NCBI GenBank assembly: GCA_021154885.1
Contig: JAJKHS010000082.1
Span: 1-64,000, forward strand
Direction of reading: 5' to 3'
DNA: 64,000 bases
Source of the DNA: Thermoanaerobaculum sp.
GTDB lineage: Bacteria; Acidobacteriota; Thermoanaerobaculia; Multivoradales; UBA5704
Below the pieces are notes generated by a model. That model saw only the letters and a list, made by a program, of their open reading frames with translations, made no database searches and was not told the origin of the DNA. Shown piece after piece: positions 1-64,000 of this stretch. Numbering within the stretch: the first letter of the stretch is position 1; each line of letters begins with the position of its first letter. The position numbers were made by a program, and so were the translations under genes.

Positions 1-1
1 C

Positions 2-3000
2 CTCAACGGCGTGACCGTCGAGCTGCTCGACGCCAGCAACAACGTCCTGGCGACGGCGACGACCAGCGGCGACGGCAACTACACCTTCTCGAACCTGATG
101 GGCGGCAACTACTCCGTCCGCACCAGCAATCTGCCGGCGGGGGTGACTCCGACCTTCGACCTGGACGGCATCGCGACGCCGAACATCGCGTCGTTCACGC
201 TGGCGGCGGGCGCCAACCGCACGGACGTGGACTTCGGCTACCGCGGCACGGCCTCGGTCGGTGACCGGGTGTGGCTCGACTCCAATGCCGACGGCGTGCA
301 GGACACAGGTGAGACCGGCATCAACAACGTCACAGTCGAGCTGCTCGACGCCGGGAACAGCGTCGTGGGCACGACGACGACGAGCGGTGACGGCAACTAC
401 ACCTTCTCGAACCTGATGGCCGGCAACTACTCGGTCCGCATCGTGGCCGGCAGCCTGCCGGCGGGTGTGGCTCCGTCCTTCGATCTGGACGGCATCGCGA
501 CGCCGAACATCGCCTCCTTCACGCTGGCGGCGGGCGCATCGCGCACGGACGTCGACTTCGGCTATGCCGGCACCGGCTCCATCGGCGACCGGCTGTGGCT
601 CGACACCAACGGCGACGGCGTGCAGGACCCAGGCGAGGTGGGCATCAACGGCACCACCGTCCAACTGCTCGACGGCGGCGGCAACGTGATCGGCACCACC
701 ACCACCGCGGGTGACGGCATCTACCACTTCAACAACCTGACGCCCGGCACCTACAGCGTCCGCGTCGTCAGCACCACACTGCCGGCCGGCGTCACGCCGA
801 CCTTCGACCTGGACGGCATCACGACGCCGAACATCGCCTCCTTCACGCTGGCGGCCGGCACGTCGCGCACGGACGTCGACTTCGGCTACCGCGGCACCGC
901 TTCGGTGGGCGACAGGGTGTGGCTCGACTCGAACGCCAACGGCGTGCAGGACACGGGCGAGACCGGCCTCAACGGCGTCACGGTGCAACTGCTCGACGCC
1001 GGCAACAACGTGCTGGCGACGGCGGTCACCGCGGGCGACGGCAACTACACCTTCGGCAACCTGCTGGGCGGCGCCTACAGCGTGCGGGTGGTGACGAGCT
1101 CCCTGCCGCCGGGCGTGAGCCCGACCTTCGACCTCGACGGCATCGGGACGCCCAACGTCGCGACCTTCACTCTCAACGCCGGCGCCTCGCGCACCGACGT
1201 CGACTTCGGCTACGCCGGCACCGGCTCGGTGGGCGACCGGGTGTGGTTCGACACCAACGGCGACGGCGTGCAGGACGCGGGTGAGGCCGGCATCAACGAC
1301 GTCACCGTCCGGCTCCTCGACGCCGGCAACCACGTGGTGACGACCACCACCACCGCGGGCGACGGCAACTACACCTTCTCCAACCTGACGGCCGGCAACT
1401 ACTCCGTCCAGGTCGACGCTGCCACCCTGCCGCCGGGGTTGGTCGAGACCTTCGACCTCGACGGCGCGGCCACGCCGAACATCGCGTCCTTCACCCTCGC
1501 CGCCGGCACCAGCCGCACCGACGTGGACTTTGGCTACCGCACCCCCGCCACCGCCTCGGTCGGCGACCGGGTCTGGGACGATCGCAACGGCGACGGCGTC
1601 CAGGACGCGGGCGAGCCGGGCCTCAATGCGGTGACCGTCGAGCTCCTCGACGCGGGCAACAACGTCGTGGGCTCCGCCATCACCAGCGGCGACGGCAACT
1701 ACACCTTCTCCAGCCTGGTGGCGGGCACCTACTCCGTGCGCGTCGTCACCGCCAGCCTGCCGGCGGGGATGGACCCGACCTTCGACGCCGACGGTATCGC
1801 CACGCCGAGCATCGCCACCTTCACCCTGGCCACGGGCGAGAGCCGGACCGACATCGACTTCGGCTACCGCGGCACGGCCTCGGTGGGCGACCGGGTGTGG
1901 ACCGACGCCAACGGCGACGGCGTGCAGGATCCCGACGAGACGGGGATCAACGACGTCACCGTCGAGCTGCTCGACGCCAGCAACAACGTGGTGGCGTCCA
2001 CCACCACCAGCGGCGACGGCAACTACACCTTCTCCAACCTGAACGCCGGCAACTACTCGGTCCGCATCGTCACGGCCTCGCTGCCCGCGGGCGTGGCGCC
2101 GACCTTCGACCTCGACGGCGTCGCGACGCCGAACATCGCCTCCTTCGCCCTCGCGGGCGGCGAGGCGCGCACGGACGTCGACTTCGGCTACCGCGGCACC
2201 GGCTCGGTGGGCGACCGGCTGTGGCTCGACACCAACGGCAACGGCGTGCAGGACGCGGGCGAGGCCGGCATCAACGGCGCCACCGTCCAGCTCCTCGACG
2301 GCGGCGGCAACGTGATCGGCACCACCACCAGCGCCGGCGACGGCAACTACCAGTTCAGCAACCTGACGGCCGGCACTTACAGCGTCCGCATCGTTCCCAC
2401 CACGCTGCCGGCGGGCGTGACCCCGACCTTCGACCTCGACGGTATCGCGACGCCGAACATCGCCACCTTCACCCTCGACGGCGGCGCCTCGCGCAGCGAC
2501 GTGGACTTCGGCTACCGCGGCACGGCCTCGGTGGGCGACCGCGTGTGGCGCGACACCAACAGCAACGGCATCCAGGACGCGGGCGAAGCCGGCATCAACG
2601 GCGTCACCGTCCAACTCCTCGACAGCAGCAACAACGTCATCGCCACCGCCACGACCAGCGGTGACGGCAACTACACCTTCTCCAACCTGCTGGGCGGCAG
2701 CTACAGCGTCCGCGTGGTCGCCGGCACGCTGCCCGCGGGCCTGTCGCCGACCTACGACCTCGACGGCACCGGGACGCCTAACATCGCCACCTTCACCCTC
2801 AACGCCGGCACCGCCCGCACCGACGTCGACTTCGGCTACGGCGGCACGGGCTCGGTGGGCGACCGCCTGTGGATCGACAGCAACGGCAACGGTGTCCAGG
2901 ATGCAGGGGAGACCGGCCTCAATGGCGTGACGGTCGAGTTGCTCGACGCCAGCAACACGGTGGTGGGCACGGCCGTCACCAGCGGTGACGGCAACTACAC

Positions 3001-6000
3001 CTTCTCGAACCTGGCGGGCGGCAGCTACTCGGTCCGCGTGGTGGCTGCCACCCTGCCGGCAGGCCTCGCTCCGACCTATGACCTCGACGGCGTCGCGACA
3101 CCGAACATCGCCGCCTTCAGCCTGGGGGTCGGCCAGAACCGCACGGACGTGGACTTCGGCTACCGCGGCACGGCTTCGGTGGGCGACCGCCTGTGGATCG
3201 ACGGCAATGGCAACGGCGTTCAGGATGCGGGTGAGACGGGCATCAACGGGGTGACGGTCGAGCTGCTCAACGCCAGTAGCACGGTGGTGGGCTCGGGCGT
3301 CACGAGCGGTGACGGCAACTACACCTTCTCGAACCTGGACAGCGGCACCTACTCGGTCCGCGTGGTGGCCGCCACCCTGCCGGCCGGCCTGGCTCCGACC
3401 TACGATCTCGACGGCATTGCGACGCCGAACATCGCCTCCTTCGCCTTGGCCGGCGGCCAGAACCGTACGGATGTGGACTTCGGCTACCGTGGCACGGCCT
3501 CGGTGGGCGACCGCCTGTGGCTCGACGCCAACGGCAACGGTGTCCAGGATGCGGGCGAGACGGGCATCAACGGGGTGACGGTCGAGCTGCTCAACGCCAG
3601 CAACACGGTGGTGGGCACGACGACCACGAGCGGTGATGGCAACTACACCTTCTCGAATCTGACGGCCGGCACCTACTCGGTCCGCGTGGTGGCTGCCACC
3701 CTGCCGGCCGGTCTGGCTCCGACCTACGACCTCGACGGCATCGCGACTCCCAACATCGCCTCCTTCAGCCTGGCGGGCGGTGCCAACCGTACGGATGTGG
3801 ACTTCGGCTACCGCGGCACCGGCTCGGTGGGCGACCGGGTGTGGCTCGACACCAATGCCGACGGCGTGCAGGATGCGGGTGAGACGGGCATCAACGGCGT
3901 CACGGTCGAGCTGCTCAACGCCAGCAACACGGTGGTGGGCACGACGACCACGAGCGGTGACGGCAACTACACCTTCTCGAACCTGACGGCCGGCACTTAC
4001 TCGGTCCGCGTGGTGGTTGCCACCCTGCCTGCGGGTGTGGCTCCGAGTTACGACCTCGACGGCATAGCGACTCCCAACATCGCTTCCTTCAGCCTGGCCG
4101 GCGGAGTGTCGCGCACGGACGTGGACTTCGGGTACCGCGGCACCGCCTCCGTGGGCGACCGGGTGTGGCTCGATAGCAACGGCAACGGCGTCCAGGACGC
4201 CGGTGAAACGGGCCTCAACGGGGTGACGGTCCAACTGCTGAATGCCAGCAGCACCGTCATTGCCACCGCGACCACCAGTGGTGACGGCAACTACACCTTC
4301 TCGAACCTGACTCCCGGAAATTACTCCGTGCGGGTCGTGACCAGCAGTCTGCCCGCCGGCCTGACGCAGACCTACGACCTCGACGGCATCGCGACGGCGA
4401 ACATCGCCTCCTTCAGCCTGGCTGCCGGAGCGAACCGTACGGACGTGGACTTCGGCTACCGTGGCGCGGGCGTGGTCGGCGACCGGGTGTGGCTCGACAG
4501 CAACGGTAACGGCGTTCAGGACGCCGGCGAGGCCGGCATCAACGGCGTCACCGTCCAGCTCCTCGATGGTGGCGGCAACGTGATTGCCACCACCACGACT
4601 GCGGGTGACGGCAACTATGGCTTCAGCAACCTGGTGGCCGGCACCTACAGCGTTCGTATCGTGACCGGCTCGCTGCCGGCGGGGGTCAGTCCGACCTTCG
4701 ACCTCGACGGTGTTGCGACGCCCAACGTGGCCACGTTCAGCCTGGGTGCCGGCGCGTCGCGCACGGACGTCGACTTCGGCTATCGCGGCACCGCTTCCGT
4801 GGGTGACCGGGTGTGGCTCGACGCCAACGGCAACGGCGTCCAGGACGCGGGTGAGACCGGGATCAACGGCGTCACCGTCCAGCTCCTCGACGGCGGCGGC
4901 AACGTGGTCGGCTCCGCGACGACCGCGGGCGATGGCAACTACACTTTCTCCAACCTCGCGGCCGGGAGCTACTCGGTACGCGTGGTCTCCGGCACGCTGC
5001 CGGACGGCGTGACGCCGACCTTCGACCTCGACGGCATCGCCACGCCGAACATCGCTTCCTTCACGCTCGCCGCCGGCGCCAACCGCACCGACGTCGACTT
5101 CGGCTACCGCGGCACCGGCTCGGCCGGCGACCGCGTCTGGAACGACGCCAACGGCAACGGCGTCCAGGATGCGGGCGAAACCGGCATCAACGGCGCCACC
5201 GTCCAGCTCTTCAATGGCGCGACCCTGGTCGCGACCACGACCACGGCCGGTGACGGCAACTACACGTTCAACAACCTGACGCCTGCCACCTACACCGTCA
5301 AGATCGTGCCGGGCACGCTGCCGGCCGGGGTGGTCACTCCGACCTTCGACCTCGACGGCATCGCCACCGCCAACCAGGCCACCTTCACCCTCGCCGCCGG
5401 TCAGAATCGCACCGACGTCGACTTCGGTTATCGCGGCGCCGGCTCGATCGGCGATCGCGTCTGGCTCGACACCAACGGCAACGGCGTCCAGGACGCTGGC
5501 GAGACGGGCATCAACGGCGCCACCGTCCAGCTCTTCAACGGCGCGACCCTGGTCGCGACCACGACCACGGCCGGTGACGGCAACTACACGTTCAGCAACC
5601 TGGCGCCGGCCACCTACACCGTCAAGATCGTGCCGAGCACGCTGCCGGCCGGGGTCGTTCCGACCTTCGACCTCGACGGCATCGCCACTGCCAACCAGGC
5701 CACCCTCACCCTCGCCGCCGGCGCCTCGCGCACCGACGTCGACTTCGGTTATCGCGGCACCGCCTCGGTGGGTGACCGCCTCTGGTACGACACCAACGGC
5801 AACGCCACCCAGGACGCCGGGGAGACCGGCATCAATGGCGTCACCGTCCAGCTCCTCGATAGCGGCAGCAACGTGATCGCCACCACCACGACGAGCGGTG
5901 ACGGCAACTACACCTTCGCCAACCTGCTGGGCGGCAGCTACACCGTCCGCGTGGTCGCCAGCACGCTGCCGGCGGGCTTCAGCCCGACCTTCGACCTCGA

Positions 6001-9000
6001 CGGCATCGCCACGGCGAACACCGCCAGCTTCACCCTGAACGCCGGCGCTTCGCGCACCGACGTCGACTTCGGCTACCGCGGCACGGCTTCGGTCGGCGAT
6101 CGCGTCTGGTACGACGTCAACGGCAACGGCGTCCAGGATTCCGGTGAGACCGGCATCAACGGCGCCACCGTCCAGCTCCTCGACAACGGCGGCAACGTCA
6201 TCGCCACCGCCACCGCGGCCGGCAACGGCAACTACTCGTTCACCAACCTGAACGCCGGCACCTACAGCGTCCGCGTGGTCAGCAGCACCCTGCCTGCGGG
6301 CTACGGGCCGACCTTCGACCTCGACGGCATCGCCACCGCCAACGTGGCCACCTTCACTCTCACCGCCGGTCAGAGCCGCACCGACGTCGACTTCGGCTAC
6401 CGTGGCACCCTCTCCGTGGGCGACCGCGTGTGGAACGACGGCGACGGCGACGGCGTCCAGGATGCCAGCGAGACCGGCCTCAACGGCGTCACCGTCCAAC
6501 TGCTCGACAGCGGCGGCACCGTCATCGCCACCACCACGACGGCCGGCAACGGCAACTACACCTTCTCCAACCTGGGAGCCGGCACCTATACGGTCCGCGT
6601 GGTCAGCAGCACCCTGCCCGCGGGCTACACGCCGACCTTCGACCTCGACGGCACCGGGACCGCTCACCAGGCGACGTTCAGCCTGACCGCCAACCGCACG
6701 GACGTCGATTTCGGCTACCGCGCTGTCGTCTGCACGGCGGGTTACTTCAAGGACACGTTCACCACCAACAGCTTCTCCAACAACGAAGGCACGCTGAGCT
6801 GGAGCGGCCCGTGGATCGAGAACGACGTGGCGGGGGCGGGAGTGAGCACGGGCAACGTGACCGTGGGGACCCCCTTTGCCGGGTACCTGATCCTGCGTGA
6901 CTACCCCGATACCGGCACCCAGCCGAGCGCGGCCCGCGAGGTCAATCTCTCGGGCTTCGCGTCCGCGACGCTGACGGTCGACTTGCACCTCAAGCAAGTC
7001 GAGCCTGACGACGCGGCGGTGATCGAGATCTCGAAGGACGGCGGTGCCACCTACACCGTGCTGGAGACGCTGACCGGCTACACCACCACCGACCTTGTCA
7101 CTTCGCGCACCTACGACATCTCGGCCTACAGGGCCAGCAACACCCGGATCCGCTTCCGGATCAGCGCCAACTATGGTGGCAGCGACGACCTCTTCAAGGT
7201 GGACGCGGTGCGGATCGACGCCACCTGCACCCTCCAGACCTTCTCGATCGGCGACCGGGTCTGGAAAGACACCGACGGCGATGGCGTCCAGGATTCCGGC
7301 GAGCCCGGGATCAGCGGCGTCACCGTCCAGCTCCTCAACAGCAGCAACACCGTCGTCGCCACCACGACCACCGACAGCAACGGCAACTACACCTTCTCCA
7401 ACGTCGCCGCCGGCAACTACACGGTCAAGGTGGTCAGCAGCAGCCTGCCCGCGGGCTATATGCCGACCTTCGACCTCGACGGCGTTGCGACGCCTCACAC
7501 GGCTTCGTTCAACTTGACGGCCAGCCGCACGGACGTGGACTTCGGCTACCGCCCCACGACCTGCGCGGCGGGTTCCTTCAAGGACACATTCACCACCAAC
7601 AGCTTCTCCAACAACGAGGGCACGCTGAGTTGGAGCGGCGCGTGGATCGAGAACGACGTGGCGGGGGTGGGGGTGAGCAGCGGCAACGTCACCGTGGGGA
7701 CTCCCTATGCCGGCTACCTGATCCTGCGCGACAGCCCCGACACCGGCACCGAGCCGAGCGCGGCACGCCAGGTCAACCTCTCGGGCTTCGCGTCCGCGAC
7801 GCTGACGGTCGCCTTCCACATCAAAGGAGTCGAGGCCGACGACGCGGTGGTCATCGAGGTGTCGAAGGATGGCGGTGTCACCTACACCGCGCTGGAGACG
7901 CTGACCGGCTATACCGGCACGTACATCAGCTCTCGCACCTACGACATCTCGGCCTACATCGCCAGCAACACCCGGATACGCTTCCGGATCAGCGGCAACT
8001 ACGGTGGCACTGACGACCTCTTCAAGGTGGACACGGTGCAGATCGACGCCACCTGCACGCCCCAGACCTTCTCGATCGGCAACCTGGTCTGGAAGGACAC
8101 GAACGGCAACGGCGTCCAGGATACCGGCGAGCCCGGGATCAGCGGCGTCACCGTCCAGCTCCTCAACAGCAGCAACACCGTCGTCGCCACCACGACCACC
8201 GACAGCAACGGCATCTACGGCTTCTCCAACGTCGTCGCCGGCAACTACACGGTCCGCGTGGTCAGCAGCAGCCTGCCGGCCGGCTATACGCCGACCTTCG
8301 ACCTCGACGGCATCGCGACACCGAACACGGCGTCGTTCAACCTGACGGCCAACCGGACGGACGTGGACTTCGGGTATCGCCCCGGCGGCACGCTCTCCGT
8401 CGGCGACCGCGTCTGGAAGGACGCCAACGCCAACGGCATTCAGGACTCCGACGAGCCCGGCATCAGCGGGGTGACCGTCCAACTGCTGAACGGCAGCGGC
8501 ACCGTGATCGCCACCACCACGACCAACAGCACCGGCAACTACACCTTCACCGGCCTGTTCGCGAGCACCTACACCGTGAAGGTGGTGGCCAGCTCACTGC
8601 CATCGGCCACCTTCACCGAGACCTACGACCTCGACGGTGTGGCGACGGCCAACCAGGCGACGTTCACCCTCACGGTCAGCCGCTCGGACGTCGACTTCGG
8701 GTACCACTTCCCGAGCCCCACGGCCGGCGGCACCGCCACCCTCGGGTACTGGAAGACCCACCCGGAGGCCTGGCCGGTCCAGTCGATCACCATCGGCGGG
8801 ATCACCTACACCAAGGATCAGGCCATCACCTGGCTGGGCACTCCGGTCCGGGGAGACGAGTCGATCGCCCTCTTCCACCAGCTCGTCCCCGCCGAGCTCA
8901 ACGCTCTGATGAGCAATAACATCAGTTGCATCTTCCCGATCATCCAGGCCGCCGACGCCTGGATGGCGCAGCACCCTGTGGGCAGCGGCGTATCGACCAG

Positions 9001-9088
9001 CAGCTCCACCGGGCAGGCGGGGAATGCCCTGGAGGTGCAGCTCGACTCCTACAACAACGGCAATCTGTGCGCTCCGCACCGGAACTGA
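2..9088 (+). CDS. Giant SdrD_B-repeat surface protein, 5' end outside window
   Basis: The frame is already open at base 2, so the true start lies upstream and at least 3028 residues are visible. The protein is a chain of 24 repeats of about 107 residues (the first partial). Each begins near S-V-G-D-R-V-W-x-D-x-N-G-N-G-x-Q-D and ends in T-D-V-D-F-G-Y-R, the pattern of SdrD_B / Cna-B-like beta-sandwich repeats with Ca-binding DxNxDG loops. Repeats 21/22 and 22/23 are separated by two copies of a roughly 170-residue domain with terminal cysteines. The last 120 residues form a GYWKTHPEAWP domain. No LPXTG, PEP-CTERM or T9SS signal is seen at the C-terminus. It is probably secreted or cell-surface and adhesive or structural; the family is clear, the role is inferred. 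The next gene is separated by a terminator. Confidence 0.85.
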   Translation, partial: LNGVTVELLDASNNVLATATTSGDGNYTFSNLMGGNYSVRTSNLPAGVTPTFDLDGIATPNIASFTLAAGANRTDVDFGYRGTASVGDRVWLDSNADGVQDTGETGINNVTVELLDAGNSVVGTTTTSGDGNYTFSNLMAGNYSVRIVAGSLPAGVAPSFDLDGIATPNIASFTLAAGASRTDVDFGYAGTGSIGDRLWLDTNGDGVQDPGEVGINGTTVQLLDGGGNVIGTTTTAGDGIYHFNNLTPGTYSVRVVSTTLPAGVTPTFDLDGITTPNIASFTLAAGTSRTDVDFGYRGTASVGDRVWLDSNANGVQDTGETGLNGVTVQLLDAGNNVLATAVTAGDGNYTFGNLLGGAYSVRVVTSSLPPGVSPTFDLDGIGTPNVATFTLNAGASRTDVDFGYAGTGSVGDRVWFDTNGDGVQDAGEAGINDVTVRLLDAGNHVVTTTTTAGDGNYTFSNLTAGNYSVQVDAATLPPGLVETFDLDGAATPNIASFTLAAGTSRTDVDFGYRTPATASVGDRVWDDRNGDGVQDAGEPGLNAVTVELLDAGNNVVGSAITSGDGNYTFSSLVAGTYSVRVVTASLPAGMDPTFDADGIATPSIATFTLATGESRTDIDFGYRGTASVGDRVWTDANGDGVQDPDETGINDVTVELLDASNNVVASTTTSGDGNYTFSNLNAGNYSVRIVTASLPAGVAPTFDLDGVATPNIASFALAGGEARTDVDFGYRGTGSVGDRLWLDTNGNGVQDAGEAGINGATVQLLDGGGNVIGTTTSAGDGNYQFSNLTAGTYSVRIVPTTLPAGVTPTFDLDGIATPNIATFTLDGGASRSDVDFGYRGTASVGDRVWRDTNSNGIQDAGEAGINGVTVQLLDSSNNVIATATTSGDGNYTFSNLLGGSYSVRVVAGTLPAGLSPTYDLDGTGTPNIATFTLNAGTARTDVDFGYGGTGSVGDRLWIDSNGNGVQDAGETGLNGVTVELLDASNTVVGTAVTSGDGNYTFSNLAGGSYSVRVVAATLPAGLAPTYDLDGVATPNIAAFSLGVGQNRTDVDFGYRGTASVGDRLWIDGNGNGVQDAGETGINGVTVELLNASSTVVGSGVTSGDGNYTFSNLDSGTYSVRVVAATLPAGLAPTYDLDGIATPNIASFALAGGQNRTDVDFGYRGTASVGDRLWLDANGNGVQDAGETGINGVTVELLNASNTVVGTTTTSGDGNYTFSNLTAGTYSVRVVAATLPAGLAPTYDLDGIATPNIASFSLAGGANRTDVDFGYRGTGSVGDRVWLDTNADGVQDAGETGINGVTVELLNASNTVVGTTTTSGDGNYTFSNLTAGTYSVRVVVATLPAGVAPSYDLDGIATPNIASFSLAGGVSRTDVDFGYRGTASVGDRVWLDSNGNGVQDAGETGLNGVTVQLLNASSTVIATATTSGDGNYTFSNLTPGNYSVRVVTSSLPAGLTQTYDLDGIATANIASFSLAAGANRTDVDFGYRGAGVVGDRVWLDSNGNGVQDAGEAGINGVTVQLLDGGGNVIATTTTAGDGNYGFSNLVAGTYSVRIVTGSLPAGVSPTFDLDGVATPNVATFSLGAGASRTDVDFGYRGTASVGDRVWLDANGNGVQDAGETGINGVTVQLLDGGGNVVGSATTAGDGNYTFSNLAAGSYSVRVVSGTLPDGVTPTFDLDGIATPNIASFTLAAGANRTDVDFGYRGTGSAGDRVWNDANGNGVQDAGETGINGATVQLFNGATLVATTTTAGDGNYTFNNLTPATYTVKIVPGTLPAGVVTPTFDLDGIATANQATFTLAAGQNRTDVDFGYRGAGSIGDRVWLDTNGNGVQDAGETGINGATVQLFNGATLVATTTTAGDGNYTFSNLAPATYTVKIVPSTLPAGVVPTFDLDGIATANQATLTLAAGASRTDVDFGYRGTASVGDRLWYDTNGNATQDAGETGINGVTVQLLDSGSNVIATTTTSGDGNYTFANLLGGSYTVRVVASTLPAGFSPTFDLDGIATANTASFTLNAGASRTDVDFGYRGTASVGDRVWYDVNGNGVQDSGETGINGATVQLLDNGGNVIATATAAGNGNYSFTNLNAGTYSVRVVSSTLPAGYGPTFDLDGIATANVATFTLTAGQSRTDVDFGYRGTLSVGDRVWNDGDGDGVQDASETGLNGVTVQLLDSGGTVIATTTTAGNGNYTFSNLGAGTYTVRVVSSTLPAGYTPTFDLDGTGTAHQATFSLTANRTDVDFGYRAVVCTAGYFKDTFTTNSFSNNEGTLSWSGPWIENDVAGAGVSTGNVTVGTPFAGYLILRDYPDTGTQPSAAREVNLSGFASATLTVDLHLKQVEPDDAAVIEISKDGGATYTVLETLTGYTTTDLVTSRTYDISAYRASNTRIRFRISANYGGSDDLFKVDAVRIDATCTLQTFSIGDRVWKDTDGDGVQDSGEPGISGVTVQLLNSSNTVVATTTTDSNGNYTFSNVAAGNYTVKVVSSSLPAGYMPTFDLDGVATPHTASFNLTASRTDVDFGYRPTTCAAGSFKDTFTTNSFSNNEGTLSWSGAWIENDVAGVGVSSGNVTVGTPYAGYLILRDSPDTGTEPSAARQVNLSGFASATLTVAFHIKGVEADDAVVIEVSKDGGVTYTALETLTGYTGTYISSRTYDISAYIASNTRIRFRISGNYGGTDDLFKVDTVQIDATCTPQTFSIGNLVWKDTNGNGVQDTGEPGISGVTVQLLNSSNTVVATTTTDSNGIYGFSNVVAGNYTVRVVSSSLPAGYTPTFDLDGIATPNTASFNLTANRTDVDFGYRPGGTLSVGDRVWKDANANGIQDSDEPGISGVTVQLLNGSGTVIATTTTNSTGNYTFTGLFASTYTVKVVASSLPSATFTETYDLDGVATANQATFTLTVSRSDVDFGYHFPSPTAGGTATLGYWKTHPEAWPVQSITIGGITYTKDQAITWLGTPVRGDESIALFHQLVPAELNALMSNNISCIFPIIQAADAWMAQHPVGSGVSTSSSTGQAGNALEVQLDSYNNGNLCAPHRN
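6731..8392 (+). repeat. 831-bp tandem duplication inside the SdrD_B gene
   Basis: A block made of an extra domain (starting C-T-A-G-Y-F-K-D-T-F) plus one SdrD_B repeat at 6731-7561 is followed directly by a second copy at 7562-8392 (C-A-A-G-S-F-K-D-T-F). The offset is exactly 831 bp, or 277 codons. The copies are near-identical over long stretches at the DNA level, which points to a recent in-frame duplication. Confidence 0.8.
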
Positions 9089-9106
9089 CGTCAATCAATA
9101 CTCCCA

Positions 9107-9134
9107 GGAGGGGCCGCCCGTGCGTGGCCCCTCC
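9107..9134. other. Inverted repeat after SdrD_B gene
   Basis: GGAGGGGCC at 9107-9115 pairs perfectly with GGCCCCTCC at 9126-9134 across a 10-nt loop. It lies directly upstream of the stronger terminator hairpin and may assist transcript ending or 3'-end stability. Confidence 0.5.
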
Positions 9135-9144
9135 CGAGTCTTCC

Positions 9145-9180
9145 GGGCGCTCCGGCAGTATCGGAGCGCCCGTTCTTTTT
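9145..9180 (+). terminator. Rho-independent terminator of the SdrD_B gene
   Basis: GGGCGCTCCG (9145-9154) pairs perfectly with CGGAGCGCCC (9162-9171) around a 7-nt loop. A T-rich tract, GTTCTTTTT, follows at 9172-9180. It is correctly placed about 57 bp after the stop codon at 9086-9088. Confidence 0.9.
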
Positions 9181-9200
9181 CAAATCACTACTTTTGGCCC

Positions 9201-9228
9201 GGGAGACCTCTATAATAGAGGGGAGACC
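9201..9228 (+). promoter_or_regulatory. Putative lasso-operon promoter/operator
   Basis: A perfect -10 hexamer TATAAT (9211-9216) lies about 30 bp before the PqqD-like gene. It sits inside the inverted repeat CCTCTA-TAA-TAGAGG (9207-9221), which is flanked by direct repeats GGGAGACC (9201-9208 and 9221-9228). No good -35 is visible. The symmetry suggests a regulator site over the -10; this is inference. Confidence 0.5.
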
Positions 9229-9246
9229 CTAACTGAGCTCGCAAAA

Positions 9247-9507
9247 ATGATTCGAGTTGCAATACCCGAGACGGTGCTCTTCCGCGATCTCGACGGCGAG
9301 GCGGTCCTCCTCGCCACGGATTCCGGGCGCTATTTCGGCCTCAACGAAGTCGGCACCCGCATGTGGTCGCTGCTCCGCCTCCACGGCGATGTCGAGGCGG
9401 TCTGCCGTGCCCTGCTCGCGGAGTACGAGGTGCCCGAGGCGCGTCTGCGGGAAGACCTCGCGCAGTTCGTCGGCACACTGGCTGCCAGAGGGCTCGTCAA
9501 GATATGA
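9247..9507 (+). CDS. PqqD-like lasso B1 (RRE) protein
   Basis: An 86-residue PqqD-family protein. In lasso systems this stand-alone RiPP recognition element (B1) binds the precursor leader and hands it to the processing enzymes. The sequence shows the expected PqqD features: an early L-x-D-L-D-G-E-A-V-L-L strand pair, G-R-Y-F-G-L-N-E-V-G-T-R-M-W, and a helical C-terminal half. The ATG at 9247 is chosen because it gives the normal family length and follows the TATAAT promoter. Its stop overlaps the cyclase start (ATGA at 9504-9507), so the two are translationally coupled. The precursor's YxxPxLxxxGxxxxxT motif is the expected ligand. Confidence 0.8.
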   Translation: MIRVAIPETVLFRDLDGEAVLLATDSGRYFGLNEVGTRMWSLLRLHGDVEAVCRALLAEYEVPEARLREDLAQFVGTLAARGLVKI

Positions 9508-11387
9508 GCGGCCTCTGCGGCGTGGTGGACTTCGCGGCTCCCCGGATCGAGCCGGAGAACCTCCGGAGCATGGCGGAGTCCTCTTCCTACCGGGCCCCCG
9601 GGGGAATCGGCTACCTTTTTCTGCGCGAAGCGGGTCTTGCCTATCAGGCGCTCCAGGCTCCGGCCGAGGGTGCGAGCCTGGACCAGCCCCTCCTCGAGCC
9701 CCATCACCAGATCTGCCTCGTCATGGATGGACGTCTCGACAATCGCTCAGAGCTCATCGACCGGCTCGGTCCGGCGGGGGGGCGGTCAACCTCGGACGCC
9801 GGGCTGCTCCTCGCCGCCTACCTCCAGTGGGGAATCGAGTGCACCGATCACCTCCTCGGCGACTTCGCCTTTGCCCTCTGGGATGCCCCCCGGCGGCGGC
9901 TCCTCTGCGCCGTCGATCCTCTCGGGATCAAGCCGCTCCACTATGCCCGTGCCGGTTCACTCTTCTGCTTCGCCTCGGACGCGGTGCAGGTCCTGCAGCA
10001 TCCGGCGGTCCCCGACGGCTACGACGAGCGGGAGATCGCGGCCTACCTCGCCAGCCAGGCCGAGGCCCCGGATCGGAGCTTCTTCGCTGCCATTCAAAAA
10101 TTGGCGCCCGGCCACCGGTTGATCGCCGCGAGCGGCGTCCTGCGAGTGGAGCGCTATTGGTCTCCGGGTAATGGGGAGGTCCGCTACTCGCGGGACGAGG
10201 AGTACGCCGCTCATTTTCGCGAGCTTCTCCAGCGGTCGGTGGCCGACCGTCTTCGCGACGCCGGGGCATTCGCGGGGATCGCGATGAGCGGCGGGCTCGA
10301 CTCGACCTCGGTGGCGGCCCTCTCACGTCGCGCCTCGGGTTCTGGCACCCGCGCCTATACCTTCGTTTTCGACCGCTTCCCCGAATGCGATGAGCGGACC
10401 TACAGCCGGGCGATGACGGAGGAGCAGGGCCTCGACGTCGAGCCCGTCGAGGCGGAGCGTCTCTGGAGCCTGGAGTCGCAGGCCGCTCTGCCTCACAGCC
10501 CCGACACGCCCTTCGTCGGGTGGCGGACCTGCTATCAGGAGATCTTCCGCCAGATGGCGGCGCATGGCTCCCGGGTGCTGCTGATGGGGCACGGCGGTGA
10601 CGACCTGCTCCGGGGCAGCTCGCTGGTGTATGCGGAGCGCCTGCGGCGAGGCGAGCTGGCGGCGGTTCGCGAGGTCGTGCGTCACGCCCGCCGGCGCCGG
10701 CAGCCGGTCCTGCGGTCGCTCTATCGCCATTTCGGCCGGCCGCACCTGCCTGCCAGTATCGATCGCCGGCTGCGCTCGGCGCTGGGAAAACACGAGGTTG
10801 CCCTCTCCTCGTTCATCCATCCGGACTTCGTGCTTCGTACTCGAATCGAACGTCCACGCCCGCCGAAGACCGCGCGCCAGGAGGTTCATGCCAACCTGGT
10901 GCAGATCCCCTGGTATTGGCGGCTCGCCAACTGGCACGACCGTAACGCTGCATCGTTCGGCATGGAAGTGCGTCACCCCTTCCTGGACCGGCGGCTTTTC
11001 GAGTACGTTCTGGCGATTCCGGGAGAGCAGCTTTTCCGGCTGGGTTGCACCAAGAACCTCCTGCGGCGTGCCATGGCAGGAGTGCTCCCGGAGAGGATCC
11101 GGCTCCGGGAGAGCAAGACCCGGTTCACACGTTTTCTTGACTTCGTCGTGCTGGAGCGAGCGTCCGGCGAGATCCAGGAGCTCCTGAAAGCTCCGCGGTC
11201 CGCCGATCTGGGGATCTTGGACGGGGAAGGATTGCGATCGGCCTATCTTGGCTTTGTACGCGGGAGAACAGACGAGTCGAGGCGCGCCCTGTGGTATGCC
11301 ATCAACCTCGAGATCTGGTTGAGACGTTGCGAGGCGCTGCGCGACGACAGGCGGCGAAACGTGCGGGTGACGAGCGCTGCCGCCTGA
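9504..11387 (+). CDS. Lasso cyclase (asparagine-synthase-like, LasC/McjC type)
   Basis: A 627-residue homologue of class B asparagine synthetase. An N-terminal Ntn/glutaminase-like domain starts M-S-G-L-C-G-V-V. The synthetase domain has the ATP-pyrophosphatase signature S-G-G-L-D-S near residue 262. The Cys is residue 5, not residue 2 as in active glutaminases, which fits a lasso cyclase that adenylates the Asp/Glu side chain and lets the core N-terminus attack, rather than a glutamine-dependent enzyme. It follows the RRE gene with a 4-nt overlap and is followed 34 bp later by the precursor. In isolation it would be called asnB; the context decides the assignment. Confidence 0.8.
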   Translation: MSGLCGVVDFAAPRIEPENLRSMAESSSYRAPGGIGYLFLREAGLAYQALQAPAEGASLDQPLLEPHHQICLVMDGRLDNRSELIDRLGPAGGRSTSDAGLLLAAYLQWGIECTDHLLGDFAFALWDAPRRRLLCAVDPLGIKPLHYARAGSLFCFASDAVQVLQHPAVPDGYDEREIAAYLASQAEAPDRSFFAAIQKLAPGHRLIAASGVLRVERYWSPGNGEVRYSRDEEYAAHFRELLQRSVADRLRDAGAFAGIAMSGGLDSTSVAALSRRASGSGTRAYTFVFDRFPECDERTYSRAMTEEQGLDVEPVEAERLWSLESQAALPHSPDTPFVGWRTCYQEIFRQMAAHGSRVLLMGHGGDDLLRGSSLVYAERLRRGELAAVREVVRHARRRRQPVLRSLYRHFGRPHLPASIDRRLRSALGKHEVALSSFIHPDFVLRTRIERPRPPKTARQEVHANLVQIPWYWRLANWHDRNAASFGMEVRHPFLDRRLFEYVLAIPGEQLFRLGCTKNLLRRAMAGVLPERIRLRESKTRFTRFLDFVVLERASGEIQELLKAPRSADLGILDGEGLRSAYLGFVRGRTDESRRALWYAINLEIWLRRCEALRDDRRRNVRVTSAAA

Positions 11388-11421
11388 GCGTGGGACTCAG
11401 AGCTCCCAGGAAAGGTTCACG

Positions 11422-11607
11422 ATGACCAAGACACCCGAAGCTCAAGAGTCCAGTTCCCTGGTGCTCCAGCCCGATGAGAAGGGCTCTCCCAGGAAACCCT
11501 ATGAAAGCCCTGTGCTGATGGAATGGGGATCGATCGTGGAGCTCACCGGCGGTCCGTTCGCCGACATCACCGACGAGGGATTCAACGGCGGCAGCGGAGG
11601 TGTGTGA
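11422..11607 (+). CDS. Lasso peptide precursor (61 aa)
   Basis: A small gene with a good Shine-Dalgarno (AGGAAAGG about 10 bp before ATG). Residues Y27, P30, L32, G36 and T42 match the lasso leader motif YxxPxLxxxGxxxxxT exactly. Lasso leaders are normally cut two residues after the start of the TG pair (Thr at -2), giving an 18-residue core, GPFADITDEGFNGGSGGV. Gly1 and an acidic residue at position 8 (Asp51) or 9 (Glu52) allow an 8- or 9-member macrolactam ring. The tail is glycine-rich; Phe11/Asn12 are the only bulky candidates for a steric plug. The motif is seen directly; cleavage and ring choice are inferred. The stop overlaps the start of the kinase-like gene. Confidence 0.82.
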   Translation: MTKTPEAQESSSLVLQPDEKGSPRKPYESPVLMEWGSIVELTGGPFADITDEGFNGGSGGV

Positions 11608-12587
11608 GCCCCACAGAGCCAACCTATCCGGATCGGCGCCATCGCCTGTTCGCAATCACAGTGACGAACGAGCTCCCCTTGGCGGTCTTGCTGCCGCAGG
11701 GAGGCGGACCTGCCGATCTGACCCTGCGCCTCTCGCCGCAGCCTCTTCTATCTTCGGCTCGATCCACCTCGCGCCCGCTCTATTCCAGCTCGTCCCGCGA
11801 CAAGGAAGGTGTGAGCCTCGGGTCCCTCTACCACGAGCCGGCTGGAGAAATACTCAGCTTTGCCGGAGCCGGTGATTTTCTTATCCGCTCCGACCACATC
11901 GACGGCTACTCTCCTGACTGGTCGAACGGTCTCGCGGAGCTCCGTTTCCTGGGGCCGGTCCTGTCCTACTGGTTCGAGCGCCGCGGCCTGCCGGCCTTCC
12001 ACGCCTCCGCGATCTCTGTGCAAGGCCGCGCCGTCGCCTTCGTGTCCCGTCACGGCGGCGGCAAGAGCGGGCTGGCGGCTGGCATGATCGCGGCTGGAGC
12101 TTCATTGCTGACTGACGACCTGCTGGTGCTGGAAGAGCGGGAGGGTCACTGGGAGGCCCGCCCATCCTACCCTTTGATGCGGATGTGGCCAGACGAAGCC
12201 GAGCACTTCCTCGGAAACTACGCCGGCCTGCCTCGGGTGCAGGAGGATTCCGAGAAGCGGAGCGTCGCGGTCGGGGCGGGCGGGTTCGGCACCTTCCACG
12301 ACGCCTCCAGCCCCCTGGCCTGCATCTACCTGGCCACTCGGGTCGAGGGAGCGGAGATCGTGCAGATCCAGCCGGTCTCCCGGAGCGAGGCGCTGATCGA
12401 GCTGGTTCGCCACTCCTTCTCGCCGCGGCTCGTGGAGGCTGCGGGCCTGCAGCCCGCCCGTCTGGATCTCCTGGCTCGTCTGGTGCGCAGAGTGCCGGTG
12501 CGGCGTCTCGTCTATCCTTCGAGGTTTGAACGATTGGGAGAGATCGCCGGCCAGATCCTCCGAAGTACTCGATCGCTCCAGGAATGA
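11604..12587 (+). CDS. HPr-kinase-like protein of the lasso locus
   Basis: A 327-residue protein related to the HPr kinase/phosphorylase C-terminal domain. It has the typical A-F-H-A-S-A-I-S-V-Q-G strand, a P-loop ending H-G-G-G-K-S-G (K154, S155) and the following L-L-T-D-D-L-L-V-L. Start: GTG at 11604, overlapping the precursor stop and preceded by GGAGG (11597-11600 region). Such kinases occur in paeninodin-type lasso clusters, where they phosphorylate a Ser of the precursor. Ser58, four residues from the end of this precursor, is the obvious candidate. Scaffold or binding roles without catalysis are also possible. Confidence 0.7.
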   Translation: MSPTEPTYPDRRHRLFAITVTNELPLAVLLPQGGGPADLTLRLSPQPLLSSARSTSRPLYSSSSRDKEGVSLGSLYHEPAGEILSFAGAGDFLIRSDHIDGYSPDWSNGLAELRFLGPVLSYWFERRGLPAFHASAISVQGRAVAFVSRHGGGKSGLAAGMIAAGASLLTDDLLVLEEREGHWEARPSYPLMRMWPDEAEHFLGNYAGLPRVQEDSEKRSVAVGAGGFGTFHDASSPLACIYLATRVEGAEIVQIQPVSRSEALIELVRHSFSPRLVEAAGLQPARLDLLARLVRRVPVRRLVYPSRFERLGEIAGQILRSTRSLQE

Positions 12588-12611
12588 CGCTTCTCTCCCG
12601 GGAACCCCCTC

Positions 12612-12820
12612 GGATTTTGCGGCGCCGTAAAAACACGATGTAAAACTGAGTATCAGGACGCAGTTCGGCGTTTTCGGACTTTGACTGGCGTCTAAGGCTG
12701 CTAAATGGCGCAACAGGCTGTTTGGCGGCTTTTTAGGACCTGCGGCGGAGTTTTGAGGCTGAAGACGGAGAGCCAGGACACAAAGCGGCGTTTCAGGCTG
12801 AATCAAAGGCTGATCAAGCC
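12612..12820. repeat. Degenerate 20-bp tandem repeats at a convergent gene end
   Basis: This spacer lies between the 3' ends of the lasso kinase (+) and the WecA-type gene (-). From about 12655 it can be cut into consecutive units of 19-21 bp, mostly starting AGGCTG or AGGAC and carrying GGCG near the middle and TTTT or TTTC near the end. Examples are AGGCTGCTAAATGGCGCAAC and AGGACACAAAGCGGCGTTTC. Upstream there is also a near-palindrome TTTTGCGGCGCCGTAAAA. No gene or clear terminator was seen. Confidence 0.6.
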
Positions 12821-13990
12821 TCAGCTCGCGATGCGCCGGATGGTAGCGATCTCCGGTTCGGCCAGTCCCAACTCGGTCTTGATCTCCTCCCGCTGCAAAC
12901 GGGCGAGGCGACGGGCGTCTCTCGACATGCCCATCTGCCGCATCGCCAGGACTACCGAGAACTCCAGAGCCACGAGGGCCACTCCCAGAGCGGTCTGGCC
13001 GGTGATGGCGACCAGCAGGGCCAGGGCGCAGAAGGAGAGTACTACGGCGTAGATCACCGCCACGATGCGGGAGCGATTGCCGCCGAAGTGCTCGAGGACG
13101 TGGTGCAGATGGTTGCGGTCGGCCCGGAACATGCGCAGGAAACGGGTCGTGAACGGGCCCTTGGGACGGTCGAGGAAGCGGACCGCCATCACCAGCAGGG
13201 TGTCCATGACGGGCACCCCGAGCGCCAGGATGGGGACCAGGATGGCCACCGTGGCCGGCGCCTTGAGGGAGGAGTGGACGGCCGTGGCGGCGAGGAGGAA
13301 TCCCAGGGTGAGGGACCCGGAGTCGCCCATGAAGATGCGCGCCGGCTCCCAGTTGTGGCGCAGGAATCCAATGCAGGCCCCGGCCAGGGAGGCCATCAGA
13401 ATCACGGTGCCGGGGTTGCCCTGGAGGATGGCATAGGCGAGGAAGCTCACCGAGATGATGGTGCCGACGCCGCCGGCCAGCCCGTCCAGCCCGTCGATGA
13501 GGTTGATGGCGTTGGTGACGCCGACGATCCAGAGCAATGACACCACCTCGCGGCAGAGACCGAGGTCGATGGCGCCCACGCCGGGTAGCCGCAGGACCTC
13601 GAACGACCAGCCGACCCGGACCAGGAGCCAGGCCGCCAGGAGCTGGAACAGGAACTTCTTGGCCGCGGAGACCCCCACCAGGTCGTCGAGGACGCCGACG
13701 AAGAAGACGATGCCGGTGCCGAGCGCCAAGGCGACGAGCTCGCCCCGTCCGGCGCCGGTGCCCAGCCGGCCCCACTGGGAGACGGCCACCACCCCGCCGC
13801 CCAAGGCGAGGCCGAGGACGATGGCGATGCCGCCCAGGCGCGGCACGGAGCCCGCCTGGAGCCTCCGGTCTCCCGGGTGGTCCAGGGCGCGCAGGGCCAC
13901 CGCCAGGCGCGTGATGGGCGGCACCATCAGATTGGTGAAGAGGCCGGCGACGAAGGCGGCGCCGAAAGCGTACAGCAGGATTCCATCCAT
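12821..13990 (-). CDS. wecA: WecA/TagO-type undecaprenyl-phosphate sugar-1-phosphate transferase
   Basis: A 389-residue polytopic inner-membrane protein of the MraY/WecA family. It transfers a HexNAc-1-phosphate from UDP to undecaprenyl phosphate and so starts lipid-linked glycan assembly. Family hallmarks seen: the cytosolic loop G-V-L-D-D-L (first Asp pair), [12 protein letters not shown], the F-M-G-D-S-G-S motif, and a histidine-rich R-N-H-L-H-H-V-L. About ten hydrophobic segments are present, the normal number. It is the last gene of a four-gene minus-strand operon (epimerase, acyltransferase, GT4, this) and probably initiates the glycan finished by the large cluster. Sugar specificity cannot be read from sequence. 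Confidence 0.85.
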
Positions 13991-14066
13991 GCAGCGTAGC
14001 TCCGATGCGATCGGCGGCCCGCGGGCGCGCCCGAAATTGCTCTACTAATCGCTAGTTAGCTGAGGA

Positions 14067-15209
14067 CTATGGTACCGCAGAATCCCGGGTTTGTCTCGCC
14101 TTTTCTGCGGCGATCTCTTCCAGCGCCCGAGCCACTCCCGCTGCGTCGCCCACGTCGACCCGCCGGTAGCGGCCGGACGGCAGGTCCCGGGAGGCCAGGA
14201 GGTGCAGGTCCGACCGCGGGCTGCCGATGTAGAGGAGGTTGCGCCCAGACTGGAGGCAGCCGTAGATCTTGGACGGGAGCACGTACCCCACGAACTCGTC
14301 GCGCAACGTGACGAGGTGGACGTCGGGCGTCACCAGCAGCCGCGGCAGCAACTCCAGACTTACGGGGAGGCTGCGGTGGAACGGCAGGTCCTCCGCCTGC
14401 AACGCGGCGGCGACGCGGTCCGCCCGGGCGCCAGTGGCGTTGAGCCAGAAGACCACCCGCCCGGAGCCTTCGCGGTGGTGCCGGCGATAGCCCGCGACGA
14501 AGGTCTCATGGTCGTGGGCGACGCCGAAGTTGCCGGAGTAGAGGAGGATCGCGCGGCCGGCGAGCTCGGCCGGCGGCTCCAGGGGCGCGGTCCCCGGCGG
14601 GATCTCCACCGGCGAGGGATCGCGCTTGAGCACGATGCGCTCGGGGTCGATGCCGATCTCCAGGAGCCGCTCTCGCTGATCCTCCCCCAGCACCTCGAAG
14701 CGGTCCACGCGGCGGCGCAGGGCCACCGTCCAACGGTGAAAGAACCGCAGCGCCGCCTCCGAGGGGGAGGAGTGCCCCTGCGCGGCCCGCTCGGCCATCA
14801 GGCATTCGGGGTGGAAGTCGGTGATGCGGTAGGTCAGCCGCCTGCGCAGCAGCAGGTTCAGGGGTCCCAGGAGGTGGATGAGAAAGGGTGGGCTGCCGGT
14901 GAACAGCACCTCGTCGGCACGGCGGATCTCCCGCCGCAGCGTCCACACCAGGGAGAGGTTGGTCCGCGCCGTCCACAGCGCCCGGCCGCGCAGGTTCGCG
15001 CGGTCGTAGGCCGGCGCCCGCAGGCGGACGATGCGCAGCCGGCCGCTCCCCGGCCGCTCCTCCTCGACCGAGGTGGCGGTCGCGGAGAGGCCGGCGAGGA
15101 CCACGTCCTCGCCCCCGGCGGCCCGCTCGCGCGCGAAGAGCAGGCTGTACTGGCCGACGGCGCCGAAGTCCGGCGGCAGCCAGTCGCAGAGATAGACCAG
15201 CCGGTGCAT
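14067..15209 (-). CDS. Glycosyltransferase family 4 (WbuB-like)
   Basis: A 380-residue GT-B fold glycosyltransferase. The N-terminus (L-V-Y-L-C-D-W-L-P-P-D-F-G-A-V-G-Q) is the acceptor-side Rossmann domain with the usual Pro/Gly-rich loop. The C-terminal half has L-L-Y-S-G-N-F-G and a late E/D-containing nucleotide-sugar site around V-L-P-S-K-I-Y-G-C-L-Q-S-G. It resembles WbuB/Cap-type enzymes that add the second sugar to an undecaprenyl-PP-HexNAc. Its position next to the WecA-type gene supports that role. The donor sugar is unknown. Confidence 0.75.
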   Translation of the reverse strand: MHRLVYLCDWLPPDFGAVGQYSLLFARERAAGGEDVVLAGLSATATSVEEERPGSGRLRIVRLRAPAYDRANLRGRALWTARTNLSLVWTLRREIRRADEVLFTGSPPFLIHLLGPLNLLLRRRLTYRITDFHPECLMAERAAQGHSSPSEAALRFFHRWTVALRRRVDRFEVLGEDQRERLLEIGIDPERIVLKRDPSPVEIPPGTAPLEPPAELAGRAILLYSGNFGVAHDHETFVAGYRRHHREGSGRVVFWLNATGARADRVAAALQAEDLPFHRSLPVSLELLPRLLVTPDVHLVTLRDEFVGYVLPSKIYGCLQSGRNLLYIGSPRSDLHLLASRDLPSGRYRRVDVGDAAGVARALEEIAAEKARQTRDSAVP

Positions 15210-15227
15210 GGCGGGGCGGCCCTCAGG

Positions 15228-16370
15228 TCAGGGCGCCGCGGGGGCGGGGGAGGACGGCAGCAGCGAAAAGCGCTGCTCCTTGAGGCGCAGGAAGGGGGAC
15301 TCGAGATACCGGTAGGAGAAGTGCGCCAGCAGGAAGGTGGCGCCGAAGACCAGGGCGTAGAAGAGCACGCAGTAGAGCCAGAGGGGGCCTCGCCACCAGC
15401 CGGTCGCCTTGAACAGGGCCGAGGTGCCGTAGACGGCGATCATGTGGAGCATGTAGATGCCGTAGGAGATCGTCCCCAGGTAGTCGAAGGCCCGGTTCCC
15501 GACCCGCAGGACGTTGCGCGGGTTGGCGGCGACGTTGACGATGAGCCACGGATAGAGGACGAGCTGCGCCGCCTCGTCCGCCAGCCCGCGCCAGTGGGCG
15601 AAGTTGGAGAGGTAGTAATCGGCGAGGAGCCCGAAGAGGACGATCTGCACGGCCCGGCTGGTGAAGACCGGCAGTGCGAGGAAGCGGTCCCGGTGGCGGT
15701 GGAGCCACCAGGCGCAGAGGCCTCCCGCGGCCATGAAGTGGAACTGGAGCTGGCCGGCGAATTTCTTCCACACGCCATCGCCGAAGACGTCGAAATAGGT
15801 CAGCCAGGAGACGGCGAGGAAGACGGCGAAGACGGTCCAGCAGAGGGCCGGCAACCGCTCGCGTGCGCGCTTCAGGGCCGGCGCCCAGAACAGGTAGAAC
15901 TGCTCCTCGACGCCGATGGACCACGACGGATTGAGGATTCCCCCCACGGTGTACAGGCTGTTCATCAGGTTGGGGAGGAAGAAGCTGTAGAGGAGAGCGG
16001 CCAGGGGGAGGCTGTATTCGACCCGGTAGTGGACGCCGGCGGCGGGGAGCAGGGCGTTGTAGAAGAACAGGCCGGCGAAGACCACCGCGAAGTAGAGCGG
16101 CCAGATGCGGAGCACCCGCCGCATGTAGAAGCTGCGGACGTCGACGTCGCCCGTCCGCCGCCGCTCCTCCAGCAACAGGTAGGTGATGAGGAACCCGCTG
16201 AGGGTGAAGAAGAAGGAGACGGCACAGGAGCCGCGGAAGAAGAGCGCGCCATAGGAGGGGTGCGGCAGGCCGAGGCTGGCCTGGTTGAGGGGGACGTGGC
16301 CGATCACCACGAACAGGGCGGCGAAGAACCGCAGGCTGTTCAGCCCCTTGAAGTGGACCCTGGGCTCCAT
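15228..16370 (-). CDS. Acyltransferase 3 family membrane protein (OafA/YrhL-like)
   Basis: A 380-residue membrane protein of the acyltransferase 3 family. It starts L-N-S-L-R-F-F-A-A-L-F-V-V-I-G-H-V, where the conserved Arg and His lie in the first membrane helix. F-F-F-T-L-S-G-F-L-I-T-Y-L follows, then R-R-V-L-R-I-W-P-L-Y-F and roughly ten hydrophobic segments. These enzymes O-acetylate sugars of surface polysaccharides, using cytoplasmic acetyl-CoA. It sits between the epimerase and a GT4 gene, with short gaps on both sides, and probably decorates the glycan made here. Confidence 0.85.
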   Translation of the reverse strand: MEPRVHFKGLNSLRFFAALFVVIGHVPLNQASLGLPHPSYGALFFRGSCAVSFFFTLSGFLITYLLLEERRRTGDVDVRSFYMRRVLRIWPLYFAVVFAGLFFYNALLPAAGVHYRVEYSLPLAALLYSFFLPNLMNSLYTVGGILNPSWSIGVEEQFYLFWAPALKRARERLPALCWTVFAVFLAVSWLTYFDVFGDGVWKKFAGQLQFHFMAAGGLCAWWLHRHRDRFLALPVFTSRAVQIVLFGLLADYYLSNFAHWRGLADEAAQLVLYPWLIVNVAANPRNVLRVGNRAFDYLGTISYGIYMLHMIAVYGTSALFKATGWWRGPLWLYCVLFYALVFGATFLLAHFSYRYLESPFLRLKEQRFSLLPSSPAPAAP

Positions 16371-16389
16371 CGCAAATCCGGACCGGCGC

Positions 16390-17409
16390 CTAGCGCTCGG
16401 TGAGCATCCCGGCGAGGTAGCCGCTGACGGTCTCCCGCTCCCGCGAGGAGAAGTACCAGTCGATGGTGCGGTGCAGGCCGTCCATGAACTTCACCTGCGG
16501 CTCCCAGCCCAGGAGCTCGCGGGCCAGGCGGTTGCTGGCCACGCGGTTGAGGGGTCCGGTGGGCATGTGGGGGAGGAGCCTGATCTCGGCCTCGTGGCCG
16601 GTGTAGCGCAGCACCTCACGCACGGCTTCGATCACCCGCGTGCGCTCCTCGGTGCCGAGGTTGACGGCGGTGCCGTCGTCGATCGTCTCGGCGGCGCGGA
16701 CCATGCCGCTGACGATGTCGCCTACGTAGGTCCAGTTGCGGATCTGGGTGCCGTCACCCCAGACCTCGAAGGGGTCCTGGCGCACGAAGGCGCGGGCGAT
16801 CATGGCGATGACGGCATGGTTCTCGACGCCGCGCTCGCCGTAGACGGTGAAGAAGCGGCAGGAGGCGGCCTTGAGCCCGAAGTCCCGCGCATAGGCCCGC
16901 AGCGTCATCTCCGTCATCAGCTTCGCCCAGCCGTACATGTTGTCGGCGTCGTAGGGCGGCCCCACCATCTCCTCGGTGAGGTAGACCTCCTGGTTGACGT
17001 CCCCCTGGAGGTGGTTGGGGTAGACGCAGCCGGAGGAGGCGAAGACGAATTTGCCGGCGCCCGCCTCGTGGGCGGCCTTGATCAGCAGGCCGTCCAGCGC
17101 CAGGTTCTGGGCGCAGGCGGCCTGGTGCAGGTCGACGAAGCCGCGGCCGCCGTGGATGGCGGCGAGGTGGAAGACGATGTCGATCCCCGTCACCATGCGC
17201 TGCGCCACGCCGGGCGCCAGGAGGTCCTCGCGGTGGAATTCCACCACCCCGGAGTCGACGTGCCCCTGGATGTTGGCGAGCCGGCCGCTCGACAGGTCGT
17301 CGACGACGCGGATGCGCCGCGTGCCCTTCGCCACGAGCAGGTCGATGAGGTGCGAGCTGATGAACGAGGCCCCGCCGGTGACGAGGACACTCTGCTGCTT
17401 CCAATCCAT
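16390..17409 (-). CDS. NAD-dependent sugar epimerase/dehydratase (extended SDR)
   Basis: A 339-residue extended short-chain dehydrogenase acting on nucleotide sugars. Visible are the catalytic Y-G-W-A-K (YxxxK), S-S-G-C-V-Y-P around the catalytic Ser, and R-N-W-T-Y-V-G-D-I. The Rossmann loop reads T-G-G-A-S-F-I-S-S-H-L, where the second and third glycines of the usual GGAGFIGSHL are both Ser. It resembles UDP-glucose 4-epimerase and GDP-mannose 3,5-epimerase relatives; the exact reaction is uncertain. First gene of the minus-strand operon that ends with the WecA-type gene, with a candidate promoter just upstream. Confidence 0.78.
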   Translation of the reverse strand: MDWKQQSVLVTGGASFISSHLIDLLVAKGTRRIRVVDDLSSGRLANIQGHVDSGVVEFHREDLLAPGVAQRMVTGIDIVFHLAAIHGGRGFVDLHQAACAQNLALDGLLIKAAHEAGAGKFVFASSGCVYPNHLQGDVNQEVYLTEEMVGPPYDADNMYGWAKLMTEMTLRAYARDFGLKAASCRFFTVYGERGVENHAVIAMIARAFVRQDPFEVWGDGTQIRNWTYVGDIVSGMVRAAETIDDGTAVNLGTEERTRVIEAVREVLRYTGHEAEIRLLPHMPTGPLNRVASNRLARELLGWEPQVKFMDGLHRTIDWYFSSRERETVSGYLAGMLTER

Positions 17410-17447
17410 GGCCGATCTCCGTCCGGGATGCCGGTTGGCGGTGACTT

Positions 17448-17475
17448 AGTGTAATCGAAGCTCCGGCGCAGGCAA
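17448..17475 (-). promoter_or_regulatory. Putative promoter of the epimerase-wecA operon
   Basis: Reading the minus strand, TTGCCT (17470-17475) and TACACT (17448-17453) are separated by 16 bp. The expected start is about 30 bp before the epimerase ATG. It lies in the 94-bp divergent gap shared with the plus-strand glycosyltransferase gene. Confidence 0.4.
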
Positions 17476-17503
17476 ACCGGGCCGAGGCTACAATGGCTGA
17501 AGA

Positions 17504-18376
17504 ATGGCTCCTTCCCCTCAGGGCCCGCTCCGCGTCGCGAGCATCGTCGGCCACCGCCAGGTGGAGATGGCCGTCCTCTGTCTCGGCAGCCTCCTGCGCC
17601 ACTCCGCGGAGGAGCTGGCGCTGCGGCTCCACGACGACGGCTCCCTCACGGCGGCGGACCGGGAGCGCCTCGCCGCCGAGCTGCGCGGCCCGGAGGTCGT
17701 CTCCCGCGCCGAGGCCGACGAGCAGACGGCGGACTTCCTCGCCCGCCACCCGGCCCTGCGCGCTTTCCGGCGCGGCAACGTCATGGCCCTGAAGCTGATC
17801 GACGCCATGCTCTTCGCCGGCGACGAGCTGGCCTACTGCGACAGCGACGTCCTCTTCCTGCGGCCCTTCTCCGGTCTCTACCCGCTGCGCGAGACGGCGG
17901 CGGGCGCGATGTTCATGAGCGACCGCCAGAACGCCTACTCGATCCGCTCCTGGCACCTGCTGCGCTACCCCGGCCTGCGCCTGCCCTGGCGGCTGAACGC
18001 CGGCATCACGGCCTTCCGGGCCGCGGGCTTCGACCTCGACCTGCTGGAGTGGTACGTGTCGCGGCCGGAGCTGCAGTTCGCGCCGGTATGGATGGAGCAG
18101 ACCGCCTGGGGCCTGCTCGCCGGACGGGTGGGGTGCCGCCTGCTCGATCCGGACCAGGTCGCCATCCCCGTTCCCGGAGAGCCGGCGCCGGCGGGGATCG
18201 TGGCCCTCCACTTCGTCTCGCCGGTGCGCTCGCTCCTCGCCGGATACGCCGTCCCGTCCGCGAGCGAAGCCCGGCAGCCGGTGGCGCTGCGCAGCGCGCC
18301 GGCCCGGCGCTGCCGCGCCGTCGATCTGGCCGTCACCGAGGCCCGGCGCTGGCTCGCCCGGCGCGTGTCGGGTTGA
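17504..18376 (+). CDS. Glycosyltransferase-like protein (GT-A fold, DxD)
   Basis: A 290-residue protein with V-A-S-I-V-G-H at the N-terminus and a Y-C-D-S-D-V-L-F segment near residue 118 that matches the metal-binding DxD site of GT-A fold glycosyltransferases. It also has W-R-L-N-A-G-I-T-A-F and E-Q-T-A-W segments, as in GT8-like nucleotide-diphospho-sugar transferases. It is the only plus-strand gene between two minus-strand polysaccharide operons. The promoter-like TACAAT at 17489-17494 ends 9 bp before the ATG, so the mRNA may be leaderless. The acceptor is unknown. A degenerate repeat array follows it. Confidence 0.6.
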   Translation: MAPSPQGPLRVASIVGHRQVEMAVLCLGSLLRHSAEELALRLHDDGSLTAADRERLAAELRGPEVVSRAEADEQTADFLARHPALRAFRRGNVMALKLIDAMLFAGDELAYCDSDVLFLRPFSGLYPLRETAAGAMFMSDRQNAYSIRSWHLLRYPGLRLPWRLNAGITAFRAAGFDLDLLEWYVSRPELQFAPVWMEQTAWGLLAGRVGCRLLDPDQVAIPVPGEPAPAGIVALHFVSPVRSLLAGYAVPSASEARQPVALRSAPARRCRAVDLAVTEARRWLARRVSG

Positions 18377-18439
18377 ATCGGCTGCGGGAGCGGGGCATCG
18401 GTTGCGCGGCCGGAAAATCCAAGGCTTTGAATCGCCGGG

Positions 18440-18705
18440 CCGAAATTTGCCGGGCGCGGCGGAAATTTGCTCGGCGCAACCGGTGATCTGACTATTTCCG
18501 CGGGAATTTGCTCAGCGCAACCGGTGATCTGACTATTTCTGTGGAGATCTGCTCAAATCCCCGGCGATTTGACTTTTTCAGGGGAAATTTGCTCGGCGCA
18601 GCCGGTGATCTGGTCAAATCTCCGCCGATCTGAGTATTTCGGCCGGGATTTGCTCAAATCTCCGGGGATCTGACTTTTTCAGGCGCGATTTGGTCAAAAA
18701 ATCCA
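18440..18705. repeat. 20-21 bp phased tandem repeat array, about 13 copies
   Basis: The 355-bp gap between two convergent genes holds no ORF of note. Instead, the core ATTTG or ATCTG recurs at 18445, 18465, 18486, 18506, 18527, 18547, 18567, 18587, 18608, 18628, 18648, 18668 and 18688, always 20 or 21 bp apart. The surrounding unit is roughly CCGGNGATYTG followed by a C/T-rich half (CTCAAATCTCC, ACTTTTTCAGG or CTCGGCGCAAC). The region is clearly more AT-rich than its neighbours. Units are degenerate and there are no unique spacers, so it is not a CRISPR. Confidence 0.85.
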
Positions 18706-18731
18706 ATGCGCTGGATGGGCAGAAGAAAATT

Positions 18732-19871
18732 TCACGAGGACTTTGGCGGCACGAGGACGGTGTGGCCGATGCGCAGCTTCAGAGTGTGCCCTGCGGGGAC
18801 CGACTGGAGGATCACCGCGCCCGAGGCGATCTGAACGTCGTCTCCGATCTTGAGGTAAGGCTCGATGAAGATGCCGGTTCCCATTCGCACGCGGCTGCCG
18901 ATCTCGACACAGCCGGAAGCCACGCACGAGGGGCCGGTAGAGATGTCTGAGCCCAGGACGCAGTGATGGTCGAAGGAGTTGTAGGCCGACAGGAAGTTAT
19001 TGTCGCCGACGACCGCGCCGACTCCCAAGTGGCAGAAGGCACAGATCACGTTGCCCATTCCAAGGCGAACGTCCGCCCCGATCTTCGCCGTGCGGTCGAT
19101 GGCGTTGGTCATCGGCACGCCGAGGTCCCGGCACAGCTCCCGAAACATCTTGCGGACGCGGATCGAAGTGCTGATCGAGACGATGCCGGCGTCGATCTCT
19201 CCATCCCGATAGAGCCCCGCGATGCGCTCCCGGCCGCCGACGACGGGCACGCCGCCTACGTCCCTGCCCCACAGCTCCCGATTGTCGTCGAGGATGGCGA
19301 CGGCCCGGCGGGCGGGATTGCCGCCGAGGATGTCCAGCACCTGGGTCGCGCCGAGGCCGCCGCCCAGGACGAGGATCCGCTCGACGCCCTGGCCGGCAGG
19401 AAGCGGGGAGAGTGCAGGGGCCGGATCGACAGGGGCGGTCCGCCGGATCGCCGCCTCGACGTCCTGCGTGGTGATCAGGCCGGTCTTGGCCAGGGCCGCC
19501 AGGTCCACTCCGTGCCGCGTCGCCAGCTCGCGGGCCTTGCGACTGGCCCGCGGGCCCCTCGTCGCACCTTTCGCCGCCATTTCCAGCGCTTGCTGCCGCT
19601 CGTGCTCGAGGCGTTCTCTGAACTCCTCGAGGGACACGCGATCGGGAAAGAGGTAGGCCACCGTGCCGCCCATCGGGACCTCCTCCCCCTCGCGGGCGGC
19701 GCGTAGCAGCAGGCCCTCTCCCCCGGCGGGCACGTCGAGGACCGCCTTGCTCGTCTCCACCTCGACCACGAGGTCGTCGGGCCGCACGAGGGCGCCGTCT
19801 GCGGAGAGCCAGCGAACGATCGTGCAGGTCTCGCTGTTCACGTCGGCCGTCGGGACGATCACCGGCCTCAT
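18732..19871 (-). CDS. Lipoyl domain / E1-E3-binding domain / PglD-type acyltransferase fusion
   Basis: A 379-residue fusion not matching any standard E2. Residues about 3-76 are a lipoyl domain with E-T-S-K-A, where K42 is the expected lipoylation site. Residues about 107-143 match the peripheral subunit-binding domain (R-A-S-R-K-A-R-E-L-A-T-R-H-G-V-D-L). From residue 164 a PglD/NeuD N-domain (R-I-L-V-L-G-G-G-L-G-A) leads into a left-handed beta-helix (about 256-365), with D-H-H-C placing the PglD catalytic His at H302. The normal E2 catalytic domain (HxxxDG) is absent. Upstream E1beta overlaps by ATGA and E1alpha precedes that. Inference: the acyl group made by E1 is loaded on K42-lipoamide and passed straight to an amino-sugar nucleotide. 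E3 must come from elsewhere. Confidence 0.85.
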   Translation of the reverse strand: MRPVIVPTADVNSETCTIVRWLSADGALVRPDDLVVEVETSKAVLDVPAGGEGLLLRAAREGEEVPMGGTVAYLFPDRVSLEEFRERLEHERQQALEMAAKGATRGPRASRKARELATRHGVDLAALAKTGLITTQDVEAAIRRTAPVDPAPALSPLPAGQGVERILVLGGGLGATQVLDILGGNPARRAVAILDDNRELWGRDVGGVPVVGGRERIAGLYRDGEIDAGIVSISTSIRVRKMFRELCRDLGVPMTNAIDRTAKIGADVRLGMGNVICAFCHLGVGAVVGDNNFLSAYNSFDHHCVLGSDISTGPSCVASGCVEIGSRVRMGTGIFIEPYLKIGDDVQIASGAVILQSVPAGHTLKLRIGHTVLVPPKSS

Positions 19872-20896
19872 CTCGCGGCCTCCCGGATCGCCTGCGCAAT
19901 CGCCTCTGCACCGGGAATCCTTTGCTGCTCCAGGTGCCGCGCGGCCGGAATCACGTCGCGGGCGCTGGCCACCGACTCGACGGGCCGGCGGAGCGAGCCG
20001 AAGAAGCGGCGGGACACCTGCGCCGCGACCTCGCTGCCCCAGCCCCAGCCTGCCGTGCCCTCCTCGACGGTCACCAGGCTACGGGTCACGGCAACGCTCC
20101 TCTCGAGGGGACCCCAGTCGACCGGGGCGATCTGGGCGGGCACCAAGATCTCGGCGAAGATCTCTTCCTCGATCGCCAGGTCCCAGGCCGCGTTTGCCGC
20201 CTGGACGGCCCCATAGCCGTAGGCGAACACGGTAACCGTACACTCGCGGCGCGGGACCGCGGAGATCGTCACCGTCGGCAGGCCGCATTCGCCCGAGTCC
20301 AGGCCGAAGAGGAGCTCCGGAGAATCGTCTCCGCCGGCGTCGACCATGGACAGGGGATAGAGCAGCTTGTGTTCGACGTAGAGGACGGGTTCGCTCTGGG
20401 AGAGCAGTTGAGAGAACACCGTCAGAGGGTCGAGATAGAGGGAAGCCGCGACCACCCTCAGGTGCGGAATGCCGAGAAAGTGCTTCTCCAGAGACTGGCT
20501 GTGCGTAGGGCCGTATCCCCGCCCGCCGCCGGCGGGTGTGCGAAGAATGACGGGGCACTCCACCTGGTGGTCGTACATGGCACCGTACTTGGCGATGTGG
20601 TTGAGGACCTGGTCGAAGCAGAGCGTGGTGAAATCACAGAACATCACCTCGACGATGGGCCGGAATCCCTCCAGGGCAAGACCGGCGGCGATGCCTGTGA
20701 TCGCCGCCTCGCTGACCGGTGTGGTGCGCACCCGGTCAGGAAAGTCGGTGCTCAGGCCCCGGGTGACCTTGAAGGCGCCGCCGTAGGGATCGGCGATGTC
20801 TTCGCCGAGGAGGATGACGCGCGGGTCCCTCTCCAGGAGAGCTCGGAGTGTGTTCCCGAGAGCCCGGGAGAAGATCAAGCCGCCCTCCGCAGGCAT
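19868..20896 (-). CDS. 2-oxo-acid dehydrogenase E1 component, beta subunit
   Basis: A 342-residue transketolase-like subunit. G-E-D-I-A-D-P-Y-G-G-A-F-K-V-T near residues 31-45 and P-V-S-E-A-A-I-T-G at 60-68 (E63 is the Glu that activates ThDP) are typical of pyruvate, acetoin and branched-chain E1beta. A C-terminal transketolase domain with V-T-V-E-E-G-T-A-G-W-G follows. It forms an alpha2beta2 enzyme with the upstream gene, whose stop it overlaps by 22 bp, and overlaps the lipoyl-acyltransferase start by 4 bp. The whole unit lies inside a polysaccharide operon, not with lpd or a normal E2, so a biosynthetic rather than catabolic role is likely. The substrate cannot be told from sequence. Confidence 0.88.
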   Translation of the reverse strand: MPAEGGLIFSRALGNTLRALLERDPRVILLGEDIADPYGGAFKVTRGLSTDFPDRVRTTPVSEAAITGIAAGLALEGFRPIVEVMFCDFTTLCFDQVLNHIAKYGAMYDHQVECPVILRTPAGGGRGYGPTHSQSLEKHFLGIPHLRVVAASLYLDPLTVFSQLLSQSEPVLYVEHKLLYPLSMVDAGGDDSPELLFGLDSGECGLPTVTISAVPRRECTVTVFAYGYGAVQAANAAWDLAIEEEIFAEILVPAQIAPVDWGPLERSVAVTRSLVTVEEGTAGWGWGSEVAAQVSRRFFGSLRRPVESVASARDVIPAARHLEQQRIPGAEAIAQAIREAAR

Positions 20897-21828
20897 TCGA
20901 CGAGCGATCCAATTCCTTGTCTCACCTCGGACTCGATCTCTCCCCGGCGCTGGCCGTCGAGCCGGACCCCGTGGACGCGCAGCGGGTCGAGCAGCCAGCG
21001 GCTCTCCACCTCTGCCAGTGGCCGGTTGTCGTCGCTTTTCGAGTGATGGCAGAGGCGGTAGGTCTGGATGACCAGGGCCCTGGGCGAGCCCGCGTGGCGG
21101 ACCGCAGCGATCTCTTCGCCGGCAGTGTGGTCGATCTCCAGGACGTCGGTCGTATCGATCTCCCGGGTAGGGATGCCGAAAGCTTCGAAACGCTCCCGCA
21201 GCCCGCCCGCCATGTTGAGGCGTTTCGGGGTGCTCTGCGACCAGGCATTGTCCTCACAGACGACGAAAAGCGGCAGCCGCCAGAGGCTCGCGATGTTGAG
21301 GGTCTCATAGACCACGCCCTCACCGAGGGTACCATCGCCGATGAAGGCGACGCTCAGGTGTCCTGTGCCGCGGAGTTGCTGGGCGAGAGCTATTCCCGCC
21401 GCCGCCGGCATGGTACCGCCCAGGACGCCGTTGGATTTGAATCCCGGCGCACAGAGATGCTGACTCCCGCCCACCCCGCCGCAGACACCGTCACTGCGGC
21501 CTGTCATCTCAGCCAGCAGTCCCGCGGCGTCCCCGGTGTGGGCCAGGTAATGGCCATGGCATCGGTGGTTGCTGAAGACGTGATCGCCGGGAGTGAGGTG
21601 CTCGGCGATGCCGACACAGTCCGCTTCCTGGCCAATGCAGCAGTGGGTCGTGCCGTTGAGCAGGCCCTCCGAGAACAGGTCGAGCACAGCCTCCTCGAAG
21701 CAGCGAAGGAAAAACATCCTCCGGAAGAGGCGCTCGTCGCGCGGCTCCTCGGGCGAGCCGACGAGCCGCAGGTCTGGCGTTCGGTCGATGGCGGGCAACC
21801 GATTACCCCTCCGCGAATCCCCTGCCAT
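20875..21828 (-). CDS. 2-oxo-acid dehydrogenase E1 component, alpha subunit
   Basis: A 317-residue ThDP-dependent decarboxylase subunit. The ThDP signature runs from G-D-G (164-166) to N194 in C-E-D-N. R-C-H-G-H-Y-L-A (about 89-96) and Y-R-L-C-H-H-S-K-S-D-D (the usual YRxxGHSxxD loop) are present. It decarboxylates a 2-oxo acid and, with E1beta, reductively acylates a lipoyl domain; here the only partner in view is the fused lipoyl-PglD protein. The ATG at 21828 overlaps the upstream GT2 by 26 bp. A TTG at 21798, preceded by GGAGGGG, is an equally good start and would shorten the protein by 10 residues. Confidence 0.88.
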   Translation of the reverse strand: MAGDSRRGNRLPAIDRTPDLRLVGSPEEPRDERLFRRMFFLRCFEEAVLDLFSEGLLNGTTHCCIGQEADCVGIAEHLTPGDHVFSNHRCHGHYLAHTGDAAGLLAEMTGRSDGVCGGVGGSQHLCAPGFKSNGVLGGTMPAAAGIALAQQLRGTGHLSVAFIGDGTLGEGVVYETLNIASLWRLPLFVVCEDNAWSQSTPKRLNMAGGLRERFEAFGIPTREIDTTDVLEIDHTAGEEIAAVRHAGSPRALVIQTYRLCHHSKSDDNRPLAEVESRWLLDPLRVHGVRLDGQRRGEIESEVRQGIGSLVECLRRAA

Positions 21829-22531
21829 CGAACCGGGCCACCACCCAGGGTTTGAGCATGTCGTACCAGCCGACGAGGGGTTTGATCTTCGAGTAGCGAT
21901 GGCCCGGCGGGGGGTATCGCATGGTGATCGGGACTTCTTTCCAGCGGATGCTGCGGGCCAGCAGAACTTTGGCGTACAGATAGTACTCGAACCCGTAGCC
22001 GTCCAACCAGGGAGCGTGCCAGGCGAAGCGAGCGCGGCGCAGAAGATCCAGGCGGAAGGCCCGGTAGCCGCAGGTGGCGTCGGTCAGCCGGACGCCGGTC
22101 AGCGCCTGAACGAAACGATTCACCACCGGGATGCTCCGCTCGCGGAAGCGTGGGAGGTTCGGCGAGCTGCCGCCCGAGAGGAAGCGGCTACCGGTGACGT
22201 AATCGGCCTCTCCCTGTAGAATCGGGTCAAGCACCCGATGCATCTCTGTCGGCAGCATCTTGCCGTTTCCGGCCAGCGCTCCAAAAACTTCGTAACCCTG
22301 GGCCAGGGCCCAGTCGATGGCCACGATGAAACCATGGCCGATCCCGCGGTTGCTCGGTACGTCCAGCCAGGGGAACCCGCAGGCATGGATCAACTCCTCG
22401 CTGCCGTCATTGGAGCCGTTGTTGAGGAACAGAAGGGTATCGCAGGGGAGGTCGGTCGCCGCCAGTTCCGTAAGAAGTCCGGGAAGCTCCTGAACCTGAT
22501 TGTAGACCGGGATGAAGAAGAGGCTTTTCAT
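21803..22531 (-). CDS. Glycosyltransferase family 2
   Basis: A 242-residue GT-A enzyme related to dolichyl-phosphate-mannose-synthase-like GT2 proteins. It starts with F-F-I-P-V-Y-N-Q and carries N-N-G-S-N-D-G-S where DDGS is usual. G-A-L-A-G-N-G-K-M stands at the DxD position, followed by Y-V-T-G-S-R-F. The Asp-to-Asn/Gly changes at both donor sites are unusual but match a subgroup with AGNGK-type loops. It lies between the DegT aminotransferase (ATGA overlap) and the E1 genes, so it may transfer the special amino sugar; this is inference. Confidence 0.72.
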   Translation of the reverse strand: MKSLFFIPVYNQVQELPGLLTELAATDLPCDTLLFLNNGSNDGSEELIHACGFPWLDVPSNRGIGHGFIVAIDWALAQGYEVFGALAGNGKMLPTEMHRVLDPILQGEADYVTGSRFLSGGSSPNLPRFRERSIPVVNRFVQALTGVRLTDATCGYRAFRLDLLRRARFAWHAPWLDGYGFEYYLYAKVLLARSIRWKEVPITMRYPPPGHRYSKIKPLVGWYDMLKPWVVARFDGRGFAEG

Positions 22532-23634
22532 AGCGCCTGACGCAGGATCTCCGTCACCCGCTCCTGTTGCGCCGCCGTGATGTGGGGGTCGAGGGGGAGG
22601 GAGAGGATCTCCCGCGCGGCCTTCTCAGCCACCGGGAAGTCCCCCTCGCGGTAGCCGAGGAAGCGCAGGGCGCCGTGCAGATGGAGGGACGTCGGGTAGT
22701 GGATGCCGGCCCCGATCCCCTCGGCGTTGAGCTTCGCGAGCACCTCGTCTCGCCGCGGCACGCGGACGACGTAGAGGTGCCAGACGTGCTCGTTGCCGGC
22801 GAGGGTGCGGGGCGTCTCGACGCCCGGCAGGCCGGCGAGCAGCTCGTCGTAACGGGCGGCGGCCCGGCGCCGCCCGTCGTTCCACGCCTCGAGGCGCCGG
22901 AGCTTGGCCGAGAGGACCACGGCTTGGAGCGTGTCGAGGCGCGAGTTGAAGCCCAGCTCCGGGTGGTGGTATTTCTGCTCGCTGCCCCAGTTGCGCAGCT
23001 TGCGGACGTGGGCGGCGATCTCGTCCGAGGCGGTGAGGACGGCGCCGCCGTCGCCGTAGGCGCCGAGGTTCTTGCCCGGGTAGAAGCTGGTGGCCGCGGC
23101 GTCGCCCAGCGCGCCGCTCGCCCGGCCGTGGCGCCGCGCCCCCTGCGACTGGGCGGCATCCTCCAGCAGGGCGAGGCCGCGCAGGGCGGCGATCTCGCGC
23201 AGCGCCTCCATGTCCGCGATCTGGCCGAAAAGGTGGACGGGGAGGAGGGCCCGCGTGCGCGGCGTGATCCGCGCCTCGATCTGGCCGGGGTCCATGAGGA
23301 AGAACGCGTCGCAGTCCACCGGCACGGGGGTCGCCCCCGCCCGCAGCACGCCGAGGGCGGTGGCGATGAAGGTGTTGGCGGGGACGAGGACCTCGTCCCC
23401 CGGTCCCAGGCCCAGGGCCCGGACGATCAGCTCGATGGCATCGGTGCCGTTGCCCACGCCGAGGCAGTGGGGGACGCCGCAGAAGCGGGCGAACGCCGTC
23501 TCGAACTCGGCGACGGCAGGCCCGAGGATGAACGCCGTCTCCGCGATCACGCGGGCGAAGCCCGCCTCCACCTCGGCCGCGATCTCGGCGTGCTGGGCCT
23601 TGAGGTCCACCAGGGGGATGGGCGCGGGGGTCAT
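22528..23634 (-). CDS. DegT/DnrJ/EryC1 sugar aminotransferase
   Basis: A 368-residue PLP enzyme converting a keto-nucleotide-sugar to an amino sugar, normally with glutamate as donor. Seen: G-N-G-T-D-A-I-E-L near residue 60, H-L-F-G-Q, E-D-A-A-Q-S-Q-G, and S-F-Y-P-G-K-N-L-G-A-Y-G-D-G-G with the Schiff-base Lys. The start at 23634 (M-T-P-A-P-I-P-L-V-D-L-K) is chosen because it overlaps the upstream dehydrogenase stop by 4 bp and gives the usual family N-terminus. The dehydrogenase before it and the acyltransferase after it suggest a WbpB-WbpE-like 3-oxo/3-amino route to an N-acylated amino sugar. Confidence 0.88.
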   Translation of the reverse strand: MTPAPIPLVDLKAQHAEIAAEVEAGFARVIAETAFILGPAVAEFETAFARFCGVPHCLGVGNGTDAIELIVRALGLGPGDEVLVPANTFIATALGVLRAGATPVPVDCDAFFLMDPGQIEARITPRTRALLPVHLFGQIADMEALREIAALRGLALLEDAAQSQGARRHGRASGALGDAAATSFYPGKNLGAYGDGGAVLTASDEIAAHVRKLRNWGSEQKYHHPELGFNSRLDTLQAVVLSAKLRRLEAWNDGRRRAAARYDELLAGLPGVETPRTLAGNEHVWHLYVVRVPRRDEVLAKLNAEGIGAGIHYPTSLHLHGALRFLGYREGDFPVAEKAAREILSLPLDPHITAAQQERVTEILRQAL

Positions 23635-24665
23635 ACCGTCTCCCTCCGGCCGCCGTGGCGCATCGAGCTGTCGATGGCGGCGAGGGCGCGCACGGCGGCA
23701 GCGCCGCTCCAGCCGTCCGAAATCGGCCGCGAGCCGGTGGCGATGCATTCGAGAAAGTGCTCGCATTCCGCCCGCAGCGGCTCGTTGCTGGCTACCTTGG
23801 GGATGACGATGTCGCCGTCCCGGATGCTGGTCCGGAACGATGCGAAAGTGTCGATCAAGCCGGTGGACCTCTGCTCGGTGACCTGTTTGTCGTACAGTCG
23901 AAGGGGCTCTGAAAGGTTCATGTCGTCGAAGGTCAGCATTCCCTTTTCTCCTACTACGGTGATGTCGCGAACCTTTCTTGGACTGAGCCAGGAGACTTGG
24001 AGATGGACCATGACGCCGTTGGGATACCAGAGGTTGGCGAAAATGGCATCCTCGACACCGGTGTTTATCCAGGAGCCCCCTTGAGCGGCGGCGCTCTCGG
24101 GGTTGGCCTGCAGCCAGTAGTTGGCGATGGCGACGTCATGGGCGGCGAGGTCCCAGGCGGCGTTGACGTCCATCCGGATGGGGCCCAGGTTGGTGCGGAC
24201 CATCGACAGATAGAAGAGCCGGCCGAGCCTGACCTCATCCAGATACTGCTTGACCTTCCGGATGGCGGAATTGAAGAGGAACACGTGGCCGACCATGAGG
24301 ACCAACCCCTGCCGGTCCGCCAGGGCGCAGAGCTCCTCGGCATCGGCGACGCGGGTCGCGATGGGTTTTTCGATGAGGGCGTGCTTGCCGGCGCGTAGAG
24401 CCGCAGCGGCAAGATCGTAATGGGTGACGGTCGGGGTCGCGATGACTACAGCTTCGACGGTCGGGTCCGCCAGAGCCGCCCCAGGATGTGCGGCTCTCTG
24501 GATGTCGGGATACCGGCTCCGCACCAGCGCGAGGCGTGACTCATCGCGGTCGATGACCCAGGCCACCTCGCTCGTCTGGTGATTGTGGAAGTTGCGGATC
24601 AGGTTGGGGCCCCAGTGGCCCGCGCCGATCACCGCGATGCGCAGGAGTCTTCCGGGAACGCTCAA
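23631..24665 (-). CDS. Gfo/Idh/MocA nucleotide-sugar dehydrogenase (WlbA/WbpB-like)
   Basis: A 344-residue NAD(P)-dependent oxidoreductase. R-I-A-V-I-G-A-G-H-W-G-P-N-L at the N-terminus is the Rossmann dinucleotide site. L-I-E-K-P-I-A-T gives the EKP catalytic Lys, and D-L-A-A-H-D-V-A-I the DxxxHD motif. Members such as WlbA/WbpB oxidise C3 of UDP-GlcNAcA before amination by a DegT enzyme. The start is TTG at 24665, preceded by GGAGGTCCC; its TTGA overlaps the upstream stop, in keeping with the rest of the operon. Its neighbour supplies the aminotransferase. The exact substrate is inferred. Confidence 0.85.
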   Translation of the reverse strand: MSVPGRLLRIAVIGAGHWGPNLIRNFHNHQTSEVAWVIDRDESRLALVRSRYPDIQRAAHPGAALADPTVEAVVIATPTVTHYDLAAAALRAGKHALIEKPIATRVADAEELCALADRQGLVLMVGHVFLFNSAIRKVKQYLDEVRLGRLFYLSMVRTNLGPIRMDVNAAWDLAAHDVAIANYWLQANPESAAAQGGSWINTGVEDAIFANLWYPNGVMVHLQVSWLSPRKVRDITVVGEKGMLTFDDMNLSEPLRLYDKQVTEQRSTGLIDTFASFRTSIRDGDIVIPKVASNEPLRAECEHFLECIATGSRPISDGWSGAAAVRALAAIDSSMRHGGRRETV

Positions 24666-26395
24666 GGGACCTCCAGATCGCTGAACCAGAGGACGACGTT
24701 GGAGTGGACCGGTGCCGGGGCAGCCTGCCAGGTCCGGGCCTGGGGAAACCGCGCCTGGAGCCGGGGCAGCTCGCCCCCGGCGAGCAGGCTCTTCGCCACC
24801 ACCAGGACGACGCGCAGAGGTCGAGAAACGGTGAGCGGACCGCTGCTGCGCAGGTTCGCCGCGTCGCGATAGCCGGTGCCAAGGGGACCCAGGAACGTCG
24901 TCTCGGGGAGCGTCCGCCAGGGGAAATCGAGCCACATCATCAGAGGGGACCCCCACCCCAGAGGCCCGGCCAGCACGACGATGTCGCGGGGCGAGCGCAG
25001 GACCGCGGCCACGGCGGCCTGGACCTCGGGCACGCTGCGCGGCGAGATCTCGGGCATGAAGAGGCCGGTCGCGGCGGCGGTATAGGGCGCGGTCCGGCGA
25101 TCGGCGATCTGGTTCTTGGCGAAGTCGGCGGTCACGAACAGGAGGGGCGCGCCGAAGCAGGCCGCGAGGAGGAGAGCGGAGGCGGCACGCCGGCCCCTGG
25201 AGGCGGATGGTCCGCATCCCGCCAGCCAGCCCGCGAGCGCGGGGGCTTGCACGAGCGGCAGGATGGCGACGCCGAAGCGCGGCTCGTTGGCGAGGTAGTT
25301 GTAGCCGATGGCCATGGAGACGATCGCCAGGAGCAGGTAGAAACCCGCCGTAACGGTCAGCGCCAGAGACGGCAGGGCGCCACGGGCTCGACCCCTGAGC
25401 CCTAGGGCCAGCCCCCAGACCAGGGCGGCGGTGATGGGAATGCCCAGGAGGGATTTTACGCGCAACCGGTGGGCGTTGCCGAGATTCCTTAAGAAAGGCA
25501 GCCGGGAATCGCTGAAGTACACCAGATGAGTGATCCAGACGTGGTTCTGGAAGAGCGCCAGGCCTGGGGCGGCGGCCAGCCCGAGGGTGGCGGGGAGGAG
25601 GCCGATGTCCTGCGGCTGGTCCGAGACCCAGTCCGAGCGGCTGCCGCTGGCGCTCGCGGAGAGGCTCTCGGAGTGCCGGAGGTCGATCGCCAGGAGCGCG
25701 GCGACGGGGAGGGCGAGGCCGAGCGCCAGGGCGGCCAGCCGGCTGGCGCGGGAGGTCCAAGGGCCGCCGCCGCCCAGCCCCACCCGCCATGCGAGCCAGC
25801 CGGCCAGCGGCAGGGCCATCACGAAGAGCGTGTACTTGAGCCAGTAGCTGCTGCCGAGGGCCAGCCCGGTGAGGACCAGCCGGAGCGGCGACGTCTCTCC
25901 TCCCTGACGTAACACCAGCGCCACGAGCCAGGGGGCGAAGGCATAGCTCAGGACATCGGCCGAGGAGAGCGTGGCGGCACCGCCGATGGTGCCCGCGTAG
26001 GCCGCCAGCGACACGGCATAGAGCAGGCGCGCCGTGCGTGGCAACGCGAAAAGCTCGGTCAGGCGCAGCCATCCCAGGGAGCCGGCAAGGCAGAGAAGGA
26101 AGCTGGTGATCCGCAGCGCGGCGGCGAGCGATAGGCCGGTCGCCGCCAAGGGCGAATAGAGGAACGGGAAGCCGGGGGGCCACCAGGTGCTCCAGACCAG
26201 GGCATCCCGGCTCAGGTCGTGCGGATCCGGAAGACGGAGCGTGCCGGGGTTGGGGGACTCGCCGCGCACCCACTGCTGGAGCGAACGGAGCTGGAAGCCG
26301 GTGTCGACGTCCACCCGGTAGGGCGCCAGGGTGGCGACTAGGAACGCGCCACCGGCGAGCGCCAGCAGGAGCCAGTACGGCTGATAGCGAGTCAT
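24662..26395 (-). CDS. Polytopic membrane protein, GT-C glycosyltransferase-like
   Basis: A 577-residue protein with about ten or more hydrophobic helices. After the first helix there is an acidic loop (Y-R-V-D-V-D-T-G-F-Q), and W-W-P-P-G-F-P-F follows near residue 72, as in ArnT/PMT-like GT-C enzymes that use polyprenyl-phosphate sugars on the periplasmic side. A soluble C-terminal part follows the last helix. No family-specific motif settles the function. Cluster context favours a lipid-linked-sugar transferase or a polymer-modifying enzyme. Confidence 0.55.
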   Translation of the reverse strand: MTRYQPYWLLLALAGGAFLVATLAPYRVDVDTGFQLRSLQQWVRGESPNPGTLRLPDPHDLSRDALVWSTWWPPGFPFLYSPLAATGLSLAAALRITSFLLCLAGSLGWLRLTELFALPRTARLLYAVSLAAYAGTIGGAATLSSADVLSYAFAPWLVALVLRQGGETSPLRLVLTGLALGSSYWLKYTLFVMALPLAGWLAWRVGLGGGGPWTSRASRLAALALGLALPVAALLAIDLRHSESLSASASGSRSDWVSDQPQDIGLLPATLGLAAAPGLALFQNHVWITHLVYFSDSRLPFLRNLGNAHRLRVKSLLGIPITAALVWGLALGLRGRARGALPSLALTVTAGFYLLLAIVSMAIGYNYLANEPRFGVAILPLVQAPALAGWLAGCGPSASRGRRAASALLLAACFGAPLLFVTADFAKNQIADRRTAPYTAAATGLFMPEISPRSVPEVQAAVAAVLRSPRDIVVLAGPLGWGSPLMMWLDFPWRTLPETTFLGPLGTGYRDAANLRSSGPLTVSRPLRVVLVVAKSLLAGGELPRLQARFPQARTWQAAPAPVHSNVVLWFSDLEVP

Positions 26396-26408
26396 GCTTC
26401 GGCGGGCC

Positions 26409-27581
26409 TCAGGAAATGGAGAGCGAGCTTAGCATCTCCTGGACCGCCGCCAGAGCCTCCCCGGGCGTCGCGCGAGCCGCCCCCTCCCGGGGCTCCCTGC
26501 CAAGGCTGCGGCTGAGGCCGGGGTAGCCCCACTGCGCCTGGTGCTGGCTCGCCGAAGGGAAGGCTTCTCCCAGCAGCACCACCGAGGGCTTGGCGAAAGC
26601 CGCGGCGGCATGGAGCAGCATGCTGGAGTTGCAGACCACGAGGTCGCAGGCGGCGACCAGCGCGAACGTCTCCCGCAGGTCGGGGGCCGGCGACAAGGCG
26701 CGGGCCCCCGCCGCTCCCGCCGCGACCCGCGCCACCAGCTCACCCTCGCGAGGGCCGCCGAGGACGAGGATCGAGATCCCGTCCACCTCCTTCGACAACC
26801 GCGCCGCCAGGGCCGCGAAGCTCTCGCCGGGCCAGCTTTTCGCGGCCAGGCCGCCGCCGGGGCCGATCACCACCCGGCGCTTCCGCCGTCCGTCCACCTC
26901 CGCCGCAGCCCACCAGCGCTCGGCCGCCTCCCTCTCTTCCTCACGGAGGAAGATCTGGGGCCGGCACGGCGGCAGGTCGGTGGCGCCCAGCAGCTCGGCG
27001 AAGCGGAGGGCCGACCGGCCCACGGACATCCAAGGGTCGAAGGTCATCGCCGCCTGCGCCGCGGAGTGTCCGCCGGCATAACCGCGGACGCCCAGCCGAT
27101 AGGGGATGCCGGCCCGCAGTAGCAGGAGCGAGCCCCAGGCGCTCCCCAGCACGTCGATACCGATCTCGAAGCGCCGCCGCGCCAGCTCCCGGACCTCGGG
27201 GGAGCGACCCAGGTAGCTCAGGCGGCCGAGCGTGCCCTGCGCGTCCTGATACTTGTTGCACCAGGGAGCGTTGACGGCGAGCACCTCCGACAGGTGCGGG
27301 TTGTGGCCCAGGACGTCCAGGTTCCAGCTTCCGATGCCCGCGGCGATCCATGCCTGGGGGAAACGGCGCCGCAGGGCCTCGAACAGAGGGGTGACCACCA
27401 GCAGGTCGCCGATGTCGTTGTTGCGCAGGACGAAGATCGACCGCGGCTCCCGCGGCGGCGCGGCGAGGGCCGGCGCGAAGGCCGAGGCCATCCGTACGCC
27501 CCCCTCCAACGCCCCGGCCGCGAGTCGGCGGCTACCCCGGCGGCAGGCACGGGCGAGGGGACGAAGGCTTATCGCGCTCAT
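26409..27581 (-). CDS. Glycosyltransferase family 9 (heptosyltransferase-like)
   Basis: A 390-residue GT-B enzyme. I-F-V-L-R-N-N-D-I-G-D-L-L-V-V-T-P-L-F-E is the GT9 N-terminal signature (RxxxIGDxxxxTP). The C-terminal half has V-V-I-G-P-G-G-G and L-V-V-C-N-S-S-M-L-L-H-A-A-A, the usual donor-binding region. The start at 27581 gives an ATGA overlap with the upstream GT4; another ATG lies 9 bp upstream. It probably adds a heptose or hexose to the growing oligosaccharide. Confidence 0.78.
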   Translation of the reverse strand: MSAISLRPLARACRRGSRRLAAGALEGGVRMASAFAPALAAPPREPRSIFVLRNNDIGDLLVVTPLFEALRRRFPQAWIAAGIGSWNLDVLGHNPHLSEVLAVNAPWCNKYQDAQGTLGRLSYLGRSPEVRELARRRFEIGIDVLGSAWGSLLLLRAGIPYRLGVRGYAGGHSAAQAAMTFDPWMSVGRSALRFAELLGATDLPPCRPQIFLREEEREAAERWWAAAEVDGRRKRRVVIGPGGGLAAKSWPGESFAALAARLSKEVDGISILVLGGPREGELVARVAAGAAGARALSPAPDLRETFALVAACDLVVCNSSMLLHAAAAFAKPSVVLLGEAFPSASQHQAQWGYPGLSRSLGREPREGAARATPGEALAAVQEMLSSLSIS

Positions 27582-28672
27582 CGTGAGCATCGTGAGACAG
27601 CGGCCAGCGCCTGCCGCTCGTAGGCGAGGGCGATCTGAGGCCACGAGAACTTCTCGAGATAGCCGTTGGCCTCCAGGTCTTCCAGCGGTGCCGGCTCCAG
27701 CCCCGCCCGGGCGGGGGGTGGAAAGGGCCGCAGCGAAGCCGGAAAAAAGGGGCGCAGGTCGGTCACCCCCCCGGCATCGGTGGCGAAGACAGGCAGGCCG
27801 GACTCCAGCATCTCGTTGAGGCTCAGCCCCCATCCCTCCAGCGAGCTGGTGAACAGTCCGGCGTCGTGTCCGGCCAGGAGGTCAGGCAACTCGGCCCGCT
27901 GGAAGCTCGGGACGACGCGGACCTGACCCGAGCGCAGCAAGGTCTCCGGAACGTCCCGCGCCGCCGCCGGGCCGCAGCCGGCGATGGTGAGCGTGTCGGC
28001 GGGGAAGGCCGCGGCCCTCGCCACGAAGAAGTGGATCAGCCTGCGGGTGCCCTTGTGCGCCGCCCAGCGGCCGATCCAGAGGAAGCGGATGCCCTCGCGA
28101 TCGGAGCCTCCCGGGCGTTGCCGCCGCACCGCCAGCAGGGCGGGACGCTCGACGGGAGTGGGCGCGGAGAGGTAGGAGCCGAGCTTGCCGCGCCAGCCGG
28201 GAAACCGCCGCCGCATCCAGGCCAGCTCACGGTTACCCAGGCACAGAATGAAGCGCGCCCGGCGCCAGCCGGCCAGGATGGCGGCGGCTCGCGGCCCACC
28301 CTGGAGGGCGTGCAGGAGAGAGCGCGGGGTGAGGCGGTGGCGCAGGTCGCCGGCGATGGCATCGGCCAGGTAGAGGAGCTCTGGCTGGACGCTGCGCACC
28401 ACGAGAGCTCCGCAGCGGGCCAGCTCGCCCGTGGCGGAGATGGCGGGGGTGTCGATGACCTCGAACGGCCCGTGGCTGGCGGCGAATGCTTCGGCGGCCC
28501 GCCGCTGCCGCAGCCAGAGGTTCCACCACCGGGTGCCCGGCGGCAGGGGCTCCGGCGACCAGACCAGGGCGTCGTGCCCGCGGCCGCGCAGGGCTTCAGC
28601 CAGAGTGAGGGCGGTCTGAGCGGCGCCGAGCTGGGCGGAGAGGGGAGGGTGGCAGACGAGGAGGACTCGCAT
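27578..28672 (-). CDS. Glycosyltransferase family 4
   Basis: A 364-residue GT-B enzyme. The N-terminus M-R-V-L-L-V-C-H-P-P is the acceptor domain. F-L-W-I-G-R-W-A-A-H-K-G-T and the late E-G-W-G-L-S-L-N-E-M-L-E-S-G-L-P-V motif (EX7E donor-binding) identify GT4. It overlaps the GT9 gene downstream by 4 bp. Sugar specificity is unknown. Confidence 0.75.
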   Translation of the reverse strand: MRVLLVCHPPLSAQLGAAQTALTLAEALRGRGHDALVWSPEPLPPGTRWWNLWLRQRRAAEAFAASHGPFEVIDTPAISATGELARCGALVVRSVQPELLYLADAIAGDLRHRLTPRSLLHALQGGPRAAAILAGWRRARFILCLGNRELAWMRRRFPGWRGKLGSYLSAPTPVERPALLAVRRQRPGGSDREGIRFLWIGRWAAHKGTRRLIHFFVARAAAFPADTLTIAGCGPAAARDVPETLLRSGQVRVVPSFQRAELPDLLAGHDAGLFTSSLEGWGLSLNEMLESGLPVFATDAGGVTDLRPFFPASLRPFPPPARAGLEPAPLEDLEANGYLEKFSWPQIALAYERQALAAVSRCSR

Positions 28673-28678
28673 CGGGGA

Positions 28679-29452
28679 TCAGGGGCCGGGAAGGGCCAGG
28701 GTGTCCCACACCGGCTCCGGCAGGGGATGGCGGTCCCGGGGCGGCACCTGGGCGTCAAAGAGGAGGTAGCCGTGCCGCCGCAGGATCTCGCCGGCGGCCT
28801 CGACGTTCTCCGCGTTCACCTCGCAGAAGACCGCCGGGCGGATCGTGGAGAGGAGCCGCTCGGCCCCTTGAAGGCAGCGTGCCTCTGCACCTTCGGTGTC
28901 GAGCTTCAGGACGCGGGGAGCGGGGAGCACGTCCAGGAGCCCGTCGAGCGTGACGGTCACCACTTTGGATACGGCCCGTGTGCCGCCGGCCTGGGAGGAG
29001 CCGGCCACGTCGCGCAGATGGTTGCCGGCCCGGCCGCGGGCGGCGATGCAGAGCTCGGCGATCCCCGCCGAGTCGGAGACGGCGGCCGTCAGGACGTCCA
29101 CCGGCGCGTGGCTCGCGGGCAGGCCTGCCGCCGAGCGCCGCAGGAGAGTGGTGAGCCAGTCGTCGGCCTCGACGGCGAGGACGTGGCCGCCGGCGCCGGC
29201 GAGGAAGGCGGCGGCGAAGGTGAAGAGCCCGACGTTGGCCCCCACGTCCCATACCGTGTCGCCGGGGTGCACCAACTCGGTCGCGACGCTCAGTAGGAGG
29301 GGATCTGCCTGCCACAGCTCCCGGCGCCAGAGCTTGAGAGCCGAGTCCGGGGTGACGTACAGGGTATGGCCGCCCAGGTTCGCGGGGAGCCGTCGCCGGA
29401 GAACCCGACCCCGGCTCAGCCGCTCGGCGAAGGACCGCAGGACGCCAGTCAT
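28679..29452 (-). CDS. FkbM-family SAM-dependent methyltransferase
   Basis: A 257-residue class I methyltransferase. V-W-D-V-G-A-N-V-G-L-F-T (near residue 68) is the SAM-binding motif I. V-L-A-V-E-A-D-D and V-L-K-L-D-T-E-G-A-E (the LKIDxEG motif of FkbM proteins) follow. These enzymes O-methylate sugars or polyketides. The ATG at 29452 overlaps the carbamoyltransferase stop (ATGA) and gives the normal length; a longer open frame upstream is only the shadow of that gene. It probably methylates a residue of the cluster's glycan. Confidence 0.8.
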   Translation of the reverse strand: MTGVLRSFAERLSRGRVLRRRLPANLGGHTLYVTPDSALKLWRRELWQADPLLLSVATELVHPGDTVWDVGANVGLFTFAAAFLAGAGGHVLAVEADDWLTTLLRRSAAGLPASHAPVDVLTAAVSDSAGIAELCIAARGRAGNHLRDVAGSSQAGGTRAVSKVVTVTLDGLLDVLPAPRVLKLDTEGAEARCLQGAERLLSTIRPAVFCEVNAENVEAAGEILRRHGYLLFDAQVPPRDRHPLPEPVWDTLALPGP

Positions 29453-31218
29453 GAGCGGGTCAGCACCCTGTCGCCCAGCACCAGCCGGTCCATGCGAGTG
29501 CGAAGAAAGCAGTCCAGGGCCTCGGCCGGTGTGTTGACGATGGGCTCGTTCTCGTTGAAAGAAGTGTTGAGGAGCATGGGCACGCCCGTCCGCTCCTCGA
29601 AGGCACGGATCAATTTCCAATAGCGAGGGTTGGACCGCCGCGACACGGTCTGCAGCCGGCCCGTGCCGTCCGCATGGGTCACGGCGGGGATGAGCGGGCG
29701 CTTCTCGGGCCGAATGGGATAGACCTTGATCATGAACGGATCGGGGTAGTCGATCGTGAACCACTCGCCCGTCCGCTCCTCCAGCACCGAGGGGGCGAAG
29801 GGACGGAACGACTCCCGGCGCTTGATCTTCAGGTTCAGCAGGCCCTTCATATCGGTGCGGCGCGGATCGGCCAGGATCGAGCGATTGCCCAGGGCTCGGG
29901 GGCCCCACTCCGAGCGCCCCTGGTACCAGCCGACGACCTCGCCATGGGCGATTCCAGCGGCCGTCTCGGCCGCGAGGCGGTCCTCGTCGGCGACGGTCTC
30001 AAGGCGGATTCCGTCCCAGGTCCCATCCCGTCCCTCGCAACCGGGGATCTGTCGGGCCAGCGCCTCCCGGACCTCGGCCTCCCCGTAGCGCGGCCCCCAA
30101 TAGCAGTGCTCCATGACGAAGCCGTCCCGGGGCGCTCCGCGCACGACGTGATGGACCCAGAGGGCGGCCCCCAGAGCCGTGCCGGCGTCCCCCGCCGCAG
30201 CCTGGACGTAGACCTCCTCCACGTCCGTGCGGTCGAACAGCTTGCCGTTGGCCAGCGAGTTCATGGCGCAACCGCCGGCCAGGGCAAGGCGCTTGAGGCC
30301 CGTGCGGCGCTGGAGAGCGTGGACCAGGGCGAAGAAGCGCTCCTCGTAGACCGCCTGCAGGGAGGCCGCGAGGTTCCGATGCCGCTGGGTCAGCTCCTCG
30401 TCCGGCCGGCGGGCCGGCCCCAGCAGCTCCTCCAGGGCCGGCGTGAACAGGACGCCGAGCACCGGCGCGCCGTCGTCCCAGGTCATGTCGACCCCCTCCG
30501 AAAGATGGCGGAAGTAGCGCAGGTCGAGCCGGAAAGTGCCGTCCGCGAGGGCCGGCGCCAACCGGCGGACAGCCGGGGCGAAGCAGGGCTCGCCGTAGGC
30601 TGCGAGGCCCATCACCTTGTACTCGTCGCCGAATTGGAGGAAGCCCAGGTGCTGGGTCACGGCCGTGTAGAGCTGCCCCAGGGAGTGGGGGAAGTGGACG
30701 CGCTGCAGAACCTCGACCGAGCTCCCCCGCCCCACGGCCATCATGGTGGAGACGAAGTCGCCGAAGCCGTCGACGGAGAGGCACATCGCCTCTTCGAAGG
30801 GTGAGCAGAAGAAGGCCGAAGCCACGTGAGCCACGTGGTGCTCGACCGGGTAGAGGCGCGGCGCCGGGGCGCCGAACGCGGCGGCGACCCGCTCCTCCAG
30901 AGACTGGATCTGGGCCAGGTTGCGTACCCGGCCGGTGGCGCGGCGCAGGCTCCTGGGATTGGAGAGGGCGACCAGGGCCTTGCGCAGCAGGTAGGCCCGG
31001 GGCTGGCGCGCCACGGCGAGGGCGGTGATCCCGGCGAGGGTGCCGCCGTTCGCTTCCTCCAGGCAGAATCGCAAGGCTTGTTCCGGGAAGCCCGCCCAGT
31101 GCTTGACGCGGCGGAAGCGCTCCTCCTCGACACCCGCCACGAGGCGGCCATCCACGATGACCGCTGCCGAGGCATCGGGATGATAGGCGCTGATGCCCAG
31201 GATCGGAATCACGGCCAC
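29449..31218 (-). CDS. Carbamoyltransferase (NodU/CmcH family)
   Basis: A 589-residue enzyme that moves a carbamoyl group from carbamoyl phosphate, through an adenylate, to a sugar hydroxyl. N-terminal I-L-G-I-S-A-Y-H-P-D-A-S-A-A is the ATP-dependent Kae1/YrdC-like fold start. H-H-V-A-H-V-A-S-A-F is the conserved metal/phosphate-binding His motif, and G-G-C-A-M-N-S and N-T-S-F-N-E-N-E-P-I-V complete the signature. The start is GTG at 31218, overlapping the upstream gene by 10 bp. It is one of several tailoring enzymes here, with the FkbM and acyltransferase-3 proteins. Confidence 0.88.
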   Translation of the reverse strand: MAVIPILGISAYHPDASAAVIVDGRLVAGVEEERFRRVKHWAGFPEQALRFCLEEANGGTLAGITALAVARQPRAYLLRKALVALSNPRSLRRATGRVRNLAQIQSLEERVAAAFGAPAPRLYPVEHHVAHVASAFFCSPFEEAMCLSVDGFGDFVSTMMAVGRGSSVEVLQRVHFPHSLGQLYTAVTQHLGFLQFGDEYKVMGLAAYGEPCFAPAVRRLAPALADGTFRLDLRYFRHLSEGVDMTWDDGAPVLGVLFTPALEELLGPARRPDEELTQRHRNLAASLQAVYEERFFALVHALQRRTGLKRLALAGGCAMNSLANGKLFDRTDVEEVYVQAAAGDAGTALGAALWVHHVVRGAPRDGFVMEHCYWGPRYGEAEVREALARQIPGCEGRDGTWDGIRLETVADEDRLAAETAAGIAHGEVVGWYQGRSEWGPRALGNRSILADPRRTDMKGLLNLKIKRRESFRPFAPSVLEERTGEWFTIDYPDPFMIKVYPIRPEKRPLIPAVTHADGTGRLQTVSRRSNPRYWKLIRAFEERTGVPMLLNTSFNENEPIVNTPAEALDCFLRTRMDRLVLGDRVLTRS

Positions 31219-32681
31219 TTCTCCGCACAGGGCGGAATCCCGGTCCGGTCTGAGCGGGTGGCCAGGAAATAGACCTGATCCGCGGTGAGGGTGGCCGCTC
31301 GGTACTGATGGCAGACGCGATAGGCGCCCACGTCGAGGAAGGGCGCCAGGCTCTTCGCCTGAGGCCCGGTGACGAAGAGGAAGTCCGGATTTGCCGCGGA
31401 CAGCCGGCGCAGGCGCTGCTCCGGCTTGAGCTTCGCGACCGCCCGGCCGTTGACCAGGCCGTTGAGGTCGAGGATGCGCGCCTGGCTGAAGAAGCCGATG
31501 AAGCCGACGTCGAAGCCCGCGCCGGTCGCTCCGCTCAGGCGATGCAGAGCGTCGCTCCGCATCGCCAGGAACATCTCATTGCGAGCTTCCAGGACCCTGG
31601 CCACGGCACGCCCTTCGAAGATCCAGAGCACCAGCAACACCCCGGCGACGATCCAGAGCCGTAGTCCCCGGGGCCAGAGCTCGGCACGGCCGGGGAAACG
31701 CGCCTGAGCGCAGAGGTTCCACGCGATCAGGAAGAGGTAAACCCAGAGGAGGTAACGGACGCCGTGCAGGATCTGGCCCCGGATCGCGATCAGCGCCACG
31801 AGGCTCGGGAAGAGGAGATTGCAGGTGAGCAGGGCAATTCTGCCTCGCCGGTCCGCCGTGCGCAGCCCGTGGAGGAGCGAGAGCAGCCAGAGGATGCTGA
31901 GACCGGCTCCCAGCGTGAGCGAGGAGAGGGTCGAGCGCTCGACCTGAAAAAGGGCCTCCCAGAAGGAGACGGGAGCCGTCCGCTTGGCCATCGCGGTGTC
32001 CGGGAGCACATGGCCGAAGAGAATCTGGAGCGCAGCCAGGGAGCCGATGCCGCCGAGGGCCAGAGGGAGGTGTCGCCGAGCCCAGAGGCTCGGCGGCACC
32101 AGGGGGAGGGCTCCCGCCAAGGCGAAGAAGATCGCCAGCGACAGCTCGATACGCGTCAGGACGATGGCTGCGCCGAGAGTGAAGCAGAGCCAGGGAACCC
32201 AGGGTCTGCCCCTGGTCCCGCCGGCGACGGTCTGCGTCGCGAGAAGGACGGCGAAGAGCGCCGCCAGGCTCGTCTCCATGCCATCCGTCAGCCAGCGGAT
32301 CGCCATCGGACTGAGCAGGAGGAGGCCGAGCAGGATCCACCCGGCCCGGCCTTCTCTGCCCTCGGCGGCGAAGCCGGCAACCAGCAGGAGGAGAGCCAGA
32401 TAAAAGACTACGGAGACGACCTTGGGCAGCAGGGCACTGGCGGTCGCCGCAGAGAGGACGGCCAGGAGCCCCACGTAGAGAGGGCTCGACGTGCCATAGG
32501 AGAACGTCATGCCGTCGAAGGTCATGAAGCCCGCCCGCAACGACGTCTGGGCGTAACGCAGATGGATCAGTGCATCGTCCAGGAGAGCGTACCGGCTGAA
32601 CCCGATCCAGGCGGCGATCCAGAGCAGGCCGGCACCGGAGACCAGGAGGCGCAACCGGCGAAAAGGGGCCGCTTCACTCAA
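31209..32681 (-). CDS. Polytopic membrane protein, GT-C-like
   Basis: A 490-residue protein with roughly ten hydrophobic segments. After the first helix comes Y-A-L-L-D-D-A-L-I-H-L-R-Y, the acidic first periplasmic loop typical of GT-C mannosyltransferase-like proteins, and later L-T-D-G-M-E-T-S. A soluble C-terminal domain (from about residue 360) ends the protein. It overlaps the GT2 gene (8 bp) and the carbamoyltransferase gene (10 bp). The precise function is not determinable. Confidence 0.55.
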   Translation of the reverse strand: MSEAAPFRRLRLLVSGAGLLWIAAWIGFSRYALLDDALIHLRYAQTSLRAGFMTFDGMTFSYGTSSPLYVGLLAVLSAATASALLPKVVSVVFYLALLLLVAGFAAEGREGRAGWILLGLLLLSPMAIRWLTDGMETSLAALFAVLLATQTVAGGTRGRPWVPWLCFTLGAAIVLTRIELSLAIFFALAGALPLVPPSLWARRHLPLALGGIGSLAALQILFGHVLPDTAMAKRTAPVSFWEALFQVERSTLSSLTLGAGLSILWLLSLLHGLRTADRRGRIALLTCNLLFPSLVALIAIRGQILHGVRYLLWVYLFLIAWNLCAQARFPGRAELWPRGLRLWIVAGVLLVLWIFEGRAVARVLEARNEMFLAMRSDALHRLSGATGAGFDVGFIGFFSQARILDLNGLVNGRAVAKLKPEQRLRRLSAANPDFLFVTGPQAKSLAPFLDVGAYRVCHQYRAATLTADQVYFLATRSDRTGIPPCAEKWP

Positions 32682-33546
32682 GAGGGCCGTCCTTTGTGGA
32701 ACCCTGGCGCAAGAGCTCTTCCAGGCGGATATCCACGACCAGCCGGAACCAGAAGGCCTGGAGGAAGTGGAAGACGAACCCCGTCCTGCCGTCGAGGATC
32801 CCCAGCAGGAAGAAGTACCGGTAGAGGAAGTACAGTGCCGGCCGGACGAGGAGCGGCAGGCGGTAGTAGCGGTCTTTCAGCCAGAGGACCCTCTCGTCGG
32901 GAGTGCCGAAGAGCCGCGGCGTCGCCTTCCAGGGGAGGCGTCGGCGCCGGCGCTCGGACTCTTCCTGCGCGAAGGCCTCAGCATACCGGAGGTGCTTCTC
33001 CAGGTAGAAGAGGATGGAGTCCTCCTTGCGGTTCCACTCGTCGAGGGGAGAGCGCAGGCGGCCCACCGGGCCGCGGACGTAGACCCGGGTGTCCTGCTCC
33101 ACGGGGTCGAGCTCGGAGCGGCTGCGGCGGAAGAGCTTGAGCAGCACCTTGCTGCCGTAGCCGCCGAAGCGCAGGGGCCGGCCGCGGAAGATCTGCCGCC
33201 GGCGGACGTAGAAGCCGTCCTCCTTCACTTCGGGGCGGGCGAGAAGGGCTGCGATCTCCGCCCGCAGCTCGGGGGTGACGGCCTGGTCGGCCTCCAGGAT
33301 GAGCACCCAGTCGTGGTGCAGGGGGAGGTTGTCCAGCCCCCACTGAAAAATCCAGGGGATGATCCGGCCGTGGTCGTAGGCCAGGGTCCGGACCTCGGCA
33401 AAGCGGCGGGCGATCTCGACCGTCCGGTCGGTGCTCTCCGAGTCTAGGACGAAGATCTGGTCCGCGAAGCCGTGAACGCTGCGCAGGCAGCGCTCGACGT
33501 TGACCTCCTCGTTGCGGGTGGTCACCAGGACGGAGAGGGGGATCAC
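32674..33546 (-). CDS. Glycosyltransferase family 2 (WaaE/KdtX-like)
   Basis: A 290-residue GT-A protein starting I-P-L-S-V-L-V-T-T-R-N-E-E. L-D-S-E-S-T-D-R-T-V-E follows, and L-I-L-E-A-D-Q-A-V-T supplies the DxD-like metal site (E-A-D). This resembles the WaaE/KdtX group. The GTG at 33546 is preferred because GGAG precedes it by 5 bp and its GTGA overlaps the upstream methyltransferase stop. An ATG at 33564 would add 6 residues. The C-terminal part is basic, with a hydrophobic stretch (Y-F-L-Y-R-Y-F-F-L-L-G) that may sit on the membrane. Confidence 0.75.
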   Translation of the reverse strand: MIPLSVLVTTRNEEVNVERCLRSVHGFADQIFVLDSESTDRTVEIARRFAEVRTLAYDHGRIIPWIFQWGLDNLPLHHDWVLILEADQAVTPELRAEIAALLARPEVKEDGFYVRRRQIFRGRPLRFGGYGSKVLLKLFRRSRSELDPVEQDTRVYVRGPVGRLRSPLDEWNRKEDSILFYLEKHLRYAEAFAQEESERRRRRLPWKATPRLFGTPDERVLWLKDRYYRLPLLVRPALYFLYRYFFLLGILDGRTGFVFHFLQAFWFRLVVDIRLEELLRQGSTKDGPLE

Positions 33547-34259
33547 AGGGTCTCCAATTCCCATACGCCCAGGCTCCGGCGCAGCCTCAGGCCGCCCTCG
33601 GCGTACTCCTTCTCGTGGATCAGGCGCAGCGGCCGCGGCAGCCCGAAGGGGGGGAGCTCGAGGTCGAGGGGGCGCCACTGGCCGCTCAGGATGTCCTGGT
33701 TGCGCGGCAGCCCCGAGTAAGTGGTGGTCAGCAGATATCGCGCGCCGCTCTGCCGGAAGTTGTCGAGGGCCCGCCGGATGAAGCGAAAGGAGAAGTGGAT
33801 CAGGCAGTCGCGGCAGAGGATGGCATCGGCCTTGGGGAGCGGGTCGCGGGTGAGGTCGAGGACCCGGAACTCGCGGCCCGGACCGCTGAGCTCCGCGGCG
33901 TTGCGCGCGATCAGGGCGGGGACGAGGTCGGCGCCGATGTAGAGGTCGAGGTCGAGGGGGGTGGAGAGGATCCAGTGGCAATCGCCGCAGGGGGCGTCGA
34001 GCAGGGTGCGGACGCCGAGGTCGGCGAGCAGGCCGGGGAGCTCGCGGCGCACCGCGGCGGTCGCCGCCAGGCTGGAGCCCGGGCCGGAGACCGACTCCGG
34101 CTCGCCCCACAGGTTGCCATGGTAGATCTCGCCGAAGATCCCCTCCAGATAGCGGCCGCCCTGGCGGGTGCTGCGGGCCCACTCCTTGAGGCGGAGATAG
34201 GCCGCGGCAGGCCCGGGCGCGGCGGCGCGCAGGAGGGACTTGAGCCGGTAGGGGGTCAC
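33543..34259 (-). CDS. Class I SAM-dependent methyltransferase
   Basis: A 238-residue protein with T-L-L-D-A-P-C-G-D-C-H-W (motif I), I-G-A-D-L-V-P-A-L-I and A-I-L-C-R-D-C-L-I-H-F-S, which together make a Rossmann methyltransferase fold. F-G-E-I-Y-H-G-N-L-W-G is a substrate-side segment also seen in sugar and glycan methyltransferases of polysaccharide clusters. The start is GTG at 34259, giving a GTGA overlap with the upstream GT4. Confidence 0.75.
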   Translation of the reverse strand: MTPYRLKSLLRAAAPGPAAAYLRLKEWARSTRQGGRYLEGIFGEIYHGNLWGEPESVSGPGSSLAATAAVRRELPGLLADLGVRTLLDAPCGDCHWILSTPLDLDLYIGADLVPALIARNAAELSGPGREFRVLDLTRDPLPKADAILCRDCLIHFSFRFIRRALDNFRQSGARYLLTTTYSGLPRNQDILSGQWRPLDLELPPFGLPRPLRLIHEKEYAEGGLRLRRSLGVWELETL

Positions 34260-35410
34260 GCTCGTGCCGTGCCTCCCGTCACCCGGGCCGCGGCGTCGAG
34301 CAGCCCGCGCCAGGCCGCGGCGTAGTCCCAGCGGGCCAGGATCGCGGCGCTCGCCTCCCGTACCCGCTGCGCTGGCAGGGCCAGGGCGTCGCCGATCCGG
34401 CCGGCCAGCTCGCCGTCGTCCCCCGCCGCGTAGAGGAAGCCGTTGCCGCCCGGCGCCACGAGGTCGAACGCCGCGCCCACCCGCGAGGAGGCGACGACCG
34501 GCAGGCCGCAGGCCAGGGCCTCCTGGACGGACACCCCCCAGCGCTCCTCGCGGGCCGGGTGGACGAAGAGGTCCGCCGCGGCGTAGAGGGCCGGCAGCTC
34601 GGGATAGGGGACGTAGCCGGGGAAGCGGACCCGCGCGCCGGCCGCCCGCTCCAGCGCCGCCCGCTCGGGGCCGTCGCCGGCCAGCACCAGCCAGACGTTC
34701 TCCCGCTGCAAGTGTGCGAAGGCGCGCACCAGGTCCCAGGGCGCCTCGCGGGGGCCGAATTTCGCCAGGCTGAGGATGACCGGAGCCGCCGCCGGCACGC
34801 CAAGCCGGGCGCGCACCGCCGCCCGCTCCGCTTCGGAGAGGCGCGAACGGGCGCGGAAGTCCTCCACGTCCACGGCATAGGGGAAGAGGCCCATCCGCCG
34901 GGCCGGCACCCCGAAAACACGGAGGTACTCCAGGGTCAGGGAGCCCACGCCGAAGAAGAGGTCGTACGTCCTTTTCATATAGGTGGCGAAGAGGAGCCGC
35001 TTGGCAAGGCCGCGGGCGCCGCGGACGGCGCGGATGAGCGAGCCGTCGAACAGCACCGAGTCCAGCCGCAGGGCGGTCGCCGTCCCCGCCCGCCTCGCCA
35101 GCCGGGCCCCCAGCCGGTAGAGCGGCTGCGTATAACCGTTGACGATCAGCAGGTCGCACCGCTGCGGCCGCAGGCGCTCGGCGAGCCAGGCCTCGGCACC
35201 CGCGGCAGGGCAGACCTCGGAGGGGTAGCCTCCGAGCAGGTCGATCCCCCAGGAGACGGAGGTCCCCAGCTCGGGGTCGAAGACCGGGCCCGCCACCCCG
35301 CTGCCACCGGTGAAGAGGACCCGCAGCTCGTGCTCCGGGTCGCGGGCGGCGAAGCGATAGAACGGCGCCTCGAACTGGGTGGGGCGCTCGACGAGGAAGG
35401 CGATCTTCAT
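34256..35410 (-). CDS. Glycosyltransferase family 4
   Basis: A 384-residue GT-B enzyme. M-K-I-A-F-L-V-E-R-P-T-Q-F-E-A-P starts the acceptor domain. I-L-S-L-A-K-F-G-P-R-E and the donor motif E-E-R-W-G-V-S-V-Q-E-A-L-A-C-G-L-P-V-V (EX7E) identify GT4. It overlaps its neighbours by 4 bp on both sides. Donor and acceptor unknown. Confidence 0.78.
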   Translation of the reverse strand: MKIAFLVERPTQFEAPFYRFAARDPEHELRVLFTGGSGVAGPVFDPELGTSVSWGIDLLGGYPSEVCPAAGAEAWLAERLRPQRCDLLIVNGYTQPLYRLGARLARRAGTATALRLDSVLFDGSLIRAVRGARGLAKRLLFATYMKRTYDLFFGVGSLTLEYLRVFGVPARRMGLFPYAVDVEDFRARSRLSEAERAAVRARLGVPAAAPVILSLAKFGPREAPWDLVRAFAHLQRENVWLVLAGDGPERAALERAAGARVRFPGYVPYPELPALYAAADLFVHPAREERWGVSVQEALACGLPVVASSRVGAAFDLVAPGGNGFLYAAGDDGELAGRIGDALALPAQRVREASAAILARWDYAAAWRGLLDAAARVTGGTARA

Positions 35411-36549
35411 GGGCGGGTCAGGACGCGGTCATACATCGTTTCCATCGCGAGCGCCACGGCCGGCCAGCCGAAGCGGTCCGCCGCCGCGCGGGCGCCGCGG
35501 CAGCCCATCTCCTCCCGGCGCGCCGCGTCCGCCAGCAGATCCCGCAGCGCCTCGCCCAGCCGCACCGGATCGCCGTCGACCACGAGGCCGGCGCCGGTCT
35601 CCCGCACCGTCGCCGCCAGTCCCACCTCGGGCGTGACCGCCACCGGACAGCCGGCGGCCATGGCCTCCAGGACGGCGTTGCCGAAGTTCTCCGAGCGGGA
35701 GGGGAGGACGAGCACGGCGGCCCGGCGGAGGAGCGAGGCCTTCTCTTCTCCGGCCACAGGCCCCAGGAAGCGGACCCGGCCGGCCACGCCCGCCTCCCCG
35801 GCCAGCCGCTCCAGCTCCGGCCGCAGCCCCTCCTCGTCGTTGCCGGCGATCTTCAGCTCCACGCCGGGGCAGCGGGCGAGGGCCGGGATCAGCCGGTCGA
35901 GCCCCTTCTTCCAGCTCACCCGGCCGAGGAAGAGCAGGAAGGGTTCCCGCGGCTCCTCTCCGTCCTGCTGCGGCCCCGGCGGAACGTCCACCCCATTCGG
36001 CACCGTGAAGACCGGCGGCAGGGGGAGCCCGAGCCTCGCCGCTTCGTCCGCTTCGAGCGCGCTGGTGGCATGGAGGGCTGCGGCCCGCGCGAGCGTCCGC
36101 CGCTCGGCGAGGAGCATCCAGGCGCGTTTGCGCCATCGCCCCCGCCGGGCGATCAGGTCGGAGACCAGCATTCCGCGGGGGGAGACGACGTAGGGGACGC
36201 CGGCCCGCTCGGCGGCCCGGGCCGCGGCCGAGGTGGGCCAGAGGAACACCGAGTGGAGGTGGAGGAGGTCGAAGCCGTTCATGACCTGCCGCGCCGCCCG
36301 CCCCAGGGCCGGGGAGACGTAGAGCCGCCGCGGCCACCGCACGGGGAAGTACCAGACCTCGACCCCGTCGATCTTCACCGGCTCGCCCAGAGGCACGTCC
36401 AGCCGGCCATCGCCGTGGACGTCGGTGGTGAGCACGGTCACGGCGTGCCCCCGCTCCACCAGGGCCCGGCACAGGCCGTGGACGGCCAGGATGGGGCCGC
36501 CGTGACGCCAGGCGGGGACGTAGGTGGGCACCACGTGCAGCAGCCTCAT
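35407..36549 (-). CDS. Glycosyltransferase family 4
   Basis: A 380-residue GT-B enzyme. M-R-L-L-H-V-V-P-T-Y-V-P-A-W-R-H-G-G-P is the usual N-terminal loop. L-L-F-L-G-R-V-S-W-K-K-G-L-D and S-R-S-E-N-F-G-N-A-V-L-E-A-M-A-A-G-C-P-V are the donor-side motifs. The start at 36549 is fixed by an ATGA overlap with the upstream GT4. One of four adjacent GT4 genes, so the repeating unit is probably complex. Confidence 0.8.
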   Translation of the reverse strand: MRLLHVVPTYVPAWRHGGPILAVHGLCRALVERGHAVTVLTTDVHGDGRLDVPLGEPVKIDGVEVWYFPVRWPRRLYVSPALGRAARQVMNGFDLLHLHSVFLWPTSAAARAAERAGVPYVVSPRGMLVSDLIARRGRWRKRAWMLLAERRTLARAAALHATSALEADEAARLGLPLPPVFTVPNGVDVPPGPQQDGEEPREPFLLFLGRVSWKKGLDRLIPALARCPGVELKIAGNDEEGLRPELERLAGEAGVAGRVRFLGPVAGEEKASLLRRAAVLVLPSRSENFGNAVLEAMAAGCPVAVTPEVGLAATVRETGAGLVVDGDPVRLGEALRDLLADAARREEMGCRGARAAADRFGWPAVALAMETMYDRVLTRP

Positions 36550-37727
36550 GCGACGAGAGAGCCGAGCAGGTCGGTGAAGCGCTGGGCGTAGGCCGGCCAG
36601 GTGGCGGCCTCGGCGGCGCGGCGGCAGTCGGCCCTCATGGCGCGGACGGCCTCCGGGTGGCGGACGCACCACGCCATGCGCTCGGCCAAGGCGCGGACTT
36701 CCTCCACCGGCACGATCCAGCCGGTCCGTCCCTCGGTCACCAGGTCCTTCGCCCCCACCATTTCGGAGATCAGCACGGGGAGCCCCGAGGCCAGGGCCTC
36801 GGGGACCACCATGGCATAGGAGTCGTTGCGCGAGGGGAGGACGAGGCAGTCCGCCCGCCGCAGCTCCGCCGCCAGCTCGTCTTGAGTCTGAGGTCCGAGG
36901 AAGGCGATCCGGTCCGGGGTCTCCGGGGACCCCGGAGATCGCCCGTCCAGCAGGTGCCCCAGGTCGCCGCGGGGGCCGGCGATCCGCAGCCGTGGCAGCC
37001 GTGCAGGGGGCTCGGCGGCGACCACGCGATCGAACGCCGCCAGGAGGAGGTCGAACCCCTTGCGCCGGATCGTCGCGCCGGCGAAGAGGAAGACGAAGCC
37101 CTCCCCCGCCGGCGCCTCCCCCGGCCCGGGCGCGAACAGCTCGAGGTCCGCCCCCAGGGCCACGGCGTGGACCTTCTCCGGCGGCACTCCGGCGTCCAGG
37201 TAGGTCTGCCGCGCCAGCTCCGAGACGGTGAGGACGTGGTCCGCCAGGGCGATCTCCCCATCCTTGACGGCGGCGATCCGCCGGTGGAGACCCGGCGGGT
37301 CGCCGGTGCCGTGGAGCCGGTCCTGGGCCGCGCGATGGATGGATGGCGCGTCGAGCAGAGTGGTCAGGCCCAGCCGCTTCGCCTGCCGGAAGGTGGCGAG
37401 GGCCGAGATCTCGCAGGCGATGACGGCGGCCGCTCCCGATCGCCGCAGGCCGGCCGCCGCCCAGCGGTCGAAGAGACGACAGGCGAAGAAATCGTTCCAG
37501 GCCGCGGCGCCGGCCGGCAGGAGGGCGTCGCCGCCGCGGCGCAGCGCCGGCGTCCAGGGGAACCAGCGCGTAAGCCGCGAATCCAGAGAGACAGGGGGGT
37601 AACGCCCGAAGCGTCGTGCCGGCACCCCTGACCAGTAGCCGGCCAGCCTCCCCGCGCCCTGGAGCGCCAGGGCCGCCTGGTGGGAGTGCTGCCGCCCGGG
37701 ATGCGTCACCAGGACGCCACCATTCAT
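36546..37727 (-). CDS. Glycosyltransferase family 4
   Basis: A 393-residue GT-B enzyme. The N-terminus reads G-G-V-L-V-T-H-P-G-R-Q-H-S-H. The C-terminal half has F-L-F-A-G-A-T-I-R-R-K-G-F-D, and S-R-N-D-S-Y-A-M-V-V-P-E-A-L-A-S-G-L-P-V, a GT4 donor motif with the first Glu replaced by Asp. It is flanked by 4-bp overlaps with a GT4 gene and the O-antigen ligase/polymerase-like gene. Confidence 0.75.
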   Translation of the reverse strand: MNGGVLVTHPGRQHSHQAALALQGAGRLAGYWSGVPARRFGRYPPVSLDSRLTRWFPWTPALRRGGDALLPAGAAAWNDFFACRLFDRWAAAGLRRSGAAAVIACEISALATFRQAKRLGLTTLLDAPSIHRAAQDRLHGTGDPPGLHRRIAAVKDGEIALADHVLTVSELARQTYLDAGVPPEKVHAVALGADLELFAPGPGEAPAGEGFVFLFAGATIRRKGFDLLLAAFDRVVAAEPPARLPRLRIAGPRGDLGHLLDGRSPGSPETPDRIAFLGPQTQDELAAELRRADCLVLPSRNDSYAMVVPEALASGLPVLISEMVGAKDLVTEGRTGWIVPVEEVRALAERMAWCVRHPEAVRAMRADCRRAAEAATWPAYAQRFTDLLGSLVA

Positions 37728-39136
37728 GCGGCGGTCTCCGCAGCCGCCGGGAGCACCGCCACCGTGGCCGCCGCCTTCCTGGGGGCCGTCGCGACCTTCT
37801 GGTCGAGCCGGATGGCGAGGAACAGCAGCCCGGCGAACAACCAGTAGTAAACCCCGGCCGTGACGTCGAAGACGACGCCGCCCAGCACCTGGATGAGAAG
37901 GAAGAGGAAGCTTGCCGTGGCCAGGGCGCGGTGGAACCGGGTGCGCAGCCGCAGGGACTGGATCAGCGCGATGCCCACCAGCAGGAGGCGGACGAAATAG
38001 ACGGAGAGGAACCCCACGGCGCCGATCTCCACCATGATACGGCCCGTCTCCACCTCGACCGCCAGGCCGTGAAGCCAGCTATAGGGTGGGATGCCGGGTG
38101 TCACCGCCGCCGCGGTCTGGTGGGTGGAGCCGATGCCGAGACCCAGTGGGCCCGCTTGCGGCAGTAGCAGGAACGGTGCTTTCAGCGGCGACGAGAAACG
38201 AGACGGGAGGTCCGTACCGGCGCTCGCCCGCCCCACGAAGGCATCCAGCGCGTCGCCGCCGAGGTAGACGACGCCCGCCGCGATCAGCCCGAGGCCGAGC
38301 AAGGCGCGTCCGAAGACGGCTCCGGCCTGCCCCTCCCGGGCCACCGCCAGCCACCAGTAGAGCGGCGAGATCAGAGCCAGCATCGCCACCGGGCCGCGTG
38401 AGCCCGACATCAGCATGCCCAAGAGAGTCATGCCGAGAGCCGTGAAGGTGAGCAGGTTGCCGCGGAAGCGCCAGCTCGAGGCGCCGAGCACGGTGAGGAT
38501 GAGGATGGCCGTCGCCAGCAGGTACGACGCGTAACCGGAGATGAAAGAGAACGTGCCGGTGACCCGCACGTAGGACGAGGTGCCGAAGGTGGCGACATAG
38601 CCGAACTCGGTGGCGCCCCAGGCGTAGCTGTTGATGACGCTCGTGGTGGGGCTGAAGAACTGCGTCACGGCGAGCACGCCGACCGGGATGGCGATCAACA
38701 CGTAGCGGCGCAGGAAGCGGTAGAGCTCGGCGTCGCCGTCGAAGACCGCCGGCACCACGAACAGCAGCGGCACGTAGAGGAAGTATGCCTTGAACCCCAG
38801 GATGCCCACCAGCAGGTTCGGCAGGTTGGGATTGAAGATCTCGAGCACGCCGAGAATGGCCGACATCCCGAGGGCGAAGTAGAGCACCGGCATCGCCGGC
38901 GGGTGGTAGCGCACCTGTCCCCCGGCCCGGTCGCGCAGGAACCCGGCGTAGGCGCCGAGGAAGAACACGTCCTTGGCGAAGTAGATCAGATCCTGAGCGC
39001 CGGGGAAGACCCACTTGCGCAGCGCGCCTTCGGCGATCAGCAGGATCAGGGCGAAGCGGATCGCCTGGCGCCAGTTGAGCACCGACCAGGCCAGCACGCC
39101 GCCGCCCGCCACGACGATGAGGAAGCGCAGGCTCAT
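37724..39136 (-). CDS. Wzy/O-antigen ligase-like membrane protein
   Basis: A 470-residue protein with about eleven to twelve hydrophobic helices and a large periplasmic loop between the last ones (from about residue 310, S-T-H-Q-T-A-A-A-V). M-L-M-S-G-S-R-G-P-V and G-L-G-I-G-S-T-H are typical of the O-antigen ligase/polymerase superfamily. It either polymerises lipid-linked repeat units (Wzy) or transfers them to an acceptor (WaaL); sequence alone does not separate these. The start at 39136 overlaps the upstream GT4 by 4 bp; a longer frame upstream is a shadow. Confidence 0.72.
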   Translation of the reverse strand: MSLRFLIVVAGGGVLAWSVLNWRQAIRFALILLIAEGALRKWVFPGAQDLIYFAKDVFFLGAYAGFLRDRAGGQVRYHPPAMPVLYFALGMSAILGVLEIFNPNLPNLLVGILGFKAYFLYVPLLFVVPAVFDGDAELYRFLRRYVLIAIPVGVLAVTQFFSPTTSVINSYAWGATEFGYVATFGTSSYVRVTGTFSFISGYASYLLATAILILTVLGASSWRFRGNLLTFTALGMTLLGMLMSGSRGPVAMLALISPLYWWLAVAREGQAGAVFGRALLGLGLIAAGVVYLGGDALDAFVGRASAGTDLPSRFSSPLKAPFLLLPQAGPLGLGIGSTHQTAAAVTPGIPPYSWLHGLAVEVETGRIMVEIGAVGFLSVYFVRLLLVGIALIQSLRLRTRFHRALATASFLFLLIQVLGGVVFDVTAGVYYWLFAGLLFLAIRLDQKVATAPRKAAATVAVLPAAAETAA

Positions 39137-40170
39137 CGCCGCACCTCTCCCGCGACTCCCGCGGCGGCCCGCTCGAGCTCCCGCACCCAGGCGAGCGCAG
39201 TGGCCCCGGTGCCATGGGCGGCGAGGTGCTCCGGCGCGGCGTGCCGCAGGGTCCGCGCCAGCTCCGGATCGGCGAGCGCCCGCTCGAGGGCCGCGGCCAG
39301 GGCCGCGGCGTCGCCGTTGGGGAAGGTCAGCCCGCACGGGCCGATCGCATCCTTGAGCCCGCCCCCCTCCGAGCCCACGACCAGGCAGCCGCAGGCGATC
39401 CCTTCGAGGGCCACGATGCCGAAGGGCTCCCGGTAGCGCGAGGGGACGACCAGCACGCGGTGCTGGTTGAGCAGCCGCACCAGCTCCTCGCCCTGGCGCA
39501 CGCCCGTGAGCTCGATCTGCGCGGCCACCCCGAGCTGCCGGGCCCGCTCCTCGATGCGCGGCCTTTCCGGCCCTTCCCCGATCACGGTCAGCTTCGGCCG
39601 GAGCCCCTTGGCGGCGAGGAGACCCAGGGCGTCGATCAGCAGATCGAGCCCCTTGTCCGACACCAGGCGGCCGAGGAAGGCCAGGTCCCGCTCGCGAGCG
39701 ACGCCGGGCAGCACGCGGAAGAGGTGGTCGCGGTAGGTGTTGGGGATCACGACGGACGGGGTGTTCAGGTCGCCGGCCACGGCTCGGCTGACGGCGATCG
39801 AAGCGGCGGCGCGGCGCAGCAGACGGCGCTTGAGACGGTCCTGCCAGGCCACGCGGCCATCGGTGCGGCAGTACCAGCTATGGTGCGACACCACCCACGG
39901 CCGGCGCACCAGGAGCAGCGGCCAGAGCCCCCGCAGGCTGACATTGTGTTGCAGGAAGACGTCGCACCAGCGGGTCCAGCGCAGCAGCTCCCACGGCGAA
40001 GGGTCGCGGACCACCCGGTAGGGCCCGTCGTCCGTCCGGTCGCTCGCCGTGCGCGTCACCACCACGATCTCCAGGCCGTGACCGGCGAGCTGGCTGGCAA
40101 GGTGGGCGGCGTTGATCTCCAGGCCGCCCACCTGCGGCAGGAAGGCAGGGGTATAGATCAGGACCTTCAT
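39133..40170 (-). CDS. Glycosyltransferase family 4
   Basis: A 345-residue GT-B enzyme. M-K-V-L-I-Y-T-P-A-F-L-P-Q-V-G-G-L-E is a clear GT4 N-terminus. L-A-F-L-G-R-L-V-S-D-K-G-L-D-L and R-Y-R-E-P-F-G-I-V-A-L-E-G-I-A-C-G-C provide the donor site (EX7E). It overlaps both neighbours by 4 bp. Confidence 0.82.
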   Translation of the reverse strand: MKVLIYTPAFLPQVGGLEINAAHLASQLAGHGLEIVVVTRTASDRTDDGPYRVVRDPSPWELLRWTRWCDVFLQHNVSLRGLWPLLLVRRPWVVSHHSWYCRTDGRVAWQDRLKRRLLRRAAASIAVSRAVAGDLNTPSVVIPNTYRDHLFRVLPGVARERDLAFLGRLVSDKGLDLLIDALGLLAAKGLRPKLTVIGEGPERPRIEERARQLGVAAQIELTGVRQGEELVRLLNQHRVLVVPSRYREPFGIVALEGIACGCLVVGSEGGGLKDAIGPCGLTFPNGDAAALAAALERALADPELARTLRHAAPEHLAAHGTGATALAWVRELERAAAGVAGEVRR

Positions 40171-41207
40171 GGGAACAGCAGCTCACGGTAGAGCGCGGCA
40201 TGGACACCGGCGGCGTGCCCGCGGTACCAGGTAAGGGCGCGGTCCGCGACCCGCTGCGGGTCCTCCGCGGACGCGGGGTCCCAGCACGGCGGCGTCTCGT
40301 CCGCGTCCCGGTCCAACGCGGGCGCGCACAGCGGCAGCATGCCGTGGGCGCAGTAGGCGGCGAACACGGTCGACTTGGCCAGGAAGCGCGGAGGGTAGGC
40401 CGCGAAACCGGCGAGCGATCCGGCGAGCAGGGAGCCGACCTCGGCGGCTGGCAGCTCGCCGAGCCGGCGCAGGGGGAGGTCCGCCACCTCCGCGGGTACG
40501 GGGACGCTGCCTGGTGGCCCCACGTCCAGGACCTCCTCCAGGTCCAGCGCCCGGCAGGCGTCGGCCAGCCGTTCCGCATGGCGACCATAGGCCCGCGCCC
40601 GGCCCCCCGGCCCGCCGAAGACCACCAGCCGGCGGGCCCGCGCCGCCAGGGGAGGCACGGCCGCCGGCTCGCCCACGGTCGAGAAGACGGGGAGGACGGC
40701 CACCTCCAGCCCTGGCGTCCGCCGCCGCAGCAGCCACCGGTAGTGGGCGAGGCTGGTCACCCGGCCATCGCTCAAGCTCGCCAGCCGGGCGGCCAGCCGG
40801 CGCTGGGCCGGCGACAGCCAGAAGGAGCTGCGCCAGGGGGGACCGGAGGCGTGGACCTCGTGGAACAAGGTCACCAGCCGCCGTCTTCCGTCGGTTCCTC
40901 CGGCCTTCCAGGTGGCCAGGCCATCCACCAGCCAGCCTGGGCAGCCGCGGGGCTGGTAGCCGTAGCCGACGTAGTGCAGCAGCACGGGGTCCGCTCCCGC
41001 CTCCCGCTCCAGGCGGGCGGCGAGCGCCCCCGCTTCGGCCGCCGCCCCCGGCGCTCCCGGGCCGGCGGCGAGCAGCCGGCTGGCGATTCCCGGCCCTCCC
41101 GGCCAGTCGCGCAGCGCCGCGGCCAGACCCTCGGCGAAGCTGCCCACGCCTTCGAAGGGTGGGGGCAGGCGCGGCACGATCTGCACCACCCCGGGGAGGT
41201 CGCTCAC
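40167..41207 (-). CDS. Divergent glycosyltransferase-like protein
   Basis: A 346-residue protein. V-V-Q-I-V-P-R-L-P-P-P-F-E-G-V-G-S-F-A-E at the start and V-L-L-H-Y-V-G-Y-G-Y with L-F-H-E-V-H-A look like the acceptor half of a GT4 enzyme. The C-terminal half has R-L-V-V-F-G-G-P-G-G-R but no clear EX7E donor motif, so activity as a transferase is uncertain. The start is GTG at 41207, giving a GTGA overlap with the SGNH gene; the next gene overlaps by 4 bp. Confidence 0.5.
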   Translation of the reverse strand: MSDLPGVVQIVPRLPPPFEGVGSFAEGLAAALRDWPGGPGIASRLLAAGPGAPGAAAEAGALAARLEREAGADPVLLHYVGYGYQPRGCPGWLVDGLATWKAGGTDGRRRLVTLFHEVHASGPPWRSSFWLSPAQRRLAARLASLSDGRVTSLAHYRWLLRRRTPGLEVAVLPVFSTVGEPAAVPPLAARARRLVVFGGPGGRARAYGRHAERLADACRALDLEEVLDVGPPGSVPVPAEVADLPLRRLGELPAAEVGSLLAGSLAGFAAYPPRFLAKSTVFAAYCAHGMLPLCAPALDRDADETPPCWDPASAEDPQRVADRALTWYRGHAAGVHAALYRELLFP

Positions 41208-42487
41208 CCGCGCCCCTCCGGATGCGACAGCAGGTAGCCGGCGACGAGGCGGGCCACCACGCGGGCGCCGGCCTCGGTGAAATGGCAGTCGTCGAAGAAC
41301 AGCTCCTCCCGGCCGCTCATCGCCGGCGCGAGGTCCACGCACTCCAGGCCCAGCCGCGAGCATTGGGCGAGGAGGGTGGCGTTGTAGCGGTCCATCCCCT
41401 GCCGCAGCGGACCGGGCGGGAGGAACCGGCCGCCGGCGTTCTCCCCCATCCACAACGAGTCGCGGGCGCGGCCGGCGAGGTCCTGCCGCCACAGCACGGG
41501 CTGGGTCAGGAACAGGCAGCGCAGCCGCCGGCGCCGGCACTCCCCGGCGAGGGCGGCGACCCGCTCGCCGTAGTCGCGCAGGGCTTGCCTGAGGTCCGGC
41601 AGGGCGTCGGTGTGCCCCGCCTGCCGGCGCCGCTGGCGCCGGTCCTCGACGTGGGCCCCGGTCTCGTCCTCCACCTCGTAGAGGAGGTGGCGCAGGGTGG
41701 CCCGCCTGCCGGCCTCCAGCGCCGCGCTGAGCAGCGCCGAGCGTCGCCACAGCGGCCGCGGCCCCAGCTCCAGGGAGCCGTTGAGGGCACGGACGAAGTC
41801 GTTGACGCCGACGAGGAAGACGGCGCCGTCGACGGGCAGCCGCGGCGCATGGCGCAGGAAGTCCAAGTGCTCGAAGGTGGTGTAGCCCGAGATGCCGAGG
41901 CCGCCCACCCACGTCCGACGCCCGGAGCCGCGGTCGAGGTCCGCCATCAGCAGGTACGGCCAGGTCTCCTCGTCGTCCAGGTAGGTGCACTCGGTGGTGC
42001 TGGCGCCGATGCACAGCAGCCGGGTGACGCCGGCCGCGGCCGGCATGGGGCCGCCGCGGATCCCCAGCTCGTTGGTGGTGTAGCGCGACGGGCCGGCGAT
42101 GCCGGTGAAGTAGCGCGGGTCCGGACGGAAGAGCCGGCGCACCCGCGGACCCCGCGAGTGCCCCAGCCGGTTGCCGAGGAGCGACGGAAAGGCCGCGGCG
42201 GTTCCCTCGGCCGCCAGCCAGCCCAGCGACAGCGCGGCCACCAGCGTTGCGATGGCGGCCCAGCGGTGGGCCAGGAGACGCCGCCCCGCCGGCAGCAGCC
42301 AGAGCGCCAGCGCGAGGAGAATGGCGACACCGCAGCCGCCGGCCGCCGCCCGCGCCAGCACCCCCTGGGAGCGCCACCCCCGCGCCAGGGCGACCCCTGA
42401 GTCGAGGAGCAGGAGGAGCGGCCAGGCTGCCAGGGCCGCCAGCGCCACGGTCTCCCGGGCGCGCTCGGAGAGGGGAGTTTCGGTCAC
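41204..42487 (-). CDS. Membrane-anchored SGNH/GDSL hydrolase-like protein
   Basis: A 427-residue protein with three N-terminal hydrophobic helices (about residues 16-35, 45-67 and 76-95), then an extracytoplasmic SGNH domain. Block I is C-I-G-A-S-T-T-E (nucleophile Ser), block III V-G-V-N-D-F, and block V D-D-C-H-F-T-E-A-G with the catalytic Asp and His. Such proteins add or remove O-acyl groups on polysaccharides. The start is GTG at 42487, overlapping the upstream GT4. With the acyltransferase-3 gene in the other operon it suggests O-acyl turnover on this glycan. Confidence 0.7.
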   Translation of the reverse strand: MTETPLSERARETVALAALAAWPLLLLLDSGVALARGWRSQGVLARAAAGGCGVAILLALALWLLPAGRRLLAHRWAAIATLVAALSLGWLAAEGTAAAFPSLLGNRLGHSRGPRVRRLFRPDPRYFTGIAGPSRYTTNELGIRGGPMPAAAGVTRLLCIGASTTECTYLDDEETWPYLLMADLDRGSGRRTWVGGLGISGYTTFEHLDFLRHAPRLPVDGAVFLVGVNDFVRALNGSLELGPRPLWRRSALLSAALEAGRRATLRHLLYEVEDETGAHVEDRRQRRRQAGHTDALPDLRQALRDYGERVAALAGECRRRRLRCLFLTQPVLWRQDLAGRARDSLWMGENAGGRFLPPGPLRQGMDRYNATLLAQCSRLGLECVDLAPAMSGREELFFDDCHFTEAGARVVARLVAGYLLSHPEGRG

Positions 42488-43563
42488 GGCTCTCGATACG
42501 CCTCCAGGCACCGCGCGACCACCCGCTCCCAGGTGAACTTCTCCTCGACCGTCCGCCGGGCACCGGCCGCGAGCCTTGCCCACAGCTCCGGCTCGCGCAC
42601 CAGCCGCAGCACGGCCTCCCCGATCGCCGCCGGCTGGTTCGGCGGCACCAGCAGGCCATCGACCTCCGGCGTCACGATCTCCGGCAGTGAAGCCGCGTCG
42701 GAGGCGATCACCGGACAGCCCCGGGCCATGGCCTCCACCAGCGCCAGGCCGAACAGCTCGTGGGCACCGGCCGAGCCGCGCGCGTCCACCGGCGTCGGGT
42801 GGACGAGGGCCATGGCCCGGCTCAGGATCGCCCTCACCTCCTTGTCGGGCAGGGCGCCGTGGAAGGTCACCGCCTTGCCCGCGGCGAGAGCCCGCAGGCG
42901 GTCCAGATAGGCCAGGTCCGGCCAGGGGCCCACGACGTGGAGGGCGACGCCGGGCGGCAGCCCCTGGATGAGGAAGTGGATCCCCTTGTGCGGCAGCACC
43001 CGCCCGAGGAAGACCAGCGAGCCGTCGTGGCTCAGCTCCGGACGCATCGGGTAGAGGGCCGGATCGACGCCGCCGTAGATCACCCGCCGGCGTTGGTTCC
43101 GGCATCTGCCGCCGGGAAGCTCGCGGGCGGCGTACTCCGAGAGCGGCAGGTGGGCCGCGATCCAGCGCGACTGGTCGACCTGGTAGGCCGGGGTCCAGCC
43201 GCCGCCGCCCAGGTCGGAGACGAAGACCCGGCTCCCTTGCAGCCGGCCGAGCAGGGCGGCAAGGAAGGTGGGAAGGACGAAGTATTGATGGCAGTGGATC
43301 ACGTCCGCCCCGCGCAGCTCGCGCGCCAGGGCGGGGGAGAAAGGGAGGCGCCGCGCGTCCGTCCAGCTCCGCAGGATCACCCGCTCGAAGCGCGGCGCCG
43401 GCCGCTCGCGGAAGGCGCGGGGGCCGAAGCTCACCAGCTTGACCTCCGCCCCTGTCACCCGCGCGGCCATGGCCCGCGCCAGCTCCTCGGCGAAGCGCTC
43501 GCCACCGCCGAGCACGGACTCCGGCGCGAAGTAGGTGGGGCTCACGTGGCAGACCCGCAGCAA
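42484..43563 (-). CDS. Glycosyltransferase family 4
   Basis: A 359-residue GT-B enzyme: V-C-H-V-S-P-T-Y-F-A-P, then L-G-G-G-E-R-F-A-E-E-L, V-F-L-G-R-V-L-P-H-K-G-I-H, and H-E-L-F-G-L-A-L-V-E-A-M-A-R-G-C-P-V (EX7E). All are standard GT4 features and the length is normal. It lies just after the small methyltransferase gene (1-bp gap) and overlaps the SGNH gene by 4 bp. Confidence 0.85.
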   Translation of the reverse strand: MLRVCHVSPTYFAPESVLGGGERFAEELARAMAARVTGAEVKLVSFGPRAFRERPAPRFERVILRSWTDARRLPFSPALARELRGADVIHCHQYFVLPTFLAALLGRLQGSRVFVSDLGGGGWTPAYQVDQSRWIAAHLPLSEYAARELPGGRCRNQRRRVIYGGVDPALYPMRPELSHDGSLVFLGRVLPHKGIHFLIQGLPPGVALHVVGPWPDLAYLDRLRALAAGKAVTFHGALPDKEVRAILSRAMALVHPTPVDARGSAGAHELFGLALVEAMARGCPVIASDAASLPEIVTPEVDGLLVPPNQPAAIGEAVLRLVREPELWARLAAGARRTVEEKFTWERVVARCLEAYREP

Positions 43564-43564
43564 G

Positions 43565-44098
43565 TCAAGGCTCGAGAGCGCGCAGCTTGAAGATGAGGAA
43601 CCACGCCGGCCAGATCCAGGTCAGCCGCCGCTCGTACAGCTCCGGGCGGCGGTTGGCGAAGCGCGACATCAGCTTGCCGGGCAGGCTCATGGGGAACACC
43701 AGCGTGCGCTCGGCGATGGCGAAGCGCACGCCGCTGTAGAAGCTCCACGGCGAGCCGGCGGTAAAATAATCGAAGGAGAAGTAGCCGAGGTGATGGCGGT
43801 GCGTCGGGTCGGTGAAGGAGTTGGCGCAGGAGAAATGGGGGGTGGTGATCTCCAGGATTCCGCCCGGCGCCAGCAGCGCGTGGGCCTCCTCCACGAACTC
43901 CTGGACGCTCGCCAGATGCTCCACCACGTCGAGGGCGTAGATGTGCTCGAAGTGCTTGCGGGGCAGGGGATAGGGCCGCCGGTCGAGGTCCCAGACCAGG
44001 TCAGGCTCCACTCCCGGCCGCAGGTCGACGTTCAGGCAATCCGGCCGCTGCCGCTGCCCACAGCCGAGATTGAGCCGTTTGGGGATCACTTCATCCAT
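43565..44098 (-). CDS. Class I SAM-dependent methyltransferase (type 11)
   Basis: A 177-residue protein. R-L-N-L-G-C-G-Q is the SAM-binding motif I, N-V-D-L-R follows, and A-L-D-V-V-E-H-L and L-A-P-G-G-I-L-E-I-T-T-P-H-F are the later motifs of the methyltransferase-11 family. The start is uncertain: ATG at 44098, ATG at 44107 and GTG at 44089 all overlap the wzx stop; the GTG would give the GTGA pattern common in this operon. Probable glycan or lipid-linked-sugar methylation. Confidence 0.75.
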   Translation of the reverse strand: MDEVIPKRLNLGCGQRQRPDCLNVDLRPGVEPDLVWDLDRRPYPLPRKHFEHIYALDVVEHLASVQEFVEEAHALLAPGGILEITTPHFSCANSFTDPTHRHHLGYFSFDYFTAGSPWSFYSGVRFAIAERTLVFPMSLPGKLMSRFANRRPELYERRLTWIWPAWFLIFKLRALEP

Positions 44099-45378
44099 CG
44101 CACCCATTCCGGCCGGGTGAAGCCCCCGAGGGTGATGACGAGCTGCAGCAGCAGTCCCGTGGCGGCGGTCAGGATGTTGAACGTCAGCACGCCGGAGGTG
44201 GTGGACAGGGGGAGGCTGGCGACCAGGACGGCCTGCACGGCCATGAGCGCGACCACGGCGAGTCCCTCCCAGCGGTTCCACGACCGGGCGAGGTTGACGG
44301 CCACGGCGTAGCCGCCCAGCAGCGTCAGCCCGGCGCCGCCCACCACCAGCACCAGCTCGTGACGCAGGCCGGCGTACTGCTTGCCCAGCAGCGCCAGCAG
44401 CAGCCCGGGGACGGCGGCCGCGGTGAGGACCAGGACGGCGGCCACGGCCAGCAGCAGGGCGCCGAACTGGAGGTAGCGGGCGCGGTAGACCCGCTCGTCA
44501 TGGATCCGCGCCAGGCGCGGCAGGAAGACCACGCCGGTCAGGCTGGAGAAGATCCCCACCACCAGCCCGAGCCGCCCGAGCGCCCCCACCTCCGCCATGT
44601 TCCGCGTCGAGCCGAAGGTGGTGGCGAGCCAGACGGTGAGCGGGCCCTGAAGGGAGAAGTAGACGGCGCTCGGCAGGCTCGGCAGCAGATAGCGCAGGAT
44701 CTTCCGGCGGTAGGGGCGGAGGTCCGCCTGCGTCCGGGTCTCGGGTCCCAGGCGGGCGACGAGGGCCGTGGCCGCCGCGCCGCAGGAGGAGACCAGAACC
44801 CCGAGCCAGGCCCAGAGCCACCCGCAGGCCACCAGGATCAGCGCCAGGAGCAGGCGCACCCCGCCGCCGGTCAGCTCCGCCCGGTACGACAGGCCGTAGC
44901 GGTCGGCGAGGCGCAGCGCCAGCACCCGCACCGACGAGCTGACCTGGAACCAGACGCACAGCAGGATGCCCGCCGTGGCCGGCAGCGACTCCCGCAGCCC
45001 GAACCCCTTGGTCCCCGCGATGCGGGGGAACGCCAGCAGGACCGCGCCGGCCCCGAGCAGGAACGCCAGCCGCCGCAGCGACATCACGGCGGCGACGTAG
45101 CGCCCGACCTCCTCCCGCGCCCCCTGGGCGTGACGGAAGAAGTAGACCAGCGAGGTGGTGCTCCCGAGGTCGGAGACGAAGTTGAAGAAGGTGATCACCG
45201 AGAAGGCCAGGGTGTAGAGGGCGAACTCCCGCACCGGCATGAAGTTGACGAACAGCAGGCCGGAGGCGATCCCCAAAAGCTGGGTGAGGGTCTGGGTGGT
45301 GAAGTAGGCCGAGAGGATCTTCGTCCAGCGGCGGAGGCGCTCTCTGCGGAGCGGCGGAGCGTCGGCGGCGATCGTCAT
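44086..45378 (-). CDS. Wzx-type polysaccharide flippase (MOP superfamily)
   Basis: A 430-residue protein with about twelve hydrophobic segments, the usual number for Wzx/PST transporters. It includes F-A-L-Y-T-L-A-F-S-V-I-T-F-F-N-F-V-S-D-L-G in helix 2-3 and P-S-L-P-S-A-V-Y-F-S in the middle. It moves undecaprenyl-PP-linked repeat units to the periplasmic side for the Wzy-like protein encoded at 37724-39136. The start at 45378 overlaps asnB by 4 bp. Confidence 0.85.
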   Translation of the reverse strand: MTIAADAPPLRRERLRRWTKILSAYFTTQTLTQLLGIASGLLFVNFMPVREFALYTLAFSVITFFNFVSDLGSTTSLVYFFRHAQGAREEVGRYVAAVMSLRRLAFLLGAGAVLLAFPRIAGTKGFGLRESLPATAGILLCVWFQVSSSVRVLALRLADRYGLSYRAELTGGGVRLLLALILVACGWLWAWLGVLVSSCGAAATALVARLGPETRTQADLRPYRRKILRYLLPSLPSAVYFSLQGPLTVWLATTFGSTRNMAEVGALGRLGLVVGIFSSLTGVVFLPRLARIHDERVYRARYLQFGALLLAVAAVLVLTAAAVPGLLLALLGKQYAGLRHELVLVVGGAGLTLLGGYAVAVNLARSWNRWEGLAVVALMAVQAVLVASLPLSTTSGVLTFNILTAATGLLLQLVITLGGFTRPEWVRWMK

Positions 45379-47141
45379 GGCGCGCTCACTCCGAGCTCTC
45401 CGAGCACCCGCAACGCCAAGCGCCGCGACTGGTCCCCCAGGGGCGCGCCGGCCTTCTCCGGCTGCAGCCATTCCATGACCGGGACGTAGAATCCCATCTT
45501 CTCCCGGGTGAAGAGCGCCGCCGGCAGCTCGGGAGCGGCGCGGCGCACGAGCTCCGCCTTGCCCCGCCCCCGGGCGGGCTCGAAGCCGTGGACGGCCAGC
45601 CGCCGGCGCAGCCAGGCGTCCACGAAGGGGACGCGCAGCTCGACGGACGACGCCATGGCGGCCCAGTCAGAGTCCCGCAGGAGCTGGTTGCGCAGGTAGC
45701 GGGCCGTCTCCAACTCGTGCACGGCGACCCAGGGGTCCCCGGCCCGGCCGTTGGCCGCGGCCAGGGCGCGGGCGGCGTCGGTCACAGGATCGTAGACGGC
45801 GAGCCCCGCCGCGGCGGCGTCGCGCCCCATCAGCCCCGGCAGCTCCTCCGGCAGGAACAGTCCGCGGCGCAGGAAGTAGGCCCCCGGCAGGGTGTGTCCG
45901 TAGCGCAGCAGGCCGGCGAGCTTCGGCCGGCCGGGCGCCAGCCGGGCGAGGGCAGGCCAGGCTGCTGCGAGGCCGGGGACCCGCGCCGCCCGGCGGGCCG
46001 TCTTCTCCAGCCGCGGCACGTCGGCGAAGGAGGGATAGCTGCCGAAGACCTCATCGCCGCCGAGGCCGGAGAGGACGACCTTGAGCCCCGCCTCGTGCGC
46101 CGCCCGGCTCACCATGAAGGTGTTGAAGCCGTCGATGCTCGGCTGGTCCATGGCGGCGAGGGTGTCCCGCCAGAGGCCGGGGAAGTCGGCCCGCCCCACC
46201 CGGTGCTCGATGTGGCGGGTGCCGAGGGTCCGCGCCACCTCGGCGGCGAGGGGCGCCTCGTCGCGCGGAGTGCCCGCCAGCACGTCGAAGCTCAGGGTGA
46301 AGGTGGCCGGCGGCTCCGGGAGGTGACGGCGCGCCAGGGCCGCGATCAGCCCCGAGTCGAGCCCGGCGGAGAGGAAGACGGCCACCGGCACGTCCGACAC
46401 CAGGTGGGCGACGACCGCGTCCTCCACCGCCGCCTCGGGGGACAGGGGCTCGACCGCCGCCGTCTCATAGGGGATGGGATCACCGATCACCCCATCCCGA
46501 ACCCGCAGGTGGTGCCCCGCCGGCAACGCCCGGACGGCCTGGCGGATCGTCAGCGGCTCGGGGACGGACCCCCAGAGGAGGAAACCCGCGAGCCCTGCCG
46601 GGTCCACCTGCCGCGACACGGCGCCTCCCGCCTCCAGCGCCTTCACCTGGGAGGCGAAGCGCAGGCAGCCTCTCTCCTCGGCCAGATAGAGGGGCTTGAT
46701 CCCCAGCGGGTCGCGCGCCAGGAGCAGGCTCTTCTCCCGGTCGTCCCAGATCGCCAGGCCGTACATCCCCCGCAGCCGGCCGAGCATGGCCGCCCCCTGC
46801 CGGGCGTAGAGGGCGAGGACGACCTCGGTGTCGCTGTGCGAGCGGAAGCGCACACCCTCGGCCTCCAGCTCCCGGCGCAGCTCCGCGAAGTTGTAGATCT
46901 CGCCGTTGAGGACGACCTGGAACCGCCCGTCCGCCGAGGCCATGGGCTGGGCGCCGGCCTCCGAGAGGTCGAGGATGGCCAGACGGCGGCTGGCGAGGGC
47001 CACACGGCCGTCGCCCGAGATCCACGCGCCGGCGCCATCCGGCCCGCGGGCGGACATGGCGTCGCGGGTGCGCAGCAACTCGTCCCGGTCGATAGCGGGC
47101 GCCGCGTCCGTGAGGCGGAGGATGCCGTTGATGCCGCACAT
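45375..47141 (-). CDS. asnB: Asparagine synthetase (glutamine-hydrolysing)
   Basis: A 588-residue class B asparagine synthetase. Cys2 directly after Met (M-C-G-I-N-G) is the glutaminase nucleophile. R-G-P-D-G-A-G and L-N-G-E-I-Y-N-F are the glutamine-binding motifs, and F-L-S-A-G-L-D-S (near residue 255) is the ATP-PPase loop with Ala in place of the second Gly. Such genes are frequent in polysaccharide clusters (WbpS/WeeA type), where they may amidate a uronic acid; that role is inferred. It differs from the lasso cyclase at 9504, which has its Cys at position 5. Confidence 0.8.
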   Translation of the reverse strand: MCGINGILRLTDAAPAIDRDELLRTRDAMSARGPDGAGAWISGDGRVALASRRLAILDLSEAGAQPMASADGRFQVVLNGEIYNFAELRRELEAEGVRFRSHSDTEVVLALYARQGAAMLGRLRGMYGLAIWDDREKSLLLARDPLGIKPLYLAEERGCLRFASQVKALEAGGAVSRQVDPAGLAGFLLWGSVPEPLTIRQAVRALPAGHHLRVRDGVIGDPIPYETAAVEPLSPEAAVEDAVVAHLVSDVPVAVFLSAGLDSGLIAALARRHLPEPPATFTLSFDVLAGTPRDEAPLAAEVARTLGTRHIEHRVGRADFPGLWRDTLAAMDQPSIDGFNTFMVSRAAHEAGLKVVLSGLGGDEVFGSYPSFADVPRLEKTARRAARVPGLAAAWPALARLAPGRPKLAGLLRYGHTLPGAYFLRRGLFLPEELPGLMGRDAAAAGLAVYDPVTDAARALAAANGRAGDPWVAVHELETARYLRNQLLRDSDWAAMASSVELRVPFVDAWLRRRLAVHGFEPARGRGKAELVRRAAPELPAALFTREKMGFYVPVMEWLQPEKAGAPLGDQSRRLALRVLGELGVSAP

Positions 47142-47147
47142 AGAGAT

Positions 47148-48251
47148 CTAGCCTCCCACCAGCCTCTCCAACAGCGGCTCCAGCTGCTGCCGGAAGCGGT
47201 CCACCCCGAACTCCCGCTCCCAGCGCTCGCGGCCGGCCCAGCCCATCCGGCGGGCGGCGCCGGGGTCGCGGAGCAGGCGGGCCAGGGCCCGGGCGAGGTT
47301 CTCCCGGTCGTCCGGATCGACCAGCAGGCCGGTCTCGCCGTCGGCCACGATCTCCTCCGCGGCGCTCGACCGCGCGGCGAGGACGGGCCGGGCCGCCCGC
47401 ATCGCCTCCAGGTAGACCAGGCCGAAGCCCTCGCCGCGGCTGGGCATGACGAAGGCCGCACATCGCCGGTACAGCTCGGCGAGCGTCGCCTCGCTGGTGA
47501 AGCCGGCGAAGACCACCGCGGATTCGACCCCCAGGTAGGCCGCCTTCTCCTCCAGCCGGCGCCGGTCGTCTCCCTCTCCCGCCACCACCAGGCGGACGTT
47601 GGGACACAGGTCGCGGACGCGCGGCATGGCTTCGAGGAGCTGGTCGTGCCCCTTGTAGCGCTCGCTCGCGGCCATTCGTCCGGCCATCAGGAGGAAGCCG
47701 CGTCCGGCACGGCTGATCAGGGAGGCGTCGACCGCTCCCTCCGCCGGCCGGTCCTCCAGGGCCAGGGGGACGACAGCCGTGCCCGAGAGGTCCGGGCAGA
47801 ACGGCCGGGCCCGCTCCAGGGTGTGAGCGGAGATGGCGAAGCTCACGGTGGCCCGGGCCAGGGCCCGGCGCCGGTCCCACTCCAGGGGACGCCAGACCTC
47901 GATGCCGTACATCGGCACCAGGTAGGGGGCCCGCAGCGGCCGGGGTAAGAAGGCCTGCACCCGCGCCGGCCCCAGCAGGTCGAAGACGTACGCCTCCCCG
48001 GAGCTCCCGAGCTGCCGCCGCCAGACGTGGAGGGCGAGCGCCCGGGCGTCGCCGCCGAAATCCCGCGCGGGGGCTTCCGGCAGTCCCGGCAGTCCGCCGC
48101 CGTTCAGGGTGAGGAGGCGCCAGCCGACCCCCCGCTCGCGGGCGAAGCTCGCGCAGGCGCCGGCCAGCAGCCTGCCGGCCGCGGCCCGGCCGCCGCCGTC
48201 CAGGCCGAGGCCGGCGGAGACGAAGACGAGATCGCGTCGTTTCAGGTTCAT
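47148..48251 (-). CDS. Glycosyltransferase family 4
   Basis: A 367-residue GT-B enzyme. L-V-F-V-S-A-G-L-G-L-D-G-G-G-R is the N-terminal loop. L-M-A-G-R-M-A-A-S-E-R-Y-K-G-H-D and S-R-G-E-G-F-G-L-V-Y-L-E-A-M-R-A-A-R-P-V (EX7E) identify GT4. The ATG at 48251 is preferred because AAGGA precedes it; an ATG at 48266 is possible. It is the first glycan gene after the antiterminator, following a 113-bp gap. Confidence 0.85.
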   Translation of the reverse strand: MNLKRRDLVFVSAGLGLDGGGRAAAGRLLAGACASFARERGVGWRLLTLNGGGLPGLPEAPARDFGGDARALALHVWRRQLGSSGEAYVFDLLGPARVQAFLPRPLRAPYLVPMYGIEVWRPLEWDRRRALARATVSFAISAHTLERARPFCPDLSGTAVVPLALEDRPAEGAVDASLISRAGRGFLLMAGRMAASERYKGHDQLLEAMPRVRDLCPNVRLVVAGEGDDRRRLEEKAAYLGVESAVVFAGFTSEATLAELYRRCAAFVMPSRGEGFGLVYLEAMRAARPVLAARSSAAEEIVADGETGLLVDPDDRENLARALARLLRDPGAARRMGWAGRERWEREFGVDRFRQQLEPLLERLVGG

Positions 48252-48364
48252 CGCTTCCTTGAGCATCGTCGGCAGTCTTGGGCAGGCTCCGCCCCCTTCG
48301 GTGTACATCGGCGATGACACCTCGGGGTGGGACGCGACGGAGCGCGCCCGAATTCGCCCCTCCC

Positions 48365-48964
48365 CTACCGCGCCGCCGCCGTCCGCAATGTCCGCAGCGT
48401 CCGCGCCGGAGGACGCGGGCGCAGGGGGGCCAGGACCTCGCGGTCCAGCTCCGCGGCCACCGACTGGCGCAGCAGGGTGATGGAGACGACCAGCCGCAGC
48501 CGGCCCTTCTCCCGCAGCACCTTGCCGGTCCACCCGCGGAAAGGGCCGTCCATCACCTCGACCTCGTCCCCCACATCTAGATAAGGATGGGGGACGAGGG
48601 GGGCTCCCGACTGCTGCAGCCGCCAGAGGCTCGCCAGCTCGCCGTGCAGCCCCTCCTGGTCGAGCACCGGCAGCACCTGGACGATCAGGTCGCTGCGCAG
48701 CGCCTCCCGGCGAGCCTCGGCCGGGCCGCGGAAGAAGAGGTAGCCCGGGAACAGCGGGAGGCTGGAGACGAACGTCCGGCCCGCCCGCCGCACCTGCTTC
48801 TCCGCCTGGGGGAGGTAGAACCCCACCCCGTGTCCTCCCAGATGGCGGGCCAGCCCCTTCTCTTGGCGGCTGCGCACCCAGGCTACCCACCAGGGTTGCT
48901 CGGTCCGGGACAGCTCGAACAAATGGCAGGGGGAGAGATCGGCTTCGCGCTTCAGGATCGGCAC
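48365..48964 (-). CDS. NusG-like antiterminator (RfaH/UpxY type)
   Basis: A 199-residue specialised NusG paralogue. The NGN domain starts W-W-V-A-W-V-R-S-R-Q-E-K, followed by Y-L-P-Q and L-F-P-G-Y-L-F. A C-terminal KOW domain carries V-G-D-E-V-E-V-M-D-G-P-F-R-G-W-T-G-K-V. Such factors bind paused RNA polymerase and allow transcription of very long surface-polysaccharide operons. It is the first gene of the 27-gene minus-strand run, exactly where RfaH/UpxY genes that serve their own operon lie. The start is GTG at 48964. It is not the housekeeping NusG, which would sit with rplK. Confidence 0.88.
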   Translation of the reverse strand: MPILKREADLSPCHLFELSRTEQPWWVAWVRSRQEKGLARHLGGHGVGFYLPQAEKQVRRAGRTFVSSLPLFPGYLFFRGPAEARREALRSDLIVQVLPVLDQEGLHGELASLWRLQQSGAPLVPHPYLDVGDEVEVMDGPFRGWTGKVLREKGRLRLVVSITLLRQSVAAELDREVLAPLRPRPPARTLRTLRTAAAR

Positions 48965-48978
48965 GTGCGTATACGGCT

Positions 48979-48997
48979 CAACGACTGTCCAACGACT
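48979..48997. repeat. Direct repeat CAACGACT x2 in operon leader
   Basis: CAACGACT occurs at 48979-48986 and again at 48990-48997, an 11-bp period or one helical turn. It lies between the candidate promoter and the antiterminator start codon, in the transcribed leader. It could be a regulator site or an antiterminator recruitment site. Confidence 0.5.
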
Positions 48998-49020
48998 GGT
49001 TTTCCACAGGGCGACGGGTG

Positions 49021-49049
49021 ATTGTCGCAGAACCGCGGGGTTGGAGCAA
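49021..49049 (-). promoter_or_regulatory. Putative promoter of the polysaccharide operon
   Basis: On the minus strand TTGCTC (49044-49049) and GACAAT (49021-49026) are separated by 17 bp. The predicted transcript start is near 49014, giving a leader of about 50 nt before the antiterminator gene. It is placed just after the convergent end of no other gene; the SprT-like gene upstream reads in the same direction and ends at 49058, so read-through from it is also possible. Confidence 0.42.
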
Positions 49050-49057
49050 GGGAAAGG

Positions 49058-49915
49058 TTATCGCTTGCGCGGTTTCTTCATCGCCGTCAGGGCCTGCCGG
49101 GCGCGCAGCAGCTCGGAGAGGTGCTCGCCAATCCAGCGCTCGGCCCGGCCGAGGTTGCGGTACAGGCGCTCCCGGCGGCGGAACTCCGGGGTGTGGAAGT
49201 AGCGCTTGCCGCCCCGCACCTCGGGCGGCATGTCGGCGTGGAGCAGCTCGTGATAGACCACGGCCTCCACCACGTAGCGGGGGACGGCGGGGTCGTCCAG
49301 CACCCGGTGGACGCGGATCAGCCGGTCCTCGTAGGAGTAGCTGCCGAGCTGGAGGCTGGAGGCGCTGTGGCGGCAGCGCTGCGCCGGCTGCCGCGGGCTG
49401 ACCGCGGACTTCCCCCAGGTGATCTCGACCGCCAGGCGCCCCTCGAAGTAGCGCTCGTTGAGGTCGTCCCGAAGCTGCCGCAGGTCGAGGGCCTCCCCCT
49501 GCGGCTCGAGCCGCAGCCGCCGTGTGCGGGAGGTGGCGCGGTGGGCCGAGAAGTGCTCGCGGATCACCGCCAGCGCCTCGCGCGCCCGGTCGCTCCCCCG
49601 CTTGCTCTCCACGAAGGCGGCGACGGCCACCAGGACCTCCTCCGGCGCTTCGGTGAAGGAGCGGTGGATGCGCAGCTCCAGCGGCGCCCGGTTGCTCACC
49701 CGGCCGGAGCGCACGCTCAAGATGGTCCGCCGGTTGTCCGTCAGCTCCAGGGAGCGCAGCCGGCCGCCGGTCAGCCGGTTCAGCCGGCGCAGGAGGTCGA
49801 ACCGCGGTGGCCGGCCGGCGGCCACGGTGGCCCCGGTGGCCCCGGCGGATGACGCCGGCTGGCCGCCGAACAGCTCGAGCTGGACCGGGCGGACCGATGA
49901 TCTGCTGCTGCTCAT
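49058..49915 (-). CDS. SprT/YgjP-like zinc metallopeptidase domain protein
   Basis: A 285-residue protein whose C-terminal half contains V-V-Y-H-E-L-L-H-A (HExxH zinc site) followed by H-T-P-E-F, as in SprT-like and YgjP-type metalloproteases. The N-terminal part is basic and not recognised. The substrate is unknown. The start at 49915 (M-S-S-S-R) lies 19 bp after the gamma-glutamyltransferase stop, so the two are probably cotranscribed. Confidence 0.65.
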   Translation of the reverse strand: MSSSRSSVRPVQLELFGGQPASSAGATGATVAAGRPPRFDLLRRLNRLTGGRLRSLELTDNRRTILSVRSGRVSNRAPLELRIHRSFTEAPEEVLVAVAAFVESKRGSDRAREALAVIREHFSAHRATSRTRRLRLEPQGEALDLRQLRDDLNERYFEGRLAVEITWGKSAVSPRQPAQRCRHSASSLQLGSYSYEDRLIRVHRVLDDPAVPRYVVEAVVYHELLHADMPPEVRGGKRYFHTPEFRRRERLYRNLGRAERWIGEHLSELLRARQALTAMKKPRKR

Positions 49916-49934
49916 GACCTGCTCTCCATCTGCA

Positions 49935-51668
49935 TCAGTATCCTGCCGCCAGCCCTTCGCCCCGGGGGTCCGCCGCCCCCGTGAAGCGGACGGGCCGGCC
50001 TGCGGCATCGTACTCCACCGTCAGCCCGTGGGCGTTGCCAAGCTGCTTGACGGCGCGGACCTTGTGCCCCCGGGCGGCCAGCTCGTCGCGCACGGACTGC
50101 GGGATGCGGCTCTCCACCGCCAGCACGTCCGGCTCGACGAAGCTGATGCGAGGAGCGTTGATCGCCTGCTGGACGTCCATCCCGAAGTCGAGCTGGTTCA
50201 TCACCATCTGCGGCACGGTCTGGTCGATCGTGTGTCCGCCCGGAGTGCCGAGGGCGATCCACGGCCGGCCGTCGCGCAGGACGAAGGTCGGGCAGTCGCC
50301 CGAGAGCTTGCGCCGGCCCGCGTGGGCGTCCATGGGATTCCCCTTGGGCTCGAAGGTGCAGTAGGCGAGGGAGTTGTTGAGCCAGACGCCCGTTCCCGCC
50401 GGCATGATGCCGCTGCCGAAGACGTTGCCCAGCGTCTGGGTGGCGCTCACCACGTTCCCTTGAGCGTCGGCCACCACGAAGTGGGTGGTGTTGCTCCCCT
50501 GCGCCCCCGTCCCCGTCGCCCCAGGCGGGGTGAACGGCTTGGCGTGCCGCAGGTCGACGGCCCGCGCCTCCTCGTCCCACCAGGCCGGGGAGAGCAGCCG
50601 CTTGAGAGGGGGCGGATCGACCTCCGGATCGCCGGCGTAGGCCAGGCGGCACCAGAACCCCCGCTTCGTCACCTCGGCATAGAGGTGGAGGTAGTCGGCG
50701 CTGTTGTGCCCCAGCCGGGCGACGTCGAATCGGCTGAGGATCCCCAGCCGGATGAGCGACGGGAAGGCGTTCGACGGCGGCGGGGTGGTCATCACCTCGT
50801 GGCCGCGGTAGTCGACGTGGATGGGCTCCCACCACTCGGCGCGTTCGACCTCCAGGTCGGAGAGGGCCAGGAAGCCGCCGCGCGCCTTCATCTCGGCGTC
50901 GATGGCGCGGCCGACCTCCCCCTTGTAGAAGGCGTCCGGCCCCCGCCCGGCGATGGTCCGCAGGGTGCGGGCGAGGTCCTTCTGCACCAGCGTCTCGCCG
51001 GCGGCGAGAGGCTTGCCGTCCCGGCCGTAGAAGGCGCGGGCCGTCTCGGGGAGGCGGTCCCAGGCGTCGGCGACGTCGAGGGCGAGCCCGTGGTTGACGG
51101 GGAAACCCTCCTCGGCGGCGCGGATGGCCGCAGCCAGCAGCTCGCGCAGCGGCCGGGTGCCATAGCGCTCGCGCATCGCCTCCCAGGCGTGCAGGTTGCC
51201 CGGCGTGGAGACCGCCTTGGCGCCCCGCCGGTTCTCCAGGTAGTTCGGCGTCGGCGCGCGGAAGGCGTCCGAGTCGACGCCCCTGGGGATGCGGCCGCTG
51301 GAGTCGAGGAACCAGGACTTTCGCGACTTCGCGTCGTAGACGAGGATCGTGCCATAGCCGCCGATCCCGGAATTCTCCGGCTCCACGACGTTGAGCGTGG
51401 CGGCGACCGCCACCGCCGCGTCGAAGGCGTTGCCGCCGGAGCGCAGCACCGCGAGGCCAGCCTGGGTGGCGAGCGGATGGGCGCTGCTCACCATCCCATG
51501 GCTCCCCACCGCCGGACCCGCCGCCGGCTCCGGGGTGGACTGGGGAGAGGGAGGCGCCGGAGGGGGAGTCATGGCGACCGGGGCTCTCGACTGGCAGGCG
51601 GCCAGGGAGAGCAGGAGCAGGGAGCCACAGAAAGCCGAGGGCCAGGTGGACAAGGAGGTCCTCCCCAA
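49935..51668 (-). CDS. ggt: Gamma-glutamyltransferase, lipoprotein signal
   Basis: A 577-residue precursor. An N-terminal signal with lipobox L-A-A-C (Cys25) suggests export and lipid anchoring. The family core is present: G-M-V-S-S-A-H-P-L-A-T, then G-G-N-A-F-D-A-A-V-A-V, and G-S-N-T-T-H-F near residue 390, where autocleavage before the Thr makes the catalytic N-terminal Thr of the small subunit. G-T-P-G-G-H-T-I-D-Q completes the active site. It hydrolyses glutathione and other gamma-glutamyl compounds in the periplasm. Confidence 0.9.
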   Translation of the reverse strand: MGRTSLSTWPSAFCGSLLLLSLAACQSRAPVAMTPPPAPPSPQSTPEPAAGPAVGSHGMVSSAHPLATQAGLAVLRSGGNAFDAAVAVAATLNVVEPENSGIGGYGTILVYDAKSRKSWFLDSSGRIPRGVDSDAFRAPTPNYLENRRGAKAVSTPGNLHAWEAMRERYGTRPLRELLAAAIRAAEEGFPVNHGLALDVADAWDRLPETARAFYGRDGKPLAAGETLVQKDLARTLRTIAGRGPDAFYKGEVGRAIDAEMKARGGFLALSDLEVERAEWWEPIHVDYRGHEVMTTPPPSNAFPSLIRLGILSRFDVARLGHNSADYLHLYAEVTKRGFWCRLAYAGDPEVDPPPLKRLLSPAWWDEEARAVDLRHAKPFTPPGATGTGAQGSNTTHFVVADAQGNVVSATQTLGNVFGSGIMPAGTGVWLNNSLAYCTFEPKGNPMDAHAGRRKLSGDCPTFVLRDGRPWIALGTPGGHTIDQTVPQMVMNQLDFGMDVQQAINAPRISFVEPDVLAVESRIPQSVRDELAARGHKVRAVKQLGNAHGLTVEYDAAGRPVRFTGAADPRGEGLAAGY

Positions 51669-51695
51669 GGAGAGCAGGACTCTAGCACAGGCTTT

Positions 51696-52661
51696 TCACT
51701 CCACCCGCCAGCGCTCGCCCACGGCCAGGATGCGCACCCGCTCCCGGTCCGCCCCCCTCTCCTCCAGCACCCGGGCGAGGACCTTGGGAGCGAGGTCGGC
51801 GGGCTCGTTCGTGAGGTCGAAGCACCCCCAGTGCATGGGGATCATGGTGCGGGCCCCGAGGTCGAGGAAGGCTTGGTAGGCCTCCTGCGGGTCGGCGTGC
51901 TGGTAGCGCATGAACCACCGGGGCTCGTAGGCGCCGATGGGGAGGAAGGCGACGTCGATCGAGGGGAAGCGCCGGCCGATTTCGGCGAAGCCGTGGTAGT
52001 AGCCCGAGTCCCCGGCGAAGTAGTAGCGCCGCTCGCCGGAGTCGAGGAGCCACGAGCACCAGAGGCTGGCGTTGCGCGCCACCCCCAGGCGGTTGGACCA
52101 GTGCTGGGCCGGCAGGCACGTGAGGGTCCACCGCCCATGGCGGACGCTCTGCCACCAGTCGAGCTCCACGACCCGTTGCCGTCCCCGGTCCTGGAACCAC
52201 TTCGCCAGCCCCAAGGGGATGTACCACGGCATCGTCGCCGGCAGTTGCCGCACGGTCCACGCGTCCAGGTGGTCGTAGTGGTTGTGGGAGAGGACGGCGA
52301 ACGCGTCCCCAGGCACGGCCGCCAGAGGGATGCCCGGGGGGCTGAGGCGCGGCGGCAGCAGGGCCCGGGCTCCCCAGTGGGCATCGGTGAGGACGACGTC
52401 CCCCCGGTCCTGGATGGCGAACGTCGAATGCCCCACCCAGGTCGCCGAAGGCGGCTGACCTACATCCTTTAGATAGGCGCCGTCGTTGGCCACCACCGGA
52501 ATGTCCAGAGGCCGCCTCTTTTCGTACTCGTTCTTCTCCAGCTTCCACCGCAGCAGCGCGCTGAGCCCGACCGGTGGGAACGCCCCCCATGGATTGAAGA
52601 ACCGCCCGGGCCCGCCGTGGGGGGCGTAGAGGGAGTCGGGGGAAGGGGCGTTCTCTGACAT
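51696..52661 (-). CDS. MBL-fold metal-dependent hydrolase (NAPE-PLD/UlaG-like)
   Basis: A 321-residue metallo-beta-lactamase-fold protein. W-V-G-H-S-T-F, L-S-H-N-H-Y-D-H-L-D (HxHxDH) and M-I-P-M-H-W-G-C-F give the two-metal site. The layout is that of NAPE-PLD/RomA-like phosphodiesterases. The ATG at 52661 lies 37 bp from the divergent ATPase gene. An earlier in-frame ATG at 52694 would overlap the promoter zone. It is cotranscribed with the gamma-glutamyltransferase (27-bp gap); no functional link is known to me. Confidence 0.8.
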   Translation of the reverse strand: MSENAPSPDSLYAPHGGPGRFFNPWGAFPPVGLSALLRWKLEKNEYEKRRPLDIPVVANDGAYLKDVGQPPSATWVGHSTFAIQDRGDVVLTDAHWGARALLPPRLSPPGIPLAAVPGDAFAVLSHNHYDHLDAWTVRQLPATMPWYIPLGLAKWFQDRGRQRVVELDWWQSVRHGRWTLTCLPAQHWSNRLGVARNASLWCSWLLDSGERRYYFAGDSGYYHGFAEIGRRFPSIDVAFLPIGAYEPRWFMRYQHADPQEAYQAFLDLGARTMIPMHWGCFDLTNEPADLAPKVLARVLEERGADRERVRILAVGERWRVE

Positions 52662-52698
52662 CGGAATGCTGTTAAACTTCTGAACGAGAGGCATTGGG

Positions 52699-54027
52699 AT
52701 GATACTTGCCGATCTCCTGCAGGACCAGAATCCGTGGTGGCGGGATGGCGCCATCCGCCGGGCGAGAGGATATCCCGTCCGGCGGGAGCTGCAGCCGAAG
52801 ATCCTCCAGCGGATCCTCCGTGTGGACGACCGGCGGGCCGTGGTCCTCCTGGGTCCCCGGCAGGTCGGCAAGACGGTCCTGCTCCTGCAATTGGCCGATG
52901 ACCTCCTCCAAGAGGGCTGGCCTGCCCAGAACCTCACCTACTTCGACTTCTCGGACGATCGGATCACGTCGGATGTTACGGCCCGGGAGGTGGTGGAGGC
53001 CGAGCCGGTCGGAATCGATCCCGCCTATCCCCGGGTCTTCCTCCTCGATGAGATCCGGAGCGCTCCGAATTGGGACCTCTGGCTGAAACAGGCCGTCGAT
53101 GCCCGCGCCGGCCGGATCGTGGCCACGGATTCCGCCGCCCGGCTCCTGCGGGACGGCGCCCGGGAGTCGGGTCAGGGCCGGTGGGACGAGATCTACATGG
53201 AAGGGCTCGCCTTCCGGGAGTTTATCCGGCTTCATGGCGGACCCGACGAAGAGGTCGAGACCGTTTTGCGCCGAGCCCCCAACCTCCACGAGCGCTACCT
53301 TGCCCTTGGAGGTTTTCCTGAGTACGTGCTTCAGGAAGACTTTCCCGAGGTCCGCCGGCGTTTGCGCAGCGACATCGCGGAGCGGGCGATCCTGCGGGAC
53401 CTGTCCGGCCAAGGGGTCGACGTGGAGCGCGTCAAAGACCTTTTCGTCTATCTCCTCCAGGATTCCGGCGCCGAGCTCAACGCCGAGGCCCGGGCTCGGG
53501 ACCTGAACGCCGACGCCCGCTCGGTGCGCGACTGGGCTCGGCTCCTGACCGATACTCTCCTGGTCTCCTCCCTGGAGCGCTTCAACCGCAATGCCGCCGC
53601 GGGCCTCCGTTCGAAGTCCAAGATCTATGCGTCCGACCCGGGGCTGGTCATGGCCTTCGCGCCGCTGCCGGTCCAGGACCTTACAGTCCGGGGCAGGGTT
53701 TTCGAGGCGGCGGTCTTCCGACACCTCCGGGAAGCGGCGCGGGAGCTCGAGGGGCGGCTCACCTTTTTCCGGCACAGGGAGGATCTCGAGATCGACTTCG
53801 TTCTCGAAGATTCGCGCGGGCTGATCGGGATCGAGGTGACGAGCGGCATGCGGGTACGTGCCGACAAGGCGGAGCGCCTCCGCCAAGCGGCCAAGGAGCT
53901 TGGAGCAGCCCGGCGGATTCTGATCCATGGCGGGGTCATTGAGGAGACTGGGAAAGAAGTTGAAGCGGTAGCGATTCAGCGATTCCTGCTAGACCCGATC
54001 GCCTGCCTGCGGGGAGAGAAGGCATGA
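52699..54027 (+). CDS. AAA_14/DUF4143 ATP-binding protein
   Basis: A 442-residue protein. G-P-R-Q-V-G-K-T (residues 52-59) is the Walker A loop, V-F-L-L-D-E-I is Walker B, and N-W-D-L-W-L-K follows as in the AAA_14 family. The C-terminal DUF4143 domain ends in a restriction-endonuclease-like segment: D-L-E-I-D-F-V-L with I-G-I-E-V-T-S. It overlaps the AlbA-domain gene by ATGA, so the two are coupled. These ATPases are widespread, often mobile, and of unclear function; the pairing suggests a defence or regulatory module. Confidence 0.75.
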   Translation: MILADLLQDQNPWWRDGAIRRARGYPVRRELQPKILQRILRVDDRRAVVLLGPRQVGKTVLLLQLADDLLQEGWPAQNLTYFDFSDDRITSDVTAREVVEAEPVGIDPAYPRVFLLDEIRSAPNWDLWLKQAVDARAGRIVATDSAARLLRDGARESGQGRWDEIYMEGLAFREFIRLHGGPDEEVETVLRRAPNLHERYLALGGFPEYVLQEDFPEVRRRLRSDIAERAILRDLSGQGVDVERVKDLFVYLLQDSGAELNAEARARDLNADARSVRDWARLLTDTLLVSSLERFNRNAAAGLRSKSKIYASDPGLVMAFAPLPVQDLTVRGRVFEAAVFRHLREAARELEGRLTFFRHREDLEIDFVLEDSRGLIGIEVTSGMRVRADKAERLRQAAKELGAARRILIHGGVIEETGKEVEAVAIQRFLLDPIACLRGEKA

Positions 54028-55250
54028 ACAACGAGATTCCGCTAGGAAAGAAAGAAGATCTTCACCTGGAGCTAAAGGGTGCGGACGCCCTGAAGGACCC
54101 CGAGAAGATCGCCAGGGAGGTCGTAGCGATGCTCAACGCCGAAGGCGGGGAGGTGTGGGTGGGGCTGCGGGAAGAGGAGGGGCGAGCTGTGGCGGTGGAG
54201 CCGATCCCGGAGCCGGAGGCTAATCGCCAGAGCCTCAGAGATTTCTTGGTGGATTCTATCGAGCCTTCTCTATCTTCTCTGGAGATTACGGTGCACCCGA
54301 TTTCTGCGACGACGGGCTCGATTCTGCGTCTTCAAGTCAAGCCGGATTCGACTCGCAGGCCTTATGCGCTACTCAGAAAAGGAGGACGTTCCTTCTGGAT
54401 CCGAATTGAAGACCGACTTCGTTTGATGGACCGTGAGGAGATCCGGCGAGCCTTTGCGAGCACTCAACCCAGCAATGACGAGCAGAATCGCGCAGAGGAG
54501 ACCGTGAAAGACGAGTTGAAGGACCTTCAGCGGGAAGCTGGCGGAGGTCCCAACGGAATCTTCTGGTTGCGGATCGTACCGGCTCCGGAGTATTCGCTGA
54601 ATCTCGACGCTCTGCAAAACAGCGATCTCCTATTGGATCCCAGCGAAACGGAAAATAGGCGCACGGGTCAGACCTTCTTCCTTGCCCAGGGACGCGAAGG
54701 AGGGAGGCCCCAGCGTAAAGCGGGCCGGCTTGTCATGGGTGAGACGGATGACGCCGCATTGTCGATCTACCGACATGAAGGAATCCAACTCCGTCTGCCC
54801 TTGGGAAAGTTCCATGCCGGCCACGAGCCTGGAGCGGAAAAACCTCTCTACTGGCTAACGCTCATGGAAGTGCCGATTTCGGTGTTTCGCCTCCTCTCCA
54901 AAATGCTGAGAGTCGAGGCACTCTGGGAGGAGCGTCTTGCGGAGAGCACTTGGTTCGTCTCCTCGGTCGCCCTCTTTGGCCTCCATGGCTGGACTCTGCG
55001 CCCCTACTCTCCTCAGTTGCGCCAGTTACAGGGATGGTGGGACTATTTGCTCAAAGAACCTCGTTCAAGCAGTGTTCAGGATCTCATTCCTGCTAAACCG
55101 CTCCGCTTCCCCCTGAGGGAGGTTCAAGACTACCCGGATCGGTGCGGATTTCGTTTGGTCAGCCGTATCTACGAGGCTTTTGGCTTTGGCACAGACGAGA
55201 TGCCCCACGAGTTTGACCAAAAGACCGGCCGCCTGGTTCTACCCGAATAG
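54024..55250 (+). CDS. AlbA_2 (Schlafen-like) domain protein
   Basis: A 408-residue protein. L-H-L-E-L-K-G-A near residue 12, then I-A-R-E-V-V-A-M-L-N-A-E-G-G-E-V-W-V-G-L, is the AlbA_2/Schlafen N-terminal pattern (EFK...AfaNt.GG.i.iGi). S-F-W-I-R-I lies at about residue 122. The rest (about 150-408) is not recognised. Base composition is visibly less GC-rich than the polysaccharide cluster, which suggests transfer. It is translationally coupled to the AAA_14/DUF4143 gene. Members of the family bind DNA or RNA and include anti-phage effectors. Confidence 0.65.
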   Translation: MNNEIPLGKKEDLHLELKGADALKDPEKIAREVVAMLNAEGGEVWVGLREEEGRAVAVEPIPEPEANRQSLRDFLVDSIEPSLSSLEITVHPISATTGSILRLQVKPDSTRRPYALLRKGGRSFWIRIEDRLRLMDREEIRRAFASTQPSNDEQNRAEETVKDELKDLQREAGGGPNGIFWLRIVPAPEYSLNLDALQNSDLLLDPSETENRRTGQTFFLAQGREGGRPQRKAGRLVMGETDDAALSIYRHEGIQLRLPLGKFHAGHEPGAEKPLYWLTLMEVPISVFRLLSKMLRVEALWEERLAESTWFVSSVALFGLHGWTLRPYSPQLRQLQGWWDYLLKEPRSSSVQDLIPAKPLRFPLREVQDYPDRCGFRLVSRIYEAFGFGTDEMPHEFDQKTGRLVLPE

Positions 55251-55261
55251 TGACCAGTCCG

Positions 55262-55483
55262 TCAGGTGACGAACCGGACGATCTCGAGCTCAGCCCGGAC
55301 ATCAGCCTGCCTGAGGATCTCGTCGACCCGCTCGACGACCGGGTCCTCGAGGGCAGTCTCGGCGCACCGCTGGCACTGGAAGACGGGAAGGGCCTTCACG
55401 ATGACGATCGTGGTCTCGCCGACCTTGAAGGGCAGGTCGGTCTGAGCTCGGACCATCCCCGATCCGCAAACGGGGCACTTCAT
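55262..55483 (-). CDS. YgiT-type zinc finger protein (MqsA N-domain-like)
   Basis: A 73-residue protein with C-P-V-C-G at residues 3-7 and C-Q-R-C-A at 37-41, the two CxxC knuckles of the YgiT-type zinc finger. A C-terminal helix ends in V-V-E-R-V-D-E-I-L-R. Such small proteins are usually antitoxins of DUF4258-type toxins. No DUF4258 gene is seen next to it, so it looks orphaned. GGAGG precedes the ATG. It converges on the AlbA gene with an 11-bp gap. Confidence 0.75.
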   Translation of the reverse strand: MKCPVCGSGMVRAQTDLPFKVGETTIVIVKALPVFQCQRCAETALEDPVVERVDEILRQADVRAELEIVRFVT

Positions 55484-55589
55484 GGCTCTACCGCCTCCTC
55501 TTCAAGCGTCTCCCTTCGTGAAAATCACGGCTTCCGTTAAGGTATTCCCAACGCAGGCGACCTTTTGCGTAGTTCGGTCAAAAAGGAGC

Positions 55590-55618
55590 TTGACAGGCGT
55601 CGTCCCCCCGGCTACGCT
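55590..55618 (+). promoter_or_regulatory. Near-consensus sigma-70 promoter
   Basis: A perfect -35 TTGACA (55590-55595) is followed by exactly 17 bp and TACGCT (55613-55618; TAnnnT). It is flanked by a perfect 8-bp inverted repeat, GTTCGGTC (55572-55579) and GACCGAAC (55621-55628), which could bind a repressor. No gene on the plus strand follows within the next 700 bp; a terminator does. Confidence 0.6.
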
Positions 55619-55624
55619 ACGACC

Positions 55625-55702
55625 GAACAAACCGCCGGGGCTCGTCCCGACGTATTCACCTCCCCCGGGTCTGCGCGAGCACACCCGGGGCTTTTCATTT
55701 TT
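55625..55702 (+). ncRNA. Candidate small RNA (about 78 nt)
   Basis: The interval runs from the predicted start downstream of the TTGACA/TACGCT promoter to the end of an intrinsic terminator. It has no convincing reading frame. A small internal stem (CGGGGCTCGTCCCG) precedes the terminator hairpin. The boundaries come only from promoter and terminator; function is unknown. Confidence 0.45.
55663..55702 (+). terminator. Rho-independent terminator
   Basis: CCCCGGGT (55663-55670) pairs perfectly with ACCCGGGG (55683-55690) around a 12-nt loop. CTTTTCATTTTT follows. It lies about 450 bp downstream of the AlbA gene and 45 bp after the promoter described at 55590-55618, so it more likely ends a small RNA. 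Confidence 0.75.
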
Positions 55703-55714
55703 ACCTCTCACCGG

Positions 55715-55945
55715 CGAGCGTTTCCCCGCCGCAGGCGAAGGCTTGCCTGTCGCAGGCATACACATGCCCGTCGGGGGAATGTGTATGCCCGTCACCGGCA
55801 TGCGTTTTCCCGGCGCGGGCGAAGGCTTCCCTGTCGCAGGCATACACATGCCCGTCGCGGGGATGTGTATGCCCGTCACGGGCGAGCCCTTGCCGATGAC
55901 GGGCGAACGCTTGCCAACACGGGGCGGGCAGTGCCCTGGTTCCGG
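55715..55945. repeat. 21-bp minisatellite, 11 units
   Basis: The region cuts exactly into eleven 21-bp units, starting at 55715, 55736, 55757 and so on. Most end in a GCAGG, GCGGG or ACCGG-like box and carry TGCCCGTC in the middle. A four-unit block (55736-55819) is repeated almost exactly in the next block (55820-55903), giving an 84-bp higher-order repeat. Units 3/4 and 7/8 contain CATACACAT and ATGTGTATG, which form 9-bp hairpins. The 468-bp gap between the YgiT and DUF1499 genes also contains the candidate sRNA; no gene is credible here. Confidence 0.85.
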
Positions 55946-55951
55946 CTCAGC

Positions 55952-56332
55952 TCAACGCGCGGCGCGGAAGGCGGCGGAGATCTCCTCCATCCGCTTGCGG
56001 TTGACCCCGAAGTCCCGGCGGCCCAGCCGCGAGGCGGAGCGGAAGTGGATGCGCTTGGCCGCGTCGTCGAAGACGAATTCGACGTCGTCCACGAAATGGA
56101 AGAACGCCGAGCGGCACTCGGCCTTGAGGTAGTCCGGCTCCTCGCGTACGATCCGGGTTCTTGGATAATTGCGCAATACCTCTACGAGCTTCGCGTGGCC
56201 TTGAGCCAGCGAGCCGGAGTAGGGGATTGGATCCATGCGCTGCGACGACCCCTCTCGCGCCTGGGTGGAGACGCAGTTGGGGGTGCGCGGACAGGGGGCG
56301 AGCCGGCTGGCCGGCGAGGAGGGTTTGGCCAT
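55952..56332 (-). CDS. DUF1499 family protein
   Basis: A 126-residue protein. P-C-P-R-T-P-N-C-V-S-T is the DUF1499 N-terminal signature. V-E-F-V-F-D-D and R-S-A-S-R-L-G-R-R-D-F-G-V-N-R-K-R close the domain in the normal way. The function of the family is unknown. The ATG at 56332 is preferred over far upstream starts because it gives the normal domain start; the divergent gene begins 58 bp away. Confidence 0.8.
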   Translation of the reverse strand: MAKPSSPASRLAPCPRTPNCVSTQAREGSSQRMDPIPYSGSLAQGHAKLVEVLRNYPRTRIVREEPDYLKAECRSAFFHFVDDVEFVFDDAAKRIHFRSASRLGRRDFGVNRKRMEEISAAFRAAR

Positions 56333-56390
56333 GGTCCGGCATTGTAGCGGAGTCTTTGAGAACCGTCCTGCTCTATGATCTGGCGTTCCG

Positions 56391-57503
56391 ATGATCTCGA
56401 TCCACGACCTGCCCACCCCCGCGCTGCTGCTGGACCTCGACGTCCTGGAGGCCAACCTGCGCCGCATGAAGGAGCGCACCGCCGCCCTGGGAGTGGCCCT
56501 GCGGCCCCACGTCAAGACCCACAAGTGCCTGGAGGTCGCCGAGCGGCAGCGGGCCTCGGGGGTCGCCGGGATTACCGTCTCCACCCTGTACGAGGCGCGG
56601 GTCTTCGCCGATCACGGGTTCGACGACCTCACCTGGGCCTTCCCGGTGATCTTCTCGCGGCTTCCCGAGGTGCGGAAGCTGGCGGAGCGGGTGACGTTGC
56701 GGCTGGTGGTGGACTCGCCCGAGGCGGTGACGGCCCTGGAGGGTCTCGGAAATTTCCGGCGTCTCCGGCGGCCCCTCCACGTCTGGCTCAAGGTGGACTG
56801 CGGCTACCACCGGGCCGGGGTCGATCCCGAGTCGCCGGCGGCCCTGGAGCTGGCCCGGCGGCTCGCCGGATCGTCGTCGCTCCACTTCGACGGCATCCTC
56901 ACCCACTCGGGCCATGCCTACCATGGGCCGACCCGGGCGGAGGTGGCCGCAGCCGCGGAACAGGAGCGCAGCGTCATGGCCGGCTTCGCGGACCGGCTGC
57001 GACAGGAAGGGATCGCGGTGCCCGGAGTGAGCGTCGGCTCCACCCCTGCCATGGCGGTGGTCGAGCGGCTGGACGGGGTCACCGAGGCCCGGCCCGGCAA
57101 CTACTGCTTCCATGACTTCGCGCAGGTGGCCCTCGGCACCTGCGGGGTGCGCGACTGCGCGGTGACGGTGCTGGCGAGCGTCGTCTCCCACCGGCCCGGG
57201 GAGGACCGCTCGGTGGTCGACGCCGGGGCCCTGGCCCTGTCCAAGGACCCCGGGCCGGAGCGGCCGGAGCGCCCCACGATGGGCGAGGTCTTCGCGGACT
57301 ACGAGGCGGGCGTCCTGGAGGAGGAGGCGCGGCTGGTGGCGCTCTCCCAGGAGCACGGAATCCTCTCCGCGCCGCGGCCCGTGGGGTCGCGGGTGCGCAT
57401 CCTCCCCAATCACTCCTGCCTGACGGCGGCGCAGTTCGACGAGTACGCGGTAGTGCGTGGCGAGGAGATCGTGGACCGCTGGAGGATCTGGCGCGGCCGT
57501 TGA
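56391..57503 (+). CDS. PLP-dependent D-threonine aldolase / D-serine dehydratase-like enzyme
   Basis: A 370-residue alanine-racemase-fold protein. R-P-H-V-K-T-H-K places the PLP Lys at K42. A C-terminal beta-domain has L-P-N-H-S-C, the His/Cys metal-binding motif of the D-serine dehydratase (DSD1)/low-specificity D-threonine aldolase group. It cleaves or dehydrates D-hydroxy amino acids; the exact substrate is not readable. A -10-like TATGAT (56374-56379) lies 11 bp before the ATG. The PLP decarboxylase gene follows after 31 bp. Confidence 0.8.
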   Translation: MISIHDLPTPALLLDLDVLEANLRRMKERTAALGVALRPHVKTHKCLEVAERQRASGVAGITVSTLYEARVFADHGFDDLTWAFPVIFSRLPEVRKLAERVTLRLVVDSPEAVTALEGLGNFRRLRRPLHVWLKVDCGYHRAGVDPESPAALELARRLAGSSSLHFDGILTHSGHAYHGPTRAEVAAAAEQERSVMAGFADRLRQEGIAVPGVSVGSTPAMAVVERLDGVTEARPGNYCFHDFAQVALGTCGVRDCAVTVLASVVSHRPGEDRSVVDAGALALSKDPGPERPERPTMGEVFADYEAGVLEEEARLVALSQEHGILSAPRPVGSRVRILPNHSCLTAAQFDEYAVVRGEEIVDRWRIWRGR

Positions 57504-57534
57504 AGCGGGATACCGGACGATCGAGAAGGGAAGG

Positions 57535-59004
57535 ATGAAGATGTTGATGCAGGATGCCGAGACCCGGCGCGCGCTCTGGGATCGCCTGGCCGCGGCCATC
57601 GAGAAGTACCTGAACGGGGTGAGCGAGGCCCGGGTGGCGCCGGAGCTGATTGTCGGCGGCATGGACGGCATGGGCGCCATCCGCGAGGCGCTGGCGCCTT
57701 TCGACTTCGAGCGGCCGGTCGCGCCGGCCGAGGCCCTGGACTTCGCCGTCGATGGCCTCTGGCGCTGGCAGGTGCACACCCCTCACCCGCGCTACTTCGG
57801 GCTGTTCAATCCCGCCACCACGCCCATGGGCATCGCCGCCGACGCCCTGGTGGCGGCCTTCAATCCGCAACTCGCGGCCTGGAGCCACAGCCCGCTGGCG
57901 GCGGAGGTGGAGCAGCACCTGGTGCGGGCGTTCGCGGGGCGCTTCGGCTTCGATCCGGGCCGCACCGAGGGCACCTTCACCTCGGGCGGCGCCGAGGCCA
58001 ACCACACGGCGCTGGTGACCGCCCTCAACCGCGCCTTCCCCGAGATCGGCCGCCGCGGCCTGCTGGCCCTGCGCAGTCAGCCCATCCTCTACGTCTCGCC
58101 GGAGGCCCACCACTCCTTCCTCAAGGCGGCGCGCCTGTCGGGGCTCGGCACCGAGGCCGTGCGGGAGGTGCGGGTGGATTCCAGCCTGCGCATGATCCCG
58201 GAGGACCTGCGCACCCGCATCCGCGAGGACCGGGAGGCGGGCCTCGCCCCCTTCCTGGTGGTCGCTACCCTGGGCTCGACCAGCGCCGGGGTCGTCGATC
58301 CCGTGGCCGACCTGGCGCAGGTGGCCGACGAGGAGGGGGTGTGGCTCCACGCCGACGCGGCCTGGGGCGGGGCGGTGGCCCTGGTGCCGGAGCTCCACGG
58401 GGTGATCGAGGGGATCGCCCGTGCCAGCTCCATCACCTTCGACGCGCACAAATGGCTCTCGGTGCCGATGGGCGCGGGCCTCTATCTGACCCGCCATGCC
58501 GGCATCCTGGAGCGCACCTTCCGGGTGTCGGCGCGCTACATGCCCCGCGAGGCCGCGAGCCTCGGGGTGGCCGACCCCTACGCCCACTCCATGCAGTGGT
58601 CGCGCCGCTTCATCGGCCTCAAGGTCTTCCTGTCCCTGGCGGTGGCCGGCTGGGAGGGGTATGCGGAGGCGATCCGCCACCAGACGGCGATGGGCGACCT
58701 GCTGCGGCAGCGGCTGCGAGAGGCGGGCTGGGTGGTGGTCAACGACACGCCCCTGCCCGTGGTCTGCTTCGTCGATGGCGGGGGGGGCGGGCGGGCGGGG
58801 CGGTCCGCGGCCTTCGTGGAGGGTGTGGCGCAGGAGGTCGTCGGGTCCGGCGAGGCCTGGATCAGCAGCGTGGTGCTGGGCGAGGTCGGCCCCGCCCTGC
58901 GGGCCTGCATCACCAACTACCGGACGGGTCAGGAGGACGTGGAGGCCCTGGTCGCTTCCCTGGGCCGGGCGCGGGAAAGGCTTTGGTCCCGCCCCGGAAG
59001 CTGA
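57535..59004 (+). CDS. PLP-dependent group II decarboxylase (AADC/GAD-like)
   Basis: A 489-residue fold-type I enzyme. [10 protein letters not shown] is the substrate-side N-terminal motif. [12 protein letters not shown] binds PLP phosphate, H-A-D-A-A-W-G-G gives the conserved Asp, and F-D-A-H-K-W carries the Schiff-base Lys (K306). These enzymes decarboxylate aromatic or acidic L-amino acids. The start at 57535 follows an AGGGAAGG run; ATG 57541 is equally possible. It probably forms an operon with the upstream PLP enzyme and may serve the NRPS-related genes after it. Confidence 0.85.
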
Positions 59005-59161
59005 TAAGCTCTTGCGGATTGCCGGGATGGTTCCGGACCGGCCTGTCCCGCATTCCGGTTTCCCGGCACTAAGGAAGCAGAGCCATTCCGTCCGGCCCGG
59101 GCGACCGCCTCGCCGGCCGAACAACGTCGATAGCGGCAAGGAACGAGAAGGAGACGACCCC

Positions 59162-59407
59162 ATGAGCTGGGAAGACAGAGAAGACACCACGATCTACAAG
59201 GTGGTGGTGAATCACGAAGAGCAGTATTCGATCTGGCCCGCCCACCGCGAGAACCCTCTTGGCTGGACCGACGTCGGCAAGAGCGGGCCCAAGGACGAGT
59301 GCCTGGCCTATATCAAAGAGGTCTGGACAGACATGCGCCCCCTCTCCCTGCGCAAGAAGATGGAAGAGATGGAGCGCGCCCGGGCCGAGGAGAACAAGGC
59401 CAGCTAG
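59162..59407 (+). CDS. MbtH-like protein
   Basis: An 81-residue MbtH family protein. The signature [10 protein letters not shown], followed by P-L-G-W-T-D-V-G, is complete, with both conserved Trp of the adenylation-domain contact. These proteins bind and activate NRPS adenylation domains. GGAG 8 bp before ATG supports the start. The thioesterase and PPTase genes follow directly, which marks this as the accessory end of an NRPS system whose synthetase is not in the window. Confidence 0.92.
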
Positions 59408-59478
59408 TCCGCTCGCGCTCTCCCGCGGGGGAGCGCGCGGCGCCCGTCCACGACCTGGACCTGGAGTCGATCCACATC

Positions 59479-60264
59479 GTGAAACCCAGCGGTCAACCCT
59501 CCGAGCGGTGGCTCGCCTACCGCGAGGTCAATCCGCGTGCGCGGCTGCGCATGTTCTGCTTCCCCTACGCGGGCGGCGGTGCCTCGGTCTATCGCGGCTG
59601 GGCGTCCCGGCTGCCGGGGGACGTCGAGGTCTGTCCCGTGCAGCTCCCGGGCCGCGAGAGCCGGCTGCGCGACCAGCCGTTCAGCCGGCCCGAGCCGATG
59701 ATCCAGGCCCTCGTGGACGTCCTGCAGCCCTACATGGACCTGCCGTTCGTCTTCTTCGGGCACAGCATGGGGAGCATGATCGGCTTCGAGCTGTCGCGCG
59801 AGCTGCGCCGGCGGGGGTGGAAGCTGCCGCTCACCCTCTTCGTCTCCGGGCGCCGGGCCCCCCACCTGGCGCCTCGCGAGGAGCCGATCCACGACCTCCC
59901 CGAGCCGGAGTTCATCGAAAAGCTCCGGGAGCTCAACGGCACGCCGGAGGAGGTGCTCCAGCACGCCGAGCTGATGAAGCTGCTGTTGCCCATCCTGCGG
60001 GCCGACTTCGCCGTCAACGAGACCTACGTCTTCACCGAGGAGGAACCGTTCGACTTCGCGCTCTCCGCCTTCGGCGGCCTCGGCGACGTGGAGGTCACGC
60101 GCGAGGACGTGGAGGCTTGGCGGCAGTACACCCGCGGCCGGTTTCGGGTGCGCATGTTGCCGGGGGACCACTTCTTCGTTCATAGCGCCAAGGACCTGAT
60201 CCTCGAGGCCGTGGCGCGGGACCTGGCGGAGGTCGCCGCCTCGGCGCTCTCCGGCAACGGGTGA
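59479..60264 (+). CDS. Type II thioesterase
   Basis: A 261-residue alpha/beta hydrolase. M-F-C-F-P-Y-A-G-G-G-A-S is the usual start of TEII enzymes, F-G-H-S-M-G-S carries the nucleophile Ser (S96), and L-P-G-D-H-F-F the catalytic His. TEII proteins remove stalled or wrong acyl groups from NRPS/PKS carrier domains. No ATG fits; GTG at 59479 gives the normal length and is chosen. It overlaps the PPTase start by 4 bp (GTGA). Confidence 0.85.
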   Translation: MKPSGQPSERWLAYREVNPRARLRMFCFPYAGGGASVYRGWASRLPGDVEVCPVQLPGRESRLRDQPFSRPEPMIQALVDVLQPYMDLPFVFFGHSMGSMIGFELSRELRRRGWKLPLTLFVSGRRAPHLAPREEPIHDLPEPEFIEKLRELNGTPEEVLQHAELMKLLLPILRADFAVNETYVFTEEEPFDFALSAFGGLGDVEVTREDVEAWRQYTRGRFRVRMLPGDHFFVHSAKDLILEAVARDLAEVAASALSGNG

Positions 60265-61004
60265 CCGGTTTCCCGCCGCGCTCTCCAGGCTCCGGGCTGG
60301 AGCTGGGGTCCGGCGAGATTCACGTCTGGGCGATCCCCCTCGATCCGCCTCCCGAGCGGGTGGAGAGCCTCGGCCGCGCCCTCTCCGCCGACGAGTGGGA
60401 GCGGGCCCGCCGCTTCCGCTTCGACAAGCATCGCCGGCAGTACGTCGTGGGGCGCGGCGCCCTGCGCACGCTCCTCGCCGCCTATCTCGGCACCCGGCCG
60501 GAGGCGGTGGGCTTTTCCTATGGCCCCCGCGGCAAGCCGTTCCTGGCGCCGCCGTTCGCGGACCGCGGGTTGCAGTTCAACCTCTCGAACTCCGACGAGC
60601 TGGCCCTGGCGGGCTTCGTCCACGGCCGCGAGATCGGGGTGGACGTGGAATTTCTGCGGCCGATGAACGACTGCGAGGAGATCGCCGAGCGCTTCTTCTC
60701 CGAGAGCGAGCGGCGAGTGCTGCGGACCATCCCGTTCCCCGCCAAGCAGGAGGCCTTCTTCAACTGCTGGACCCGCAAGGAGGCGTACCTGAAGGCCGTG
60801 GGCGAGGGCCTCGCGGCGCCCCTGGACTCCTTCGACGTCACCCTCGCCCTGGGTGAGCCGCCGCGCATGCTCACCCTGAACGGCGACGCCGGCCGCGCCG
60901 CCCCCTGGTTCTTCCACCACCTCCGTCCCGCCGAGGAGTACGTCGGCGCCATCGCCATCGAGGGCGGGACGTGGGAGGTGAGGACGTGGGAGCTCATCCC
61001 CTAA
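60261..61004 (+). CDS. Sfp-type 4'-phosphopantetheinyl transferase
   Basis: A 247-residue PPTase that loads carrier proteins with phosphopantetheine from CoA. I-G-V-D-V-E (about residue 124) and W-T-R-K-E-A-Y-L-K (about 170-178) are the Mg/CoA-binding motifs of the Sfp class, as is the two-lobed length. The start is GTG, overlapping the thioesterase stop. Together with MbtH and TEII it completes the NRPS accessory set. Confidence 0.92.
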   Translation: MTGFPPRSPGSGLELGSGEIHVWAIPLDPPPERVESLGRALSADEWERARRFRFDKHRRQYVVGRGALRTLLAAYLGTRPEAVGFSYGPRGKPFLAPPFADRGLQFNLSNSDELALAGFVHGREIGVDVEFLRPMNDCEEIAERFFSESERRVLRTIPFPAKQEAFFNCWTRKEAYLKAVGEGLAAPLDSFDVTLALGEPPRMLTLNGDAGRAAPWFFHHLRPAEEYVGAIAIEGGTWEVRTWELIP

Positions 61005-61029
61005 CCTCTTCTCCCGTCCCTTTCCGCCC

Positions 61030-63066
61030 TCACCCCTGGCTCCTCTCCCGCCCCCTCCCACCCCCCTCACCGGGAGAGGGGAACCCGGTTGGAGCGGTCT
61101 TGCTGTTCTCCCTTTTCTCCCGGGGAGGGGGGTTGGGAGGGGGCGGGAGAAGAGGGCCGGGGTGATGAGGGTCTTGGGAGGGGGTGACGGGAGTCCGGGC
61201 CGGGGTGATGAGGGCGGTGCGTAGCCAGGCGTCCAGGTGCGCCTTCTGCTCCGCCGTGGCCTTGGGCAGGGGCTCCAGCTTCCACTTCGGCTTGGGCTTC
61301 TCGCCGAAGGTGACGGGCAGCCGGGTCAGCCGCTCGCGCCGGGCCAGCAGCAGCGTCGTCTTCTCTCCCGGGCGGTAATCCTTCAGGCGGGCCTCCAGGC
61401 GGTCCGGTGGCACGCGGTAGTCGCCGATGGCGAGAATCTCGTCGCCGACGTTGAGACCTGCCTCGTAGGCGGGCGTCTCCCGCTTCACCACGGTGACCAC
61501 CAGCCGGCCGCCCTGGACCTCGGTCTCCGCTCCCAGCCAGGCGGCCGGCAGCTCGGCGGATTCGGCATCCTTCTTCTCCGTCTTGTCCTCTTTCTCCCCA
61601 TCGCTCTCGGCGAAGCGCAGGCCGTACCAGTCCAGGGCCTCGCGGTAGTCGAGCTCCGCCGTCGTGTCCACGGCCCGGGTGAGCCAGCCCCCCAGGTCGA
61701 CGCCGGCGACCTCCTCGAAGGTCTGGCGCAGCTCCTCGGGACGGTAACCCCGCTCGCCGGAGTAGCGTTGGTAGGCCAGGCGCAGGGCGTCGTCCAGGCT
61801 CTTGCGGCCGGCGGTGGCGTGGCGGATGCGGGCGTCGAGCAGGAAGGCCACGACGGCGCCCTTGGTGTAGTAGCTGGTGGCGGTGTTGGGCGCGTTCTCG
61901 TCGCGGCGGTAGTACTTGATCCAGGCGTCGAAGGAGGCTTCGTCCAGCGGCTGGACCTTGCGCGCGGGCGTCGTCTGCAGGTCCTCGATGGTTTTGCTCA
62001 GCCCCTTCAGGTACTCCTTGCGGGTGGAGAGGCCGGCGCGGTGGACCAGCAGGTCGCCGTAGTAGGAGGTGAATCCCTCGACGACCCAGAGGGAGCGGGT
62101 GTAGTTCTCGGTCTCGAAGTCGAAGGGCCCCAGCTCCACGGGGCGCAGCCGTTTGCCGTTCCAGGCGTGGAACAGCTCGTGGCTGACGAGGCCCAGCCAG
62201 TCGACGTAGCCCTCGCGGGTGCGGCCCCGCCAGCGGCTGCTCATCAGCGTGCAGGAGTCCCGGTGCTCGAGCCCGCCGCCGACCTCGGTGAGGAGGTTGA
62301 AGACGACGTAGCGCGGGAAGGGGGCGATGCCCCAGAAGGCGATCTGCGCGTCGAAGATCCTGGCCGCGTCGGCGGCGGAGCGGGGGCCGTCCCAGACCGC
62401 GGCATCCTCCCCCTCGGTGACCAGCCGGACGGGCCGGCCTGCCGCCTCGAAGGGGTGGACGGCGGCGTTGCCGGCATAGAGCGGGGAGTCCACCAGGACG
62501 TCGAAGCTCGCGGCGCGGAAGGCGTAGTGTCCTTCGGCATCACTGCCCGGAGCGGCAGGCAGCGGGCTCTCGACCACCTTCCAGTCCGGCGGCGGCACCA
62601 CCTTCACGTCGTGAGGGCGGCCCTCGGCTCCGACCCGGGTGAGGAAGGTGGGGGCGCCGTTGACCAGGGCGAAGCCGGCGTCCACGAAGTTGCTCCGCAC
62701 CGACATCTCCCGGCTGTAGACGCGGTAGCGGACCACCACCCGGGGCACGCCGTGCGTTTCGATCTTCCAGTGGTTCTTGCTGGTCTTCTCCGCCGCCAGG
62801 ACCGCGCCCGATTCCGTCGCCGCGGCCAGGGCCTCGACGTTGCGGGAGTATTCGCGGATGAGATAGGAGCCCGGAGTCCAGACGGCCATCCGCAGCTCGA
62901 TCGCGGGCTGGCCGTCGGTCGGGACGCGGGCCTCGACCTCGACGTAGTGGGTCTGCGGGGCGAGGAAGCGCAGCGTATAGGAGACGGGCTCGGACATCTC
63001 GGCTCCCTGCAGGCCGGCGGCGGAGAGGGCCAGCTCGAGGCCCAGGATCAGGATCGGTTTCGTCAT
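61030..63066 (-). CDS. M61 family (glycyl aminopeptidase-like) peptidase with PDZ domain
   Basis: A 678-residue exported metallopeptidase. The N-terminal signal peptide runs to about residue 22 (A-G-L-Q-G-A). The catalytic site is H296-E-L-F-H300 with V-E-G-F-T-S-Y-Y downstream as the third ligand region. A PDZ domain lies near 555-640 (A-Y-E-A-G-L-N-V-G-D-E-I-L). The last 50-odd residues are Pro/Gly-rich and are encoded by a long DNA hairpin (61044-61150), so they probably reflect read-through into an intergenic element rather than a conserved domain. It diverges from the aminotransferase gene, 73 bp away. Confidence 0.87.
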   Translation of the reverse strand: MTKPILILGLELALSAAGLQGAEMSEPVSYTLRFLAPQTHYVEVEARVPTDGQPAIELRMAVWTPGSYLIREYSRNVEALAAATESGAVLAAEKTSKNHWKIETHGVPRVVVRYRVYSREMSVRSNFVDAGFALVNGAPTFLTRVGAEGRPHDVKVVPPPDWKVVESPLPAAPGSDAEGHYAFRAASFDVLVDSPLYAGNAAVHPFEAAGRPVRLVTEGEDAAVWDGPRSAADAARIFDAQIAFWGIAPFPRYVVFNLLTEVGGGLEHRDSCTLMSSRWRGRTREGYVDWLGLVSHELFHAWNGKRLRPVELGPFDFETENYTRSLWVVEGFTSYYGDLLVHRAGLSTRKEYLKGLSKTIEDLQTTPARKVQPLDEASFDAWIKYYRRDENAPNTATSYYTKGAVVAFLLDARIRHATAGRKSLDDALRLAYQRYSGERGYRPEELRQTFEEVAGVDLGGWLTRAVDTTAELDYREALDWYGLRFAESDGEKEDKTEKKDAESAELPAAWLGAETEVQGGRLVVTVVKRETPAYEAGLNVGDEILAIGDYRVPPDRLEARLKDYRPGEKTTLLLARRERLTRLPVTFGEKPKPKWKLEPLPKATAEQKAHLDAWLRTALITPARTPVTPSQDPHHPGPLLPPPPNPPPREKRENSKTAPTGFPSPGEGGGRGRERSQG
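61044..61150. repeat. Long inverted repeat (REP-like / bidirectional terminator)
   Basis: The arm at 61044-61068 (TCTCCCGCCCCCTCCCA and on) pairs nearly perfectly with 61125-61150 (ending GGGAGGGGGCGGGAGA). An inner stem CCGGGAGA (61070-61077) / TCTCCCGG (61116-61123) extends it. It lies between the convergent PPTase and M61 peptidase genes but inside the 3' end of the latter's frame. No T-run follows. Confidence 0.75.
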
Positions 63067-63125
63067 CGGCTTCGTCCTCGAAACGAGCGTCAACTTACAG
63101 GAGATGCGCCGCCAGACCAAGACCT

Positions 63126-63131
63126 TATACT
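63126..63131 (+). promoter_or_regulatory. -10 element, possibly of a leaderless transcript
   Basis: TATACT at 63126-63131 ends 8 bp before the aminotransferase ATG at 63140. This spacing would put the transcript start at or near the ATG. No -35 or Shine-Dalgarno is evident. Confidence 0.35.
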
Positions 63132-63139
63132 CTGCGCCC

Positions 63140-64000
63140 ATGCGCGACTTGGCCGCAGAGATCGCCGAGATCAACGCTCCGCTCGAACGGGACGCGCCCG
63201 CCCTGTTCCGGGCCCTCTCGCCCCTGGGCCGCCGGGCCTTCTTCCCTCCCGACATCCCGTCCCAGGCCGCCGAGGCCCGGAGCGCGACGCTCAACGGGAC
63301 CACGGGTCAGATCACCGACGGCCGGGGTGGCGCCGTCCGCCTGCCGGCCCTGGCCGCGGCCTTCGGCGACCTCCCCGGGCGGGACCTCGATCAGGCCCTC
63401 CTCTACTCGCCCGTCGAAGGGCTGTCGGAGGTGCGGCAACGGTGGCGGGAGTGGCAGCGCCGGCAGGCGCCGGCGGGGGTTGCTTCGAGCCTCCCCCTGG
63501 TGACGGCGGGCCTCTCGCACGCCCTGTCGCTGGCGGCCGACCTCTTCGGCGGCGAGGGCAGGGCGGTGGCGATCCCCCAGCCGTTCTGGGGCAACTACCG
63601 GCAGGCCTTCGCGATGCGGACCGGGGCGCGGGTGCTCAACGGCCCCGCCTACGTGGCGGGACGGTACAACCCGCGGGCCATCTCCGACGCCCTTGCCGCC
63701 GTGCCCGCGGGCGAGCCGGCCGTGGCGCTGCTCAACGTCCCCTCGAACCCCGGCGGCTATACGCCTGATCGGGAGGAGCGCCGGGCGACCGTCGCGGCGC
63801 TCCTCGACGAGGCGGAGCGGCGGCCCCTGGTGGTGATCTGCGACGACGCCTACGCCGGCCTGGTCTTCGCGCCGGCGATCCCCCGGGAGTCGCTGTTCTG
63901 GGAGCTGGCGGGGGTCCATCCGAATCTGACGGCGGTGAAGATCGACGGCGCCACCAAGGAGTTCTCCTTCTTCGGCGGCCGGGTGGGCTTCCTCACCTTC
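63140..64000 (+). CDS. Class I/II PLP aminotransferase, 3' end outside window
   Basis: An open frame of 287 codons from ATG 63140 runs off the window without a stop. The order of features is that of fold-type I aminotransferases: Y-S-P-V-E-G-L, a T-A-G-L-S-H-A-L-S phosphate-binding turn, N-V-P-S-N-P-G-G-Y-T (NPxG), D-D-A-Y-A-G-L (the Asp/Tyr that bind PLP), and D-G-A-T-K-E-F-S-F-F-G with the Schiff-base Lys. The substrate is unknown. It diverges from the M61 peptidase. Confidence 0.85.
   Translation, partial: MRDLAAEIAEINAPLERDAPALFRALSPLGRRAFFPPDIPSQAAEARSATLNGTTGQITDGRGGAVRLPALAAAFGDLPGRDLDQALLYSPVEGLSEVRQRWREWQRRQAPAGVASSLPLVTAGLSHALSLAADLFGGEGRAVAIPQPFWGNYRQAFAMRTGARVLNGPAYVAGRYNPRAISDALAAVPAGEPAVALLNVPSNPGGYTPDREERRATVAALLDEAERRPLVVICDDAYAGLVFAPAIPRESLFWELAGVHPNLTAVKIDGATKEFSFFGGRVGFLTF

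Follow-up and report, generated by a model that had tools for sequence, protein, structure and literature searches.

A probable lasso-peptide gene set in Thermoanaerobaculum and its candidate leader peptidase beyond a giant SdrD_B-repeat gene

A compact group of biosynthetic genes in a Thermoanaerobaculum genome, carried on the 64,000-nucleotide stretch of DNA that was analysed as a whole (the window), raises the question of whether a lasso-peptide locus can lack the B2 leader peptidase, as a preliminary description of the locus had proposed, or whether the peptidase is encoded elsewhere. The reading favored here, at a probability of roughly 80%, is that the locus makes a lasso peptide and that a B2 protein encoded on a second contig of the genome, C14, serves as the leader protease.

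Gene set, precursor and ring residue

The stand-alone RRE, cyclase, precursor and kinase-like gene are found closely coupled at window positions 9247-12587 just as first described, each with Pfam and NCBIfam support. The spacing of the four consists of 4-bp overlaps (ATGA and GTGA) and one 34-bp gap:

1..9088, + strand: 3' three quarters of a gene for a giant SdrD_B-repeat secreted or surface protein (Pfam SdrD_B)
9144..9172, + strand: intrinsic terminator, 12-pair stem and T run, after the giant gene and ahead of the lasso genes
9247..9507, + strand: B1, stand-alone RRE of the PqqD family, 86 aa (PF05402, 9e-20; lasso_PqqD model, 1.7e-15)
9504..11387, + strand: C, lasso-type macrolactam cyclase, 627 aa (NF033535, 1e-105; PF00733, Asn_synthase, 9e-48)
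11422..11607, + strand: A, precursor, 61 aa (NF033521, 25 bits, cut-off 19)
11551..11604, + strand: 18-aa stretch predicted as the core peptide (core position 8 acidic in 13 of 14 precursors)
11604..12587, + strand: K, HPr-kinase-like peptide kinase, 327 aa (TIGR04352, HprK_rel_A, 1.5e-7)

The four genes are found again in a genome of the same genus, G001, where the cyclase is 67% identical, and this copy excludes a chance feature. Judged from sequence, the set is very likely a genuine one for a lasso peptide; the lasso-type assignment is borne out by the RRE, cyclase and leader matches together with the clusters of relatives. The strong terminator at 9144-9172 separates the giant gene from the lasso genes, which therefore probably form a transcription unit of their own with its own promoter.

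The cyclase scores 355 bits against NF033535, under that model's very high cut-off of 525; in alignment its PP-loop SGGLDS is intact, and since the N-terminus reads MSG the glutaminase Cys is absent. The kinase-like product gives a weak and partial HprK match and carries a His, the P-loop GGGKS and an Asp-Asp pair; the H, GK[ST] and DD elements are kept in 16 of 16 aligned sequences and agree with the motif of the lasso kinase BsfK (PMC10368454). Elsewhere in the window, a polysaccharide-type region (glycosyltransferases, acyltransferase, epimerase, DegT aminotransferase) runs mostly on the minus strand from 12821 to 27833 and further, and the product of another Asn-synthase-like gene, 45375-47141, scores above cut-off as an ordinary asparagine synthase and is no lasso cyclase.

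The precursor is the sole NF033521 match in the genome and is composed of a leader part, YESPVLMEWGSIVELTG, and a core, GPFADITDEGFNGGSGGV, that starts at Gly44. The leader displays the YxxPxL...G motif with Thr at -2, whose Y, P, G and T are invariant in relatives; among nine aligned precursors the invariant residues are Y27, P30, G36, L41, T42 and D51. Core residue 1 is Gly in most of 14 related precursors, the others having Ser, Asn or Phe. The core tail, EGFNGGSGGV, holds the conserved Ser/Thr region; such a Gly-Ser/Thr region is kept in the tail of most precursors and is a possible phosphorylation site. The G001 core, GDQQNFTDVDFNGGSRAA, follows the same leader motif and has 8 of its 18 residues in common with the window precursor; the core of a further genome, G091, is GPFGALTDAPFNGSRNAE, and 8 of 18 residues are again common to the window core.

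Either Asp8 or Glu9 had been put forward for ring closure. An acidic residue occupies core position 8 in 13 of the 14 precursors and position 9 in the remaining one, while any other core position is acidic in at most 3 of the 14. This distribution points to a Gly1-Asp8 lactam as the likely ring; i.e. the Asp8 half of the proposal stands and closure at Glu9 is disfavored, position 9 being acidic in just 2 of the 14.

B2 proteins of the genome and the contig join

Neither a B2 gene nor an ABC transporter is present in the immediate cluster, as described, but the claim that the locus is without a B2 is not supported. A search of the rest of the genome with PF13471, the check proposed in the preliminary description, yields two B2 proteins, on contigs C14 and C95. 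The C14 protein scores 75 bits against PF13471 and 77.4 bits against NF033537 (cut-off 33) with Cys and His conserved; the C95 protein scores 49 bits against PF13471. C14 opens with the 5' part of an SdrD_B-repeat gene, and the window starts within one; once C14 is reverse-complemented, its final 90 bases are exactly the window's first 90. No other exact copy of these 90 bases occurs in the genome, and the weaker matches lie on C14 or the window contig, with one exception, a 27-base stretch on C144. Joining the two contigs gives a single open frame of 3,919 aa, and the N-terminal domain of the giant gene is present in a single copy in this genome.

The joined order is B2, groES, groEL, a 205-aa gene, a BTAD regulator, the giant gene, RRE, cyclase, precursor and kinase. 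The B2 is on the strand of the lasso genes; groEL is followed by the 205-aa gene (which has no family match) and a BTAD regulator on the opposite strand. From the end of B2 to the RRE is about 17.5 kb on the same strand, across groESL and the giant gene, a distance that presumes the repeat gene to be assembled at its true length. A canonical lasso B2 thus lies across the giant gene on an overlapping contig; its apparent absence is an artefact because the contig ends inside the giant gene, and B2 loss as a biological feature of the genome is ruled out by the search of the genome and the join of the two contigs. The missing exporter fared otherwise: a regular-expression scan of the window, 20 kb of C14 and the relatives' loci checked found no ABC ATPase motif, and the peptide would presumably leave by a general route.

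That the leader is removed by some other protease, be it the C95 B2 or a non-lasso enzyme, with the C14 B2 serving something else, is unlikely. The position of the C14 B2 counts against the favored reading, in that it lies outside the lasso operon and adjoins groES; a CIRCE-like operator with one mismatch, proper to groES, lies between the two on C14 (L003 8306-8332), so that B2 and groES need not be co-transcribed. A reading with another protease draws on the PF13471 match of the C95 B2 and on three genomes (G026, G027 and G060) that keep the cluster and in which the genome search recognized no C14-type B2; these may be incomplete assemblies or use another protease, and B2 may therefore not always be the leader protease. 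Yet the second B2 of the genome, that of C95, has an RRE, a kinase and a 24-aa precursor of its own, forms a very long separate branch in the B2 tree, and has a counterpart that the same-genus genome G002 keeps though the cluster is absent; it is judged an unlikely partner on these grounds. The C14 B2, in contrast, has no RRE beside it, its type goes with the cluster in G000, G001 and G003, and G002 is devoid of cyclase, kinase, giant-gene N-terminus and C14-type B2 alike. The B2 tree places the C14 protein with its counterparts from the cluster-bearing G001 and G003 (95-97% bootstrap), and the proteins next nearest to it by path are cluster-borne B2s, the deeper forks being weak.

Two side observations concern the same genomes. 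The predicted core residue 1 is Ser, Ser and Asn in G026, G027 and G060 (loci L039, L042 and L037), respectively. The C95 genes (L004, 8963-11056) and their G002 counterpart on contig C480 (L093) constitute a cyclase-less system of RRE, B2 and HPr-kinase-like protein, whose 24-aa precursor, MKKTYRKPSLRRLGLLRQITRFSF, has only about four residues beyond its lasso-type leader.

Clusters of relatives, the giant protein and a PRTase-RRE fusion

Relatives were sought in 149 genomes of the class and in the GTDB genome collection. In complete clusters the gene order is RRE-B2-cyclase-precursor-PRTase/RRE-kinase-groES-groEL in G091 and RRE-B2-precursor-cyclase-PRTase/RRE-kinase-groES-groEL in G063 and G064. 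The giant gene precedes RRE-B2-cyclase-precursor-kinase in G089, RRE-B2-cyclase in G050 and RRE-B2-precursor-cyclase-kinase in a Chloroflexi genome (L117). In a gammaproteobacterium (L103; a single, gap-free contig) the giant gene lies between B2 and the cyclase-precursor-kinase genes, and in G003 the B2, kinase and PRTase-RRE genes lie 5' of the giant gene. Other genomes of the same taxonomic order share the neighborhood: G059 and G060 have groES-groEL-BTAD-giant gene, and G058 has two giant genes after groEL, with the BTAD gene beyond both. No exact contig-end overlaps were found in G001, G003, G059 and G060, and the joins there are accordingly made by synteny.

The giant protein, whose start resembles a signal peptide and whose SdrD_B repeats form a long array, had been taken for an unrelated flank. 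Independent searches with its 386-residue N-terminal part and with the window kinase family find matches in 16 and 20 (E <= 1e-20) of the 149 genomes, and both together in 14 genomes of six families (Fisher 3e-13, a value that overstates the strength since the genomes are related). Giant gene and lasso genes are neighbors in Acidobacteriota, one gammaproteobacterial and one Chloroflexi genome. By this co-occurrence in sequence the giant gene is a recurrent partner of the clade's lasso genes and no chance flank. Its conserved N-terminal domain (~390 aa) matches nothing in Pfam or NCBIfam, and a model of its fold (pLDDT 72, moderate) finds no PDB match at E <= 0.001.

Many relatives also have, near the kinase, a PRTase-RRE gene that is absent from the window cluster:

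L036, 6168-7385: PRTase-RRE fusion
L037, 4750-5958: PRTase-RRE fusion
L042, 9920-10822: PRTase-RRE fusion
L082, 2996-4384: PRTase-RRE fusion
L091, 6438-7400: PRTase-RRE fusion
L097, 4316-5284: PRTase-RRE fusion
L200, 2368-3405: PRTase-RRE fusion
L201, 4694-5938: PRTase-RRE fusion

The C-terminus of these proteins is an RRE whose closest fold is the lasso B1 protein TbiB1 (TM 0.86-0.88 by target), and the N-terminal part is similar to purine phosphoribosyltransferases (pLDDT of the model 68; Foldseek E about 1e-4). On the strength of these models the fusion is possibly a new lasso tailoring enzyme; judged by title and abstract, the papers found describe no PRTase tailoring enzyme, and the literature search found no paper joining lasso peptides with SdrD or with Thermoanaerobaculia.

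The strong link to the giant SdrD_B protein could be taken to mean that RRE, cyclase, precursor and kinase make something other than a lasso peptide, e.g. a macrolactam that is not threaded, or a phosphorylated peptide, still with its leader, that is used locally with the giant protein. The variable residue 1 and the lack of an exporter in the motif scan would fit such a product; however, a Gly1-Asp8 lactam predicts just the acidic residue that the precursors conserve at core position 8 (in one case 9), and the sister clusters have a B2 and a like style of core, and a non-lasso product is held to be improbable. A decaying cluster that has lost B2 and exporter is very improbable: the window cluster is without the B2 and PRTase-RRE that relatives have, but its four frames are open, its catalytic motifs intact, the same-genus orthologue organized alike, and the B2 present on C14. 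A more tentative proposal, possible but doubtful, is that peptide and giant protein form one system conserved across phyla, in which the peptide would be displayed on, released with or regulate the surface protein, many members having the PRTase-RRE protein as a new tailoring enzyme.

Proposed pathway and known systems

In the lasso-peptide reading preferred here, the RRE would bind the YxxPxL leader and the kinase would probably phosphorylate a Ser or Thr in the tail of the precursor. The C14 B2, presumably acting in trans with the RRE as its partner, would cut after Thr-Gly, and the ATP-dependent cyclase would then close the ring between the freed amine of Gly1 and the side chain of Asp8, the expected product being a threaded lasso with a calculated [M+H]+ of 1678.73, or 1758.70 when phosphorylated. 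Cluster finders that need a B2 within a few kilobases would score this locus as incomplete despite the presence of all its parts, and the recurrent giant repeat protein and the PRTase-RRE of relatives are testable leads on the purpose and tailoring of lasso peptides.

Kinase-bearing lasso clusters of the paeninodin and BsfK type consist of A, B1, B2, C and K (PMC5067487, PMC9266682, PMC10368454). The window locus shares with them a separate RRE and cyclase, an H-GK[ST]-DD kinase and a YxxPxL leader with, as in paeninodin-type leaders, Thr at -2. It differs from them in that the B2 is displaced beyond the giant SdrD_B gene, no ABC transporter was found, the tail is not Ser-ended, and groESL and a BTAD regulator are among the linked genes. 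Maturation enzymes encoded away from their RiPP clusters are likewise known in the citrulassin PAD (PMC9266682) and lanthipeptide proteases (PMC8960859); unlike these, the enzyme concerned here is the core leader peptidase B2, and what separates it from the cluster is a gene that recurs with the cluster. The giant protein resembles SdrD_B and Cna_B repeat surface proteins in its start and its repeats, and is set apart from them by its conserved N-terminal domain that is tied to lasso genes.
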